In this document: positions 1 through 48,413 of the stretch, piece after piece
How positions within the stretch are numbered: the stretch's first letter is position 1
Layout of the letters: the number at the start of each line of letters is the position of its first letter
NCBI RefSeq assembly: GCF_019218265.1
Contig: NZ_JAHUZE010000007.1
Location: 1 to 48,413, forward strand
DNA: 48,413 nt
Direction of reading: 5' to 3'
Source of the DNA: Maritimibacter dapengensis
GTDB taxonomy: Bacteria; Pseudomonadota; Alphaproteobacteria; Rhodobacterales; Rhodobacteraceae
Translations under genes and position numbers: made by a program
The notes under the pieces: generated by a model
Told to the model about the DNA's origin: nothing
The model's database searches: none
The model's input: the letters and a program-made list of their open reading frames with translations, nothing else

Positions 1-2
1 CG

Positions 3-134
3 GTCTTCGAACAACCTCAGACTACGAAGAAGCGCGATGGCCGCCAGCCCGGCCGCGCGCTGCGCTACGCCAAGGGCTTCGCGCGCGGCCTCTTACACCA
101 CCCCACGGGGCACTACCGATACGGTGCGACATGA
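3..134 (+). other. Unidentified partial reading frame at the left edge
   Basis: An open frame enters from the left edge and stops at 132-134, giving about 43 residues rich in Arg and Lys and ending HPTGHYRYGAT. I do not recognise a family. The SDR fragment on the other strand begins within about 10 bases of the stop, so this is probably the tail of whatever sequence was joined here by rearrangement (possibly a mobile element) and not a complete gene. It could also be non-coding. Confidence 0.2.
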
Positions 135-431
135 AATGCGCCCTTGAGATTTGTGTCTATGATCGCGTCGATTTCGGCCGGCCCGTGTTCCAATGCGGGA
201 AGAGATGCCGTCGTTCCGGCATTGTTGATGACAGTGTCAAAGACCCGTCCCTTCAGCGCGGCTTCCACCGACTCCGGGTCCGCCACGTCCATCTCTATCA
301 CATCGGCCTGCCCCCCTTCCGCCGCTATCTTTGCGGAAAGCTCAGACAAGCGGGCGACGCGGCGGGCGGCCAATGTGACGTCGACATCCTGCCCCGCCAG
401 CAGTTCGGCGAAATGCTCGCCCAATCCCGAA
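125..431 (-). pseudogene. Short-chain dehydrogenase fragment, truncated at both ends
   Basis: The minus strand reads as the first half of a Rossmann-fold short-chain dehydrogenase/reductase. The end of the glycine-rich cofactor loop (SSGLGEHFAELL) lies near 400-431, followed by the acidic turn (MDVADPESVE), the NNAG motif (VINNAGTTAS) and the helix DTNLKGAFH near 130-150. The Ser-Tyr-Lys catalytic half is absent, because the frame runs into unrelated sequence at about 120-130. On the upstream side the gene meets a reductase gene on the opposite strand at about 430. Both ends are therefore rearrangement points and no function remains. About 100 residues survive of the usual 250. Confidence 0.75.
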
Positions 432-1430
432 GATCTGGCGGACGACTATCAATTCATCCCGGGCCAGTACGTCACGCTGCGCCGTGCCGGTGATATCGAT
501 GGTGTGCGGCGATGCTATTCGGTCAGCTCCGGCCGAGACGATGGCGAGTTGCGCGTTCTGGTCAAGCTGCTGGAAGGCGGAGCGTTTTCCTCTTTCGTTC
601 ATAGCGAACTGCCACCGGGCACCGAACTTGATGTCATGACGCCCGAAGGCACATTCGGATCAAAGATACGACAAGGCGGACCACGCACCTATCTCGCCCT
701 GGCCCCGGGCAGTGGAACTACTCAAATCATTTCGATCATCCGCTCGGTGCTTGCCACCGAGGCCGGGGCCAACTTCATCCTTTTTTACGGCAGTCGAACG
801 CTAAGTTCCATCATCTTCCGCGACGAATTGAACGATCTCAAGGATACCTATCCCGGACGGTTCTCTCTTTTTCATACACTGACGCGCGAAGGCACCGATT
901 CCCCACTATTCTCGGGCCGGCTTGATGCGGAAAAGCTGCGCAAGTTCTCCGGTGCCCTGTTCGCTCCGGCAGAAATAGAAGATGCTTTTCTTTGCGGCCC
1001 CGCCGAGATGATTCAGGAACTCAAGACCGCGCTCCGCGACCTCGGCGTTGAAGAGAACCGTTTTCATGACGAGCTGTTCGCTCCCGCCGATGCTGACAAT
1101 ACCGCCACCGTCACGCTTGCGCCGCTTACGGCGGAAGCCGCCACTGGAGAAGGAGTTCAGGTCACGGCGATCCTTGATGGCACCGCCCGCAGCTTTGTGA
1201 TGACACCTGATCAGGAAAGCGTGGTCTCCGCCGCCGCAGCAGGTATCGAACTACCCTATTGCTGCAAGGGCGCAATGTGTTCCACCTGCCGCGCCAAAGT
1301 TATCGAAGGCGAGGCAGAGATGACGCTGAACTATGCTTTGGAGCCTCGGTAGTTGAAGGAGAACTTTGTCCTGACCTGCCAGGCCCGTCCGAAAACCAAA
1401 AAACTGACAGTCGATTTCGACCACGTTTGA
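432..1430 (+). pseudogene. PaaE/KshB-like ferredoxin reductase remnant with in-frame stop
   Basis: This is an oxygenase-type electron-transfer reductase (FAD domain, NAD domain, C-terminal plant-type [2Fe-2S] ferredoxin). Visible motifs are the flavin-binding RCYSVSSG, the NAD-binding region with APGSGTT and FLCGPAEMI, and the ferredoxin cluster ligands in PYCCKGAMCSTC followed by MTLNYALEP. About 30 N-terminal residues are missing: the frame upstream of 432 is antisense to an SDR. A TAG at 1350-1352 interrupts the conserved C terminus; reading through it gives LKENFVLTCQARP, including the last cluster Cys, and ends at TGA 1428-1430. With the last ligand lost the ferredoxin cannot form, so this is a pseudogene. 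It may once have served a ring hydroxylase or epoxidase belonging to the adjacent catabolic genes. Confidence 0.8.
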
Positions 1431-1478
1431 CCTGTGCCGCTTTCCGCGACACCCCACGGGCGCGCGGGGCCGGGATCC

Positions 1479-1508
1479 CCAAGACCTTCGCCAAGTTGAA
1501 AGTCTTGG
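1479..1508. repeat. Inverted repeat between convergent genes
   Basis: The arms CCAAGAC and GTCTTGG (extendable with a bulge to about 10 pairs) flank a loop of about 16 bases between the broken reductase and the convergent ligase gene. No T-run follows on either strand, so a factor-independent terminator is only a possibility. The rest of 1431-1577 shows nothing recognisable. Confidence 0.3.
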
Positions 1509-1577
1509 GTCCACGAAAACCCGCGTGCCAGTGTCGGCTAAAAGGTCGGATTCAGGCAAAGCGCACAGAACCCGATC

Positions 1578-2774
1578 TCAGCGGTCTTTTTGGTTGACGA
1601 TCAGTTCTGCATTTTCGGGTAGTTCCGAAACAATGTTCACCTCGTCAGCACGAATTCGTGCATGCAGTTTGAAGGTATCAGCGGCGGCTGCTTCTGCGGC
1701 GGAAGCGTCGGCACCGTCTTCCAGCACAAGCGAGAGGCGGATCATGTCGCGATCGTTCTCGCGCGTTACCACGGCCTGCGCGGCCTTTGCGCCCGGCGTG
1801 CCGATGACAACTTCTTCAACCACGCGCGGATAAACGAAAATCTCGCGCACTTTGACCGCTGCCCCGACCCGTCCCTGCAATGCTGAAATCCGGCTGACGG
1901 TGCCATCCGCGTTGCTTTCCAGGGCAAAGGCGCTGTCGCCGGTGCCGAACCGGATCATCGGCCAGGTGGAATCGCGCGCGGTCACGACAACCTCGCCAGG
2001 ATCGCCATGAGCGACCTGTTCGCCGCTGACCGGATCGCAGATCTGCACCACGCGGTCGGGATGAACCAGGTAGCCTTCGCCGCCATCCTCATAGGCGACA
2101 AGGCCCAGATCGGCGGTGGCATAGGCGGCCCAGGTGGACACGCCGTATTCGGCCTCGATCCGGCGGCGCTTGGCCATCCAGTCGCCCATCTCACCGCCGA
2201 GGAAGGCTGTCTTCACCTTCCATGCGTCGCGGCCATAGGTTTCGATCACCTTGTCCGCCAGCGTCAGGAAAAACGCGGTCGAAGCGCAGATCGAAGTCAC
2301 GCCGGTTTCGGCGATGATCTGTGCCTGAAGCTCCGTATTGCCGACGCCTCCGGGGATCACCGTGGCGCCTGCGGCCTGTGCCGCTTCGTCGAACAAAAGC
2401 CCCGCGGGCACCAGATGATACATCCAGGTGTTCAGGATGATATCCCCCGGCCCCACGCCTGCCGCCTTGAACAGCCGGTCAAGGCCGTGGCCGCCACCGT
2501 CCGAAAGGGCCGGTTCGAAAATCGGGCCGGGGGACACGTAGATCCGCCCGACATCCTTCAGATCCGAGGCCAGGAACCCGCCAAAGGGCGGGTTCTCGCG
2601 CTGGATCTTCAGAAGCTCTTCTTTTTTCATCACTGGAAGACGCGAGAGGTCCGCCACCGATGTGACAGCTGCCGGATCGAATCCGGCAGCCGTAAATCGC
2701 GATTTCAGGCCAGGAGCTTTTTCGGCCGCAGCGGCATAGGCTTGAGCTATATCTTTGTAGATATCATCAGACAT
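1578..2774 (-). CDS. PaaK-like phenylacetate-CoA ligase family protein
   Basis: A 398-residue protein resembling the phenylacetate-CoA ligase branch of the adenylate-forming superfamily. It has the N-terminal stretch LSRLPVMKKEELL, a central region with FLGGEMG and AAYATADLGLVAYE, and a C-terminal part with PMIRFGTGD and the IFVYPRVVEEVV segment typical of PaaK. It probably activates a carboxylic acid to its CoA thioester using ATP; the substrate is unknown. It is slightly shorter than canonical PaaK (about 430). Two ATGs are in frame; the second (2774) is chosen because the AGGAGG motif is 7-8 nt from it but abuts the first (2780). It is the last gene of a six-gene minus-strand operon, 27 nt after the crotonase gene. 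Confidence 0.8.
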   Translation of the reverse strand: MSDDIYKDIAQAYAAAAEKAPGLKSRFTAAGFDPAAVTSVADLSRLPVMKKEELLKIQRENPPFGGFLASDLKDVGRIYVSPGPIFEPALSDGGGHGLDRLFKAAGVGPGDIILNTWMYHLVPAGLLFDEAAQAAGATVIPGGVGNTELQAQIIAETGVTSICASTAFFLTLADKVIETYGRDAWKVKTAFLGGEMGDWMAKRRRIEAEYGVSTWAAYATADLGLVAYEDGGEGYLVHPDRVVQICDPVSGEQVAHGDPGEVVVTARDSTWPMIRFGTGDSAFALESNADGTVSRISALQGRVGAAVKVREIFVYPRVVEEVVIGTPGAKAAQAVVTRENDRDMIRLSLVLEDGADASAAEAAAADTFKLHARIRADEVNIVSELPENAELIVNQKDR

Positions 2775-2801
2775 TTCCATGCCTCCTCGTCCAATCTGGT
2801 G

Positions 2802-3611
2802 TTAAAGCGGGCAGTCCTTACGGAAGTTCGGCGCGCGCTTCTCGCGGTGCGACAACACACCTTCCTTGACGTCCTCGCTCATGAAGCCAAGCATCTCCAG
2901 CGCGGTCGACGCATCAAAGATCGGCCCGGCCTGGCGCAGCCAGTTGTTCAGCGAATACTTGGTCCAGCGAATCGCGCTTTGCGAGCCGTTGGCCAGTTCG
3001 ACGGCTGTATCCAGCGCGATCTGCTGCAGCTCGTCATCCTCGACGCACATTGATACCAGACCGATACGCTCGGCCTCTTCGCCCGACACCGGCTTGCAGG
3101 TCATCAGATAGTATTTCGCCTTGGCCATCGAGGTCAGCAGCGGCCAGATAATCGCCGCGACGTCACCGGCGGCAACACCAAGGCGGGGATGACCATCGAC
3201 AATCTTGGCCTTCTTTCCGGCGATCGAGATGTCGGCCAGGATGGCAACCACAAGGCCTGCGCCGGCCGCAGGGCCATTGATCGCGGAAATGATCGGCTTG
3301 TTGCAGTTGATGATGTTATAGACGAGATCCTTGGCTTCTTTCCACGTCTTCATGATCTCGTGCGAATTGCCAATCATGTTTTCGATCAGGCTGAAATCAC
3401 CCCCGGCGGAAAATGCCTTGCCCGCACCGGTCACGATGACCGAATTGATGTCTGGGTCACGGTCGATATCGATCCACATGTCCGTCATCTGGGTGTGGGT
3501 TTCGGCATCGACCGAGTTGAATGTCTCGGGCCGGTCGAACGTGATGCGCAGGACGCGATCCGCCGGGTAGTCAAATTTCAGTTTATCGTATTTTGCATAA
3601 CGATCCGACAT
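2802..3611 (-). CDS. Enoyl-CoA hydratase/isomerase (crotonase) family protein
   Basis: A 269-residue crotonase-fold protein that should act on an acyl-CoA intermediate in the cytoplasm. The two oxyanion-hole segments are visible as KAFSAGGDFSLI and INGPAAGAGLVVAI. The usual catalytic glutamates of enoyl-CoA hydratase are not obvious: the helix after the second hole reads HPRLGVAAGDVAA, so the exact reaction (hydration, isomerisation, C-C cleavage) cannot be assigned. The ATG at 3611 is preceded by GGAGGA at good spacing; the open frame continues upstream but into the next gene. It lies between the PaaK-like ligase and the paired ACAD genes. Confidence 0.85.
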   Translation of the reverse strand: MSDRYAKYDKLKFDYPADRVLRITFDRPETFNSVDAETHTQMTDMWIDIDRDPDINSVIVTGAGKAFSAGGDFSLIENMIGNSHEIMKTWKEAKDLVYNIINCNKPIISAINGPAAGAGLVVAILADISIAGKKAKIVDGHPRLGVAAGDVAAIIWPLLTSMAKAKYYLMTCKPVSGEEAERIGLVSMCVEDDELQQIALDTAVELANGSQSAIRWTKYSLNNWLRQAGPIFDASTALEMLGFMSEDVKEGVLSHREKRAPNFRKDCPL

Positions 3612-3639
3612 GGTTCTATTTCCTCCGTGGGGTATTGAT

Positions 3640-4791
3640 TCAGCCAGGCAGTCCCAGGACGGCCTTGGACAGGATGTTTCTTTGGATTTCGTTCGATCCA
3701 CCGTAGATCGTGGTAGGTCTGGCCTTGTAGAAACTCGCCAGAACATCGACACTTACGTTGCCGACCTGAAGCGGCCCGATGGAGCCGCCATCGGGACCGG
3801 CTGCTTCGATCATCAGCTCGGTGATGCGCTGGAAGCATTCAGTCACCCAAATCTTCAGCATGGACACATCCGCACCGAGCGTCTCGCCACGTTTGAGCTG
3901 ATCTGCAAAACGGGCATAAAGCGCGGCATGATCTTCCACATCCAGTGCCGCCTGGGCAAAGCGGTCACGGAACACCGGATCGTCAAACGCGCCACGGCCA
4001 CGGGCAAAACTTTCAAGCTGTCCCAGAGCGTTCTGGGCCAGACTTGGCGAACCGATGAAAATGCGTTCGAAGCTCAAGAGAGCCTTGGCCATCGTCCAAC
4101 CCTTGTTCAGCTCGCCCACGAGGTTCTCGCGGGGCGTCCGTGCATTGTCAAAGAAGACCTCGCAAAACTCGGTCTCGCCCGACAGGGTCGTGATGGTGCG
4201 CACCTCGACTCCGGGTTGATCCATCGGAGCGAGCAGGAAACTGATGCCCTGCTGTTTCTTCGGCGCATCGGGATCGGTGCGCACCAGCATGAAAATATGC
4301 GTGGCGTCATGCGCCATCGTGGTCCAGATCTTCTGTCCGTTGATGACAAAGTCGTCGCCGTCAATCTCTGCGCGTGTGCGCAGGTTCGCCAGATCGGACC
4401 CGGCGCCGGGTTCCGAATAGCCCTGACACCAGATATCTTCGCAACTCAGGATACGCGGCAGCCAGTAATCTTTTTGTTCCTGGGTGCCGAATTTGATGAT
4501 CAGCGGCCCGACCATCTGCACGCCCATGTCGCGGCCGCGATTGACGCCCCAGCGCTGCTGCTCTTCGTAAAAGATCAGCAACTTGGCGGCGTTCAGCCCC
4601 ATACCGCCGAATTCAGCGGGCCAGGCTGGCGCGACCCAGCCCTTGGCGTGAAGCTTGCGGTGCCAATGTTCGATCTCGGCGAACTTCGGTCGGTGCGGCA
4701 GGTGACGCAGCTCCTCGGGATATTCCGCCTCGAAGAACTGGCGCACTTCTTTGCGGAACTCTGCATCGGTCATAGCGTTCCAGTCGGTCAT
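3640..4791 (-). CDS. Acyl-CoA dehydrogenase, subunit of a probable heteromeric pair
   Basis: A 383-residue flavin-dependent acyl-CoA dehydrogenase. It carries the N-terminal helical domain, the FAD/substrate motif CQGYSEPGAGSDLA, the strand INGQKIWTT and the C-terminal YGGSNEIQRNIL. The ATG at 4791 overlaps the stop of the upstream ACAD (ATGA), and a GGGGG motif precedes it. Two adjacent, overlapping, dissimilar ACAD genes are the hallmark of alpha2beta2 ACADs known from steroid side-chain degradation (FadE28/FadE29 type). This longer subunit, which keeps the TNEI-like region, may contribute the catalytic base. The electron acceptor would be the ETF encoded downstream in the island. Confidence 0.88.
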   Translation of the reverse strand: MTDWNAMTDAEFRKEVRQFFEAEYPEELRHLPHRPKFAEIEHWHRKLHAKGWVAPAWPAEFGGMGLNAAKLLIFYEEQQRWGVNRGRDMGVQMVGPLIIKFGTQEQKDYWLPRILSCEDIWCQGYSEPGAGSDLANLRTRAEIDGDDFVINGQKIWTTMAHDATHIFMLVRTDPDAPKKQQGISFLLAPMDQPGVEVRTITTLSGETEFCEVFFDNARTPRENLVGELNKGWTMAKALLSFERIFIGSPSLAQNALGQLESFARGRGAFDDPVFRDRFAQAALDVEDHAALYARFADQLKRGETLGADVSMLKIWVTECFQRITELMIEAAGPDGGSIGPLQVGNVSVDVLASFYKARPTTIYGGSNEIQRNILSKAVLGLPG

Positions 4792-5912
4792 TGTGCTGCC
4801 CCCTCTGCTTCGCGTGCCTCGAACCATATCCGCCTGTGATAGGCATCGTCGCCCAACCAGGCCGACAGCACCAGCGCCCGGTTCAGGTAGAGCCCGATAT
4901 CGAACTCATCCGTGTACCCGACGGCCCCGTGCAGCTGGATGGCGTCGCGGGTGATTTTCTTGGCGGCCGTGACGGCGCGCGCTTTGGCGCGGCTGGCAAT
5001 CGGGGCCCGAACCTTCGGATCGGTTTCGCTGTCCATCTGCGCAAGCGCCTCCCGCACTCCGGCCTGCGCGACCTCGCACATCACGTTGAGGTCGACGGCA
5101 CGGTGCTGGATGACCTGGAATGATCCGATCGGCTTGTCGAACTGCTCCCGCGTCTTGATGTAGTCGAGCGTGATCTCGAAGGCGCGCTCGCTCAGGCCGA
5201 CAAGCTCGGCCGCGGCAAGCGCCGTTGCATCGGCGACAGCTTCGGCCAGTGCAGTGAGAACCGCACCGCTGCTGGCCAATTCCGCGGCCGGAGTTCCCGA
5301 AAACGAAAGCTCGCCCAGAGAGCTGCCATCCGCCTGCGTCCGCTTGTCGATGACAAGCCCCTGCGCGTCTGCCTCAGCCAGAACCAGAACCGGACCATCA
5401 TCCTGTTCGGCCACGACAAGGAACCCGTGCGAACCGATCGCACCGACGACCCAGGCCTTGCCACCGGTCAGCTTTCCGTCCGCGTATCGGCAGGTCGCAT
5501 CGGCAGGCGCCCCGTCGGGGCCGCGTTCCTGCCAGGCAACCGCCAATGAAATTTCGCCGCCGATGAGCTGTGCCATCTTCGGATGATCCGGACAAAGGCG
5601 GCGCAGAAGGCCGAGGCTCAGACCGATCGTCGACACGACCGGTTCCGGGGCAATCACACGGCCGACTTCCTCGGCGATGACACCCCCGGCGGCTAGGCCC
5701 ATGCCAAGCCCGCCCTGATCTTCGGGCACCGCCACGCCGAAAACACCGGCCTCGGCCAGTTCCCGGACCATCTCCGGATCGAAACCGCCCCCGGCATCAC
5801 GGAGTTGTCGGGCTCTGTCACTTCCGCCCGCCCGTTCAAACAACGTGCGCACGCTCTCGCGCAACAGGCGAAGGTCTTCTTGTTCGCTGGAAAGGATATC
5901 AGTTTGTGTCAT
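4788..5912 (-). CDS. Acyl-CoA dehydrogenase, partner subunit
   Basis: A 374-residue protein of the ACAD fold. The N-terminal helical domain (DLRLLRESVRTLFERAGG), the EDQGGLGMGLAAGGVIAEEVG segment and the C-terminal helix AIQLHGAVGYTDEFDIGLYLNRA are visible. The central TEPGxGSD FAD-binding motif is degraded (the region reads LAVAWQERGPDGA), and no clear catalytic Glu appears at the end. This is what is expected of the non-catalytic or half-site member of a heterotetrameric ACAD whose partner is the next gene. The start at 5912 overlaps the end of the MaoC gene by 14 nt and the stop overlaps the next ATG by 4 nt, indicating tight translational coupling. Confidence 0.85.
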   Translation of the reverse strand: MTQTDILSSEQEDLRLLRESVRTLFERAGGSDRARQLRDAGGGFDPEMVRELAEAGVFGVAVPEDQGGLGMGLAAGGVIAEEVGRVIAPEPVVSTIGLSLGLLRRLCPDHPKMAQLIGGEISLAVAWQERGPDGAPADATCRYADGKLTGGKAWVVGAIGSHGFLVVAEQDDGPVLVLAEADAQGLVIDKRTQADGSSLGELSFSGTPAAELASSGAVLTALAEAVADATALAAAELVGLSERAFEITLDYIKTREQFDKPIGSFQVIQHRAVDLNVMCEVAQAGVREALAQMDSETDPKVRAPIASRAKARAVTAAKKITRDAIQLHGAVGYTDEFDIGLYLNRALVLSAWLGDDAYHRRIWFEAREAEGAAQ

Positions 5913-6348
5913 TTTGTTTTCGCTGGATCATCACGGGGGTGTCGGTCGAAAAAACGACCTCGCCCTCGGGGTTTTTGGCGCTGAGCGTATAGTGCAAAAC
6001 ACCTCTGTCGGGCTTGCTTTTTGACGGTGTGACCGAGTTGACCGTCAGTTCGACATCAAGGGGTTCGTTCGGGTGCACAGGCCGCAGCCAGCGCAAATTG
6101 TCAAAGCCCATGCCGCCGATATTGGCAACATCGACCATCATCTCGGTCATGACCGGCTTGAACACCTCAAGCATGGTCTGAAAGCCCGAGGCGATCAGGC
6201 TGCCATGTATGGCGGTTGCATAGTCTTCATCGGTGTGCAGCCGCTGCGGATCCCATTCCTTGGCAAAGGCCTTTATTGAATCCGCGCTCATCGGAGCGCT
6301 GCGAAAGCGATAGACTTGGCCCGGCGAGAAGTCTTCCAGATACCTCAA
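5899..6348 (-). CDS. Single-hotdog MaoC-like enoyl-CoA hydratase
   Basis: A 149-residue hotdog-fold protein of the MaoC/R-specific hydratase type. The motif WDPQRLHTDEDYA places the catalytic pair at about Asp33 and His38, followed by IHGSLIASGFQTML, where the buried active-site helix begins. It probably adds water across the double bond formed by the two ACADs encoded immediately downstream, with which it overlaps by 14 nt. In the steroid igr operon a single-domain MaoC (ChsH1) works with a second hydratase and a DUF35 domain; a similar set occurs in this cluster. The start at 6348 overlaps the transglutaminase-like stop (ATGA). Confidence 0.85.
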   Translation of the reverse strand: MRYLEDFSPGQVYRFRSAPMSADSIKAFAKEWDPQRLHTDEDYATAIHGSLIASGFQTMLEVFKPVMTEMMVDVANIGGMGFDNLRWLRPVHPNEPLDVELTVNSVTPSKSKPDRGVLHYTLSAKNPEGEVVFSTDTPVMIQRKQNDTN

Positions 6349-7064
6349 GAGGCACCCTCCTTTGCGAAACCGTCATCGTATCCGCTCGCATCCTTGGATA
6401 TCCGGATGCGGTTGAATTCTTCCAGCTTCGGATAGGTTTCCTTGAACGCCACCAGGAACTCACCCATCGGCGCGTCGAAATAGAGACCACGGTCGTTCAC
6501 ATATTCCATGTGCCGGTGATTCTGTTCGTCGAACTCATGAAAGAGCGCGTCGTGATAGCCGTCGAAGACCAGGGGTTTGACCCCGAATCTTTCACACAGT
6601 TCCATGTTGAATGCAGGTGTCACCTTGTAGGCCTCATTCCCCAACCACAGCTGAACATAGCCGTGGTAGATAAAGAGATCGGTCCCCATCAACTCCTGCA
6701 ACTTGGGTGTATTCAGGTGGTTGCGCACATCCGCGAACCCCAGAGCGGCGGGGATACCCACAGCACGCAAACAAGCCGCCAGAAGAATTGCCTTGGGAAC
6801 GCAAAACGCCGCTTCCGCCCCAGCGATACGGCTGGCACGGTAAGAGTCCTCATCCAGCGCAAAACAATAGGGATCATAGCGAATATCGTCGCGCACCGCT
6901 TCGAACAGGCGGATCGCCTTGTCGCGATTGGTTGCGCCCACAGGGAGATCACGCAAAGCCGATGTCACGAAACCCTGCACTTCCAAGCTATCGCTTTCCA
7001 CAAAGCGCGATGGCATGACATAACGCTCAGCTTCAGTCGGCAGGTCATCGTCAGACTTGTCCAT
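6345..7064 (-). CDS. Transglutaminase-like (cysteine peptidase fold) protein
   Basis: A 239-residue cytoplasmic protein with a transglutaminase-like core. A Cys at about 88 (GAEAAFCVPKAILLAACLRA) heads the characteristic helix, His134 (YHGYVQLWL) follows, and the third position reads YKVTPAFN, where the usual Asp is replaced by Thr. Members of this family occur in acyl-CoA gene clusters, but their role is not settled; amide or thioester chemistry on a substrate or carrier is conceivable. GGAGGGG lies 6 nt before the ATG. It is the first gene of an operon running to 1578, and a 16-bp operator-like palindrome sits just upstream at 7080-7095. Confidence 0.8.
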   Translation of the reverse strand: MDKSDDDLPTEAERYVMPSRFVESDSLEVQGFVTSALRDLPVGATNRDKAIRLFEAVRDDIRYDPYCFALDEDSYRASRIAGAEAAFCVPKAILLAACLRAVGIPAALGFADVRNHLNTPKLQELMGTDLFIYHGYVQLWLGNEAYKVTPAFNMELCERFGVKPLVFDGYHDALFHEFDEQNHRHMEYVNDRGLYFDAPMGEFLVAFKETYPKLEEFNRIRISKDASGYDDGFAKEGAS

Positions 7065-7079
7065 TGGCCCCTCCTTTTT

Positions 7080-7095
7080 TCTAACAAATGTTAGA
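7080..7095. promoter_or_regulatory. Operator-like palindrome, site 1
   Basis: TCTAACAAATGTTAGA: 7-bp arms TCTAACA/TGTTAGA around two bases. It lies 15 nt upstream of the start at 7064, between that gene's Shine-Dalgarno and the end of the CoA-transferase gene. The same motif recurs at 10741, 14352, 26955 and 29418, always ahead of a transcription unit. The size and symmetry fit a TetR-family dimer. Confidence 0.8.
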
Positions 7096-7127
7096 TTACC
7101 GATTCAAAACCTGCCCGTCAACGGGAT

Positions 7128-8264
7128 TTACTCTGTCTTTGGTTGGTCCAAGCCATAACGCGTATTGTCTTCGCCCAGAGTGGCTGCAACTCCGACCGAA
7201 TTTCCGGAAGAACGGAACTCCGGCGCAATTGGCAGCGGCAAAGCAGGCGCGTCCCGGCCGGAGATTTTTACTGTCCGCCCGAACACGTCACGCGCTTTGA
7301 AATGCGGGTCGCGCGCCGCCTCGGCGGGCGTTTTCACGACCGAACAGCAGCAATCTGCCGCTGCCAGCAAAGGCTCCCAATGGGTCGAGGGGTGTTCCCT
7401 CAGACGACGTGCAACCTCTGCGGCGCAGGCATTGGGATCGGACCAGTCATCGCGAAGGGCCACCGGCAAACCAATAACATCGCAGAACGACTGCCAGAAC
7501 TTTTCTTCCAACGCGCCGACGGCGATCTGACGCCCGTCCGCAGCCGAATAAAGCCGATATCGGGCCAGGCCACCCGTCAGACGGCTGCCACCGCTTTCGA
7601 TGTTCTGCCCGGCAATCACACCTTCGGCATGGGCCCAATAGGCAAAGGCGAACGCCCCCTCGGCCATTGCGATATCCAGATGCGTTCCCTGCCCGCTTGC
7701 CTGCCGCGCAATCAGGGCCAGCAGGATATTCATCACCGCAGGATAGGTTCCGCCTCCGATATCGGCGACCAGCCCGAACGGGGCCGTTGGCTGGTCATCC
7801 GGTCCACGACTGAGCGACAGGATACCCGCATCACCGACGTAGTTGAGGTCGTGGCCGGCGGCGCTGGCCTTTGGTCCGGTCTGGCCATAGCCGGTGATCG
7901 AACAATAGATGAGACCGGGATTGATCTTGCGCACCGCTTCATAACCAAGCCCCAACCGGTCCATCACGCCGGGACGGAACTGCTCGACCAGAACATCGGC
8001 CCTCTCGATCAAGGGGCGCAGACGTTCCACTGCGCCCCTTGACTTGAGGTCGATGGCCACCGATCGCTTGCCGTGGTTCAACACGGCAAATCCGATGCTC
8101 TCTCCGTCGATCTTGGGCTCGGTTTGGCGCGCGTCCTCGCCGACTCCGGGACGCTCGAACTTGATCACTTCGGCGCCGACCTCGGACAACATGAGCGTCG
8201 CCATCGGACCGGGAAGAAGTGTGCTGAAATCCAGCACCAGGATATCCTTGAGCGGTTGAGCCAT
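7128..8264 (-). CDS. Family III (CaiB/BaiF) CoA transferase
   Basis: A 378-residue family III CoA transferase that would move CoA between acyl-CoA and a free acid through an aspartyl-CoA anhydride. The N terminus LVLDFSTLLPGPMATLMLSE and GAEVIKFERP are typical, and the probable catalytic Asp is in GHDLNYVGDAGILSL. Two starts are in frame, a GTG at 8270 and an ATG at 8264; the ATG has GAGG at about 8 nt spacing and is chosen. It is the last gene of the DUF35-thiolase-MaoC-CoA transferase operon, 10 nt after the MaoC gene. The substrates are unknown. Confidence 0.88.
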   Translation of the reverse strand: MAQPLKDILVLDFSTLLPGPMATLMLSEVGAEVIKFERPGVGEDARQTEPKIDGESIGFAVLNHGKRSVAIDLKSRGAVERLRPLIERADVLVEQFRPGVMDRLGLGYEAVRKINPGLIYCSITGYGQTGPKASAAGHDLNYVGDAGILSLSRGPDDQPTAPFGLVADIGGGTYPAVMNILLALIARQASGQGTHLDIAMAEGAFAFAYWAHAEGVIAGQNIESGGSRLTGGLARYRLYSAADGRQIAVGALEEKFWQSFCDVIGLPVALRDDWSDPNACAAEVARRLREHPSTHWEPLLAAADCCCSVVKTPAEAARDPHFKARDVFGRTVKISGRDAPALPLPIAPEFRSSGNSVGVAATLGEDNTRYGLDQPKTE

Positions 8265-8274
8265 CTTCACTGCC

Positions 8275-9132
8275 TCAGGCGAAGCGCGCCGCGCCGTTGT
8301 TCAGAACAACCACGTCGCGTGCCGGAATAGATGCTCGAAACCGGGCCTCGCCGTCCTCTTCCCAGATTTCGAACCGCACGGTTTCGCCGGGATAGACCGG
8401 CGCCGAGAACCGAACATCCAGACCGACAAGCCGGGCAGAATCATAGTCCAGCAACGTCTTGAGAATCGCCCGGGCCGCCAGCCCATAGGTCGCCAGACCA
8501 TGCAGGATCGGGCGGTCGAACCCGACAGAACGGGCAACATCCGGGTCAGCATGAAGCGGATTGAAATCACCGCTGAGACGATAAATAAGGGCTTGGCGCG
8601 GCAGGGTATTGATATCACATACATGATCAGGCGCCCGATCAGGCAGCACTGCGGGTGCCGGACCCGCCTGGTTTTCACCGCCGAACCCCCCATCACCGCG
8701 ACAGAAAGCCGACATCGCCACGCGCGCCAGTTTTTCGCCGCTGTCCGCGTCGATAATATCGCGGCTTTGGTAAATGACGGCTCCCTTGCCCTCGCCCTTG
8801 TCGGCGATAAAGTCGATCTTGCTGCGGCCGACAATTCGGCCATGTGTCGGCAGCGGCTTGTAGATGTCGAGCCACTGTTCTCCGTGCAGCACTTTCTGCC
8901 AGTTCACGCCGGTTTTCGGATTGCGCAGCCAGAAGCCCGGATACCCCAGGGTAACGGCCATAGAGGGAACCGCCTTCAGACCGTCCTCATAGACAAAGGC
9001 CAGTTCTTTCTTGTCTGTCGGATCTTCGCCGAACCCCAGCCCGAGTGCGTAAAGGATGGTATCCCGCTCGGTCAGAGTCTGCTTGATCTCTTCGAAATCC
9101 CAATTCGAAAGTGCTTCGAAATCCAGTGGCAT
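8275..9132 (-). CDS. Double-hotdog MaoC-like enoyl-CoA hydratase 2
   Basis: A 285-residue protein with two fused hotdog domains, like the hydratase-2 part of peroxisomal multifunctional enzyme 2. The second domain carries the hydratase-2 signature YRLSGDFNPLHADP with catalytic Asp189 and His194, and PILHGLATYG follows. The N-terminal hotdog lacks this motif and, as in the family, would shape the acyl pocket. The expected reaction is R-specific hydration of a 2-enoyl-CoA, suited to bulky or branched acyl groups. GGGAGGAAAG precedes the ATG. It lies between the thiolase-like and CoA-transferase genes. Confidence 0.9.
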   Translation of the reverse strand: MPLDFEALSNWDFEEIKQTLTERDTILYALGLGFGEDPTDKKELAFVYEDGLKAVPSMAVTLGYPGFWLRNPKTGVNWQKVLHGEQWLDIYKPLPTHGRIVGRSKIDFIADKGEGKGAVIYQSRDIIDADSGEKLARVAMSAFCRGDGGFGGENQAGPAPAVLPDRAPDHVCDINTLPRQALIYRLSGDFNPLHADPDVARSVGFDRPILHGLATYGLAARAILKTLLDYDSARLVGLDVRFSAPVYPGETVRFEIWEEDGEARFRASIPARDVVVLNNGAARFA

Positions 9133-9155
9133 GATCTTTCCTCCCTTGATCGCCG

Positions 9156-10307
9156 TCAGAGCGTGTTTCGTGACCCCAGTATTGCCGTGACCTGGCTGGA
9201 CAGCACACCGCCATTGCCATGCGCCAGCGCCAGATCAATATCCTTCAACTGAATGCCCGGCGCGTCGCCACGGATCTGACGGGCAGCCTCGATCACTGTG
9301 AAGATGCCGTACATCCCGGGGTGCACGCAGGACAGGCCGCCGCCATTCGTGTTCACCGGCAACACGCCGCCAGGCGCGATGCGTCCGCCCTCGACAAAGG
9401 CCCCTCCCTCGCCCTTCGCGCAGAACCCAAGATCTTCGAGAAACAAAATCGTGTTGATGGTGAAGGCATCATAGAGCTCGACCGCCTGGATATCCGCAGG
9501 GGTCACTCCGGCCGCCGCAAAGGCGCGCGCGCCCGAGTCGCGGGCCGCGGTCACGGTGAAATCCTTCATCTGGGAAATCTGCCGGTGCGAGCTTGCCGCA
9601 GCACTGCCCAGCACATAGGCAGGTGCCTTCGGGAAATCCCGGGCGCGGTCCGCGCGGACCATTACGATCGCGCCGCCACCGTCGGTGACAAGACAACAGT
9701 CGCGCACGGTCAATGGATCGCCCACCATGCGCGAACCCAACACGTCCTCGCGGGTCAGCGGGCCGCGCTCGAACGCTTCGGGGTTGCGCTGCGCCCAGGC
9801 CCGCGCGGCAACGGCCACGTCGGCCAGCTGTTCGCGGGTGGTACCATATTCATGCATGTGCCGCGCCGCCGCCATCGCATAGGCCGAGATCGGATAGCGC
9901 GGATTATACGGCGCCTCGTAGGCCGGCGGACGTGAAGCGGTCACCAGTCTGCCCGACGCGGTGCGCTGGTTGGAGCCATAAACAATCAGCGCGACATCAC
10001 ACAGACCGGCGTCCAGCGCCATGGTCGCGGACGTCAGGTAGTTTACGAAGGACGAACCGCCCGACATCGTGCCATCAATGAAACGGGGCTGGATGCCCAG
10101 ATACTCCGCCGCCATAAGCGCCGGCATGCTGTCTTCCATCATGGTGCAAAACAGCCCGTCGACGTCGGACAGTTTCAGCCCGGCATCGCCAAGCGCCGCA
10201 AGCGCAGATTGCGCCATGACATCATAGGCCGTCAGGCCATGGGCTTCTCCGAGACCGGCATGACCGGTTCCCACGATGGCGGATTTCCCCCGAAGTTCAG
10301 TGGTCAT
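9156..10307 (-). CDS. Thiolase-fold lipid-transfer-like protein, possible Ltp2-type aldolase
   Basis: A 383-residue thiolase-superfamily protein of the SCPx/Ltp branch. Features include SAIVGTGHAGLGEAHGLTAYDV at the N terminus, VELYDAFTINTILFLEDLGF in the middle, and NTNGGGLSCVHPGMYG near the C terminus. Where degradative thiolases have the nucleophilic Cys (CASG-type), this protein reads DGTMSGGSSF (residues 78-87) with no Cys. That argues against ordinary thiolysis and for a retro-aldol lyase such as Ltp2, which needs a DUF35 partner; a DUF35 gene lies 3 nt upstream. GGAGGG precedes the ATG at 10307. A standard beta-ketothiolase is the alternative. Confidence 0.8.
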   Translation of the reverse strand: MTTELRGKSAIVGTGHAGLGEAHGLTAYDVMAQSALAALGDAGLKLSDVDGLFCTMMEDSMPALMAAEYLGIQPRFIDGTMSGGSSFVNYLTSATMALDAGLCDVALIVYGSNQRTASGRLVTASRPPAYEAPYNPRYPISAYAMAAARHMHEYGTTREQLADVAVAARAWAQRNPEAFERGPLTREDVLGSRMVGDPLTVRDCCLVTDGGGAIVMVRADRARDFPKAPAYVLGSAAASSHRQISQMKDFTVTAARDSGARAFAAAGVTPADIQAVELYDAFTINTILFLEDLGFCAKGEGGAFVEGGRIAPGGVLPVNTNGGGLSCVHPGMYGIFTVIEAARQIRGDAPGIQLKDIDLALAHGNGGVLSSQVTAILGSRNTL

Positions 10308-10310
10308 GGC

Positions 10311-10688
10311 CTATCCCTCCGACGGTTTGAAAAGCACGGCCGGAACACCCTCGGCCTCGCCCACGAATGCGGTTACAGGCATGTCGATGACGACCTCACC
10401 CGGGGCAATGCCCTCGACCCGGCTCATCATCCGGACACCCTCGTCCAGCTCGACGACGCATACGTTGTAGTCGCCGCCCCGTTCGGGCTTTCGGCGCACG
10501 ACTGTTGTGGTGTGGACCCGTCCCTTGCCGCCGGCCTGCTTCCACGAAATCGCGGTGCCATGACAATGTGGACACAGGACTCGCGGGAAAAAGTGATAGG
10601 CCCCGCAGTCGTCGCACTTGGGCAGCAGGATCTCTCCCTCTGCCAGCGCGCGTTGGAAAAGCTGGTCTGGTCCTTTGGCATCCTGCAT
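10311..10688 (-). CDS. DUF35 Zn-ribbon/OB-fold protein, partner of the thiolase-fold enzyme
   Basis: A 125-residue protein with an N-terminal rubredoxin-like zinc ribbon (CDDC at 25-28 and CPHC at 39-42) followed by an OB-fold (GRVHTTTVV to PAVLFKPS). Such DUF35 proteins bind acyl-CoA and form complexes with SCPx/Ltp-type thiolases; in steroid catabolism the DUF35 domain of ChsH2 is required by the aldolase Ltp2. It is the first gene of the operon, 3 nt before the thiolase-like gene. AAGGAGAAC lies before the ATG, and the divergent intergenic region carries a perfect operator palindrome. Confidence 0.9.
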   Translation of the reverse strand: MQDAKGPDQLFQRALAEGEILLPKCDDCGAYHFFPRVLCPHCHGTAISWKQAGGKGRVHTTTVVRRKPERGGDYNVCVVELDEGVRMMSRVEGIAPGEVVIDMPVTAFVGEAEGVPAVLFKPSEG

Positions 10689-10740
10689 TGGCGTTCTCCT
10701 TCAAGCGACCCAGTCTTTGTTTAAGCGTATTGATAATCTT

Positions 10741-10756
10741 TCTAACAATTGTTAGA
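10741..10756. promoter_or_regulatory. Operator-like palindrome, site 2 (perfect)
   Basis: TCTAACAATTGTTAGA is a perfect 16-bp palindrome in the 104-bp region between the divergent DUF35 operon (start 10688) and the CoA-transferase pair (start 10793), so one bound dimer could control both. It is the best copy of the repeated motif. Confidence 0.85.
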
Positions 10757-10792
10757 TTTAGTCAACCTTTCAGGATCAATTGAGAGAAACTC

Positions 10793-11938
10793 ATGTCAGG
10801 TTCAGACTTAGCCCCCCTTTCCGGCAAACTCGTCGTTGCGTTGGAACAGGCAGTCGCCGCGCCTTTTTGCTCCTCGCGGCTGGCCGACGCCGGCGCGCGC
10901 GTGATCAAGATCGAACGCAAGGGCGCAGGCGATTTCGCCCGCGCCTACGATACCGCCGCCAACGGTGAAAGCGCCTATTTCACATGGCTGAACCGAGGCA
11001 AAGAATCGGTCGCCTTGGACATTAAAGCCGACGAAGACCGTGAAATCCTGCTCAGGATGCTGGAAAACGCAGATGTGTTTATTCAGAACCTGCTGCCGGG
11101 CGCGCTGGCCAAGCTGGGGCTCGATTCCGCGAGTCTGCGAGAGAGCTTCCCGCGTCTAGTGACCTGCGACATCACCGGATATGGCGAAGACGGCCCGATG
11201 CGCAACGCCAAGGCCTATGACCTTCTGGTGCAATGCGAGAGCGGTCTGGCATCAGTGACCGGTACACCCGACGGACCAGGACGGGTGGGCGTGTCGGTCT
11301 GCGATATCGCCACCGGTATGACAGCCCATGCTGGAATCTGCGAAGCACTTGTCGGGCGTGATCGCACCGGCAAGGGCAGCGGCGTTTCCGTGGCAATGTT
11401 TGATGTGATGGCCGACTGGATGTCGGTTCCACTGCTGTATCACGATTACCTTGGCAAGCCGACACCTCGTGTCGGACTGAACCACACGGTCATTTGCCCG
11501 TACGGGGCCTATGAATGCAAGGACGGTCAGCTTGTCGTCATTACCGTGCAACACAACGGCGAATGGCAACGGTTCTGTGAACACATACTGGGCGATGCGG
11601 CTTTGGCAACCGACCCCCGGTTCCATGACAACACGTCGCGAATTGAAAACAAACCCGCGCTCGAAGTTCTCATCAAGGCCGTGTTCGCCTCGCATGACCG
11701 CGCCGAGATGCTGAAGCGGCTTGACGCTGCGGGCATTGCCTCGGGCGCGGTGAACGACGTGGCGACCCTGTCCGGTCACCCCCAGCTCGACCGGTCCGTA
11801 ATTCGCACGCCTTCCGGTGAAATCAACGTCCCGACCCCCCCGATCCGGCGCAGCCTCGGCGAAACGGCACTGGGCCCCTGCCCGGCCTTCGATGCGCAAG
11901 GCAAGGCCCTTCGCGCCGAGTTCGGCCGTCGTTCATAA
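10793..11938 (+). CDS. Family III CoA transferase (Mct-like)
   Basis: A 381-residue CaiB/BaiF protein. The N-terminal half has LVVALEQAVAAPFCSSRLADAGARVIKIERKG, as in the mesaconyl-/succinyl-CoA transferase branch. The catalytic Asp is predicted in AYDLLVQCESGLASVTG, and the C-terminal helix carries ASGAVNDVATLSGHPQL. It would transfer CoA between an intermediate and a small diacid or the growth substrate. It starts 36 nt after a perfect operator palindrome and is followed by another family III transferase after 18 nt. The two are probably co-transcribed, the only plus-strand unit of the catabolic island. Confidence 0.88.
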   Translation: MSGSDLAPLSGKLVVALEQAVAAPFCSSRLADAGARVIKIERKGAGDFARAYDTAANGESAYFTWLNRGKESVALDIKADEDREILLRMLENADVFIQNLLPGALAKLGLDSASLRESFPRLVTCDITGYGEDGPMRNAKAYDLLVQCESGLASVTGTPDGPGRVGVSVCDIATGMTAHAGICEALVGRDRTGKGSGVSVAMFDVMADWMSVPLLYHDYLGKPTPRVGLNHTVICPYGAYECKDGQLVVITVQHNGEWQRFCEHILGDAALATDPRFHDNTSRIENKPALEVLIKAVFASHDRAEMLKRLDAAGIASGAVNDVATLSGHPQLDRSVIRTPSGEINVPTPPIRRSLGETALGPCPAFDAQGKALRAEFGRRS

Positions 11939-11956
11939 AAAACGGTAGGCAACTAA

Positions 11957-13135
11957 GTGGACAATCAAATGACCGATGAGAACAATCCGGCGATCCTTCA
12001 AGACGTGAAGATCGTCGATCTGACTTCTGTAGTTTTCGGACCTTTGGCGACGCAGATGCTGGGCGATCTGGGGGCCGATGTGATCAAGGTGGAAGGCCCC
12101 GAGGGCGATCTTCTTCGCCAGGTCCAGCCATCGCGCAACAAGCTGATGGGTGCCGCTTTTCTGGGGGCCAACCGTAACAAGCGCAGTGTCGTACTCGACC
12201 TCAAAACACAAACCGGTCTCGATCAGTTGCGCAAACTGCTCATCGATGCCGATGTGATGATTTCGAGCATCCGGCCTGCGGCGCTTGCCAGATTGTCTTT
12301 GGAACCCGAAACCCTGCGCCAGGAAAACCCGAACCTGATCACGGTATCCGCCACCGGTTTCGGACAGGACGGGCCCTATGCCGCCAAGCCAGCATTCGAC
12401 GATTCCGTCCAGTCGGTGTCGGGATTGGCCAGCCTGGCAACCTTGCGCGACCCCGAGGCACCGCCCGCTTATGCCCCGACAATTCTGGCCGACAAGCTTG
12501 GCGGGGTCACCGCCGCCTATGCCGTGATGGGCGCCCTGTTCCACCGCGAGCGTACGGGACAGGCCCAGCATGTCGAAGTTCCGATGTTTGAGACGCTGGC
12601 CGCCTTCCTGCTGGCCGAACATATGGATGGCGCCACCTTCGAGGAGGCTCCGCAGGATTTCGGCTATGCCCGCATGCTGGTTCCGCACCGGCGTCCGGTT
12701 CAGACCGCAGATGGCTACATCACAATTCTGCCTTACACCAACGTACAATGGGCGCGGTTTTTCAAGACGGTTGGGCGCAATGACATGATCGACCATGTCT
12801 GGGTCACGGACATGGACGCCCGTAGCCGCAACATCGGCGCAGTATACGATATGGTGGCGCACATTGCGCTGACCCGGACCACAGATGAGTGGCTTGACCT
12901 CATGGAGCAGGCCGACATACCCGCCATGCCAGTGCGCAACCTGTCAGATTTACCGAACGATCCCCATCTTGCCGCAACCGGGTTCTTTCAACGGATTGAT
13001 CACCCGACCGAAGGTGCGATCTGGACGACACGCCCGCCGGTTCGCTTTTCGGCGACCCCTGCGCGACATGATCATCGCCCGGCCCCGCGACTTGGGGAAC
13101 ACAGCGACGAAATTCTGGGGCCGGGCAGGGAGTAG
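11957..13135 (+). CDS. Family III CoA transferase, second of a pair
   Basis: A 392-residue CaiB/BaiF family protein with KIVDLTSVVFGPLATQMLGDLGADVIKVEGPEGD at the N terminus and KPAFDDSVQSVSGLASL at the predicted catalytic Asp region. It follows another family III transferase by 18 nt; the two differ in sequence and could form a heterodimer or serve different steps. The start is uncertain: a GTG at 11957 with GGTAGG at 7 nt is used, and an ATG at 11969 is the alternative. It converges with the ACAD at 13157, leaving only 21 nt. Confidence 0.87.
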   Translation: MDNQMTDENNPAILQDVKIVDLTSVVFGPLATQMLGDLGADVIKVEGPEGDLLRQVQPSRNKLMGAAFLGANRNKRSVVLDLKTQTGLDQLRKLLIDADVMISSIRPAALARLSLEPETLRQENPNLITVSATGFGQDGPYAAKPAFDDSVQSVSGLASLATLRDPEAPPAYAPTILADKLGGVTAAYAVMGALFHRERTGQAQHVEVPMFETLAAFLLAEHMDGATFEEAPQDFGYARMLVPHRRPVQTADGYITILPYTNVQWARFFKTVGRNDMIDHVWVTDMDARSRNIGAVYDMVAHIALTRTTDEWLDLMEQADIPAMPVRNLSDLPNDPHLAATGFFQRIDHPTEGAIWTTRPPVRFSATPARHDHRPAPRLGEHSDEILGPGRE

Positions 13136-13156
13136 CCCCACCCGGCACCGGACGGA

Positions 13157-14314
13157 TCAAACATCCATCGAGCGTGCGATCAGTTCCTTCATGATCTCGT
13201 TGGTGCCGCCATAGATCATCTGGACCCTGCTGTCGGCATAAAGTCGCGCGATGGGGTATTCCATCATGAAACCGTAACCGCCGTGCAGTTGCAGGCATTC
13301 ATGCATGACCTCGTTCTGCGTCTGGCTGCCCCACCATTTCGCCATCGAAGCCGTGGCCGCATCAAGTTCGCCCGCTTCAAGACGCGCGAGCCCGTCATTT
13401 ACGAAGGAGCGTAGCAATTCGGCCTTGGTTTTGCATTCCGCCAGTTTGAAGCGTGTATTCTGGAAGTCCATGATCCGGCTTCCAAATGCCTTGCGGTCCT
13501 GAACATATTTCACCGTTTCATCGATCGCAAAATCAATAAAACCGAGCGCGGTAATGCCGATCATCAGCCGCTCCCAAGGCAGCTGCTTCATCAGCTGGTA
13601 GAACCCCTGCCCCTCTTCCGGACCAAGCAGGTTCGCCGTGGGCACGCGCACATCCTCGAAGAACAGCTCAGCAGTATCCGAACCTTTCATACCCAGTTTC
13701 TTCAGGTTCCGTCCCCGGCGAAAGCCCTCGGCGCCCTCGGTTTCCAGAACGATCAACGAAACGCCCTTGGCGCCGGCGTTGCGATCGGTCTTTGCCACGA
13801 TAACAACGAGATCCGCCGTGTGCCCGTTTGTGATAAAGATCTTCGAACCGTTGATCTTGTAGTGGTTGCCATCCTTTTCCGCATAGGTTTGTACGTTCTG
13901 GAGGTCAGAGCCCGTTCCAGGCTCGGTCATGGCAATCGCCGCAACGCTGTCGCCGCTGACCAGTTTCGGCAACCACTTTTTCTTCTGTTCCTCACTGCCA
14001 TATGCGTTGAGATAATGGATTACGATGGACTGAATCCCATAGCCCCAACCCGTATCACCGGTGCGCCCCTGCTCGTAGACGGTAATCGCGTCGAACCCGA
14101 TGCCGCCACCGAACCCACCATATTCTTCGGCAATCGAGCCACCCATGACACCCTGCTGACCGACTGTTTTCCAGAAGTCGCGGTCAACAATTCCCTGCTC
14201 CGCCCATTTTTCAATCTTCGGAGCCATCTCTGCATCGAAAAGCCTGCGTGTACTATCGGCGAACATCTTGTGTTCATCCACTGCCCAACTCGGGGAGTTC
14301 TTGATCAGAGACAT
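13157..14314 (-). CDS. Acyl-CoA dehydrogenase
   Basis: A 385-residue, apparently complete ACAD. It has AIAMTEPGTGSDLQNVQT (FAD/substrate binding), KINGSKIFITNG, LHGGYGFMMEYPIARLYAD and the C-terminal QMIYGGTNEIMKELIARS, whose Glu in TNEI fits the catalytic base of the short/medium-chain branch. AGGAA precedes the ATG. It is a single-gene unit with its own operator-like palindrome at 14352-14367 and converges with the CoA-transferase pair. It should pass electrons to the ETF encoded just upstream on the same strand. Confidence 0.9.
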   Translation of the reverse strand: MSLIKNSPSWAVDEHKMFADSTRRLFDAEMAPKIEKWAEQGIVDRDFWKTVGQQGVMGGSIAEEYGGFGGGIGFDAITVYEQGRTGDTGWGYGIQSIVIHYLNAYGSEEQKKKWLPKLVSGDSVAAIAMTEPGTGSDLQNVQTYAEKDGNHYKINGSKIFITNGHTADLVVIVAKTDRNAGAKGVSLIVLETEGAEGFRRGRNLKKLGMKGSDTAELFFEDVRVPTANLLGPEEGQGFYQLMKQLPWERLMIGITALGFIDFAIDETVKYVQDRKAFGSRIMDFQNTRFKLAECKTKAELLRSFVNDGLARLEAGELDAATASMAKWWGSQTQNEVMHECLQLHGGYGFMMEYPIARLYADSRVQMIYGGTNEIMKELIARSMDV

Positions 14315-14351
14315 GTTTTATTCCTATCGGTTCATGCTTGCATTGAAGAAA

Positions 14352-14367
14352 TCTAACAAGTGTTTTA
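14352..14367. promoter_or_regulatory. Operator-like palindrome, site 3 (imperfect)
   Basis: TCTAACAAGTGTTTTA has an intact left arm and a right arm with two changes. It lies 37 nt upstream of the ACAD start at 14314. The rest of 14315-14470 shows no gene. Confidence 0.65.
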
Positions 14368-14470
14368 TTTCCTGGCAATGAACCCGAGGCGTTCTGACGG
14401 GGCGTCACAAGGCTTCGGACCGTGCGCATCCGGATTTATCTAATCACGCGCCGCCCATTCGGCTCGTACA

Positions 14471-14502
14471 AAAAAGGCCCGCCAAAACAGGCGGGCCTTT
14501 TT
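14471..14502. terminator. Strong bidirectional-looking terminator after etfA
   Basis: A 13-bp stem AAAAAGGCCCGCC/GGCGGGCCTTTTT closes on the loop AAAACA. A-tracts and T-tracts flank the GC stem on both strands, so it can end transcription from the etfBA operon on the minus strand (etfA stops at 14522). It also insulates the downstream ACAD promoter. Confidence 0.9.
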
Positions 14503-14521
14503 GTAATTTTTTCGCAATGAC

Positions 14522-15448
14522 TTACAGCCTGTCGGTCAGTTCGGGCACGGCGTCGAACAGGTCGGCAACCAGACCGTAATCGGCAACCTGGAAGATCGGG
14601 GCTTCTTCGTCCTTGTTGATCGCAACGATGATCTTGCTGTCCTTCATGCCGGCCAGGTGTTGGATCGCACCCGAGATGCCAACAGCGATATACAGGTCAG
14701 GCGCGACCACCTTGCCGGTCTGGCCAACCTGCCAGTCGTTCGGTGCAAAGCCCGAGTCGACGGCGGCGCGGGATGCGCCAACGGCGGCGCCCAGCTTGTC
14801 GGCCAGTTTCTCGATCAGGGCAAAGTTCTCTTCGGAGCCGACGCCGCGCCCACCGGACACGACCACACCGGCCGAGGTCAGTTCGGGACGATCCGATGCG
14901 GCGACCTTGTCTTCGACCCATTCCGACAGGCCGGGGTTGTCCCCGGCACCGATGCTTTCGACCGAGGCAGACCCGCCTTCGCCAGCGGCATCAAAGGTCG
15001 AGGTGCGGAAGGTGATGACCTTTTTCGCATCCGACGATTTGACGGTTTGAATCGCGTTCCCGGCATAGATCGGGCGCTCGAACGTTTTGCCATCGACAAC
15101 GCCGGACACGTCCGACAGGACCATCACGTCCAGCAGCGCGGCAACGCGCGGCATGACGTTCTTGGCGTCCGTGGTGGCCGGGGCGACGATATGTTCATAA
15201 TCACCGGCCAGCGATGCGATCAGCGCGGCGGTCGGTTCGGCCAGGCGGTGACCCAGCGATGCGTCTTCGGCGACCAGAACCTTGGTCACACCGTCGATCT
15301 TGGCGGCGGCGTCGCCTGCGGCAGCAGCAGAGGCGCCCGCGCACAGAACGGTCACATCGCCTAGGGCCTTGGCCGCGGTCACGGCCTTGGCGGTTGCGTC
15401 GATTGCCAGTTCACCATCGGTCACTTCTGCGAGAAGAAGAACAGCCAT
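14522..15448 (-). CDS. etfA: Electron transfer flavoprotein alpha subunit
   Basis: A 308-residue ETF alpha subunit. The C-terminal FAD-binding domain has [54 protein letters not shown] and [17 protein letters not shown]. It accepts electrons from acyl-CoA dehydrogenases and passes them to ETF:quinone oxidoreductase. The ATG overlaps the etfB stop (TAATG). A strong terminator follows. A dedicated ETF inside the island matches its four ACAD genes. The length is normal for the family. Confidence 0.97.
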
Positions 15449-16206
15449 TATACAGCCCCCGCTTCTTTGAGTTTTGCGACCAGCTCGTCCACCGAGCCGA
15501 CCATGATACCGGCCGCGCGTGCCACGGGCTCGGAGGTTTTGACGATTTCCAGACGCGGCGTGACATCAACGCCGTAATCATCGGCGGTCTTCTCATCCAG
15601 CGGCTTTTTCTTGGCCTTCATAATGTTGGGCAGCGACGCATAGCGCGGCTCGTTCAGGCGCAGGTCCACGGTGACGATCGCGGGCATCTTGACCTTGATG
15701 GTCTGCAGGCCGCCGTCAACTTCGCGGGTCACGACGGCACTGTCACCGTCGATGTCCAGTTCCGAGGCAAAGGTACCCTGCGACCAGCCCAGCAGGGCTG
15801 ACAGCATCTGGCCGGTGGCATTCATGTCGTTGTCGATCGCCTGCTTGCCGCAGAGAATCAGACCAGGCTGTTCCTCTTCCACGACCTTGGCAAGGATTTT
15901 GGCCACTGCCAGCGGCTCGATATCATGGTGCACGTCATCCGCTGCAACGACCAGGATGGCGCGGTCGGCACCCATGGCCAGTGCGGTGCGCAGGGTTTCC
16001 TGCGCCTGTTTGACGCCGATGGATACCGCGACCACCTCTTCGGCCTTGCCGGCCTCTTTCAGGCGTATCGCCTCTTCGACGGCGATTTCGTCGAAAGGGT
16101 TCATCGACATCTTAACGTTGGCCAGATCGACACCGCTTCCGTCCGCTTTGACACGAACCTTCACGTTGTAGTCGATCACGCGTTTCACAGGCACGAGTAC
16201 CTTCAT
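15448..16206 (-). CDS. etfB: Electron transfer flavoprotein beta subunit
   Basis: A 252-residue ETF beta subunit beginning [20 protein letters not shown]. The AMP-binding/anchor segment [10 protein letters not shown] and the recognition-loop region [22 protein letters not shown] are present. It pairs with EtfA, encoded directly downstream with a one-base overlap. It lies 42 nt after a crotonase gene and belongs to the ECH-ECH-etfB-etfA unit. GGAGACCACGCC precedes the ATG. Confidence 0.97.
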
Positions 16207-16248
16207 TGGCGTGGTCTCCTTGAGTTTTGCGATAAGGTTTCAACCGAG

Positions 16249-17031
16249 CTAACGGTCTTTGAATTCTGGAGTTCTTTTTTCCGAAAACGCTTTCATGGCC
16301 TCGGGAAAGTCATGCGCGCACAGCAAAACGCTTTGGGCATCGCGCTCGATATCCAGCGCCTCGAGATAGCTGCACTCGGCTGCGGCGCGCATCACACGCT
16401 TGGCGGTCTGAACGCCAAACATCGGGTGCGTTGCAATCTCGCGGGCAATTTCCAGCGCCCGTACCTCGACCTGGTTGGCCGGCACGCATTCTTCGACAAC
16501 GCGCAGGTCCCTGGCGGTGCGCCCGTCGATTTCACGGCCCGTGAGCACAAGCATCCGGGCAACGCCCGCACCGGCGCGCTGGTGAAGCAGCCAGCTTGAT
16601 CCCGTGTCGGGACAACCGCCGACGCGTGCAAATACTTCGCACAGCCGGGCATCTTCGGCGGCAACGACAATGTCCGCCGACAAGGCCAGGCTGAGGCCCG
16701 CGCCAAAAGCCACGCCGCATACCGCGGAAATCAGAGGTTTGCGAAACAGATAGGCCGCGCGTCCGCCATCGTGAACCAGGTCCACCATTTCCGACGTCGC
16801 CCGCGCGCCTTTGGCGATCTCGGACTGAAACCCGACAAGATCGCCGCCGCTGCTGAAATGATTGCCACCGGTCATAACAACGACACGGATCGTAGCGTCC
16901 CGTTCGGCTTCGCGCAGAAGCGCCACCAGTTCTTCGACGAACCCGATGCTGTAAGGGTTGCGTTTTGTCGGCTGAAGAAAACGCAGGATTCCGACAGGGC
17001 CTTCCCTGTCCAGGCGAATAAGCTCAGTCAT
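16249..17031 (-). CDS. Enoyl-CoA hydratase/isomerase family protein
   Basis: A 260-residue crotonase-fold protein. The first oxyanion-hole segment is GNHFSSGGDL and the second is CGVAFGAGLSLALSADIV, followed by FARVGGCPDTGSSWLLHQRAG, where the crotonase active-site helix lies; an Asp replaces the second Glu here. It probably hydrates or isomerises an enoyl-CoA of the pathway. It sits 11 nt after another crotonase gene and 42 nt before etfB, in one minus-strand operon. Confidence 0.88.
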   Translation of the reverse strand: MTELIRLDREGPVGILRFLQPTKRNPYSIGFVEELVALLREAERDATIRVVVMTGGNHFSSGGDLVGFQSEIAKGARATSEMVDLVHDGGRAAYLFRKPLISAVCGVAFGAGLSLALSADIVVAAEDARLCEVFARVGGCPDTGSSWLLHQRAGAGVARMLVLTGREIDGRTARDLRVVEECVPANQVEVRALEIAREIATHPMFGVQTAKRVMRAAAECSYLEALDIERDAQSVLLCAHDFPEAMKAFSEKRTPEFKDR

Positions 17032-17042
17032 TCAAGTCTCCA

Positions 17043-17819
17043 TCAGGTCCCGGTCCAGACGGGTGCTCGCTTTTCAGCAAAGGCCTTTGGGCCTTCAATC
17101 GCGTCGTTGCTGGCGTAAACCACCTCGTGAAGGCGCTTGCCCTCTTTCAGGCCACCCGCACAGCCCAGGTCCATGGTCGCGCGAACGCCGCCTTTCGCGG
17201 CAACAACCGACAGCGGGGCCGCGCTGGCAATGCGTTTGGCAAGGTCAAATGCCCTTGCGCGGACAGCATCGGGAGTGTCTTCGATATAGTTGGTGAACCC
17301 GTATTCGTGCAGGCGCTCGATCGGCATCAAGTCGCCGGTCAGAACGATTTCCATAAGGATGGGCTGCGGTAGCATGGACAGTGCCGGCGATGCCCAGGGC
17401 GATCCACGACCGATCTTTACTTCGGTGATACCGACCTTGGTCCCCTTGAGACCGACCCGCAGATCGCAATTCAAGGTCAGCATCATGCCGCCCGCCATCA
17501 GCGACCCTGTCATCGCCGCGATGATCGGTTTCTTGCAGGCGCGCATGGTCTCGTGAAACGGGTCGCGCATCTTGGTCAGAATATCGACACCCTCGTCGCG
17601 TGCGATTTGTGTGGCTTCCTTCAGATCCAGTCCGGCGCTGAAAACGCCGCAATCGGCAGAAGTCAGAATGGCCACACGAACGCTGTCATCCGCCTCGATC
17701 TTCTCCCAAGCGTCGGTCAGCCCGTTCGTCGCCGCCACGGAAAGCGCGTTTTTACGTTCGGGCCGGTTGATACAGACGGTCGCAATTCCGTCTTCGATCT
17801 TCACGTCAATGGGGCTCAT
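17043..17819 (-). CDS. Enoyl-CoA hydratase/isomerase family protein
   Basis: A 258-residue crotonase-family protein with CINRPERKNAL, oxyanion-hole GVFSAGLDLKEA, TGSLMAGGMMLTLNCDLRV, and EVKIGRGSPWASPALSMLPQP at the active-site helix. The ATG at 17819 gives the normal family length and has AGG upstream; the frame stays open further upstream but into non-homologous sequence. It is the first gene of the ECH-ECH-etfBA unit. A lone TCTAAC half-site lies 28 nt upstream, without the second arm of the island's palindrome. Confidence 0.87.
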   Translation of the reverse strand: MSPIDVKIEDGIATVCINRPERKNALSVAATNGLTDAWEKIEADDSVRVAILTSADCGVFSAGLDLKEATQIARDEGVDILTKMRDPFHETMRACKKPIIAAMTGSLMAGGMMLTLNCDLRVGLKGTKVGITEVKIGRGSPWASPALSMLPQPILMEIVLTGDLMPIERLHEYGFTNYIEDTPDAVRARAFDLAKRIASAAPLSVVAAKGGVRATMDLGCAGGLKEGKRLHEVVYASNDAIEGPKAFAEKRAPVWTGT

Positions 17820-17859
17820 GATACCTGCTTCGCTTTCTCGGGACAATCTAACTGCGGAA

Positions 17860-17893
17860 AGCTTCCCCGCGACATGTCTGCCGCGGGGAAGCT
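17860..17893 (-). terminator. Hairpin terminator after the transporter operon
   Basis: The 11-bp arms AGCTTCCCCGC/GCGGGGAAGCT flank a 12-base loop six bases past the stop of the distal binding-protein gene on the minus strand. Only a short TTT follows, so termination efficiency is uncertain. It divides the eight-gene transporter operon from the ECH-etf unit. Confidence 0.65.
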
Positions 17894-17898
17894 CTGTC

Positions 17899-19149
17899 TT
17901 ATTCGACGGTGAACGTCGCGGAGCTGTGCTTGATGACATCCCAAACAACGTCAAGATAGTCGGCGCTCCAGTCGGTCAGCGGAACCCAGGTTTCGCCATT
18001 CCACTGCTCGACCCGGGTCTTGCCGCCACCACCGTGGTCTTTGTCGGTCACTGTAACCGGGGCCATGATGCCGTTTCCATCGAAGTTCTCGATCGATTCA
18101 TAGGCATTCTTCATGCTTTCCGGTGTGATCGGCCAACCGTTTTCAGTAATTGCGATCCGCGCGGCTTCGAAACCGGCCGAGTAGATCGCCATGCCCGTGT
18201 TGTAGTACACGTCGCGCACCAGGCTCTCGGGACCGCTGCCCTTGCCATTGGCATAGTAGGTGTCCAGCATCGTCTTGACGATCGGAACTTCCTGGCCACC
18301 GGCCACGTTGGTCCCGCGCAGGATGCCTTTCGCCTCTTGTGCGCCGATATTGGCGATATCGACTTCGTTCAGCCAGTTCACCGACAGATAGTGGTCGATC
18401 GGGAAACGGTTGCGGCGCATTTCCTTCGAGGCGACCACATGCCCGCCCGCCAGCAGCCAGCTGATCACGTAGTCAGGCTTGTCGCGGCGGATTTTGCTCC
18501 ATGCGCCGGCCTGATCCGACCCGGGAAGGGGTACGGGATACAGCTCCAACTCGAACCCTTCCTTTTCGGAAAGCGTTTTCAGGATCTCGATCGGTTCCTG
18601 GCCAAAGGGATAATCCAGATAGATGAACCCGATCTTCGCCTTGCTCAAGTCACCGCCCATCTGACCCTTGATGAAGGCAACGTCATTTGCCGCCTGCTGC
18701 CAGTACGTCGGACCGACCGGGAAAACCCATTCGAACACTTCGCCGTCCACCGCGTCACCGCGGCCAACGAAAGACTGCATCAGTACGTTACCGTCCTTCA
18801 TGGCACGCGGCAAAACCGCGTTCGTGACCGGCGTGGACAGAAAGTTGAACAGGAACACGCCTTCGCGCTTGAGCTGCTCGTAGCATTCCACACCGCGCTG
18901 CGGTTCGTTGCCGTGATCGCGAATGATGACTTCAACCGGATGACCTTCGATACCGCCATTTTCGTTGGTGTACATCGCCAGGTCCTGCGCGGCCTGGGCC
19001 ACCTGCGGTGAAATGAACGTGTAGGATTTACTAAGGTCGAAGCAGAGTCCGAAGCGGATAGGCTCCTTGTCCTGCGCTGAGGCAACAGTCGCGCTTGCTG
19101 CCAGTGCAGTAGCAACGGCCACTGCCTTAATGTGCTGTTTGACTTTCAT
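17899..19149 (-). CDS. Branched-chain-amino-acid-type ABC substrate-binding protein (distal copy)
   Basis: A 416-residue periplasmic binding protein of the Leu/Ile/Val-binding family. The ATG at 19149 gives a clean Sec signal peptide, MKVKQHIKAVAVATALAASA, with cleavage near AxA-QDKE. The mature part has GLCFDLSKSYTF, a long hinge segment with NWLNEVDIANIG, and HGGGGKTRVEQWNGETWVP at the C terminus. It is a close paralogue of the next gene upstream, sharing long stretches such as FGQEPIEILKTLSEKEGFEL with one change. It would deliver an organic acid to the LivHMGF-type transporter of the same operon. Confidence 0.92.
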   Translation of the reverse strand: MKVKQHIKAVAVATALAASATVASAQDKEPIRFGLCFDLSKSYTFISPQVAQAAQDLAMYTNENGGIEGHPVEVIIRDHGNEPQRGVECYEQLKREGVFLFNFLSTPVTNAVLPRAMKDGNVLMQSFVGRGDAVDGEVFEWVFPVGPTYWQQAANDVAFIKGQMGGDLSKAKIGFIYLDYPFGQEPIEILKTLSEKEGFELELYPVPLPGSDQAGAWSKIRRDKPDYVISWLLAGGHVVASKEMRRNRFPIDHYLSVNWLNEVDIANIGAQEAKGILRGTNVAGGQEVPIVKTMLDTYYANGKGSGPESLVRDVYYNTGMAIYSAGFEAARIAITENGWPITPESMKNAYESIENFDGNGIMAPVTVTDKDHGGGGKTRVEQWNGETWVPLTDWSADYLDVVWDVIKHSSATFTVE

Positions 19150-19246
19150 GTTATCTATCTCCCGTTGGTTTAGTGTAGGGCGGTGATACCGTTCCGTAAG
19201 CGCCACTGCCGCCCCGCGTAGCGTCACACTTCCTGCAATCAGTCAT

Positions 19247-20485
19247 TCACTGCTCGTATTTCGCGGAACTCTCTTTAACCACACCCCACACAACGTCCGT
19301 GTACTCAGAGATCCAGTCGGTTTGCGGCACCCAAGTCTCTCCGTCCCACATTTCGATACGGGTCTTGCCCCCGCCGCCATGATCTTCGGCCGTCACCGTA
19401 ATGGGGGCCATCAGCCCGTTCGCGTCATAGCCCTCAAGCGACTCCAGTCCGGCCTTGTAGGATGTCGGAGTGATCGGCAGCCCCTCGGCTTCCGCCGCCT
19501 TGCGCGCGGCTTCGAACATGATCGAATACATGGCCAGCCCGGTGTTGTAGAAAACGTCCTGCGTCTTCTCGATCGGGCCGGATCCCTCGCCCTTGTCATA
19601 AAGCTCGGCCATGATTTCCTGATACAGGGCAATATCCTGACCGCCCACGACATTGGTCCCGCGCTTGATACCTTTGGCGGCCTCTTTACCGATGTTGGCG
19701 ATATCGACTTCGTTCAGCCAGTTGACCGAGATGTATTTGTCCATCGGAATGCGATTGCGCTTCATCTCTTTCGAGGCAACCACATGGGCACCGCCCAGCA
19801 TCCAGACGATCACATGATCGGGCTTGTCGCGGCGCACCTTGGACCACACGCCGGCCTGGTCGCTGCCAGGCAGTGGCACGGGGTACAGTTCAAGCTCGAA
19901 ACCCTCTTTCTCGGACAGGGTTTCCAGGATCTCGATCGGCTCCTGCCCGAAGGGATAATCGAAGTAAACAAACCCGACCTTCACATCTGACAGATCGCCG
20001 TCATGCAATTGCTTGATGTAGGCGACATCGTTGGCGGCCTGTCCCCAATAGGTCGGCCCGATCGGATAGACCCAATCGAAGACGGTGCCATCAACGGCAT
20101 CGCCGCGCCCGACAAGAGACTGCATCAGGATACGCCCGTCTTCCATGGCCCGCGGCAGGATAGCCAGAGACACCGGAGTGGACAGGGTATCGAAAACAAA
20201 GACGCCCTCGCGGCTGAGTTTCGAGTAGCACTCGATTCCGCGCTGCGGTTCGTTCCCGTGGTCACGCACGATGACTTCGACCGGTTCCCCACCGATGCCG
20301 CCCTTCATGTTGATGAGCTTGGCAAGGTCCATCGCGGCCTGCGAAACCTGCGGCGTGGCAAAGGTATAGGCTTTGCTGAGATCGTAGCAGATGCCGATCT
20401 TGAATGGCTCGGCCAGCGCCTGGGTGCCAAACATTGCTCCGCCGAACATTGATAATACGGCCAACGCTTTGGTAAGTTTCTTCAT
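19247..20485 (-). CDS. Branched-chain-amino-acid-type ABC substrate-binding protein (proximal copy)
   Basis: A 412-residue periplasmic binding protein with a signal peptide (MKKLTKALAVLSMFGGAMFG, cleavage near ALA-EPFK). The mature protein shares most of its length with the adjacent copy (ICYDLSKAYTFATPQVSQAA, RDHGNEPQRGIECY, SVNWLNEVDIANIG). It differs mainly around NVVGGQDIALYQEIMAELYD and in the C-terminal tail. It follows livF by 33 nt and precedes its paralogue by 97 nt. Two binding proteins for one permease could broaden or tune substrate range; dosage is another explanation. Confidence 0.92.
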   Translation of the reverse strand: MKKLTKALAVLSMFGGAMFGTQALAEPFKIGICYDLSKAYTFATPQVSQAAMDLAKLINMKGGIGGEPVEVIVRDHGNEPQRGIECYSKLSREGVFVFDTLSTPVSLAILPRAMEDGRILMQSLVGRGDAVDGTVFDWVYPIGPTYWGQAANDVAYIKQLHDGDLSDVKVGFVYFDYPFGQEPIEILETLSEKEGFELELYPVPLPGSDQAGVWSKVRRDKPDHVIVWMLGGAHVVASKEMKRNRIPMDKYISVNWLNEVDIANIGKEAAKGIKRGTNVVGGQDIALYQEIMAELYDKGEGSGPIEKTQDVFYNTGLAMYSIMFEAARKAAEAEGLPITPTSYKAGLESLEGYDANGLMAPITVTAEDHGGGGKTRIEMWDGETWVPQTDWISEYTDVVWGVVKESSAKYEQ

Positions 20486-20518
20486 TTGTTCCTCCCTGAA
20501 CAGCTTCTGATTAGTACC

Positions 20519-21328
20519 TCAACTCAACCAACGTTTGCGTCGGCTGTAGTGCTTGACGTTGTGAAAATCGGTCTCTCCGCCGCCTAGATAGAACTCCTGA
20601 ATGTCGGAGTTAGATTTGAGCGCCTCGGCGGTGCCGTGCATAACAACGCGGCCGTTTTCGATAAGGTACCCTTGCGAAACGATTTCCAGAGCCGCCAAGG
20701 CGTTCTGTTCCACCAGCAGGACGGACAGGCCCTCATCCTTATTGATCTTTTGCAGGATGCCGAAGATTTCCTCGACCAGGAACGGAGCAAGCCCGAGACT
20801 TGGTTCATCAAGCATCAACAGCTTCGGCTGGGTCACGAGGGCCCGCCCAATGGCAAGCATCTGTTGCTCACCACCCGACAAATAGCCTGCTTGCGAATTT
20901 TTGCGTTCGGCAAGCCGCGGAAAATATCCGTAGATCTTTTCCTTTTCCGCATTCAGCGTTGATCGGGACATTCCGCGTGGCGCGGCGGCGGTCAGGTTCT
21001 CGTCGGGGGTCAGGTGTTCGAAGACCCGCCGCCCTTCGATGACATGACAGATGCCCATCTCGACGCGTTTTTGCGCGAGCGCTTCGGTAATGTCCGTTCC
21101 CTGGAACGTTATCTCACCTCGGCTGATGCGTCCGCGCTCGGCTTTCAAAAGACCGCTGATCGCTTTCAACGTGGTGCTTTTTCCCGCTCCGTTAGAACCC
21201 AAAAGTGCGATCATCTCGCCCTTTGGAACCTGAACCGAAACACCTTTGATCGCCAGCATTACATTGTCGTACAGCACCTCGACACTGTTCATGGACAGAA
21301 TGTTCTGGGCTTCAACTTTTTCTTGCAT
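20519..21328 (-). CDS. livF: LivF-type ABC transporter ATP-binding protein
   Basis: A 269-residue ATPase of the branched-chain amino acid transporter family. Walker A is GSNGAGKST (about 44-52), the signature is YLSGGEQQMLAIGRAL, and Walker B is KLLMLDEPSLGLAP. The start at 21328 has AGGGGA at about 7 nt; an ATG 6 nt upstream (21334) is too close to that motif. A basic C-terminal tail (HYSRRKRWLS) extends beyond the usual LivF end. It lies between livM and the two binding-protein genes. Confidence 0.93.
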   Translation of the reverse strand: MQEKVEAQNILSMNSVEVLYDNVMLAIKGVSVQVPKGEMIALLGSNGAGKSTTLKAISGLLKAERGRISRGEITFQGTDITEALAQKRVEMGICHVIEGRRVFEHLTPDENLTAAAPRGMSRSTLNAEKEKIYGYFPRLAERKNSQAGYLSGGEQQMLAIGRALVTQPKLLMLDEPSLGLAPFLVEEIFGILQKINKDEGLSVLLVEQNALAALEIVSQGYLIENGRVVMHGTAEALKSNSDIQEFYLGGGETDFHNVKHYSRRKRWLS

Positions 21329-21338
21329 CGGCATTCCC

Positions 21339-22412
21339 CTATTTCTTGAACTGATCGAAGGGCCAGACCATCAGATAGTCTCTGATGTTGCCGTAGAGTT
21401 TTCCCAAACCGAGTGGTTCGATCAGAAGGATAATGACGATCAGTGCGCCATAGACTGCGTTCGGGATGTGAGCGAGTGTTTCAACATCGATCTGCATGCC
21501 AAGCCCGTCACTCAACGTGACGACGAGACCGTTCACGATACCCGGAACAAGAAGGATCAGGGCAACACCGAAATAGGAACCGATAATGCTGCCAAGGCCG
21601 CCAACAATCACCATCGCAAGAACCTGGATCGAAACGGCAACCGAGAATTGCTCGGGTGCGGCGAGAAAGAAAAAGGTGGCAACAAGCAACGCACCGCTGA
21701 CGCCTGCGATGAACGAAGAAGTCGCGAATGCGAGGATTTTGTAGTAGAAACTGTTCACACCCAGGATCGCGGCCGCAAAGTCTTTTTCCCGGACAGCGAC
21801 CAAGGCGCGACCGAGTCCAGTCCGCTTGAGATTAAGCATGAAGATCGTCACCAACACACACCAGCCGAAGGCGACATAGTAGAAGCCAGTATCAGTGGTA
21901 ATCTCTTGCCCGAGCAGCGCCAATGTCGGTGACTGGAGCGACGCGTGTGAGCCCCCCGAGATCGCCGGAGAGTGGGTCAGAACCCAGTCCATCACGAATT
22001 GCATAGCGAGAGTAGTGAGAGCGAGATAGAGGCCCTTGACCCGCAAAGCGGCAAAAGCGAACAGGCTGCCGATCACGGATGACGTCAATCCGCCGATGAT
22101 AAGGGCGAATTCCCACGGCACCCCGAAACGCGCGGCATGGATCGACGAATACGCTCCAACGGCCATGACTGCAGCATAACCCAAGTGAAGTTGGCCTGCC
22201 CAACCTGTCACCAGATTCAATCCAAGCGCGGCGGCCGTCCAGATCAGCCAAGGAAGCATGTAGCTGTTCAGATAAAGCGACGGGATGATGAATGGCGCGG
22301 CAAGGCCAATCAAGAAGATGAATGCTGTCAGATTCCGGTCAGCAGGCACCTTGAAGATTCGGCTGTCCGAAACGTAGTTGGCGTGATGGACGCCAGAAAG
22401 TCTGTAAAACAT
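21339..22412 (-). CDS. livM: LivM-type ABC transporter permease
   Basis: A 357-residue inner-membrane permease with many hydrophobic helices. The LivM hallmark GLNLVTGWAGQLHLGYAAVMAVGAY is near the N terminus and AMVIVGGLGSIIGSYFG near the C-terminal third; both are family motifs of the translocation pathway. It sits 3 nt after livH and 10 nt before livF on the minus strand, so the subunits should be made together. The cytoplasmic loop GRALVAVREKDFAAAILGVN is the expected ATPase coupling region. Confidence 0.93.
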   Translation of the reverse strand: MFYRLSGVHHANYVSDSRIFKVPADRNLTAFIFLIGLAAPFIIPSLYLNSYMLPWLIWTAAALGLNLVTGWAGQLHLGYAAVMAVGAYSSIHAARFGVPWEFALIIGGLTSSVIGSLFAFAALRVKGLYLALTTLAMQFVMDWVLTHSPAISGGSHASLQSPTLALLGQEITTDTGFYYVAFGWCVLVTIFMLNLKRTGLGRALVAVREKDFAAAILGVNSFYYKILAFATSSFIAGVSGALLVATFFFLAAPEQFSVAVSIQVLAMVIVGGLGSIIGSYFGVALILLVPGIVNGLVVTLSDGLGMQIDVETLAHIPNAVYGALIVIILLIEPLGLGKLYGNIRDYLMVWPFDQFKK

Positions 22413-22415
22413 GCC

Positions 22416-23303
22416 TTACACCCTTTCGATGTCGTGACGACCGAACAGCCCGTGCGGACGGATCATGACGGTAAGAATGAGCACGGCAGCGACGATAAGC
22501 TCACGGCTTCCGCCTCCGACAAGCGGATCGAGGAAATCAGCGCCAACGTTTTCGACGACGCCCAGGATGATGCCTGCGATCACGGCGCCAAGGATACTGT
22601 CGAGACCACCGAGAACGGCAACCGTCAGACCTTTGAGAAGCAACAGCGACAGCGCCTGATCGACACCCTGAATCTCGCCCCAGATAACGCCAGCGGCGAC
22701 GGCAACAACGGATGCCAATGCCCAGGACAACCCAACGCCGCGCTCAACCGCGATACCGACCGACCACGAAGCCATGTAATCATCCGCGATCGCCCGCAAC
22801 TTGATCCCGGTCCGGGTTCGGAAAAACAGCATGAATGCGACAAACAAGGCGAGCGCAACACCGGCACCAACCAGATGGATGCGGCTGATGAAGATGTCGC
22901 CCAGGAACAGCGGATCATAGCTGACGCCCAGTTCCATCGAACGCGACGTCCCGCCCCAGATCGCAAGCGTTGTACCCCGCAGGAAAATGTCGAGGCCGAG
23001 TGTCAGCATCAAGATCATGACAACCGGCCGACCTGCGAGACGGCGCAGGGCAACACGCTCAATGCCGAACCCAAGGCCTAACATTACAACCGCAGCCAGA
23101 GGGATGGCCAGCCACAAGGGTAAACCCACGTCGCGTGCCAGCGCCAGGACCACATAGGCCCCGACCATGGTCAACCCGCCCTGCGCCAGATTGGGCACCG
23201 AAGATGCCTTGTAAATCAGCACGAGGCCGATGGCGAATAGCGAGTACAGCAGACCCGTCAAGGCTCCGTTGATCGCAAGCTCTGATAGAAAGACCCAGTC
23301 CAT
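22416..23303 (-). CDS. livH: LivH-type ABC transporter permease
   Basis: A 295-residue inner-membrane permease of the LivH family with about eight hydrophobic segments. The motif GLLYSLFAIGLVLIYKASS near the N terminus, the loop KLRAIADDYMASWSVGI, and AVLGGLDSILGAVIAGIILG are typical. The gene starts directly after the stop of the acyl-CoA ligase gene, with GGGAGGTATAA before the ATG. It forms the permease heterodimer with LivM. Confidence 0.93.
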   Translation of the reverse strand: MDWVFLSELAINGALTGLLYSLFAIGLVLIYKASSVPNLAQGGLTMVGAYVVLALARDVGLPLWLAIPLAAVVMLGLGFGIERVALRRLAGRPVVMILMLTLGLDIFLRGTTLAIWGGTSRSMELGVSYDPLFLGDIFISRIHLVGAGVALALFVAFMLFFRTRTGIKLRAIADDYMASWSVGIAVERGVGLSWALASVVAVAAGVIWGEIQGVDQALSLLLLKGLTVAVLGGLDSILGAVIAGIILGVVENVGADFLDPLVGGGSRELIVAAVLILTVMIRPHGLFGRHDIERV

Positions 23304-25223
23304 TTATACCTCCCTGATGGGAAGGCTTCTTTCGACCTTCCCTACTTCCCCGGTCTCGTAAGTCACCTGCGCGCTTACATGGACCTCTTTTGAACCGTCG
23401 TAGAGCGCCGCGATCACGTCAGCATAGCGTTCCTGAACGACCTTCCTCCGCAGTTTTCGGGTTCGCGTGATTTCACCATCGTCCGGGTCGAATTCTTTCG
23501 GCAGACTGACAAAGCGTTGCAGGCGCAATGGTTCGGTGACGGCCTTGTTGACCCGTTGGAAGGCCTCGCGAAGCAACGTCGCGACCTCTTCACGCTGAGA
23601 AAGATCGGCATATGACACGTAAGGTACGCCGTTCACTTCGGCCCAGTGCCCCACGGCCTCGAAATCCACGCAGACCATCGCCGTCAGTTCCTTCAGCCCG
23701 GCGCCAATCACGGCCGCATCCTTGATATACGGGCTGAATTTCAACCGGTTCTCGATGTAGTTTGGAACGTAACGTTCACCGTCGGCGGTGTGCATGACCT
23801 CGGATACACGCCCCAGAACAACCAGGTGTCCGTCGTCCTCCAGATAGCCGGCATCACCTGTATGCAGCCACCCGCCGTCAAGGGCTTCGGCGGTCGCTTC
23901 GGGTTTGTTGAAGTACCCTTTAAACACGCTGTCCGAGCGCACCAGGATCTCACCGTCTTCGGCAATGCTGACCTCGACGCCAGGCGCGGGTTTGCCAACC
24001 GTATGAAGACGGACCTCGCCCGGAGCCTGAATCGCGTTGATCGCGCTGTTCTCGGTCTGGCCGTAGAGCTGACGCAACTTGATCCCCAGGGCGCGGTAGA
24101 ACACAAAGGTGTCTTCCCCGATCGCTTCACCGCCGGTGAACGCATTCTTGAGGCGGCTCATCCCGAACTGGTCCTTGATCGGACCGAAAACAATCGCCTC
24201 GCCCAGAAGCCGGCCCAATGGCTCAAGAACACCGCCGCTTTTGCCATTCAGCTTGCGCGTTTCCGCCGCGATGGCCCGATCCATGAAAAAATGGTACAGC
24301 CACTTCTTTAAAGGGGTCGAATTTTCGATACCAACCTGGATTGTCGTCAGCATCTGGTCCCAGCTTCTTGGCGCCGCCAGATAGAATGTCGGAGCGATCT
24401 CGCGCATGTCGCGCACGACCGTTTCCTGGCGCTCAGGCACATTCACGGTGAAACGCCAAAGGAGTGCCGCGGCAACGGTTATGGCGTAGTCTCCCACCCA
24501 GGCCATCGGCAAGTACGCGAGGATCTCCTCATTTTCGTCGAAGGCACCCGCCGCATGTCCATTCCGAGCAGCAGCAAGAACGTTCTTCTGACTCAGTACG
24601 ATGCCCTTCGGCGCGCCCGTCGTTCCGGAGGAGTGCAGAAAAATGGCCGGATCTTCCGGCTTCGCACGACTAAGCAGTTCCTCACGCAGGCCCGGGGTTT
24701 CGTTCAGATCGTGCTGACCAACTTCGATCAGGTGATCCCAGGACAACAGTCCTTCAACCTCGTAGAAGCCAAGACCGCGCGCTTCATCATAAATGATGTG
24801 GTCGATGCCCTCGGCGCCCGCGTCCTTCAGTTCCAGGATCTTGTCAACCTGTTCCTGATCTTCGGCGATGGCCGGGACGATTTCGACTTCGCCAAGAAAG
24901 TGCCGGAGTTCTTCGAGCGTCGCGCCGGGATAGGCAGGCATTGCATAGGCACCCAGCAACGAAATAGCCAGCATTCCGCCATACAGCCGCGCCCGGTTGT
25001 CGCCCAGGATAAGCACCGCCTTGCCCGGTGTTACGCCGATTTTCTCAAGCCCGGCCGCGCAGGCCAGCACCTCTTCGGCGTATTCCGCCCATGTGGTTTC
25101 CTTCCAGATCCCACGCTCTTTTTCGCGAAGCGCGATTTCCGAACCGTGTTTCGAGGCGTTCCGCGCCAGAATTGCGCCGATCGTGTCGCCGCCCGAAGAC
25201 TGTTTCTTCGTCAAATCAGTCAT
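23304..25223 (-). CDS. AMP-dependent acyl-CoA synthetase embedded in the transporter operon
   Basis: A 639-residue long-chain-type acyl-CoA synthetase. The adenylate P-loop LHSSGTTGAPKGIVLSQKN is at about 197-215, GQTENSAINAI lies in the A5 region, and WLHTGDAGYLEDDGHLVVLGR is A7-A8. It makes an acyl-AMP, then acyl-CoA. Its position between livG (8-nt overlap) and livH (adjacent) is a recurring arrangement in proteobacteria. It implies that the imported acid is converted to CoA thioester on entry. GGAGGG precedes the ATG. Confidence 0.92.
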   Translation of the reverse strand: MTDLTKKQSSGGDTIGAILARNASKHGSEIALREKERGIWKETTWAEYAEEVLACAAGLEKIGVTPGKAVLILGDNRARLYGGMLAISLLGAYAMPAYPGATLEELRHFLGEVEIVPAIAEDQEQVDKILELKDAGAEGIDHIIYDEARGLGFYEVEGLLSWDHLIEVGQHDLNETPGLREELLSRAKPEDPAIFLHSSGTTGAPKGIVLSQKNVLAAARNGHAAGAFDENEEILAYLPMAWVGDYAITVAAALLWRFTVNVPERQETVVRDMREIAPTFYLAAPRSWDQMLTTIQVGIENSTPLKKWLYHFFMDRAIAAETRKLNGKSGGVLEPLGRLLGEAIVFGPIKDQFGMSRLKNAFTGGEAIGEDTFVFYRALGIKLRQLYGQTENSAINAIQAPGEVRLHTVGKPAPGVEVSIAEDGEILVRSDSVFKGYFNKPEATAEALDGGWLHTGDAGYLEDDGHLVVLGRVSEVMHTADGERYVPNYIENRLKFSPYIKDAAVIGAGLKELTAMVCVDFEAVGHWAEVNGVPYVSYADLSQREEVATLLREAFQRVNKAVTEPLRLQRFVSLPKEFDPDDGEITRTRKLRRKVVQERYADVIAALYDGSKEVHVSAQVTYETGEVGKVERSLPIREV

Positions 25224-26022
25224 GCGACCCTCCGATATATGCCTCGATGACCCGCGGGTCCTTCACAACCTCCTTGGGGATGCCACTGGCGATCATTTCA
25301 CCATAATTCAGGGCCAGCATCCGATCACAAATGCCGGTGATGACATCCATATGGTGTTCGATCAGCAGAACGCTGACGCCGCGTTCGGCACGGGCATCCA
25401 GAATGAAACGGGACATATACCCTTTCTCTTCCTGGTTCATGCCGGCCATCGGTTCATCGAGAATCAGCATCTGTGGCTCGGCCACCAATGCCCGCGCCAG
25501 CTCGACCCGTTTTTTCAACCCGATCGGAAGGCCATCGACCAACTCATGCCGGATGCTCTCGAGTTGTAGAAACTCGATCACCTCTTCGACGATCTTGCGG
25601 TTTTCGATTTCTTCACGCTGTGCTGCCCACCAGTAAAGCGCGGTGCGCAGAACGCCCGGTTTCATGTGGATGTGCCGCCCCAGCAGGATGTTGTCCAGAA
25701 CGCTCATCCCGTTGAACAAGGCAAGATTCTGGAACGTCCGGGCGACGCCGAGCTTGGCAACCTTGTGAGGTGCCGTACCCGTGATTTCCTTTCCTGCCAA
25801 CCGGACAGTCCCCACATTCGGTGGGTAGAACCCGGTAATTGCGTTCGTCAGTGTTGTCTTGCCGCTGCCGTTCGGGCCGACAAGTCCAAAGATTTCCCCC
25901 TGCCGAATGACGAGGTCCACACCGGTGACAGCGACGATGCCGCCGAACCGTCGCTCGACCCCGCTGCACTCCAGTATCGCCCCATCATCGGCTCCGATTG
26001 CTGTTTTAATCTTAGTCGTCAT
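25216..26022 (-). CDS. livG: LivG-type ABC transporter ATP-binding protein
   Basis: A 268-residue ABC ATPase. Walker A is GPNGSGKTT (about 49-57), the LivG-specific Q-loop segment is GVARTFQNLALFNGMSVLDN, and Walker B is QMLILDEPMAGM. The signature is divergent, reading LPIGLKKRVELARAL instead of the usual GGQ-type form. It overlaps the ligase start by 8 nt and follows the SDR gene by 37 nt. No strong Shine-Dalgarno sits at close spacing; a GGGGG lies further upstream. Confidence 0.92.
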   Translation of the reverse strand: MTTKIKTAIGADDGAILECSGVERRFGGIVAVTGVDLVIRQGEIFGLVGPNGSGKTTLTNAITGFYPPNVGTVRLAGKEITGTAPHKVAKLGVARTFQNLALFNGMSVLDNILLGRHIHMKPGVLRTALYWWAAQREEIENRKIVEEVIEFLQLESIRHELVDGLPIGLKKRVELARALVAEPQMLILDEPMAGMNQEEKGYMSRFILDARAERGVSVLLIEHHMDVITGICDRMLALNYGEMIASGIPKEVVKDPRVIEAYIGGSHD

Positions 26023-26059
26023 CTAGATATCATTGTCCCCCTAAGGTTCACGGCCAACA

Positions 26060-26914
26060 TCAGGTAATCCGGAAGTAGTCCGGCCGCCCCGTTGGCCATG
26101 GATCCCCCCACAATTGCTGCCCACCGTCGATGTTCAGAACTTCTCCGGTTACGAATTTCCCTGAATTCGCCGCCATATAGACAACCCCTTCAGCGACATC
26201 CCATTCGTCCCCGGCGTGCCGCATCGGGTTGGAGTCCTGAAAGGTCGCAGAACCCTCCGGAGGGTAGTTCCCGAAACCGTTGCTTTCGCAGCAACCCGGC
26301 GCCACGCAGTTCACTCGGATACCGTGCGGGGCCCACTCCACCGCAACCGACTTGGACAGGTAAACTACCCCTGCCCGGGCCGCACAGGTATGCGCGATGC
26401 CGGGCATGCCGCGCCAGATATCGGCCACGATGTTGACGATGGAGCCCGATTGCTTGTTGGCAACCCAGTGGCGCGCCGTGGATTGCATCATCCACCACGT
26501 GCCGTTCAGGTTGGTGTCTATGACCGCATTCCAGCCCTTTGGACTAAACTCCAACGCTGCTTGCGGAAACTGACCCCCAGCATTGTTCACCAATACGTCA
26601 ATCGCCCCGAACTCCTGGTTCGTCTTGGCGACAAAATCCTCGACCTGCTCAGGCTCCCGGATGGTCATAGGCACAGCGAAAACTTCGCCCCCGAAACTTT
26701 CAAGGAACTCCTTGGCCAAAGCCAGTTTCTCTTCGTTGCGTCCATTGATCGCCAGATTGGCCCCGAGCCTTGCGAACAAGGTCGCAATTGCCAGCCCCAA
26801 TCCGCCTCCGGCCCCGGTCACCACAACGACTTTGCCGGTGAATAAACCGCTTGCGTAAACGGTTGCACGTTTTGATAGGTCCTCCCTCGAAGACCCAAAC
26901 TGCGTCTTATTCAT
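26060..26914 (-). CDS. SDR-family 2,4-dienoyl-CoA reductase-like protein
   Basis: A 284-residue short-chain dehydrogenase/reductase. The cofactor loop VVTGAGGGLGLA is at about 31-42, NNAGGQF follows, and the active-site stretch is HTCAARAGVVYLSKSVAVEW. The canonical catalytic Tyr is absent there, and the CAARAGV pattern matches the DECR2-type 2,4-dienoyl-CoA reductases. The likely reaction is NADPH-dependent reduction of a dienoyl-CoA. The start at 26914 has GGAGG at 7 nt; an upstream in-frame ATG at 26935 lacks one. It is the first gene of the transporter operon, with an operator palindrome 40 nt upstream. Confidence 0.87.
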   Translation of the reverse strand: MNKTQFGSSREDLSKRATVYASGLFTGKVVVVTGAGGGLGLAIATLFARLGANLAINGRNEEKLALAKEFLESFGGEVFAVPMTIREPEQVEDFVAKTNQEFGAIDVLVNNAGGQFPQAALEFSPKGWNAVIDTNLNGTWWMMQSTARHWVANKQSGSIVNIVADIWRGMPGIAHTCAARAGVVYLSKSVAVEWAPHGIRVNCVAPGCCESNGFGNYPPEGSATFQDSNPMRHAGDEWDVAEGVVYMAANSGKFVTGEVLNIDGGQQLWGDPWPTGRPDYFRIT

Positions 26915-26954
26915 GACGCCTCCTCCCATTCCCATTAGGGGCAGCTGCCAGTAA

Positions 26955-26970
26955 TCTAACGGGTGTTAGA
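26955..26970. promoter_or_regulatory. Operator-like palindrome, site 4
   Basis: TCTAACGGGTGTTAGA has 6-bp perfect outer arms and lies between the ACAD end (27019) and the SDR start (26914), ahead of the eight-gene transporter operon. Confidence 0.8.
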
Positions 26971-27018
26971 AAATTGGTCAAGACAACTTTTCCCACCAGC
27001 CCCGCCCGTTATCTCCGA

Positions 27019-28185
27019 TCAGTAAGACTTTGGAAGTCCAAGGGCTTTTTCTGCTATGAACGACAGAAGCATCTGCGGTGTCACCGGTACGATGCGGAAC
27101 AGCAGAGCTTCACGTACCAGTCGCTCCACGTGATATTCCTTAGCATATCCGAATCCGCCAAACGTAATTTGCGCGGCTTCGGTCGCCTCGACCGCGGCGT
27201 CGGCGGCCAAAAGCTTGGCGGCGTTCGCCTCGACGCCGCAGGGTTCTCCCGCATCGTAGAGGGCTGCAGCGTGCATCACCATGAGATTGGCAGATTCCAC
27301 TCGCGCCCAGGCTTTGGCGAGTGGATGCTGAACACCCTGATTTTGGCCGATCGGGCGGTCAAAAATCACACGTTCGTTTGCATAATGCGCCGCTCGCGCC
27401 AGTGCGTTGCGCGCAATACCGATGCATTCACCGGCCACCAGGATGCGTTCGGGATTCAACCCGTGCAAAATTTGCCTAAAGCCTTTGCCCTCCTCCCCGA
27501 TCAGGTCCTCAGCCGGAATCGGCAATCCATCGATGAAGACTTCGTTCGAATCGACAGCCTTTCGACCCATCTTTTCGATCTCTCGCACGTCAACGAAATT
27601 TCGGTCGAGATCTGTATAGAACAGGCTCAGCCCTTCGGTCGGGCTGCTCACATCCTCTAGCCGCGTTGTTCTGGCCAGAAGCAACATCTTGTCCGCCACC
27701 TGCGCGGTAGAAATCCAGACTTTTTGTCCGTGCACGACATATCTGTCCCCCTGCCGCACCGCCATGGTCTTCAGCTTTGTGGTGTCTAACCCGGTCGTCG
27801 GTTCGGTTACGGCGAAACAGGCCTTTTCATCGCCTGCTATTAGAGGGCCAAGCATACGCGCGCGCTGCTCATCGGTCCCAAACTTCACCACCGGGTTGAG
27901 CCCGAAAATGTTCATGTGGATGGCCGAGGCTCCGCTTGCGCCGGCCCCCGACTCGGCAATTGCCTGCATCATTATGGTCGCCTCGGTGATCCCCAGACCC
28001 GCGCCGCCGACAGCTTCTGGCATGGCGATACCTAGCCAGCCGCCATCGGCCATTGCCCTGTGCAGATCATGGGGAAAACCACCGTTGCGATCCCGATCCA
28101 GCCAATAGTCGTCGTCGAACCCTGCGCAAATCCGCAGAATCTGGTCGCGAATCTCTTGTTGGTCGGCGGTCAATCGAAATGTCAT
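27019..28185 (-). CDS. Acyl-CoA dehydrogenase
   Basis: A 388-residue ACAD. FAVTEPTTGLDTTKLKT stands in place of the common TEPGxGSD, VVHGQKVWIS follows, and FGGFGYAKEYHVERLVREALLFRIVPVTPQMLLSFI is the C-terminal region. The FGGFGY and RIVPVTPQM segments are those of the broader FadE group that lacks the TNEI Glu, so the base is probably elsewhere (isovaleryl-type position). It overlaps the CoA-transferase upstream by 4 nt and so is the second gene of a two-gene operon. Confidence 0.88.
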   Translation of the reverse strand: MTFRLTADQQEIRDQILRICAGFDDDYWLDRDRNGGFPHDLHRAMADGGWLGIAMPEAVGGAGLGITEATIMMQAIAESGAGASGASAIHMNIFGLNPVVKFGTDEQRARMLGPLIAGDEKACFAVTEPTTGLDTTKLKTMAVRQGDRYVVHGQKVWISTAQVADKMLLLARTTRLEDVSSPTEGLSLFYTDLDRNFVDVREIEKMGRKAVDSNEVFIDGLPIPAEDLIGEEGKGFRQILHGLNPERILVAGECIGIARNALARAAHYANERVIFDRPIGQNQGVQHPLAKAWARVESANLMVMHAAALYDAGEPCGVEANAAKLLAADAAVEATEAAQITFGGFGYAKEYHVERLVREALLFRIVPVTPQMLLSFIAEKALGLPKSY

Positions 28186-29393
28186 AGCGCGCGCCCTCCC
28201 TCCAATCTTACGAGCCCAGCCTCACATAGGGCAGCGATCCGCTCATCGTTAAAACCAAGATCACGCAGAATGCTTTGGCTGTCTGCGCTAGGCGGTCGTC
28301 CCAGCCAACGAAGCTGACCGGGCGTCGCGCTGAGATGAGGGACCGGACCAATGACCTGGGTCTGTTCGCCGTCGACCGACACGATGTCCCCACGATGGCG
28401 TATCTGCTCGTTCGTCATGATCTCTTCGACGCTCAACACACGCGAGGCAACCGCATCATGGCGGGCGAATACCGCTTCCACTTCCTTAGCCGTGTGCTGC
28501 GTGACGAAATCATTGATCGCGTCAAAGACCACCGTCATGTGCCGCGACATCTCGCCCAATGTCGCGAACCGCGGGTCATCGGCGAGGGCATCGCCTCCGA
28601 CCGCCCGCAACAGGCGCTGCGCGGTTTCCGCGCTCCCTGCCGAAACGCTCAGCCACACCCCATCGGACGTTCGGAACATCCCCCCCGGAGCAAAGTCCAT
28701 CGGCTGGCGCAGCCCATTGCGTCGCGGCGAGAGGTTCGCGCCAGTCAATGCGGGAACAGGATAATCCATCAACCGAAGCAGGGCCTCGAATACTGCAATA
28801 TCGACGACCTGACCGCGTGCTATCCCCTTTTCGCGAGCAAATAGCGCGATCATGATTCCCAAAGCGCCCATTAGCCCTGTCGTGCTGTCAGCCGCCGGAA
28901 AGCCGGGGTGCATCGGCGGCCCGTCGGGAAAACCGGTCAGATGCGCTAATCCACTCATGGCCTCCGCAGCACGCCCAAACGCTGGCAGGTCGCGCATCGG
29001 ACCGTCCTGTCCGTAACCTGAAACCCGCAAGACAACCAAGTCCGGGTTCCAATCGTGCAAGACGTCTGGCCCAACACCGGCACGTTCCAGCACACCCGGT
29101 CGGAAATTCTCGATCAGCACGTCGGCATCTTCGACCAACTTTCGCAGGATGTCCCGGCCCTCGTCGGACTTCCAGTCCAGACCTAGTGTTTTCTTGTTAC
29201 GGCCCAAAGTCTTCCACCAGACGCCCACCCCATCCTCTGCCTTGGGTCCAAGGTCGCGCATCATATCCGTCCGGTTGGGGGCTTCGATCTTGATGACATC
29301 TGCACCAAAATCCGAGAGTAAAGCTGCCGCAAGTGGTCCGGCAATTACGTGACCAAGTTCTATAATCTTCAGTTGATCAAGGGGTCCAGACAT
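28182..29393 (-). CDS. Family III CoA transferase, atypical active-site segment
   Basis: A 403-residue CaiB/BaiF protein. LKIIELGHVIAGPLAAALLSDFGADVIKIEAP at the N terminus and GNRNKK-like LGRNKKTLGLDWKSDEG are typical. Where the catalytic Asp is expected (AYD/GFD), this protein reads PAFGRAAEAMSGLAHLTG. It belongs to a subgroup in which the Asp is shifted or absent, so CoA transfer needs proof; racemase or hydrolase-like activity is possible. The ATG at 29393 lies 24 nt from an operator-like site. It overlaps the ACAD gene (ATGA). Confidence 0.85.
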   Translation of the reverse strand: MSGPLDQLKIIELGHVIAGPLAAALLSDFGADVIKIEAPNRTDMMRDLGPKAEDGVGVWWKTLGRNKKTLGLDWKSDEGRDILRKLVEDADVLIENFRPGVLERAGVGPDVLHDWNPDLVVLRVSGYGQDGPMRDLPAFGRAAEAMSGLAHLTGFPDGPPMHPGFPAADSTTGLMGALGIMIALFAREKGIARGQVVDIAVFEALLRLMDYPVPALTGANLSPRRNGLRQPMDFAPGGMFRTSDGVWLSVSAGSAETAQRLLRAVGGDALADDPRFATLGEMSRHMTVVFDAINDFVTQHTAKEVEAVFARHDAVASRVLSVEEIMTNEQIRHRGDIVSVDGEQTQVIGPVPHLSATPGQLRWLGRPPSADSQSILRDLGFNDERIAALCEAGLVRLEGGRAL

Positions 29394-29417
29394 CTGCACT
29401 TTCGACTTTGCTAATTT

Positions 29418-29433
29418 TCTAATGGTTGTTCGA
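29418..29433. promoter_or_regulatory. Operator-like palindrome, site 5 (degenerate)
   Basis: TCTAATGGTTGTTCGA matches the repeated motif at the outer bases (TCTAA and GTTnGA) with two arm changes, 24 nt upstream of the CoA-transferase start. It marks the right end of the catabolic island. Confidence 0.55.
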
Positions 29434-29516
29434 TTCCTAGCAAAGGCGAAGTCGGATCTCAAGATTCAAAGGTAATCACCTCCCCGAAAACGTAACCGCC
29501 CGGTTGTTACCATGGA

Positions 29517-29888
29517 TCAGTTCATTGGCGTCCAGTTCCATGGAAGCGGTTCGTTGAGCGGGTTGGTCATGTGATTGTGGATGCGGTCGAGGATTTCGGC
29601 CAGCCAGGCTTGCCGATCGAGGCCGTTCATCTTGGCTGTCTCGACAAGAGACATCGCCCGGGACAGCGTTTCGCCACCGCTGTCGGAGCCTGCAAAAAGC
29701 CAGTTTTTTCGCCCGATGCTGATCGGGCGCATGACGCACTCGGCGGTGTTGTCGTCGATGCCGACGCGGCCATCTCCAAGGAAGAGCTCGAATGACGGCC
29801 AGCAGCTGAGACCATAGCGGAAGGCCTTCGCGAGATCGCCCTTGCCGGGAATGCGTAGCAGTTGGGCCTCGGTCCATGCCTTGAAGGC
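29517..29888 (-). mobile_element. IS66-family transposase, C-terminal remnant
   Basis: The minus strand encodes about 123 residues of the IS66 transposase C-terminal domain: AFKAWTEAQLLRIPGKGDLA, then DDNTAECVMRPISIGRKNWLFAGSDSGGE and MSLVETAKMNGLDRQAWLAEIL. A stop codon (29889-29891) lies directly upstream and the DDE domain is missing. No terminal inverted repeat was recognised, so this is a dead fragment. Confidence 0.85.
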
Positions 29889-29895
29889 CTAGACC

Positions 29896-30129
29896 ATGGA
29901 GCGGGAGTGCGCCTGGCCTGCTGCCAGCCGCAGTTCCGCTGTATTTCGTGCCCTCACGAATTATGGCCAGCCGTGCGTTCTTTCAGGCCTGCGGGACGAA
30001 GCGCTCGTCTTTGGCGGCACCGAAGTGGCTCCGACATTCGGCGGTTTTCTCGAAGGCGCGCTTGAGGCGGCGGAATATGCCTACACCGTCCTTAAGATGG
30101 GTCGAGGGCGCTCAGAGAAGCGCTTATAA
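29896..30129 (+). pseudogene. Flavin amine oxidase C-terminal fragment
   Basis: The plus strand reads LRDEALVFGGTEVAPTFGGFLEGALEAAEYAY, the C-terminal FAD-contacting GTE...GGFLEGA motif of flavin monoamine oxidases (in family members usually AGTETA...GYMEGAL). Only about 60 recognisable residues remain; the rest of the enzyme is absent. It abuts the IS66 remnant on one side and the RND remnant on the other. Confidence 0.6.
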
Positions 30130-30141
30130 CTGCATCTGCGT

Positions 30142-30550
30142 TCAGGCTGTCGCTGGGGAACCTGAAGTAGCGTTTTCTTTTTTGGGCGGCTTGATCCGGA
30201 AGAACAGTGCATAAAATACCGGAACCGCGACCAGCGTCAGGATCGAGGCGAACGCGAGGCCACCCATGATCGTCGCGGCCATCGATGCGAAGAAGGCGTC
30301 TGGTAAGAGCGGAATCATACCGAAAATCGTTGTGCCCGCAGCCAGCACGACGGGCCTCAAACGGCTGACCGAGCCATCGATCACCGCCTGATAGTCCTCG
30401 ACACCTTCGGCGCGTTGCTGATCGATTTCTTCCACCAGCACAATGGCATTCTTCATCAGCATCCCGGAAAGGGACAAGAAGCCGAGAAGCGCCGTGAACG
30501 TGAACGGTAGCCCAGTGAACAGCAGACCGAGAACCATCTGTGAACCGGCA
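30142..30550 (-). pseudogene. RND efflux transporter, C-terminal remnant cut by IS21
   Basis: About 136 residues of the last transmembrane block of an AcrB-type inner-membrane pump: SLSGMLMKNAIVLVEEIDQQ, SVSRLRPVVLAAGTTIFGMIPLL, and ATIMGGLAFASILTLVAVPVFYALFF. The reading frame ends abruptly at 30550, exactly where the IS21 end begins, so the insertion or a later deletion removed the N-terminal 85-90 percent. Confidence 0.88.
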
Positions 30551-32295
30551 TGCAAAATTGACCCTGTAGAGGGGTGATCGGCGTCCAAAAATGACCCCCT
30601 TACAATGATGTGGATGATGCCCCCGAGGTCATCGGGGAGCGCAGTGTGGGATGTTGGTCGTGGAGACGATAGCGAAGATCCGGCGGGCGTATTTTCAGGA
30701 CAAGAAGTCGATCAAGCAGATCTGCCGTGAGCTGCGGGTATCTCGGAACACGGTGCGCAAGGTGATCCGGTCGGGTGCGACGGAGCTCACCTATGAGCGA
30801 ACCATTCAGCCGCAGCCGAAGATCGGGCCCTGGAAAGACATGCTGGACGAGATGCTGGCGGTGAATGCGCGGAAGCCCAAGCGCGAGCGACTGACCCGCA
30901 TTCGGATCTTGGAAGAACTTCGGGCCCGAGGTTATGATGGCGGCTATGATGCCGTCCGGCGATACGCGGCCTCCTGGTCCAAGGAGGAAGAGGTGGCATC
31001 TGCCGCGGCCTATGTGCCGCTAAGCTTCGATCCGGGGGAAGCCTACCAGTTTGACTGGAGCCACGAGATCGTGGTGATCGACGGCGTGACAATCACCGTG
31101 AAGGTCGCCCACGTTCGCCTCTGCCACAGCCGGATTCTGTTCGTGCGGGCCTACCCGCGCGAGACGCAGGAGATGGTGTTTGACGCGCACGACAAGGCCT
31201 TTGCCTTCTTCGGTGGAGCCTGCGCGCGGGGCATCTACGACAACATGAAGACGGCGGTGGATACGATCTTCGTCGGCCGAGACCGCGCCTACAATCGCCG
31301 GTTCCAGCAGATGTGCGGGCACTATCTGGTCGATCCGGTGGCATGCACCCCGGCCTCGGGCTGGGAGAAGGGCCAGGTCGAGAACCAGGTCGGTGTGGTG
31401 CGGCGACGGTTCTTCGTGCCCCGGCCGCGGTTCAAGAGCCACGCCGAGCTCAACGCCTGGCTCGAGGATCGCTGCGTTGCCTGGGCCAAAGCCAATCCGC
31501 ACCAGGAGCTTCGGGATCGAACGATCTGGGATGTGTTCCAGGACGAGCGCGCGAGTCTCGTGCCCTACGTGGGTCCGTTCGACGGCTTCCATGCCGTGCC
31601 GGCGTCGGTCTCGAAGACCTGCCTCGTCCGGTTCGACAAGAACCGCTACTCCGTCGATGGCCGGGCGGTTGGTCGTCCTGTCGAGATCCGCGCCTATGCC
31701 GAGCGGGTCGAGCTCTGGCAGGACGGCAAGATCGTGGGGCAGCACGCCCGAGCCTTTGGGCGCGACAAGGCCATCTACGACCCGCTGCACTACATTCCGG
31801 TTCTGGCTCGCAAGCCTGGGGCCCTCCGGAACGGTGCCCCCTTCAAGGACTGGGACCTGCCGGCGGCGATCAGGCGCGTGCAGCGCAAGCTTGGCAAGGT
31901 GCCGAACGGCGACCGGCAGATGGTCCAGATCCTCAGCATGATCCCGATCGATGGGCTGGATGCAGTGGACGCTGCCTGTGCCGAAGCCCTGAACGAAGGG
32001 GTTCCCGCGGCCTCAGTCGTCCTCAACATCCTGGCCCGGCATCGGGAGCCGCCACCGCCGCTGACCATCGATACACCGGAGGCGTTGCGACTGACCTGCG
32101 AGCCCGTGGCCGATTGCAAACGCTACGACAGCCTCAGGAGACCCAACCATGGAAAGATCACAGGTGCTGGACGCGATGAGCCAGCTGAAGCTCTACGGCA
32201 TGAAGGCCGCCTACGATGAGATCATCACCACGGCGGTGAAGCGTCAGCACGAGCCGCAACAGATCGTCGGCGACCTGCTGAATGCCGAGATCGAC
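30551..32295 (+). mobile_element. IS21-family insertion sequence, right end missing
   Basis: The left end is at 30551 (TGCAAAATTGACCC), with a related inner repeat at about 30584 (CCAAAAATGACCCCC), the multiple-repeat terminus typical of IS21. It carries complete istA and only the first part of istB. No matching right inverted repeat was found, because istB switches in frame into plasmid sequence at about 32295. The element can no longer move by itself. Confidence 0.85.
30651..32219 (+). CDS. istA: IS21 transposase IstA
   Basis: A 522-residue IS21-type DDE transposase. An N-terminal helix-turn-helix (KSIKQICRELRVSRNTVRKV) is at about 19-38. The catalytic residues are visible as YQFDWSHE (first Asp, about 135), IYDNMKTAVD (second Asp) and GWEKGQVENQVG (Glu). 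A C-terminal beta-barrel region follows. It overlaps istB by 71 nt. The protein appears intact, but it lacks a full IstB partner and a right transposon end here. Confidence 0.95.
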   Translation: MLVVETIAKIRRAYFQDKKSIKQICRELRVSRNTVRKVIRSGATELTYERTIQPQPKIGPWKDMLDEMLAVNARKPKRERLTRIRILEELRARGYDGGYDAVRRYAASWSKEEEVASAAAYVPLSFDPGEAYQFDWSHEIVVIDGVTITVKVAHVRLCHSRILFVRAYPRETQEMVFDAHDKAFAFFGGACARGIYDNMKTAVDTIFVGRDRAYNRRFQQMCGHYLVDPVACTPASGWEKGQVENQVGVVRRRFFVPRPRFKSHAELNAWLEDRCVAWAKANPHQELRDRTIWDVFQDERASLVPYVGPFDGFHAVPASVSKTCLVRFDKNRYSVDGRAVGRPVEIRAYAERVELWQDGKIVGQHARAFGRDKAIYDPLHYIPVLARKPGALRNGAPFKDWDLPAAIRRVQRKLGKVPNGDRQMVQILSMIPIDGLDAVDAACAEALNEGVPAASVVLNILARHREPPPPLTIDTPEALRLTCEPVADCKRYDSLRRPNHGKITGAGRDEPAEALRHEGRLR

Positions 32296-32889
32296 CAGGT
32301 GACGTCCTGGCTGGCCACCGAAATCCTCGCGCTCAGCGAGTTTTTGACCTCGTACTGGGAAGAGATCGATGACGCGATGTTCGAGCACCTTTGGCAGACC
32401 GAGGTCGACGCTGTGCCGGAGTTCACCACCTCGAAGATCACGCTGATCTGCGGGCTTCTCCTGCCGATCTGGGACCGGCTACCTGCCGACAACATACGCA
32501 TCTATCGCCTGCAAACCGAAGACGGGGAACGCGCCATCGGCCGTCTGGTCAGCCAGGAACAGCGCTCGAACGTCTACGCGCGCCTTGGGCTCGACTGCCA
32601 GATCGAGATGTCGCCGCAGGAGGAGCTCGCGGCCGTGATGGACGCCAGGACGACCCTGAACCTCCTCGGCGGTTACCAGCTGCGCAGGTCGCTCGTCATG
32701 GGGCAGCCGAGGTGTGAGCTGATCGGCGCGTCCGGTGCGGCCCTGCCCGCACTGAAAGCCATGGGCTGCTTCACCGAGGTTATCCAGTGGAAGACGCGGG
32801 TGTTCATCCCGGTGGACGGTACTGACGTGCTGGCGCGGGTGCTCGCCGAGCATCCAGTTGGCGCAAGCGTCGCAGATGCTGCCGCATGA
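32149..32889 (+). pseudogene. In-frame chimera: IstB N terminus fused to strawberry-notch-type C terminus
   Basis: A 246-residue open frame. The first 50 or so residues are IstB (MERSQVLDAMSQLKLYGMKA, HEPQQIVGDLLNAEI); the Walker motifs of IstB are absent. From about residue 52 it becomes the C-terminal region of the large strawberry-notch-like helicase proteins of alphaproteobacterial plasmids (VTSWLATEILALSEFL, EVDAVPEFTTSK, LLLPIWDRLP). The frame is kept across the junction, so a stable fusion may be made, but neither parent function is expected. It overlaps the next gene by 4 nt (ATGA), preserving the original plasmid gene order. Confidence 0.8.
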
Positions 32890-33443
32890 ACCCGCGGCGC
32901 AGCATCGCAGACCTCTCGGCCGATCTTGCAGACCAGGCCGAGAGTTTCTGCCGCCAGTATTTCCCCGAGGGACGCAAGCAGGGCAATTATTGGCAGGTCG
33001 GTGACACATCGGGAGCAAAGGGACAGAGTCTCGCGATCCGACTGCAGGCGGAAAGCGGGCGCAAGGCCGGGTCCTGGCAAGATTTCGCGACGGGTGAATT
33101 TGGCGACTTGATCGACCTGCTGCAAGAACGGCTTGGTTCGGTGACACTCAAGGAAACGCTAAGGGAGGCCCGGTCCTTTCTCGGCGAGGCCCCCTGCCCT
33201 GCCGTAACTCGTGAAACCCAAAGGGCTGAGCGCCACGATACTGCCTCCAGCAAACGCATTGCGCGGGCGCGCAAGCTCTTTGCGGCTGGCAAGCCAGTTC
33301 TTGGCACCTTGGCCGCCACCTATCTGCAAGGGTGCGGCATCACGCGCCTCGGTCCCGCGCTCCGCTATCATCCGCGGGTCTTCCTACGTCAGGGCGAGGA
33401 CGATCCTGATCTGGCAACAAGGTCCCCTGCCCCAGCCAGATGA
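32886..33443 (+). pseudogene. Primase/toprim-type plasmid gene, 3' truncated
   Basis: About 170 residues resembling the N-terminal part of plasmid toprim/primase-like proteins (DUF7146-type). FCRQYFPEGRKQGNYWQVGD and GSWQDFATGEFGDLIDLL give the CHC2-like start, and YLQGCGITRLGPALRYHPRVF is the region just before the toprim domain. After about 33390 the sequence changes and the frame ends at 33443, so the toprim domain is missing. The following DUF2493 sequence is in another frame, which points to a deletion joining two backbone genes. Confidence 0.7.
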
Positions 33444-33456
33444 GGTCGAACTCGCC

Positions 33457-34227
33457 ATGGCGACCCTCTTTGATACCACCATCGGCCTCCTCACCGGCAG
33501 CCAGTTGGAAGACAATCTCGAAGAGATGCTCTGGTCCCTGACCTCGATTTTCCATCGCCGGCTGACCCATATCCAGAAGCTTCTCGAGGACAACGAATTC
33601 GAGGTCCGGGAAAGCCTAGCCATCCAGGACGGCTCCGAGGTCGCCTCGGTCGAGCTCGAGCGCCTCCAGATGATCGGCCTCAAGCTCTGGGACCATCGCG
33701 ACGCTTTCGAGCAGATGCGCGATCTGGCCGTGGACCACTTCTCGGCCGCCACCGGCTCGCCCTGGCTGCCCCGCACCGGGTCCAAGGTCTCGCATCGCGG
33801 CCTGACCTCCGCCGTGGTGGACAGCCGGGCCTATCTCTCGGCCAAGCGCCGCAAAGAGACCGAGGTGCATTGCCCCGAAGGCACGCGGATCGCTTTCTCG
33901 GGCGGGGACTATCAAGCCTACGATCTGATCTGGTCCGTCCTCGACGCCACCCACGCCAAATACCCCGACATGGTGCTCCTGCACGGCGGCACACCCAAGG
34001 GCGCCGAGATGATCGCCGCTCGGTGGGCAGATACCCGCGGTGTCACCCAGGTGGTCTTCAAGCCCGACTGGAAAAGCCACGGCAAGGCCGCCCCTTTCAA
34101 GCGCAACGACAAGATGCTCGAGACCATGCCGCAGGGTCTGATCGCCACCCCCGGTTCGGGCATCACCGAGAACATCGTCGACAAAGCCCGCAAGCTCGGG
34201 ATCCGTATCAAGAGGATCGGGGCCTGA
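33457..34227 (+). CDS. DUF2493 (YspA/SLOG-like) plasmid protein, N terminus probably lost
   Basis: A 256-residue protein with a C-terminal DUF2493 domain of the SLOG nucleotide-binding superfamily. RIAFSGGDYQAYDLIWSVLD, MVLLHGGTPKGAEMIAARWA, VVFKPDWKSHGKAAPFKRND and ATPGSGITENIVDKARKLGI form the Rossmann-like core. The ATG at 33457 is the first within homologous sequence, but residues just upstream (PLPQPDEVEL) also look native, so the true N terminus was probably removed by the deletion near 33400. Function is unknown; it is common on alphaproteobacterial plasmids. Confidence 0.75.
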   Translation: MATLFDTTIGLLTGSQLEDNLEEMLWSLTSIFHRRLTHIQKLLEDNEFEVRESLAIQDGSEVASVELERLQMIGLKLWDHRDAFEQMRDLAVDHFSAATGSPWLPRTGSKVSHRGLTSAVVDSRAYLSAKRRKETEVHCPEGTRIAFSGGDYQAYDLIWSVLDATHAKYPDMVLLHGGTPKGAEMIAARWADTRGVTQVVFKPDWKSHGKAAPFKRNDKMLETMPQGLIATPGSGITENIVDKARKLGIRIKRIGA

Positions 34228-34348
34228 GGCCCCGTTTATCCCATGACATCAGTCGGAGCGCCTTGTGCGGTTCGCTCTATGAGTTCGCAGAGGTGCGCAG
34301 TTCTGCGGGATTTGGTCTGTCAGACTGCTGAGAGTGCGGATGAGATTT

Positions 34349-34663
34349 CTAGCTGGTCGCCGTAGCGGGCCTTCCTGATGCCTCGTGACGCTCGCGTCGT
34401 CCGGCCGTCAGTGGGATATTCGCCGAGAGGCAACCCATGTCGGCCAGGAAACTGACCAATCCGACGCTCGTCTTGAACTTGCGAAATTTGAAGACGCTGC
34501 GGCTTGTCACAAGCATCTTCGCATCCTGACCATCCTTCGTCACCATGTGCACGACCCAGGAGCCATACCAGCTGTTATGGCGTTTCTCGGCGGTCTGGTT
34601 GCAGATCACCTCGATGAGATAGCCATCTGAGAGCAGATCGCGCAGGCCATCCTCGATGACCAC
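34349..34663 (-). CDS. Conserved-looking hypothetical protein
   Basis: About 104 residues: an N-terminal acidic helix (EDGLRDLLSDGYLIEVICNQ), then HNSWYGSWVVHMVTKDGQDAKMLVTSR, FKFRKFKTSVGLVSFLADMG and a basic tail. The mixed beta-strand pattern and good codon use suggest a real gene, but I cannot name a family. The start is uncertain: a GTG at 34663 is used and a TTG at 34684 is also in frame. No clear Shine-Dalgarno was seen. Confidence 0.5.
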   Translation of the reverse strand: MVIEDGLRDLLSDGYLIEVICNQTAEKRHNSWYGSWVVHMVTKDGQDAKMLVTSRSVFKFRKFKTSVGLVSFLADMGCLSANIPLTAGRRERHEASGRPATATS

Positions 34664-34684
34664 GTTCGGTGTTGCGCCGTCCAA

Positions 34685-35278
34685 CTGCTTATCTTCTTCA
34701 CTTATGCCGACACGTATCGGGATTGGAGCGGGCCGGAGCTTCTACCTGATCTTCCGAGTCGCATGCGTCGTTGCTCAGTTTCGCGATGCCGTACGGGACA
34801 TCCTCGAAATTCGCAACGCGGCCAGGATTGAAGCCGTCGGGAAGAGATGCGCATGTCCTCGCCCTGGCATTTCAACTTCTCCAGCCTGTCAGATCACTTT
34901 CTGCTTGAGGTCCCTGGTTGTTCGACCGAGGAACTGAACGCGGGCCGGTGTTGCGTTGCGACGGATCGTAGTCTGTATCGAACGATCAGCCATGTCTGGC
35001 GAGGCCCCTTCGGCGTTCTTGGCGTTGGCTGTTGTCTGATCTCCCTTCGTGGCCCCCCGCACTTCTCCCGATGTCTGAGTTGCATGACATGCTGGTCGCA
35101 GCTGTCGTCCCGCCCACAAGGGTTGTCGCCGATCTTTTTCCCCTGTCCCTGCGGGCCATTCCGCGCGCACCAAAAAAACCTGCGCCTGCCCCTCTCCGCT
35201 GCGCTTCGCCTTCGGTGTGGCCAGGCCTTGGCCAGCTGCAAGGTGACCATCATTGCAACGCAAACAAGGAGAAGAGCA
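34685..35278. other. Long leader without a convincing gene
   Basis: Open frames exist on both strands, but their translations (many Cys, Arg and Pro runs) do not look like proteins. The last 30 bases hold the AAGGAGAAGAG ribosome-binding site of the DUF736 gene. No repeats or hairpins were recognised. Confidence 0.4.
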
Positions 35279-35617
35279 ATGACCACGAACTGCATCAAAT
35301 TCACCAGCGCCGACATCGAAACCGCCAAGGGCACAGGCTCCATCTCGACCCTGACCTTCGACCTCGACATCACGGTCGAACCCGTCGCGAGTACGAACCC
35401 GATGGCCCCCACGCACCGCGTCCTCGGCCGCTCCCCGCGCGGCAAGCTGGTCGAGTGCGGCGGCATCTGGAAGAAGCAGAACAAGGAGACCGGCGCCGAC
35501 TACTACACGCTGACCATCCGTGACCACGGCTTCAACGCCAACCTCGGCAAGGCCGCGAACCAGGACGATCTGTCCCTGCAGGCCGTCATCCCCTGGGGCC
35601 CGAAAGACGCCGCCTGA
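35279..35617 (+). CDS. DUF736 family plasmid protein
   Basis: A 112-residue protein of the DUF736 family, frequent next to conjugation and replication genes on alphaproteobacterial plasmids. It starts MTTNCIKFTSADIETAKGTG, has THRVLGRSPRGKLVECGGIWKK in the middle and YYTLTIRDHGFNANLG near the end. A strong AAGGAG lies 8 nt before the ATG. Upstream in-frame sequence is open but not homologous. Function is unknown. Confidence 0.85.
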   Translation: MTTNCIKFTSADIETAKGTGSISTLTFDLDITVEPVASTNPMAPTHRVLGRSPRGKLVECGGIWKKQNKETGADYYTLTIRDHGFNANLGKAANQDDLSLQAVIPWGPKDAA

Positions 35618-35659
35618 GCCAAGGGCCAGACCGCTTCGGCGGTCTGGCTGCACCAGGCT

Positions 35660-35693
35660 CCGAGGTTTTTGCACGCGTGCAAAATCACCTCGG
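35660..35693. repeat. parS-like palindrome upstream of repA, inside a longer inverted repeat
   Basis: TTTTGCACGCGTGCAAAA (35667-35684) is a perfect 18-bp palindrome. It is bracketed by a second inverted repeat, CCGAGGT/ACCTCGG, at 35660-35666 and 35687-35693. A near-identical copy lies inside repB. Palindromes of this kind are the centromere (parS) sites of repABC plasmids, bound by RepB. The nested arrangement could also form a terminator hairpin after the DUF736 gene. Confidence 0.8.
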
Positions 35694-35737
35694 CGGTTCA
35701 GGTTGCTGTCCGTATTTTCAATCGGTGTAGCCCATAT

Positions 35738-35767
35738 TGTGCGCCGGAAATCCTGTAGGCGTACAAT
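35738..35767 (+). promoter_or_regulatory. Candidate repABC promoter with GTACA palindrome
   Basis: TTGTGC and TACAAT are separated by 18 bases. The -10 overlaps the palindrome GTACAATATCTGTAC (35761-35775), a plausible RepA/RepB autoregulatory operator. A five-codon reading frame (35832-35846) ends in TAATG, overlapping the repA start. Confidence 0.4.
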
Positions 35768-35845
35768 ATCTGTACATTTCCTCAAAAACCGTGCTATTTA
35801 CAACTCGGAGCGATTCCGTGAGAGAGTCGAAATGAGAGCGGTGTA

Positions 35846-37201
35846 ATGGGCGGCAGTATAGAACAGTTCCTTCAAGAGCTCGAGCGGGGCCTTGGCCGGA
35901 CCATGGTCTCGGTCAACAAGGAGTTGACGATGCGCGAGCGCATCAAGCGCTCTTGGTCGATGCGCCAATGTGCTCGCTTCCTGAACATTAGCCATCAGCA
36001 TCTGACGAAGTTCGCTAAGGACAATGAGGATTTTCCTGCCGGCAAGCATGTAGGGCGCGAGCGTGTTTTCACCCTGACGGAGCTGATGCACATCCGGGCT
36101 TTGATGGCTGCCTCAGCAAAGCGGCCTGAGCATTTTCTTGCTTGGCGCAAACCCGACGATCCTTTGCCCGTTATTTCGTTTGCAAGTCAGAAAGGTGGAA
36201 CGGCGAAGTCGCTTAGTGCTGCGCACTTCGCTCAGTACCTGAGTCTGCACTACGGCATGCGAGTCGGCGTCATGGACGCTGACCCCCAGAGCACGATCAC
36301 GCTCTATTTTGTCGGCGGCGAAGAAATGCCAACTTTGCCAGATGACGAAACTCCGACGATGGTTGACTTCGCGGGGCTGTTTCAGACCGACGAATCCATC
36401 CCCTACACTGACTATGATGCGGAGACGCTTGACGGGTTTTTCAAGAAAACGTCCTGGCCGGGCGTGCGGCTAGTACCTGCGCATGGCGAAACCTCAGAAG
36501 GTGAAATTCAGATCGCGAGGTTGTTGCGAGCGGGCACCCCGGAAAAGCGGTTCTACAGGTTCCTAAGAGACTCCATAGATCGTTGGAAAGAGGGGAATCC
36601 ACCGGTCACCCGTCCGAATGAACTGGTGAGCAACGGTAGGGTCGACCAAACGAAGCTTGAAAGTGCCCTCAACGAGACCTTGGACTGCATCATTATCGAC
36701 TATCAGCCTGCGCTGACACTGTTCCAGCTGAACAATGTGATGGCGTCTACTTCGTTGATTATCCCGCAGACGATGAAGGGGTTCGACATTGCGACCTTGT
36801 CCACCTTTGTGACTGGTCTCCTCACTATGCTGCGCCACATTTTCGCGACGGATCGGATCGATATGGGCGGTGCGGCACATATGCTGTTGCCCACGATCGT
36901 GCAGAGAACAAATGAGCAAGATCTCACACAGGTCGGCAACCTGCTCGAAAACTGTCCAGATGAGGTGCTGCCGGTATTCTATCTTCGCTCTGATGCTATT
37001 TCGAACGCGTCGGACGTTTATCAATCCGTCTACGAGTACGACCCAGATACGCCAGGCAAGCGAAAAGGCATCAACAGGTTCATCGAGAATGCTGACGCTG
37101 TGAATGACGCCATCGTCTCACGCCTCTGGCCTGGTCTTGAGCGTGGCTATGCCGAGGATTGGATGCAGAACTTCTACAATTTCGAGGAGGAAGCCGAATG
37201 A
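35846..37201 (+). CDS. repA: RepA, ParA-type partition ATPase of a repABC replicon
   Basis: A 451-residue ParA-family protein. The N-terminal DNA-binding region (SMRQCARFLNISHQHLTKFA) is at about 38-57. The deviant Walker A reads SQKGGTAKSLSAAHFAQYLS (residues 114-133), and VGVMDADPQST is Walker A' near 140-150. The P-loop Thr/Ser pattern (KGGTAKS) departs from the usual KGGVGKT. It partitions the plasmid with RepB and represses the operon. The stop overlaps the repB start (ATGA). Confidence 0.95.
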   Translation: MGGSIEQFLQELERGLGRTMVSVNKELTMRERIKRSWSMRQCARFLNISHQHLTKFAKDNEDFPAGKHVGRERVFTLTELMHIRALMAASAKRPEHFLAWRKPDDPLPVISFASQKGGTAKSLSAAHFAQYLSLHYGMRVGVMDADPQSTITLYFVGGEEMPTLPDDETPTMVDFAGLFQTDESIPYTDYDAETLDGFFKKTSWPGVRLVPAHGETSEGEIQIARLLRAGTPEKRFYRFLRDSIDRWKEGNPPVTRPNELVSNGRVDQTKLESALNETLDCIIIDYQPALTLFQLNNVMASTSLIIPQTMKGFDIATLSTFVTGLLTMLRHIFATDRIDMGGAAHMLLPTIVQRTNEQDLTQVGNLLENCPDEVLPVFYLRSDAISNASDVYQSVYEYDPDTPGKRKGINRFIENADAVNDAIVSRLWPGLERGYAEDWMQNFYNFEEEAE

Positions 37202-38241
37202 AGCGAACACTGAGCAGCTCGGTCCTCAAGAAAAAGCCCACGCGCCCAGATGAGGATGTGTCTGCGGCTCCTGGATCTGGTGCAAGCGATCAGATTCACG
37301 AAGACGAAGCGAAACTGGTTGGTGGGGTTAAGCCAAGACTGGGCGGCTCTGGCAGTGCTTGGAAGGCCGGAGCGCTTTCAGACGCCAGCCAGATGCTTCA
37401 CGTTGAGCGCGCACAGGTCGTGGAGCGCATTCTCGCGGGTCGACATGAGTTACAGATTGATCCGTCTCAGATCGTGGACGTGATTGGATCGGACCGGCGT
37501 GAAGATTGGCGCGACCAAGAGGCATTTGAGAAGCTCAAAGAGAGTATCGAGAAGAATGGTCAAGATACGCCCATTCATGTTCGGCCAGCGGATCCTGATT
37601 GGCGACCGGATGAACGTGAGCCCGAGAACGTAGAAGGCGTGACATTCCAGTTGATCGTGGGTCGGCGACGCCATGCGATCCTTGAAGCTTTGGGATTGCC
37701 TGTCCGCGCCATTCTGGTTCCACAATCCCTTCGGGGTTCCCGTGAAGAGCAGTTCGAGATGCTATTCATGCGCTTCCGGGAGAATGAGGAACGTGAAAAC
37801 CTCAGCGCTTTCGAGCGCCTGGTTTCGATAGGCGAGATGTTTGAGCGGCTACAAGATGCCAAACCGAACGAGAAGATAACCGCAACCGAGTTCGCCAAGC
37901 GTGTGGGTGTCCATAACAGCGCGGTATCACGTGGTCGCGCTGTCTATGCCGCTAGAGCTGAGATTTTGCACGCGTGCAAAGATGTCTACGATCTCAGCCA
38001 CCGTGACCTCGAAAAGGTTCTTGGTGACCTGACTGAGAAGCAGTCCAAGCCTGTAAAAAAGAAATCACAAAGCCCAAAGAAACTCACGGTACAGCGAAAG
38101 ATCGGTTCGCGGAAATTGAGTGTCACAGGGCAGGGCGGGAAGCTCTCGGTCGCTGCCACGGGGTTAACATTGGACGAGGACATTCTCAGAGGTTTGAGTG
38201 ATGTCATCGCTGAGTATTTGGAGAAACACGGATCGAAGTAA
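37198..38241 (+). CDS. repB: RepB, ParB-type centromere-binding protein
   Basis: A 347-residue ParB-family protein. The N terminus is the RepA-contacting MKRTLSSSVLKKKPTRP. The ParB/Srx-like domain starts at IDPSQIVDVIGSDRREDW, LIVGRRRHAILEALG and RENEERENLSAFERLVSIGEMF follow, and the helix-turn-helix is in TEFAKRVGVHNSAVSRGRAV. It overlaps repA by 4 nt. A copy of the parS-like palindrome lies within its coding sequence (37964-37981), so RepB can bind its own gene. Confidence 0.95.
   Translation: MKRTLSSSVLKKKPTRPDEDVSAAPGSGASDQIHEDEAKLVGGVKPRLGGSGSAWKAGALSDASQMLHVERAQVVERILAGRHELQIDPSQIVDVIGSDRREDWRDQEAFEKLKESIEKNGQDTPIHVRPADPDWRPDEREPENVEGVTFQLIVGRRRHAILEALGLPVRAILVPQSLRGSREEQFEMLFMRFRENEERENLSAFERLVSIGEMFERLQDAKPNEKITATEFAKRVGVHNSAVSRGRAVYAARAEILHACKDVYDLSHRDLEKVLGDLTEKQSKPVKKKSQSPKKLTVQRKIGSRKLSVTGQGGKLSVAATGLTLDEDILRGLSDVIAEYLEKHGSK
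37964..37981. repeat. Second parS-like palindrome, inside repB
   Basis: TTTTGCACGCGTGCAAAG has a 16-bp perfect core TTTGCACGCGTGCAAA, identical to the core of the site upstream of repA. It encodes ILHACKD in RepB, so its preservation also constrains the protein. Confidence 0.8.
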
Positions 38242-38320
38242 GAGGCAGGAGCCGCGGAGACGGTGGTCTTCGATCCAAACGAGGTAAGAAACAGGAGCGG
38301 ATATGCTTTGAGATAAAGGC

Positions 38321-38375
38321 AAAAGAAAAGCCCCCAAGCTGAGGGCCTGAGAGCTTATCAATATTAGTTTGGTCG
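38321..38375 (-). ncRNA. incA-type counter-transcribed RNA between repB and repC
   Basis: On the minus strand a good promoter (38381-38409) is followed by about 55 nt ending in a terminator: GCCCTC-AGCTT-GGGGGC (one G-U pair) and then TTTTCTTTT (38321-38346). The location in the repB-repC gap, antisense orientation and size match the ctRNA that represses RepC synthesis in repABC plasmids. The 5' end is inferred from promoter spacing. Confidence 0.8.
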
Positions 38376-38380
38376 CTATC

Positions 38381-38409
38381 ACGATAGTTCTCCGGCGAAT
38401 CACTGTCAA
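38381..38409 (-). promoter_or_regulatory. Promoter of the antisense RNA
   Basis: TTGACA (38404-38409, minus strand) is separated by 17 bases from TATCGT (38381-38386). This is a near-consensus housekeeping promoter pointing toward repB, consistent with constitutive ctRNA synthesis. The remaining sequence up to repC is its leader. Confidence 0.75.
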
Positions 38410-38475
38410 CAGCATCGCTCCTGAGCGAACGGGATTCTTTTGCCCTCCATCAAGCAGAGGAGGCGAGAACTATCC

Positions 38476-39756
38476 ATGAAACATACAGGTTGGCGCAAGC
38501 CGACACCGGGTCTTGGCATTGCAGAGCAGCTTGCCAAAGCCGGTGAACAGGTGGCTGTACCCAAAACGCGGGCCTTCGTGGCCGTGAAGCGGGTGGGGGC
38601 CTACATTGGCCTCAAGGCCGGAGACATGATGCTCCTCGACACGCTCGGGGCCTTTACGCAGGCCCAGGACTGGGACGAGGGGCAGCGCCCGATCGTCTGG
38701 GCGTCGAACGCCTATCTGATGGAGCAGACGGGCTTCTCGCTCTCCGCACTCAAGCGGCATGCGCGGCGGCTGGCCGAAATCGGCGTGATTTCCTTCCAGG
38801 ACAGCCCGAACGGCAAGCGGTGGGGCCGCAGGGACGCCGAGGGGCGCATCATCGAAGCCTATGGCTTTGATTTGTCGCCGCTGTCGGCGCGTGTCGAGGA
38901 GTTCGAGGAGCTCCATGCCGATTTGCAGGCCGAGCGCGAGCTCTGTCAGCGCCTGAAGCGCCAGATCACGGTTGCACGCCGTATGATCCGCACTCGGATC
39001 GAGGCGGCCGTCAGCAGCGCGCTGCGCGGGCCCTGGACGCAATTCACAGGCCTTTTCGAGGAACTTCTGGACCGGCTTCCGCGCCGTCACGAAGCCTCAG
39101 AGCAGCTTGCACGGCTGCTGGGCTGGTTCAAGGAGCTTCAGGAACGCGTTGAAGCTGCCTATCTCAAAGCAACCGATGTCGTCCAACTTGTGGAAAACAC
39201 ACCTGAAACCAAGGAACAAGCTTCTGAGAAGACTCAAGAAATGAACCCCAGGGAGGTCATTTCTGACCCTCATATACTAATTACAAACCAACTTAATCCT
39301 GTAACTCGTAATTCCTCAGAAAATGAGGAAGTCGCGGCCGTGGTGCCCAATGCTCGACCCGAAGATCAGGTTGATAGGGAGCTGGAAGAATGGGTTGCTG
39401 AGGTGCGTAAGAAGCGGGCGGCGCTGGATCTGCCTACTGTTATGCAAGCCTGTCCCGAATTCGCATCCTGGGCGCGCAATATGGGCGGGTTCCTAAAGGA
39501 TTGGGGCGATCTGCACAGGGTTGCCGGGCAGCTCAGGCCGATGATCGGGGTGTCCGAGCATGCCTGGAACGTTGCGCAAGACCGGCTGGGCAAACAGGTG
39601 GCGACAGCGGCGTTGGCGCTTGTCTTCGAGAAGCATTGCGCGGGCGAAGTTTCGTCGCCGGGCGGCTATCTGCGCGGCATGGTCGAGAAGGCCGGGGCAG
39701 GGGAGCTGCATCTCGAGCGCAGCTTCTATGGCAGGCTCAGCGGGCAGGCGGCGTGA
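38476..39756 (+). CDS. repC: RepC, replication initiator
   Basis: A 426-residue RepC initiator. The N-terminal conserved part has HTGWRKPTPGLGIAEQLAKAG, the DNA-binding winged-helix region has LDTLGAFTQAQDW and YLMEQTGFSLSALKRHARRLAEIG, and the C-terminal domain has GGYLRGMVEKAGAGELHLERSFYG. The central linker (about 235-300) is low-complexity and encoded by AT-rich DNA. The start at 38476 matches the family N terminus; a TTG at 38440 is in frame but not homologous. It is under ctRNA control and converges with a recombinase gene. Confidence 0.95.
   Translation: MKHTGWRKPTPGLGIAEQLAKAGEQVAVPKTRAFVAVKRVGAYIGLKAGDMMLLDTLGAFTQAQDWDEGQRPIVWASNAYLMEQTGFSLSALKRHARRLAEIGVISFQDSPNGKRWGRRDAEGRIIEAYGFDLSPLSARVEEFEELHADLQAERELCQRLKRQITVARRMIRTRIEAAVSSALRGPWTQFTGLFEELLDRLPRRHEASEQLARLLGWFKELQERVEAAYLKATDVVQLVENTPETKEQASEKTQEMNPREVISDPHILITNQLNPVTRNSSENEEVAAVVPNARPEDQVDRELEEWVAEVRKKRAALDLPTVMQACPEFASWARNMGGFLKDWGDLHRVAGQLRPMIGVSEHAWNVAQDRLGKQVATAALALVFEKHCAGEVSSPGGYLRGMVEKAGAGELHLERSFYGRLSGQAA
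39186..39330. other. AT-rich stretch within repC, probable origin of replication
   Basis: This is a distinctly AT-rich block (for example CATATACTAATTACAAACCA) inside an otherwise GC-rich gene. In repABC plasmids the origin maps within repC at such a stretch. Assignment is by position and composition only. Confidence 0.5.
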
Positions 39757-39768
39757 TGGGGCAGAAAA

Positions 39769-40896
39769 TCAGAGACCGGCGGCCTTTGTCAGGTTCACCC
39801 GGAACCGATCGCGGCGGCGCTGGTAGCGACGGGTCATCTCTGCCGAGGCATGCCCCAGCTGCTTCTGGACGTAGCGTTCGTCAACTTCGGCCGAACTGGC
39901 GAGCCCGGCGCGAAGGCTGTGACCGGAGAACAGCGCCAGGCGCTCTTTTTCGGTCAGCTCGGATCGGATGCCGGCGTCCAATACCGTACGCTTGATCAGG
40001 CGCGCGACATGCTTGTCGTTCAGCCTGTTTTCGGAAGCGCGTTTGCCGTCCCTCGACGTACCGACGAAGACCGGGCCGAAATTGATCTTCGCGAAATGCA
40101 GCCATTGCTCAATAGCATGCACGGGGCAGGTCTGATCCTTGGAGCCGCGGCCGATCTCGACTTCACGCCAACCGGTCTTGGCGTTGAGAGTCAGGAGGGC
40201 GCCTTTCTCCATGATCTCAATCCATCCGCCGGAATCTGGCGTGTCATCTTTATGTACATCGAGGCTCACGATTTCCGAGCGGCGCAGGCCTCCGGCATAG
40301 CCCAGCAGCAAGATTGCCCGATCTCGCAGCCCGCGCAGATCGTAGGGCAGGGTGGCTATCATCGCGAGGATGTCCTCGGCGAGGATAGCGGCCTTCTGGA
40401 CCGGCGGTCGCGCATGCTTACGCTTGATCCCGGCCAGCACGGTGGCGATGTGGCGGTTCTTGCGATCAAGGGTGAAGCCGCGCTGCGCGTAATTCCAGGC
40501 GAGACCGGACAGGCGGCGATCGATGGTGCTGACCGACAGGGGTCGGGACGCCGACTGCGAAGGGGAGGTGCCCGACCCGGACGCAAGATCCGCGAGGTAC
40601 AGGCCGATCATCTCCGGTGAGGGGGGCAGCGGCTCCGCGCCCTTCATCCGGCACCAGCGCGCGAAATGCGCCCAGTCCTTTGCATAAGCCTTCAGCGTGT
40701 TGTCAGATGCCGCCGCGCGCGCATAGTCGCGTGCCGTATCGACCAGGCGATCGAGCGTGCCCGAGCCAGCCACAAAGGACGGCAGGCTCAAGGCCTCGCC
40801 GTCAGGACCATCTCTCTCGCTGTCCTCGTTGGGCGAAGACCCGATTGGCGGCTCTGAGGTCGGTTTCTCGGTGTTTTCTGACATGTCGCCGAGCAT
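39769..40896 (-). CDS. Tyrosine recombinase/integrase
   Basis: A 375-residue site-specific recombinase. It has a SAM-like N-terminal domain (SDNTLKAYAKDWAHFARWC) and a catalytic domain with Arg in AGGLRRSEIVSL (about 205), Lys240, HSLRAG (His326, Arg329), LGHAS (His349) and the nucleophile Tyr358 in TRRYQRR. It may resolve plasmid multimers or act as the integrase of an island. The start at 40896 is uncertain (40884 also possible); neither has a strong Shine-Dalgarno. It is convergent with repC and divergent from DUF1403. Confidence 0.92.
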   Translation of the reverse strand: MLGDMSENTEKPTSEPPIGSSPNEDSERDGPDGEALSLPSFVAGSGTLDRLVDTARDYARAAASDNTLKAYAKDWAHFARWCRMKGAEPLPPSPEMIGLYLADLASGSGTSPSQSASRPLSVSTIDRRLSGLAWNYAQRGFTLDRKNRHIATVLAGIKRKHARPPVQKAAILAEDILAMIATLPYDLRGLRDRAILLLGYAGGLRRSEIVSLDVHKDDTPDSGGWIEIMEKGALLTLNAKTGWREVEIGRGSKDQTCPVHAIEQWLHFAKINFGPVFVGTSRDGKRASENRLNDKHVARLIKRTVLDAGIRSELTEKERLALFSGHSLRAGLASSAEVDERYVQKQLGHASAEMTRRYQRRRDRFRVNLTKAAGL

Positions 40897-40906
40897 ATTC
40901 TTTTAC

Positions 40907-40931
40907 GTCCGATAATGCAAACTTATTGGAC
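40907..40931. promoter_or_regulatory. Palindrome between recombinase and DUF1403 genes
   Basis: GTCCGATAA and TTATTGGAC form 9-bp arms with one mismatch around seven bases. It lies 10 nt upstream of the recombinase start in the 113-bp divergent gap, so it could be an operator or a recombinase crossover site with two inverted core arms. Confidence 0.5.
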
Positions 40932-41009
40932 TTAGCGTGGAGCCGCAGGGTGGGGCGGTTTGCACATCATATTGTGGACGAAAGCGCCGCCACGGGATAG
41001 TCTTGTGGC

Positions 41010-41963
41010 ATGACATACCAGCCCGCCAAGATCTCCAACGACCTGAGCACCCTACCGCAGCTGCCGGGCTGGGTCACCTCCGGACGTGCGGAAACCCTTG
41101 AAACTGTGGCCTTTCGATCGGGGGCGGCGCTGACGGTGCTCGATCAACTGATCAGCGATCCCAGGCATGGCGTGCCGCTGAAACTACTGGCCAACCGACT
41201 GGCGCTGAGTGCCGCAGTGGCGACCTCGAAACTGGAAGGACGGCTGGTGCGGGAAGTCGATATCCGCGATGCCTACCATCTGACGCCGCCGGGCGAGGCG
41301 CGCGGTCCCGATGGCGATCTGCTGGCCTTCTGGCGCGAGGCGGTGCGGCTTCGGCTGAATGGACCCGGCGAGATCGCAGACCTGATCGGGCCCGACCGCG
41401 CGGAGGATGTGGCCGGTTGGTTGGACGCCGGGCAAGATCGGGCCCGGACTCATGGGCCTCTGGCGGGATGCGTGGCCGTCCTGCGTGCCGTTTTGGAGAC
41501 CGATGACCGAGGAGAGCGGGTCGCTTGCTTGCTGTCCGATGTCGTCCTGGCGCGGGCCCTGAACTGGAAGGTGGTGTTACCGGTTACGGCGCAGCGGCTG
41601 ACGAAGGCCGCATTGCGCGACCTGACAGCAGAAGGGCAAAGGGCCGAGCTGGCAGTCCAGGCGCGGATCCTCGAGTCCATCGAGGCTGTGATCCGGCTGG
41701 CGCGGGATCTCGCCCGCCGCGCCGAGGCACTTCGCACCGTCGCGCCGAAGCTCCGGGCGAAGGGATCGGATGCCGCGGTCGAGCTGTTCCTGACCGAGGA
41801 TGCGGTGTTGCCTGCGTGGATGCTGTCGCCGCGTATCCGCGGAACAACGATCCCCATGACCGATCGCGCCGCGCGGCGGTTCTGCGATCGATTGGTCGAA
41901 CTGGGCGTGGCACGGGAGCTAACCGGACGGCCGACCTTCCGGCTCTATGGGATCGCGCCATGA
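41010..41963 (+). CDS. DUF1403 family protein
   Basis: A 317-residue protein matching the DUF1403 pattern: an N-terminal PGWVTSGRAETLETVAFRSGAAL segment, a central helical part with RAVLETDDRGERVACLLSDVVLARAL, and a C-terminal winged-helix-like end, RAARRFCDRLVELGVARELTGR. Function is unknown. It is translationally coupled to scpB (ATGA overlap), which suggests a role in DNA organisation or segregation. The ATG at 41010 follows the divergent promoter region. Confidence 0.8.
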   Translation: MTYQPAKISNDLSTLPQLPGWVTSGRAETLETVAFRSGAALTVLDQLISDPRHGVPLKLLANRLALSAAVATSKLEGRLVREVDIRDAYHLTPPGEARGPDGDLLAFWREAVRLRLNGPGEIADLIGPDRAEDVAGWLDAGQDRARTHGPLAGCVAVLRAVLETDDRGERVACLLSDVVLARALNWKVVLPVTAQRLTKAALRDLTAEGQRAELAVQARILESIEAVIRLARDLARRAEALRTVAPKLRAKGSDAAVELFLTEDAVLPAWMLSPRIRGTTIPMTDRAARRFCDRLVELGVARELTGRPTFRLYGIAP

Positions 41964-42565
41964 CGACCGCGACCCGGAAACGGAAACCGGTGGACGAGGG
42001 AGGCGCCGGCTTTGACCGGGAGCTCGATGATCTGCCGCAAGAGTTGCGCTGGCGCGAATGGATGGGGCGGGTCGAAGCGGTGCTGTTCGCCAGTGCCTCG
42101 CCGGTTGGCCGCGACGATCTCGCGCGCGTGGTGGGGCAGGGGGCCTCGGTCGAGATGCTGATCGAAGACATCCAGGCCGAGTTGACCGGCCGTCCCTACG
42201 AACTGGTTCAGGTCGCCGGCGGCTGGATGTTTCGCACCAGGACGCAGTTTGCAGATGCCATCAAGGCGGCTGCCGATATTGGCGACCAGACGCTCGCCTT
42301 CACCGAGATGGAGATGGGGGTGCTCTGCGCCATCGCCTATCATCAGCCGATCGACCGCGCCGGCTTGGCCGACATTTTCGGCAAGGAGGTCAGCCGCGAT
42401 CTTCTGGCCCGGCTGCGGTACAAGGATCTAATCGCCAGCGGGCCGCGGTCGCCGCGTCCTGGGGCGCCGCATACTTTTGTCACAACCGAGACGTTTATGG
42501 TGACGTTCGATCTGCAGAGCCTGCGGGATCTGCCGGAATTGGAGCTGGTTCAACACCCAGCCTAA
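41960..42565 (+). CDS. scpB: ScpB-like segregation and condensation protein
   Basis: A 201-residue ScpB-family protein with two winged-helix units: RVEAVLFASASPVGRDDLARVVG, then ELVQVAGGWMFRTRTQFADAI and LAFTEMEMGVLCAIAYHQPIDRAGLADIFG. In chromosomes ScpB works with Smc and ScpA; here no scpA or smc lies nearby and the partner is a DUF1403 gene. A plasmid version could recruit host condensin or act independently in partition. It is followed after 107 nt by the Argonaute operon. Confidence 0.85.
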   Translation: MTTATRKRKPVDEGGAGFDRELDDLPQELRWREWMGRVEAVLFASASPVGRDDLARVVGQGASVEMLIEDIQAELTGRPYELVQVAGGWMFRTRTQFADAIKAAADIGDQTLAFTEMEMGVLCAIAYHQPIDRAGLADIFGKEVSRDLLARLRYKDLIASGPRSPRPGAPHTFVTTETFMVTFDLQSLRDLPELELVQHPA

Positions 42566-42672
42566 TCGGCTTCGCTCAAGCAAACTGCCATGTCCTACAT
42601 GTTGTAGTCTGCGCCTTACGAAACGCTGATTGAAGTGCTATCTCTGTCATATGGAAGGTACGGGTCATTGGC

Positions 42673-44007
42673 GTGAACAAGAAGATTACTGCCAGTCAGC
42701 GAATTGGCGAAATCGGGGAGAAGGCGGCAAATCTTCAATTCTTGCGAATTGGGTTCCAATTCGATGGGCGGTCACGTCTGGAAGCGGGTATCGACGGCAT
42801 CGCTGAGGTGATGGACGATGATCAACCGACAGCGAAGATGATTGCCGTGCAGGTTAAGGCTACCGAGAGCGGCAGCTATTCTGGAGAGACTGATGCCGGG
42901 TTCTCCTATCGTGTCCGCGCTTCGGACTTTGATTATTGGCGCGGCTCCAACCTACCCGTAATTCTCGTTCTCTACAGGCAATCGGATGACACGTTCTTTT
43001 GGAAGTCGCTCGAAAACCTCGTTGGCGAGGCCGAACGCACATTGCAGTTCGACAAAGAGCGCGACGTCTTGGACGGACGTGCGAAGGATCGCCTCGCTGC
43101 CCTGACTGTCGCCAAGCAAGGACACGGCTACTATGTCCCGCCACTTGGGGGAGGGGAGGAAGCGATCATCAACATGGTGCCATTGCAGCTTCCTGAGGAA
43201 ATCTTCGTCGCACAGACTCAGCTCTCCACCCAGAAGGCGCTCGCCCGGATGAACAAGGTCCGGGAAGACCAGCGGTACGATTGGATGATCGATGAAACCT
43301 CGCTTTGGACATTCTGCGACCCACTAACCACACCCGTTCGCGACTTGGTCGAACGGGATCAGGTCGAACGGATCGAAACCGACTTTCTGGCGCAACACGA
43401 CGCCGTAGATCAGCAGCACAAATTTGCGGGCCTGTTGCGACATACTCTGGCGCATGACTTTCGGGACTTGCTTGGGTGGGACCGAAAGAAAAAACAGTTC
43501 TACTTCTTGCCAACACCTGGAAGCGTCGCGCGCAAGTTCCGCTATCTTGGCGCGAAGCAGAAGACGCAGGCCGACGTTGTCAGCGTCTATCAGAAGTCAA
43601 AGGGGGAGGGGCCCGTCGACTATGTACGGCACCATTCATTCCACCCTCGGTTCGAGCGCTTGGCGGATAAATGGTACCTGATCGTCAACCCATCCTACTA
43701 CTTCACTTCAGATGGAGAACGCGCGCTCAACTATCCGGATGCCTTGTTGTCCGGCAAGAAACGCCTCGACACGAACAGCACAGTTCGAGGCCAGGTGATC
43801 ATGTGGCATCGATTGCTATCGGGTATGGATTTTGAAGATGCCGGCGAACTGCTGACGCCCGACACCAAGACGGATCGCATCATCAAGTTCGGTCTTCCGC
43901 CTTCCGTCGAACTGCCAAAGAGCGTGCCCGAGGATGTGTGGGGCGCGAAGGCGCAGAAGTCGAAGAAGCCACCCCACTCCGATGAACAAGGCAGCTTCGA
44001 CCTATGA
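42673..44007 (+). CDS. DREN-APAZ nuclease subunit of a SPARDA-type short Argonaute system
   Basis: A 444-residue protein. The first 150 residues form a DUF4365/PD-(D/E)XK-type nuclease: [18 protein letters not shown], then GIDGIAEV with Asp41 and IAVQVKAT with Gln60 and Lys62. The remaining part, to DEQGSFDL, is APAZ-like (analogue of PAZ), with the helical [15 protein letters not shown] and a KKQFYFLP strand. In SPARDA systems this subunit pairs with a short pAgo and becomes a collateral DNase/RNase once guide RNA finds target DNA. The GTG start is used: the nearby ATG at 42651 is out of frame. It overlaps the Argonaute gene by 4 nt. Confidence 0.88.
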
Positions 44008-45479
44008 GCGACTTCAAGACCAAAATCTTCCCGGAGCCCGAACTGGAGTTTGGCGACCAACACCATCATCCTGATCCGCGATTAGGGTTGCTACAGGCGG
44101 GCCCACTGCAAACGAACCTGGGGGACACCATCAAAGTCGGCGTTGTTGGCAGCGCTCTTACCGTCGAAAAATCAGGCGAATTTCTGGATGCGATCAAAGA
44201 TGGGTTCGAGGGGAAGACCGAAAAGCACCCGAACCTGCACCCGGACTTTCCCGGGTTGAGAAATCAGAACCCCTATCGGTGCCGGTTCGAAATGGTGGCT
44301 GCCGACGTCGGTCTGCTGACGAAAGGTCAGATCGAGAAGATTGCCAAGGAACCGAGCGATGCGCGTGCTGTGGAGATGGCGGTCGATGCAGTTATGGAGC
44401 AACTGGAAAAGCTTGAGGCGCATCATGAACGGCCAGACGTGGTCATGGTTTCGCTCCCTGTCAAGCTGATCGAACGAGTCTGGAGAAACGAGCAGGCGCG
44501 CGATGACGAGGTCGTAGAGGACAAAGCGGCCGAGGCGAAAGCTGGTAAGGAAACCTCTCCGAACTTCCGCGGTTTGCTCAAGGCCAGAGCGATGAATCTC
44601 AGATTCTCAATTCAGATTGTCTGGGAGGATGTCATCAACCCCGATGCCAAGATCCCTCGCAAGATCAAGGAGAACTCTGACCGCCAAACCCAAGATCGAG
44701 CTGATCTCGCATGGAACCTTATGACAACGCTCTACTACAAGGGCAGCGGCAAGGTGCCCTGGCGCAGATTGCCGGAAGAAGGCGAGTTCACCGCCTGTTA
44801 CATTGGCATCAGCTTCTTCAAGGATGCCGAAACCGACGAGATATGGACCAGTGCTGCGCAAATGTTCGACGAGCGGGGCAGAGGGTTCATTCTTAGAGGC
44901 GGTCCTGCGCAGTCAGAGTCGCGGGGTCGCCACCCGTTCCTCACTATCGATGAGGCTCACAAGCTCACCGAGAGTGCCTTGGCCGCCTACAAGTCGGTCC
45001 ATAGAACGATGCCGGCACGCGTGATCGTCATGAAGACGTCGCGCTTTCGCGAGGACGAGGCCGAGGGTGTTGGTAAGGCGCTCGACGAGGCAGGTGTGGA
45101 ACTGCGCGATCTCGTTTGGATTCATGAGAGCTATTCAGTCAAGGTGCTGCGCGACGGCGACTTCCCTGTCCTCCGCGGCACCTTCGTTGAACTGGACGGC
45201 AATGGGCTGCTCTATACCAACGGCAGCATTCCCTACTATGGGACCTATCCTGGCCTCTATGTCCCGAATCCCCTGTTGCTCTGTCCGCACCCGCAAAGCG
45301 AGAGCACGATCGAACAGATTGCGAAGGAAGTTTTCAGCCTCACGAAGGTGAACTGGAACTCGACCCAGATGAACCAACGCTTGCCGATTCCGATCCGAGC
45401 AGCGCGTAAGGTCGGTGACGTGTTGAAATACGTTCCCTCGGGGCAAAAGGTCAGCAGTGACTATCGGAAGTACATTTAG
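44004..45479 (+). CDS. Short prokaryotic Argonaute (MID-PIWI, catalytically inactive)
   Basis: A 491-residue short pAgo. The N terminus carries the family motif [10 protein letters not shown]...[13 protein letters not shown] (about 11-35). The MID domain covers about 40-250, with [17 protein letters not shown] near 191-207, where the guide 5' end binds. PIWI follows: ACYIGISFF (264-272) has Ser270 where active Argonautes carry the first catalytic Asp, the second site reads VMKTSRF, and the end [10 protein letters not shown] lacks the last acidic residue. It should bind guide RNA and complementary DNA but not cut; killing would come from the DREN subunit. The start overlaps the upstream stop (ATGA), as expected for an obligate heterodimer. 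Confidence 0.92.
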
Positions 45480-45512
45480 AAGTTGCACACCGAGCACGCC
45501 GTCGGCTCCATG

Positions 45513-45530
45513 GATGCTGTTAAGAGCATC
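45513..45530 (+). terminator. Weak hairpin after the Argonaute operon
   Basis: GATGCT-GTTAAG-AGCATC lies 34 nt after the pAgo stop. No T-run follows, so termination is doubtful. Confidence 0.25.
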
Positions 45531-45629
45531 TGATCGTCGTTCCTCGAAGCTCCCGAGTTTCCAGCGGATCTTTTTTCGGCAAGTGACTTCTCTGGCGTTT
45601 GATATATAAAAGCACATCATGCGCATGCC

Positions 45630-45693
45630 TTGATGTAGAACTCCACATCAATCTTGAAGTCTCCTTCAGTGAGTGATATGTTTATGCATATCA
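45630..45693. promoter_or_regulatory. Two candidate HipB operators upstream of hipBA
   Basis: Two inverted repeats with 7-bp arms: TTGATGT/ACATCAA at 45630-45651 and TGATATG/CATATCA at 45674-45693. Both lie in the AT-rich 240-bp region before hipB. HipB-type regulators usually bind several palindromes at their own promoter, which fits this pair. The rest of 45531-45723 holds no gene. Confidence 0.6.
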
Positions 45694-45723
45694 TAAATGG
45701 TAGAGGAAGCAGCAAGATAGATC

Positions 45724-46323
45724 ATGGGTTACGCAACGGAGCACATTGCAGAGTCGCTCAAAGCCGCGCGGGAACGCAAGGGGCTCTCTCAGCGCGCGCT
45801 TAGTGCGAAGGCGGGGGTTCCACAGAGCCACATCTCCAAGATCGAGAACGGGGCGGTCGATCTGCGTCTGTCCAGCCTGGTCGAGCTTGCACGTGTACTT
45901 GATCTGGAATTGACTCTGGTCCCGCGCAAGAAGCTGCCTGCCGTTCGGGCGATCATTCGCGGTGATGATGATGGTCACCGTGACGTTCAGAGCGCGCGTA
46001 AGGCAACGAACCTATTGCAGCGCCTTGATGACCAGATAGCAGCGCTTCCCAGTGAAACGCTCTCTGAGATTGTCGTTCAGGAGTTGCAGCGCCGGGCGCG
46101 CGAATTGATGCACTTCAAGCTTTCAGCCGATGATCTTGTTCAGTTGCAAGAAGCCTCTGCTGCCATGCAGGAGTTCCTGAGCGATCCGCGCAACTTGGAA
46201 GCGGTCGAGCAGGCGCAGAGCCAGTTGCGCATGTTGCGCAACGCACTCGCCCATGGCGCGGGTGTATCTGCACCATCCTTGCCGCGTCCGGCCTATCGTC
46301 TGGACGGTGACGATCGTGGCTGA
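45724..46323 (+). CDS. hipB: HipB-like XRE-family antitoxin
   Basis: A 199-residue protein with an N-terminal helix-turn-helix (residues about 20-45: LSQRALSAKAGVPQSHISKI) and a beta segment DLELTLVPRK as in HipB. It is much longer than E. coli HipB (88 residues): a helical extension from about 80 to 180 (LLQRLDDQIAALPSETLSEI and onwards) may mediate dimerisation or HipA contact. It should neutralise HipA and repress the operon. It overlaps hipA by 8 nt. Confidence 0.88.
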   Translation: MGYATEHIAESLKAARERKGLSQRALSAKAGVPQSHISKIENGAVDLRLSSLVELARVLDLELTLVPRKKLPAVRAIIRGDDDGHRDVQSARKATNLLQRLDDQIAALPSETLSEIVVQELQRRARELMHFKLSADDLVQLQEASAAMQEFLSDPRNLEAVEQAQSQLRMLRNALAHGAGVSAPSLPRPAYRLDGDDRG

Positions 46324-47533
46324 TGTCAGTGTCCTTGAAGTCCTGCTCTACGGAGAGCCGATAGGTACGTTGACGCGGGTCAGCGGTGATACCTCGCTCT
46401 TTGCTTTCTCTGAAGGCTATGTCGCCGATGCGGGCAGGCCGGTTCTGAGCCTCGGTTTCAAGAATGAGCTTGGGGAACTGACCACTGATTTCGGTACGCA
46501 GAACATGCACCTGCTGCCCTTCTTCTCAAATCTTCTGCCCGAAGGTCACATGCGGGACTATCTCGCCGAGCGCGCGGGCGTGAAGCCCGTCCGTGAATTT
46601 TTCCTGCTCTGGGTTCTCGGCGAGGACCTTCCCGGTGCGGTCACTGTTCGGCCCGCCGATGGTGAGGCGTGGCCCCCCGACGCTGATGATGGTGAAGATC
46701 ATCACGATGATCATCGAGATCAGGCGCTGAGGTTCTCGCTGGCAGGCGTTCAGTTGAAGTTCTCGGCTTTGGGAGACAAACAAGGCGGTCTTGCGATTCC
46801 GGCCAAGGGGGTCGGCGGCTCCTGGATCGTCAAGTTGCCAGCGCAAGGCTTCGATGCTGTCCCCGAGAATGAATTCTCGATGATGACGCTCGCGCGTCTC
46901 TGCGGCATGGATGTTCCGCCGATAAGGCTGATCGATGTTGCCGACATCGGCAACCTGCCCGAGGGCATGGATAAGGTCAGCGGTCAGGCGCTGGCGGTCG
47001 AAAGATTTGACCGTCTGAGTGATGGCAGCGCTGTTCACATTGAAGACTTCGCGCAGGTCTTTCGCGTTTATCCCAAGGACAAGTACGAGAAGGCAAGCCA
47101 GCGCAACATCGCACAGGTACTGGCCGCTGAATGCGGAGAGGCCGACATCGCCGAGTTTATCCGGCGGCTGACTTTCAATGTGCTGATCGGCAATGCCGAC
47201 ATGCACCTCAAGAACTGGTCGCTGATCTATCCGGATCGTAGGCAGGCAGCGCTCGCGCCGTGTTACGATTTTGTTTCGACCATTGCCTACATAGACGACG
47301 ACAAGGCGGCGCTCACCTTTAGCCGCACCAAGAAGTTCTCTGGGTTCTCGAAGGACGAGCTGTCGCACCTGGCTGCAAACGCCGGTCTATCCGAGAAGCT
47401 GGTTCTGGGAACCGCACGCGAGACTGTCGCGCGCTTCCATGAGCACTGGCAGGCCGAAAAGGGAAACCTGCCGCTGACCGCGGATGCGATCAAGGCGATT
47501 GAAGCCCATTTGCACACAGTGCCGATAGCGTAG
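46316..47533 (+). CDS. hipA: HipA-like serine/threonine kinase toxin
   Basis: A 405-residue HipA kinase. The N-terminal subdomain has LLPEGHMRDYLAERAGV. The Gly-loop region SLAGVQLKFSAL is at about 141-152, SWIVKLP holds the ATP-contacting Lys, and the catalytic loop IGNADMHLKNWS (about 291-302) carries Asp295. The metal-binding Asp318 is in CYDFVST. HipA kinases phosphorylate a translation component (GltX in E. coli) and cause growth arrest. A His/Asp-rich insert (about 122-135) precedes the Gly loop. GTG 46316 is used, because it gives the family N terminus and overlaps the hipB stop. Confidence 0.92.
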   Translation: MADVSVLEVLLYGEPIGTLTRVSGDTSLFAFSEGYVADAGRPVLSLGFKNELGELTTDFGTQNMHLLPFFSNLLPEGHMRDYLAERAGVKPVREFFLLWVLGEDLPGAVTVRPADGEAWPPDADDGEDHHDDHRDQALRFSLAGVQLKFSALGDKQGGLAIPAKGVGGSWIVKLPAQGFDAVPENEFSMMTLARLCGMDVPPIRLIDVADIGNLPEGMDKVSGQALAVERFDRLSDGSAVHIEDFAQVFRVYPKDKYEKASQRNIAQVLAAECGEADIAEFIRRLTFNVLIGNADMHLKNWSLIYPDRRQAALAPCYDFVSTIAYIDDDKAALTFSRTKKFSGFSKDELSHLAANAGLSEKLVLGTARETVARFHEHWQAEKGNLPLTADAIKAIEAHLHTVPIA

Positions 47534-47545
47534 GGGATTGGCAGA

Positions 47546-48300
47546 ATGGCAGAGAGTTTTTCGAACCGGCACGGCTACCGCAGCGCAGCCGCGGAGATAA
47601 CCGTTCACGAGGACGCGCCCGAAAACCTGCGCTATGCGATCCCGCTGATTGGGCAGGACATCGGCATGAGCCCGTCCGCCATGCGCCGGATCATCTGTCA
47701 GGTGTTGCTCGTCCCGCCTGACCGAAACAACTGGTCGGAGCACCCTAACATCTAAGAAGAGGTCGTCGGGCTTGTTGCCGACTGTCCTTGGTACAAGGTC
47801 TATGACATTGCTGAAGCGTTCCATAAGGCACTCGCGCAAGGGTTCAACGACAATGCAAGCAGGTTCGATGACCGGCTGAACCAGTTCATTGTCGAAAATG
47901 GCATCGGCTGGCATATGTACGACGGCCAGATAGTCTATCGCGGTTCCGAAGTATTTACCGGCGCGACACAGGAGGCGGTCGAAATCGTCGAACAAACCGG
48001 GCGCAGTGCCGCCGCACGCGAGATCCACGAAGCGCTGCGCCGTATTTCTCGGCGGCCGGAACCGGATGTGACCGGGGCAATCCAGCATGCCTGCGCCGCG
48101 ATGGAAGCGACCGCGCGGGATCTGGCCGGCGATTCCAAAGCAACATTCGGCCAGCTTGTAAAGCGATTGGACCTTCCAAAACCTCTTGATACCGCAGCCG
48201 AGAAACTGTGGGGCTATGCGTCCAATAATGCTCGTCACGGGTTGGAAGGACAGCAGGTTGATACGCCAGAGGCCGAGCTGGTTGTCAGTGTAGCTGTCAC
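47546..48300 (+). pseudogene. Abortive-infection (AbiJ-NTD4-like) gene with in-frame stop and disrupted 3' end
   Basis: The frame begins MAESFSNRHGYRSAAAEITV and runs to SEHPNI, then hits TAA at 47753-47755. It continues open in the same frame with EEVVGLVADCPWYKVYDIAEAF up to AIQHACAAMEATARDLAGDS and YASNNARHGLEGQQ. The first part matches the AbiJ N-terminal domain 4 pattern and the last part the Abi C-terminal helical region. One codon change therefore splits the gene. At about 48290-48300 the coding sequence gives way to transposon-end repeats, so the natural C terminus is also lost. It starts 12 nt after hipA. Confidence 0.75.
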
Positions 48301-48413
48301 TGTACCCTCATTAATCAGAATTGCCTTTAAAATTATCGTTTGTTTTCAGCGGCACGATGTACCCTTAATTTTCATATTGTACCGTTAATTGCCATACTGT
48401 ACCCTTTATTAGC
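48295..48413. repeat. Transposon-end array of 20-bp-spaced repeats (Tn7/Mu-like)
   Basis: TGTACCCTCATTAA (48301) is followed by TGTACCCTTAATT (48358), TGTACCGTTAATT (48378) and TGTACCCTTTATT (48398), the last three exactly 20 bp apart. An end beginning TGT with spaced inner copies is the layout of transposase-binding sites in Tn7-like and Mu-like elements. The body of the element must lie to the right, outside the window. The exact border (48295 or 48301) is not certain. Confidence 0.65.

Follow-up and report, generated by a model that had tools for sequence, protein, structure and literature searches.

A probable SPARDA-type short Argonaute operon behind scpB on a repABC-type replicon of Maritimibacter dapengensis

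Proteins in which a DUF4365 domain is joined to APAZ and which accompany short prokaryotic Argonautes (pAgos) were catalogued in PMC6299218; their biochemistry is described in PMC10810196 and their structures in PMC12205087 (all three cited from the available part of their text). TmuRE-Ago of Thermocrispum, which by description resembles the pair reported here in combining DUF4365-APAZ with a short pAgo, recognises DNA with an RNA guide, cleaves DNA nonspecifically and prefers 5'-OH guides with a 5' U (PMC10810196, same part). NbaSPARDA of Novosphingopyxis baekryungensis (PDB 9jsb, 9jsp, 9jsz and 9jt2; entries 9vx1 and 9vx6 have the same chain sequences) shares with our pair the gene order, domains, nuclease triad, guide pocket and PIWI-PIWI contacts, but differs in its APAZ-dimer and MID-MID contacts, and its own locus (L080), unlike ours, has no RepC or ScpB match. 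Both chains of XauSPARDA, for which an activated filament has been solved according to the entry title, and of the Enhydrobacter aerosaccus system (PDB 9qbq, 9qcc, 9qbl and 9qbp) are also homologous, the pAgos being 45-50% identical to ours in structural alignments. SPARTA, SPARSA and SPARHA likewise contain a short pAgo partner and match in fold; however, their effectors are TIR, SIR2 or HNH rather than DREN, and identity is 21-25% among the matches listed. Close relatives of the pair described below already have published structures and biochemistry.

The DNA analysed, hereafter the window, comprises positions 1 to 48,413 of the forward strand of contig NZ_JAHUZE010000007.1 of M. dapengensis (assembly GCF_019218265.1), 48,413 nucleotides in all. 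Judged by analogy with the systems above, its two adjacent genes (Table 1) very probably constitute an intact SPARDA operon, i.e., an RNA-guided, filament-activated collateral nuclease that Roseobacter-group plasmids carry as mobile cargo and that would limit phages and competing plasmids.

Table 1. Features of the defence pair and its plasmid neighbourhood in the window
Feature	Coordinates	Strand	Basis
repA (ParA-type ATPase)	35846..37201	+	Pfam AAA_31 5.2e-14
repB-like gene	37159..38241	+	ParB_N only 0.084, below cut-off; 96% identical to annotated ParB N-terminal domain protein in L007
repC	38440..39756	+	Pfam RP-C 1.2e-60, RP-C_C 2.2e-32
Tyrosine recombinase gene	39769..40896	-	Pfam Phage_integrase 4.7e-16
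DUF1403 gene	41010..41963	+	Pfam DUF1403 3e-93
scpB-like gene (setting rather than part of the defence pair)	41957..42565	+	Pfam SMC_ScpB 6.5e-32
Cargo block SPARDA-HTH-HipA	42589..48294	+	blastn against close loci; edges vary by locus
DREN-APAZ effector gene (444 aa, GTG start)	42673..44007	+	Pfam, PADLOC and PDB matches
DREN domain (DUF4365, PD-(D/E)XK), residues 13-143	42709..43101	+	Pfam; D41, Q60 and K62 present
APAZ domain, about residue 161 to end	43153..44004	+	Homology to 9jsb_D and PADLOC model; boundary borrowed from NbaSPARDA (available part of PMC12205087)
ATGA start/stop overlap of both genes	44004..44007	+	ORF coordinates
Short MID-PIWI Argonaute gene (491 aa, ATG start), predicted catalytically dead (Ser270)	44004..45479	+	PADLOC, PDB and Foldseek matches
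HTH regulator gene	45724..46323	+	Pfam HTH_3 4.5e-15
HipA-family gene, mechanical ORF	46253..47533	+	Pfam HipA_C 1.1e-48; start may be 46313 by annotated L005 relative

The identity of both proteins is supported by several searches. The first matches Pfam DUF4365 (E 1.9e-25, residues 13-143), the PADLOC REase-APAZ model Aga_REase-PNTD1-PNTD2 (E 1.1e-163, residues 1-436) and, among all PDB sequences, chain 9jsb_D before any other (E 2.1e-141, covering residues 1-427), followed by the 9qb entries; the Pfam search returned no separate APAZ match. The second matches PADLOC pAgo_I (E 1.8e-168, residues 4-491) and, first in the PDB, 9jsb_A (E 5.3e-217), again followed by 9qb entries, and its Pfam search gave AAA_22 alone, below threshold (E 0.095). 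Matches to solved SPARDA chains extend over nearly the full length of both proteins, with identities to NbaSPARDA of 50.9% (DREN-APAZ) and 62.7% (pAgo). When a ColabFold model of the pAgo (14 sequences) was searched with Foldseek, the first 22 matches were all SPARDA Argonautes (best 9vx1_A, E 3.0e-60), which we regard as support rather than proof because the pLDDT of the model averages only 63.0 and falls below 50 for 152 of the 491 residues (pTM 0.69). The pAgo is a short MID-PIWI Argonaute whose catalytic loss is judged from the first position of the tetrad: Ser270 sits in the motif GISF, at what we take to be the position of Asp in catalytic PIWI domains, and Ser is found there in 14 of 14 aligned rows. 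An earlier note, made from the sequence alone, had proposed a DUF4365 nuclease fused to APAZ, an ATGA overlap, a short MID-PIWI Argonaute with Ser in place of the first catalytic Asp and, overall, a SPARDA pair; each of these proposals was borne out, and neither of the contrary outcomes that it named was observed, since the first protein matches models bearing DUF4365 and APAZ and the second resembles MID-PIWI Argonautes both in sequence alignment and in its predicted fold.

The gene models are consistent with this assignment. The GTG start of DREN-APAZ is supported because the N-terminus of the protein aligns with MTKKITANQIIGEIGE of the solved DREN-APAZ chain, and the overlap suggests that both genes form a two-gene operon. 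DREN-APAZ also adjoins pAgo in the relatives' loci where both were matched (in L042, the DREN-APAZ match is split by approx. 1.4 kb). As far as can be judged from sequence, the pair is an intact operon of an already known kind and is probably functional.

The same note had placed the pair on a repABC-type replicon, approx. 3 kb from repC and beside scpB, and this placement holds: RepA and RepC match Pfam above threshold, with the RepB candidate below the cut-off, repC ends 2.9 kb upstream of the pair, and scpB ends 107 bases before the GTG. The replication region itself (35846-39756) is mosaic, with RepC 90-91% identical in L005, L013, L019, L025 and L077 and RepA/RepB only 26-31% identical. 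Elsewhere in the window (30651-32889), two adjacent ORFs resemble an IS21-type transposase and its helper.

The close copies of the pair, defined as the 20 with a full-length pAgo at least 96% identical (L003-L005, L013-L027, L038 and L077), occur in two settings. In 12 of them, scpB lies directly upstream of SPARDA, and among these 12 the HTH gene follows downstream in 11 and a complete HipA in 10. RepC was matched within the available locus DNA of nine scpB-type copies, weakly in L015 and L027 (24-27% or partial), and gave no match in that of L003, L017 and L024. In eight of the 12, the block from approx. 42589 to approx. 48294 is 95-97% identical, whereas scpB itself is only 67-68% identical (blastn), which argues that the cargo and the scpB module have been reshuffled. 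In the other eight close copies (L004, L016, L018, L020, L021, L022, L026 and L038), similarity to the window is confined to 42673-45480, which begins at the start codon and runs one base beyond the stop, and amounts to 91-94%; by DNA, these loci are colinear with each other over approx. 16.4 kb at 90-96%. In L004, the only one of them whose genes were scanned, the order is relaxase, VirD4-type coupling protein, SPARDA, GajA and GajB, with TrbL/VirB6 further on, and Gabija stands directly behind SPARDA (9542-13401; GajA 1.8e-238, GajB 2.2e-211). No RepC or ScpB match was found in 61 other relatives' loci (of 78), many of which are on short contigs. SPARDA copies with 91.2-100% DNA identity are present in other organisms, and in a family-wide sample of 198 genomes a strong match occurs in only three, the M. 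dapengensis genome included; both observations fit horizontal cargo.

The slot behind scpB was surveyed in the best 14 of 728 ScpB plasmid records (H61-H74), i.e., those with the most similar ScpB, by scanning one to three nearby genes per slot with PADLOC at 1e-5 (the scan covered H61, H62, H64, H65 and H67-H74). The next genes differ widely among these plasmids, and at least one scanned gene matched in nine of 14, or in ten if H66 (Sulfitobacter D7) is counted by homology, its pAgo sharing 97.8% identity with the window pAgo, which matched PADLOC. The matches are a helicase (H62, partial HamB only), PD-T7-1 (H64, approx. 3.9 kb from scpB), IetA and IetS (H65), AbiEii (H67), CapP (H68), PDC-S01 (H71) and SoFic (H72-H74); H61, H69 and H70 gave no slot match at 1e-5, and in H61 a CBASS phospholipase lies approx. 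4 kb further on. In S. alexandrii, AbiE is found behind scpB (AbiEii 8e-105). Defence-like genes are thus common occupants of this variable slot. Enrichment of the slot in defence genes is nevertheless unsupported, as three of five control stretches of the same plasmids also matched PADLOC (three of ten genes: PDC-M30B twice and a generic ABC ATPase as mad3), and slots and controls differed in how many genes were scanned at each place. In two plasmids, the slot contains a UPF0489 gene and, behind it, a HEPN-associated gene (L097, 7133-9091; L104, 7130-9083), possibly an undescribed defence pair, because neither gene matched PADLOC at 1e-5.

SPARDA appears to have moved between the two settings. 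A tree of 21 SPARDA DNAs built with FastTree (outgroup L028) does not separate the settings: L022, of the conjugation setting, is the first to branch off, and L017, from the scpB setting, falls within the clade of the conjugation setting, in a group whose support is 1.0. Counted on this tree, the setting must have changed at least three times. One copy per setting is present in Pseudoprimorskyibacter insulae CECT 8871 (contigs NZ_OMOJ01000010 and NZ_OMOJ01000009). Homologous recombination over the common 2.8 kb would explain both the mixed tree and the sharp edges of similarity. It has to be asked whether the plasmid, and not the cell, is what the pair serves, chiefly by excluding competing plasmids, which would account for its residence in replication and conjugation loci. 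The 20 closest copies, 12 behind scpB and eight of the colinear conjugation type, are in keeping with such a role, as is the interference of NbaSPARDA with plasmids as well as phages (PMC12205087, available part). However, location does not reveal the target, the same relative also acts on phages, and some more distant copies are on contigs longer than 1 Mb and may be chromosomal, and we therefore consider this role possible but doubtful. The broader proposal that, on Roseobacter-group plasmids, SPARDA is a two-gene cassette recombining between two unrelated backbones (the scpB slot and a conjugation operon with Gabija), engaged mainly in plasmid-versus-plasmid conflict and with the scpB slot acting as a plasmid defence locus, seems rather unlikely as a whole.

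Returning to a SPARDA nuclease acting against phages and competing plasmids alike, its mode of action can be approached through the working residues of NbaSPARDA, as named in the available part of PMC12205087, which were transferred to the window proteins. By this mapping, the nuclease triad (3/3), the guide-binding residues of NbaAgo (14/14: 5'-phosphate 3/3, first-base pocket 4/4, second base 3/3 and further contacts 4/4) and the PIWI-PIWI filament contacts (7/7) are all kept. Other contacts are kept in part, namely those of the DREN tetramer (5/7; N17 and R20 differ), MID-PIWI (2/4), the DREN-side (1/3) and MID-side (2/3) anchors and the Ago dimer (1/3), and none is kept for MID-MID (0/3) or the APAZ dimer (0/6). 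Conservation was assessed in relatives from the 78 loci and eight plasmid records; after matches with less than 90% coverage or with a stop had been dropped, 77 pAgo and 72 DREN-APAZ sequences (window included) were left, which clustered at 90% identity into 35 and 42 clusters, respectively, Nba itself (L080) included. The triad is identical to that of Nba in all 41 other DREN-APAZ clusters. Over the 34 other pAgo clusters, the 14 guide residues have a mean identity to Nba of 0.96 against a background of 0.71, and none of 5000 random sets scored as high. The DREN tetramer residues average 0.79 against 0.59 (9% of random sets as high), and the PIWI-PIWI residues 0.84, which is not significantly more than random residue sets of pAgo (15% as high). 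For the APAZ-dimer contacts the mean is only 0.19 (background 0.59), and 99.5% of random sets reach or exceed it, so the guide-induced APAZ dimer is probably not a feature of SPARDA in general, in line with the mild consequence reported when it is lost in NbaSPARDA (PMC12205087, same part).

Because the triad, guide and PIWI-PIWI residues of NbaSPARDA map as kept, the window pair is likely an active RNA-guided, DNA-triggered collateral nuclease. As shown for relatives, the short pAgo and DREN-APAZ would form a heterodimer, which would load a small 5'-phosphorylated RNA guide, probably starting with 5'-AU, since the window pAgo matches NbaAgo at each residue named as contacting the guide. By analogy with NbaSPARDA, for which the following steps have been demonstrated, pairing of the guide with invader DNA would drive PIWI-PIWI filament assembly, the filament would gather DREN domains into tetramers that cleave nucleic acids without discrimination, and this collateral cutting would kill or stall the cell. 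Phages and competing plasmids would be the most likely targets of the pair, which appears to be mobile cargo of Roseobacter-group plasmids and in the window occupies the variable slot behind repABC-integrase-DUF1403-scpB. Protection of a plasmid-bearing population from either, as the note had suggested, may be expected from the studied relatives. The filament step deserves comment, because several filament and dimer contacts differ (MID-MID, APAZ dimer and tetramer, as above) and PIWI-PIWI conservation does not rise significantly above background; activation might instead proceed through a different oligomer. We regard this as improbable, given that the PIWI-PIWI interface, whose loss abolishes Nba filaments (PMC12205087, same part), is wholly retained, and that filament structures are in the PDB for both Nba and Xanthobacter SPARDA (the latter by its entry title and 47-50% identical in structural alignments).

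SPARDA can nonetheless be lost: on a plasmid of Phaeobacter inhibens M633 (L004, 6670-8004), codon 200 of the DREN-APAZ gene is an in-frame stop, which separates the nuclease from most of APAZ; the annotation splits this gene in two and leaves the pAgo frame whole. That the window copy is itself decaying or silent, hitchhiking with the HTH-HipA genes, is most improbable, for although the M633 stop and a promoter scan that found no sigma-70-like site in 42300-45900 would agree with it, both window frames are open with functional residues kept, both proteins are 100% identical (as printed) in contigs of Thalassovita litoralis and Salipiger abyssi, and nine of the 20 closest copies have no HTH-HipA match beside the pair.

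The genome carries a second short-Argonaute pair on another contig (L006, G000:C8; minus strand, 8566-11355 and 7061-8569), in which a 929-aa SIR2, HATPase_c_4 and APAZ protein (PADLOC Aga_SIR2-PNTD1-PNTD2, 1162.6 bits) overlaps a 502-aa pAgo; a SIR2-Schlafen APAZ group is mentioned in PMC6299218 (available part). The last 119 bases of the window (48295-48413) recur at the start of that contig (C8:1-119) and also in C10. They thus form a repeat common to contig ends, possibly an insertion element at which the assembly broke, and do not by themselves place both Argonaute systems on one plasmid.

Literature searches, from which subscription journals were mostly absent, returned nothing on scpB together with repABC or on DUF1403, and, for Roseobacter with Argonaute, papers whose listed titles concern other subjects; the available text of a 2026 paper on Sulfitobacter plasmids (PMC13386836) contains neither Argonaute nor scpB. 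We make no firm claim that the plasmid setting of SPARDA is unreported. Because the molecule is already known, the value of the window pair is comparative. The comparison suggests that the nuclease triad and the guide pocket are general parts of the NbaSPARDA mechanism, whereas the guide-induced APAZ dimer may be peculiar to Nba. Moreover, the two plasmid settings, between which SPARDA sequences are interchangeable, provide natural pairs with which to ask whether suicidal defence benefits the plasmid or its host.
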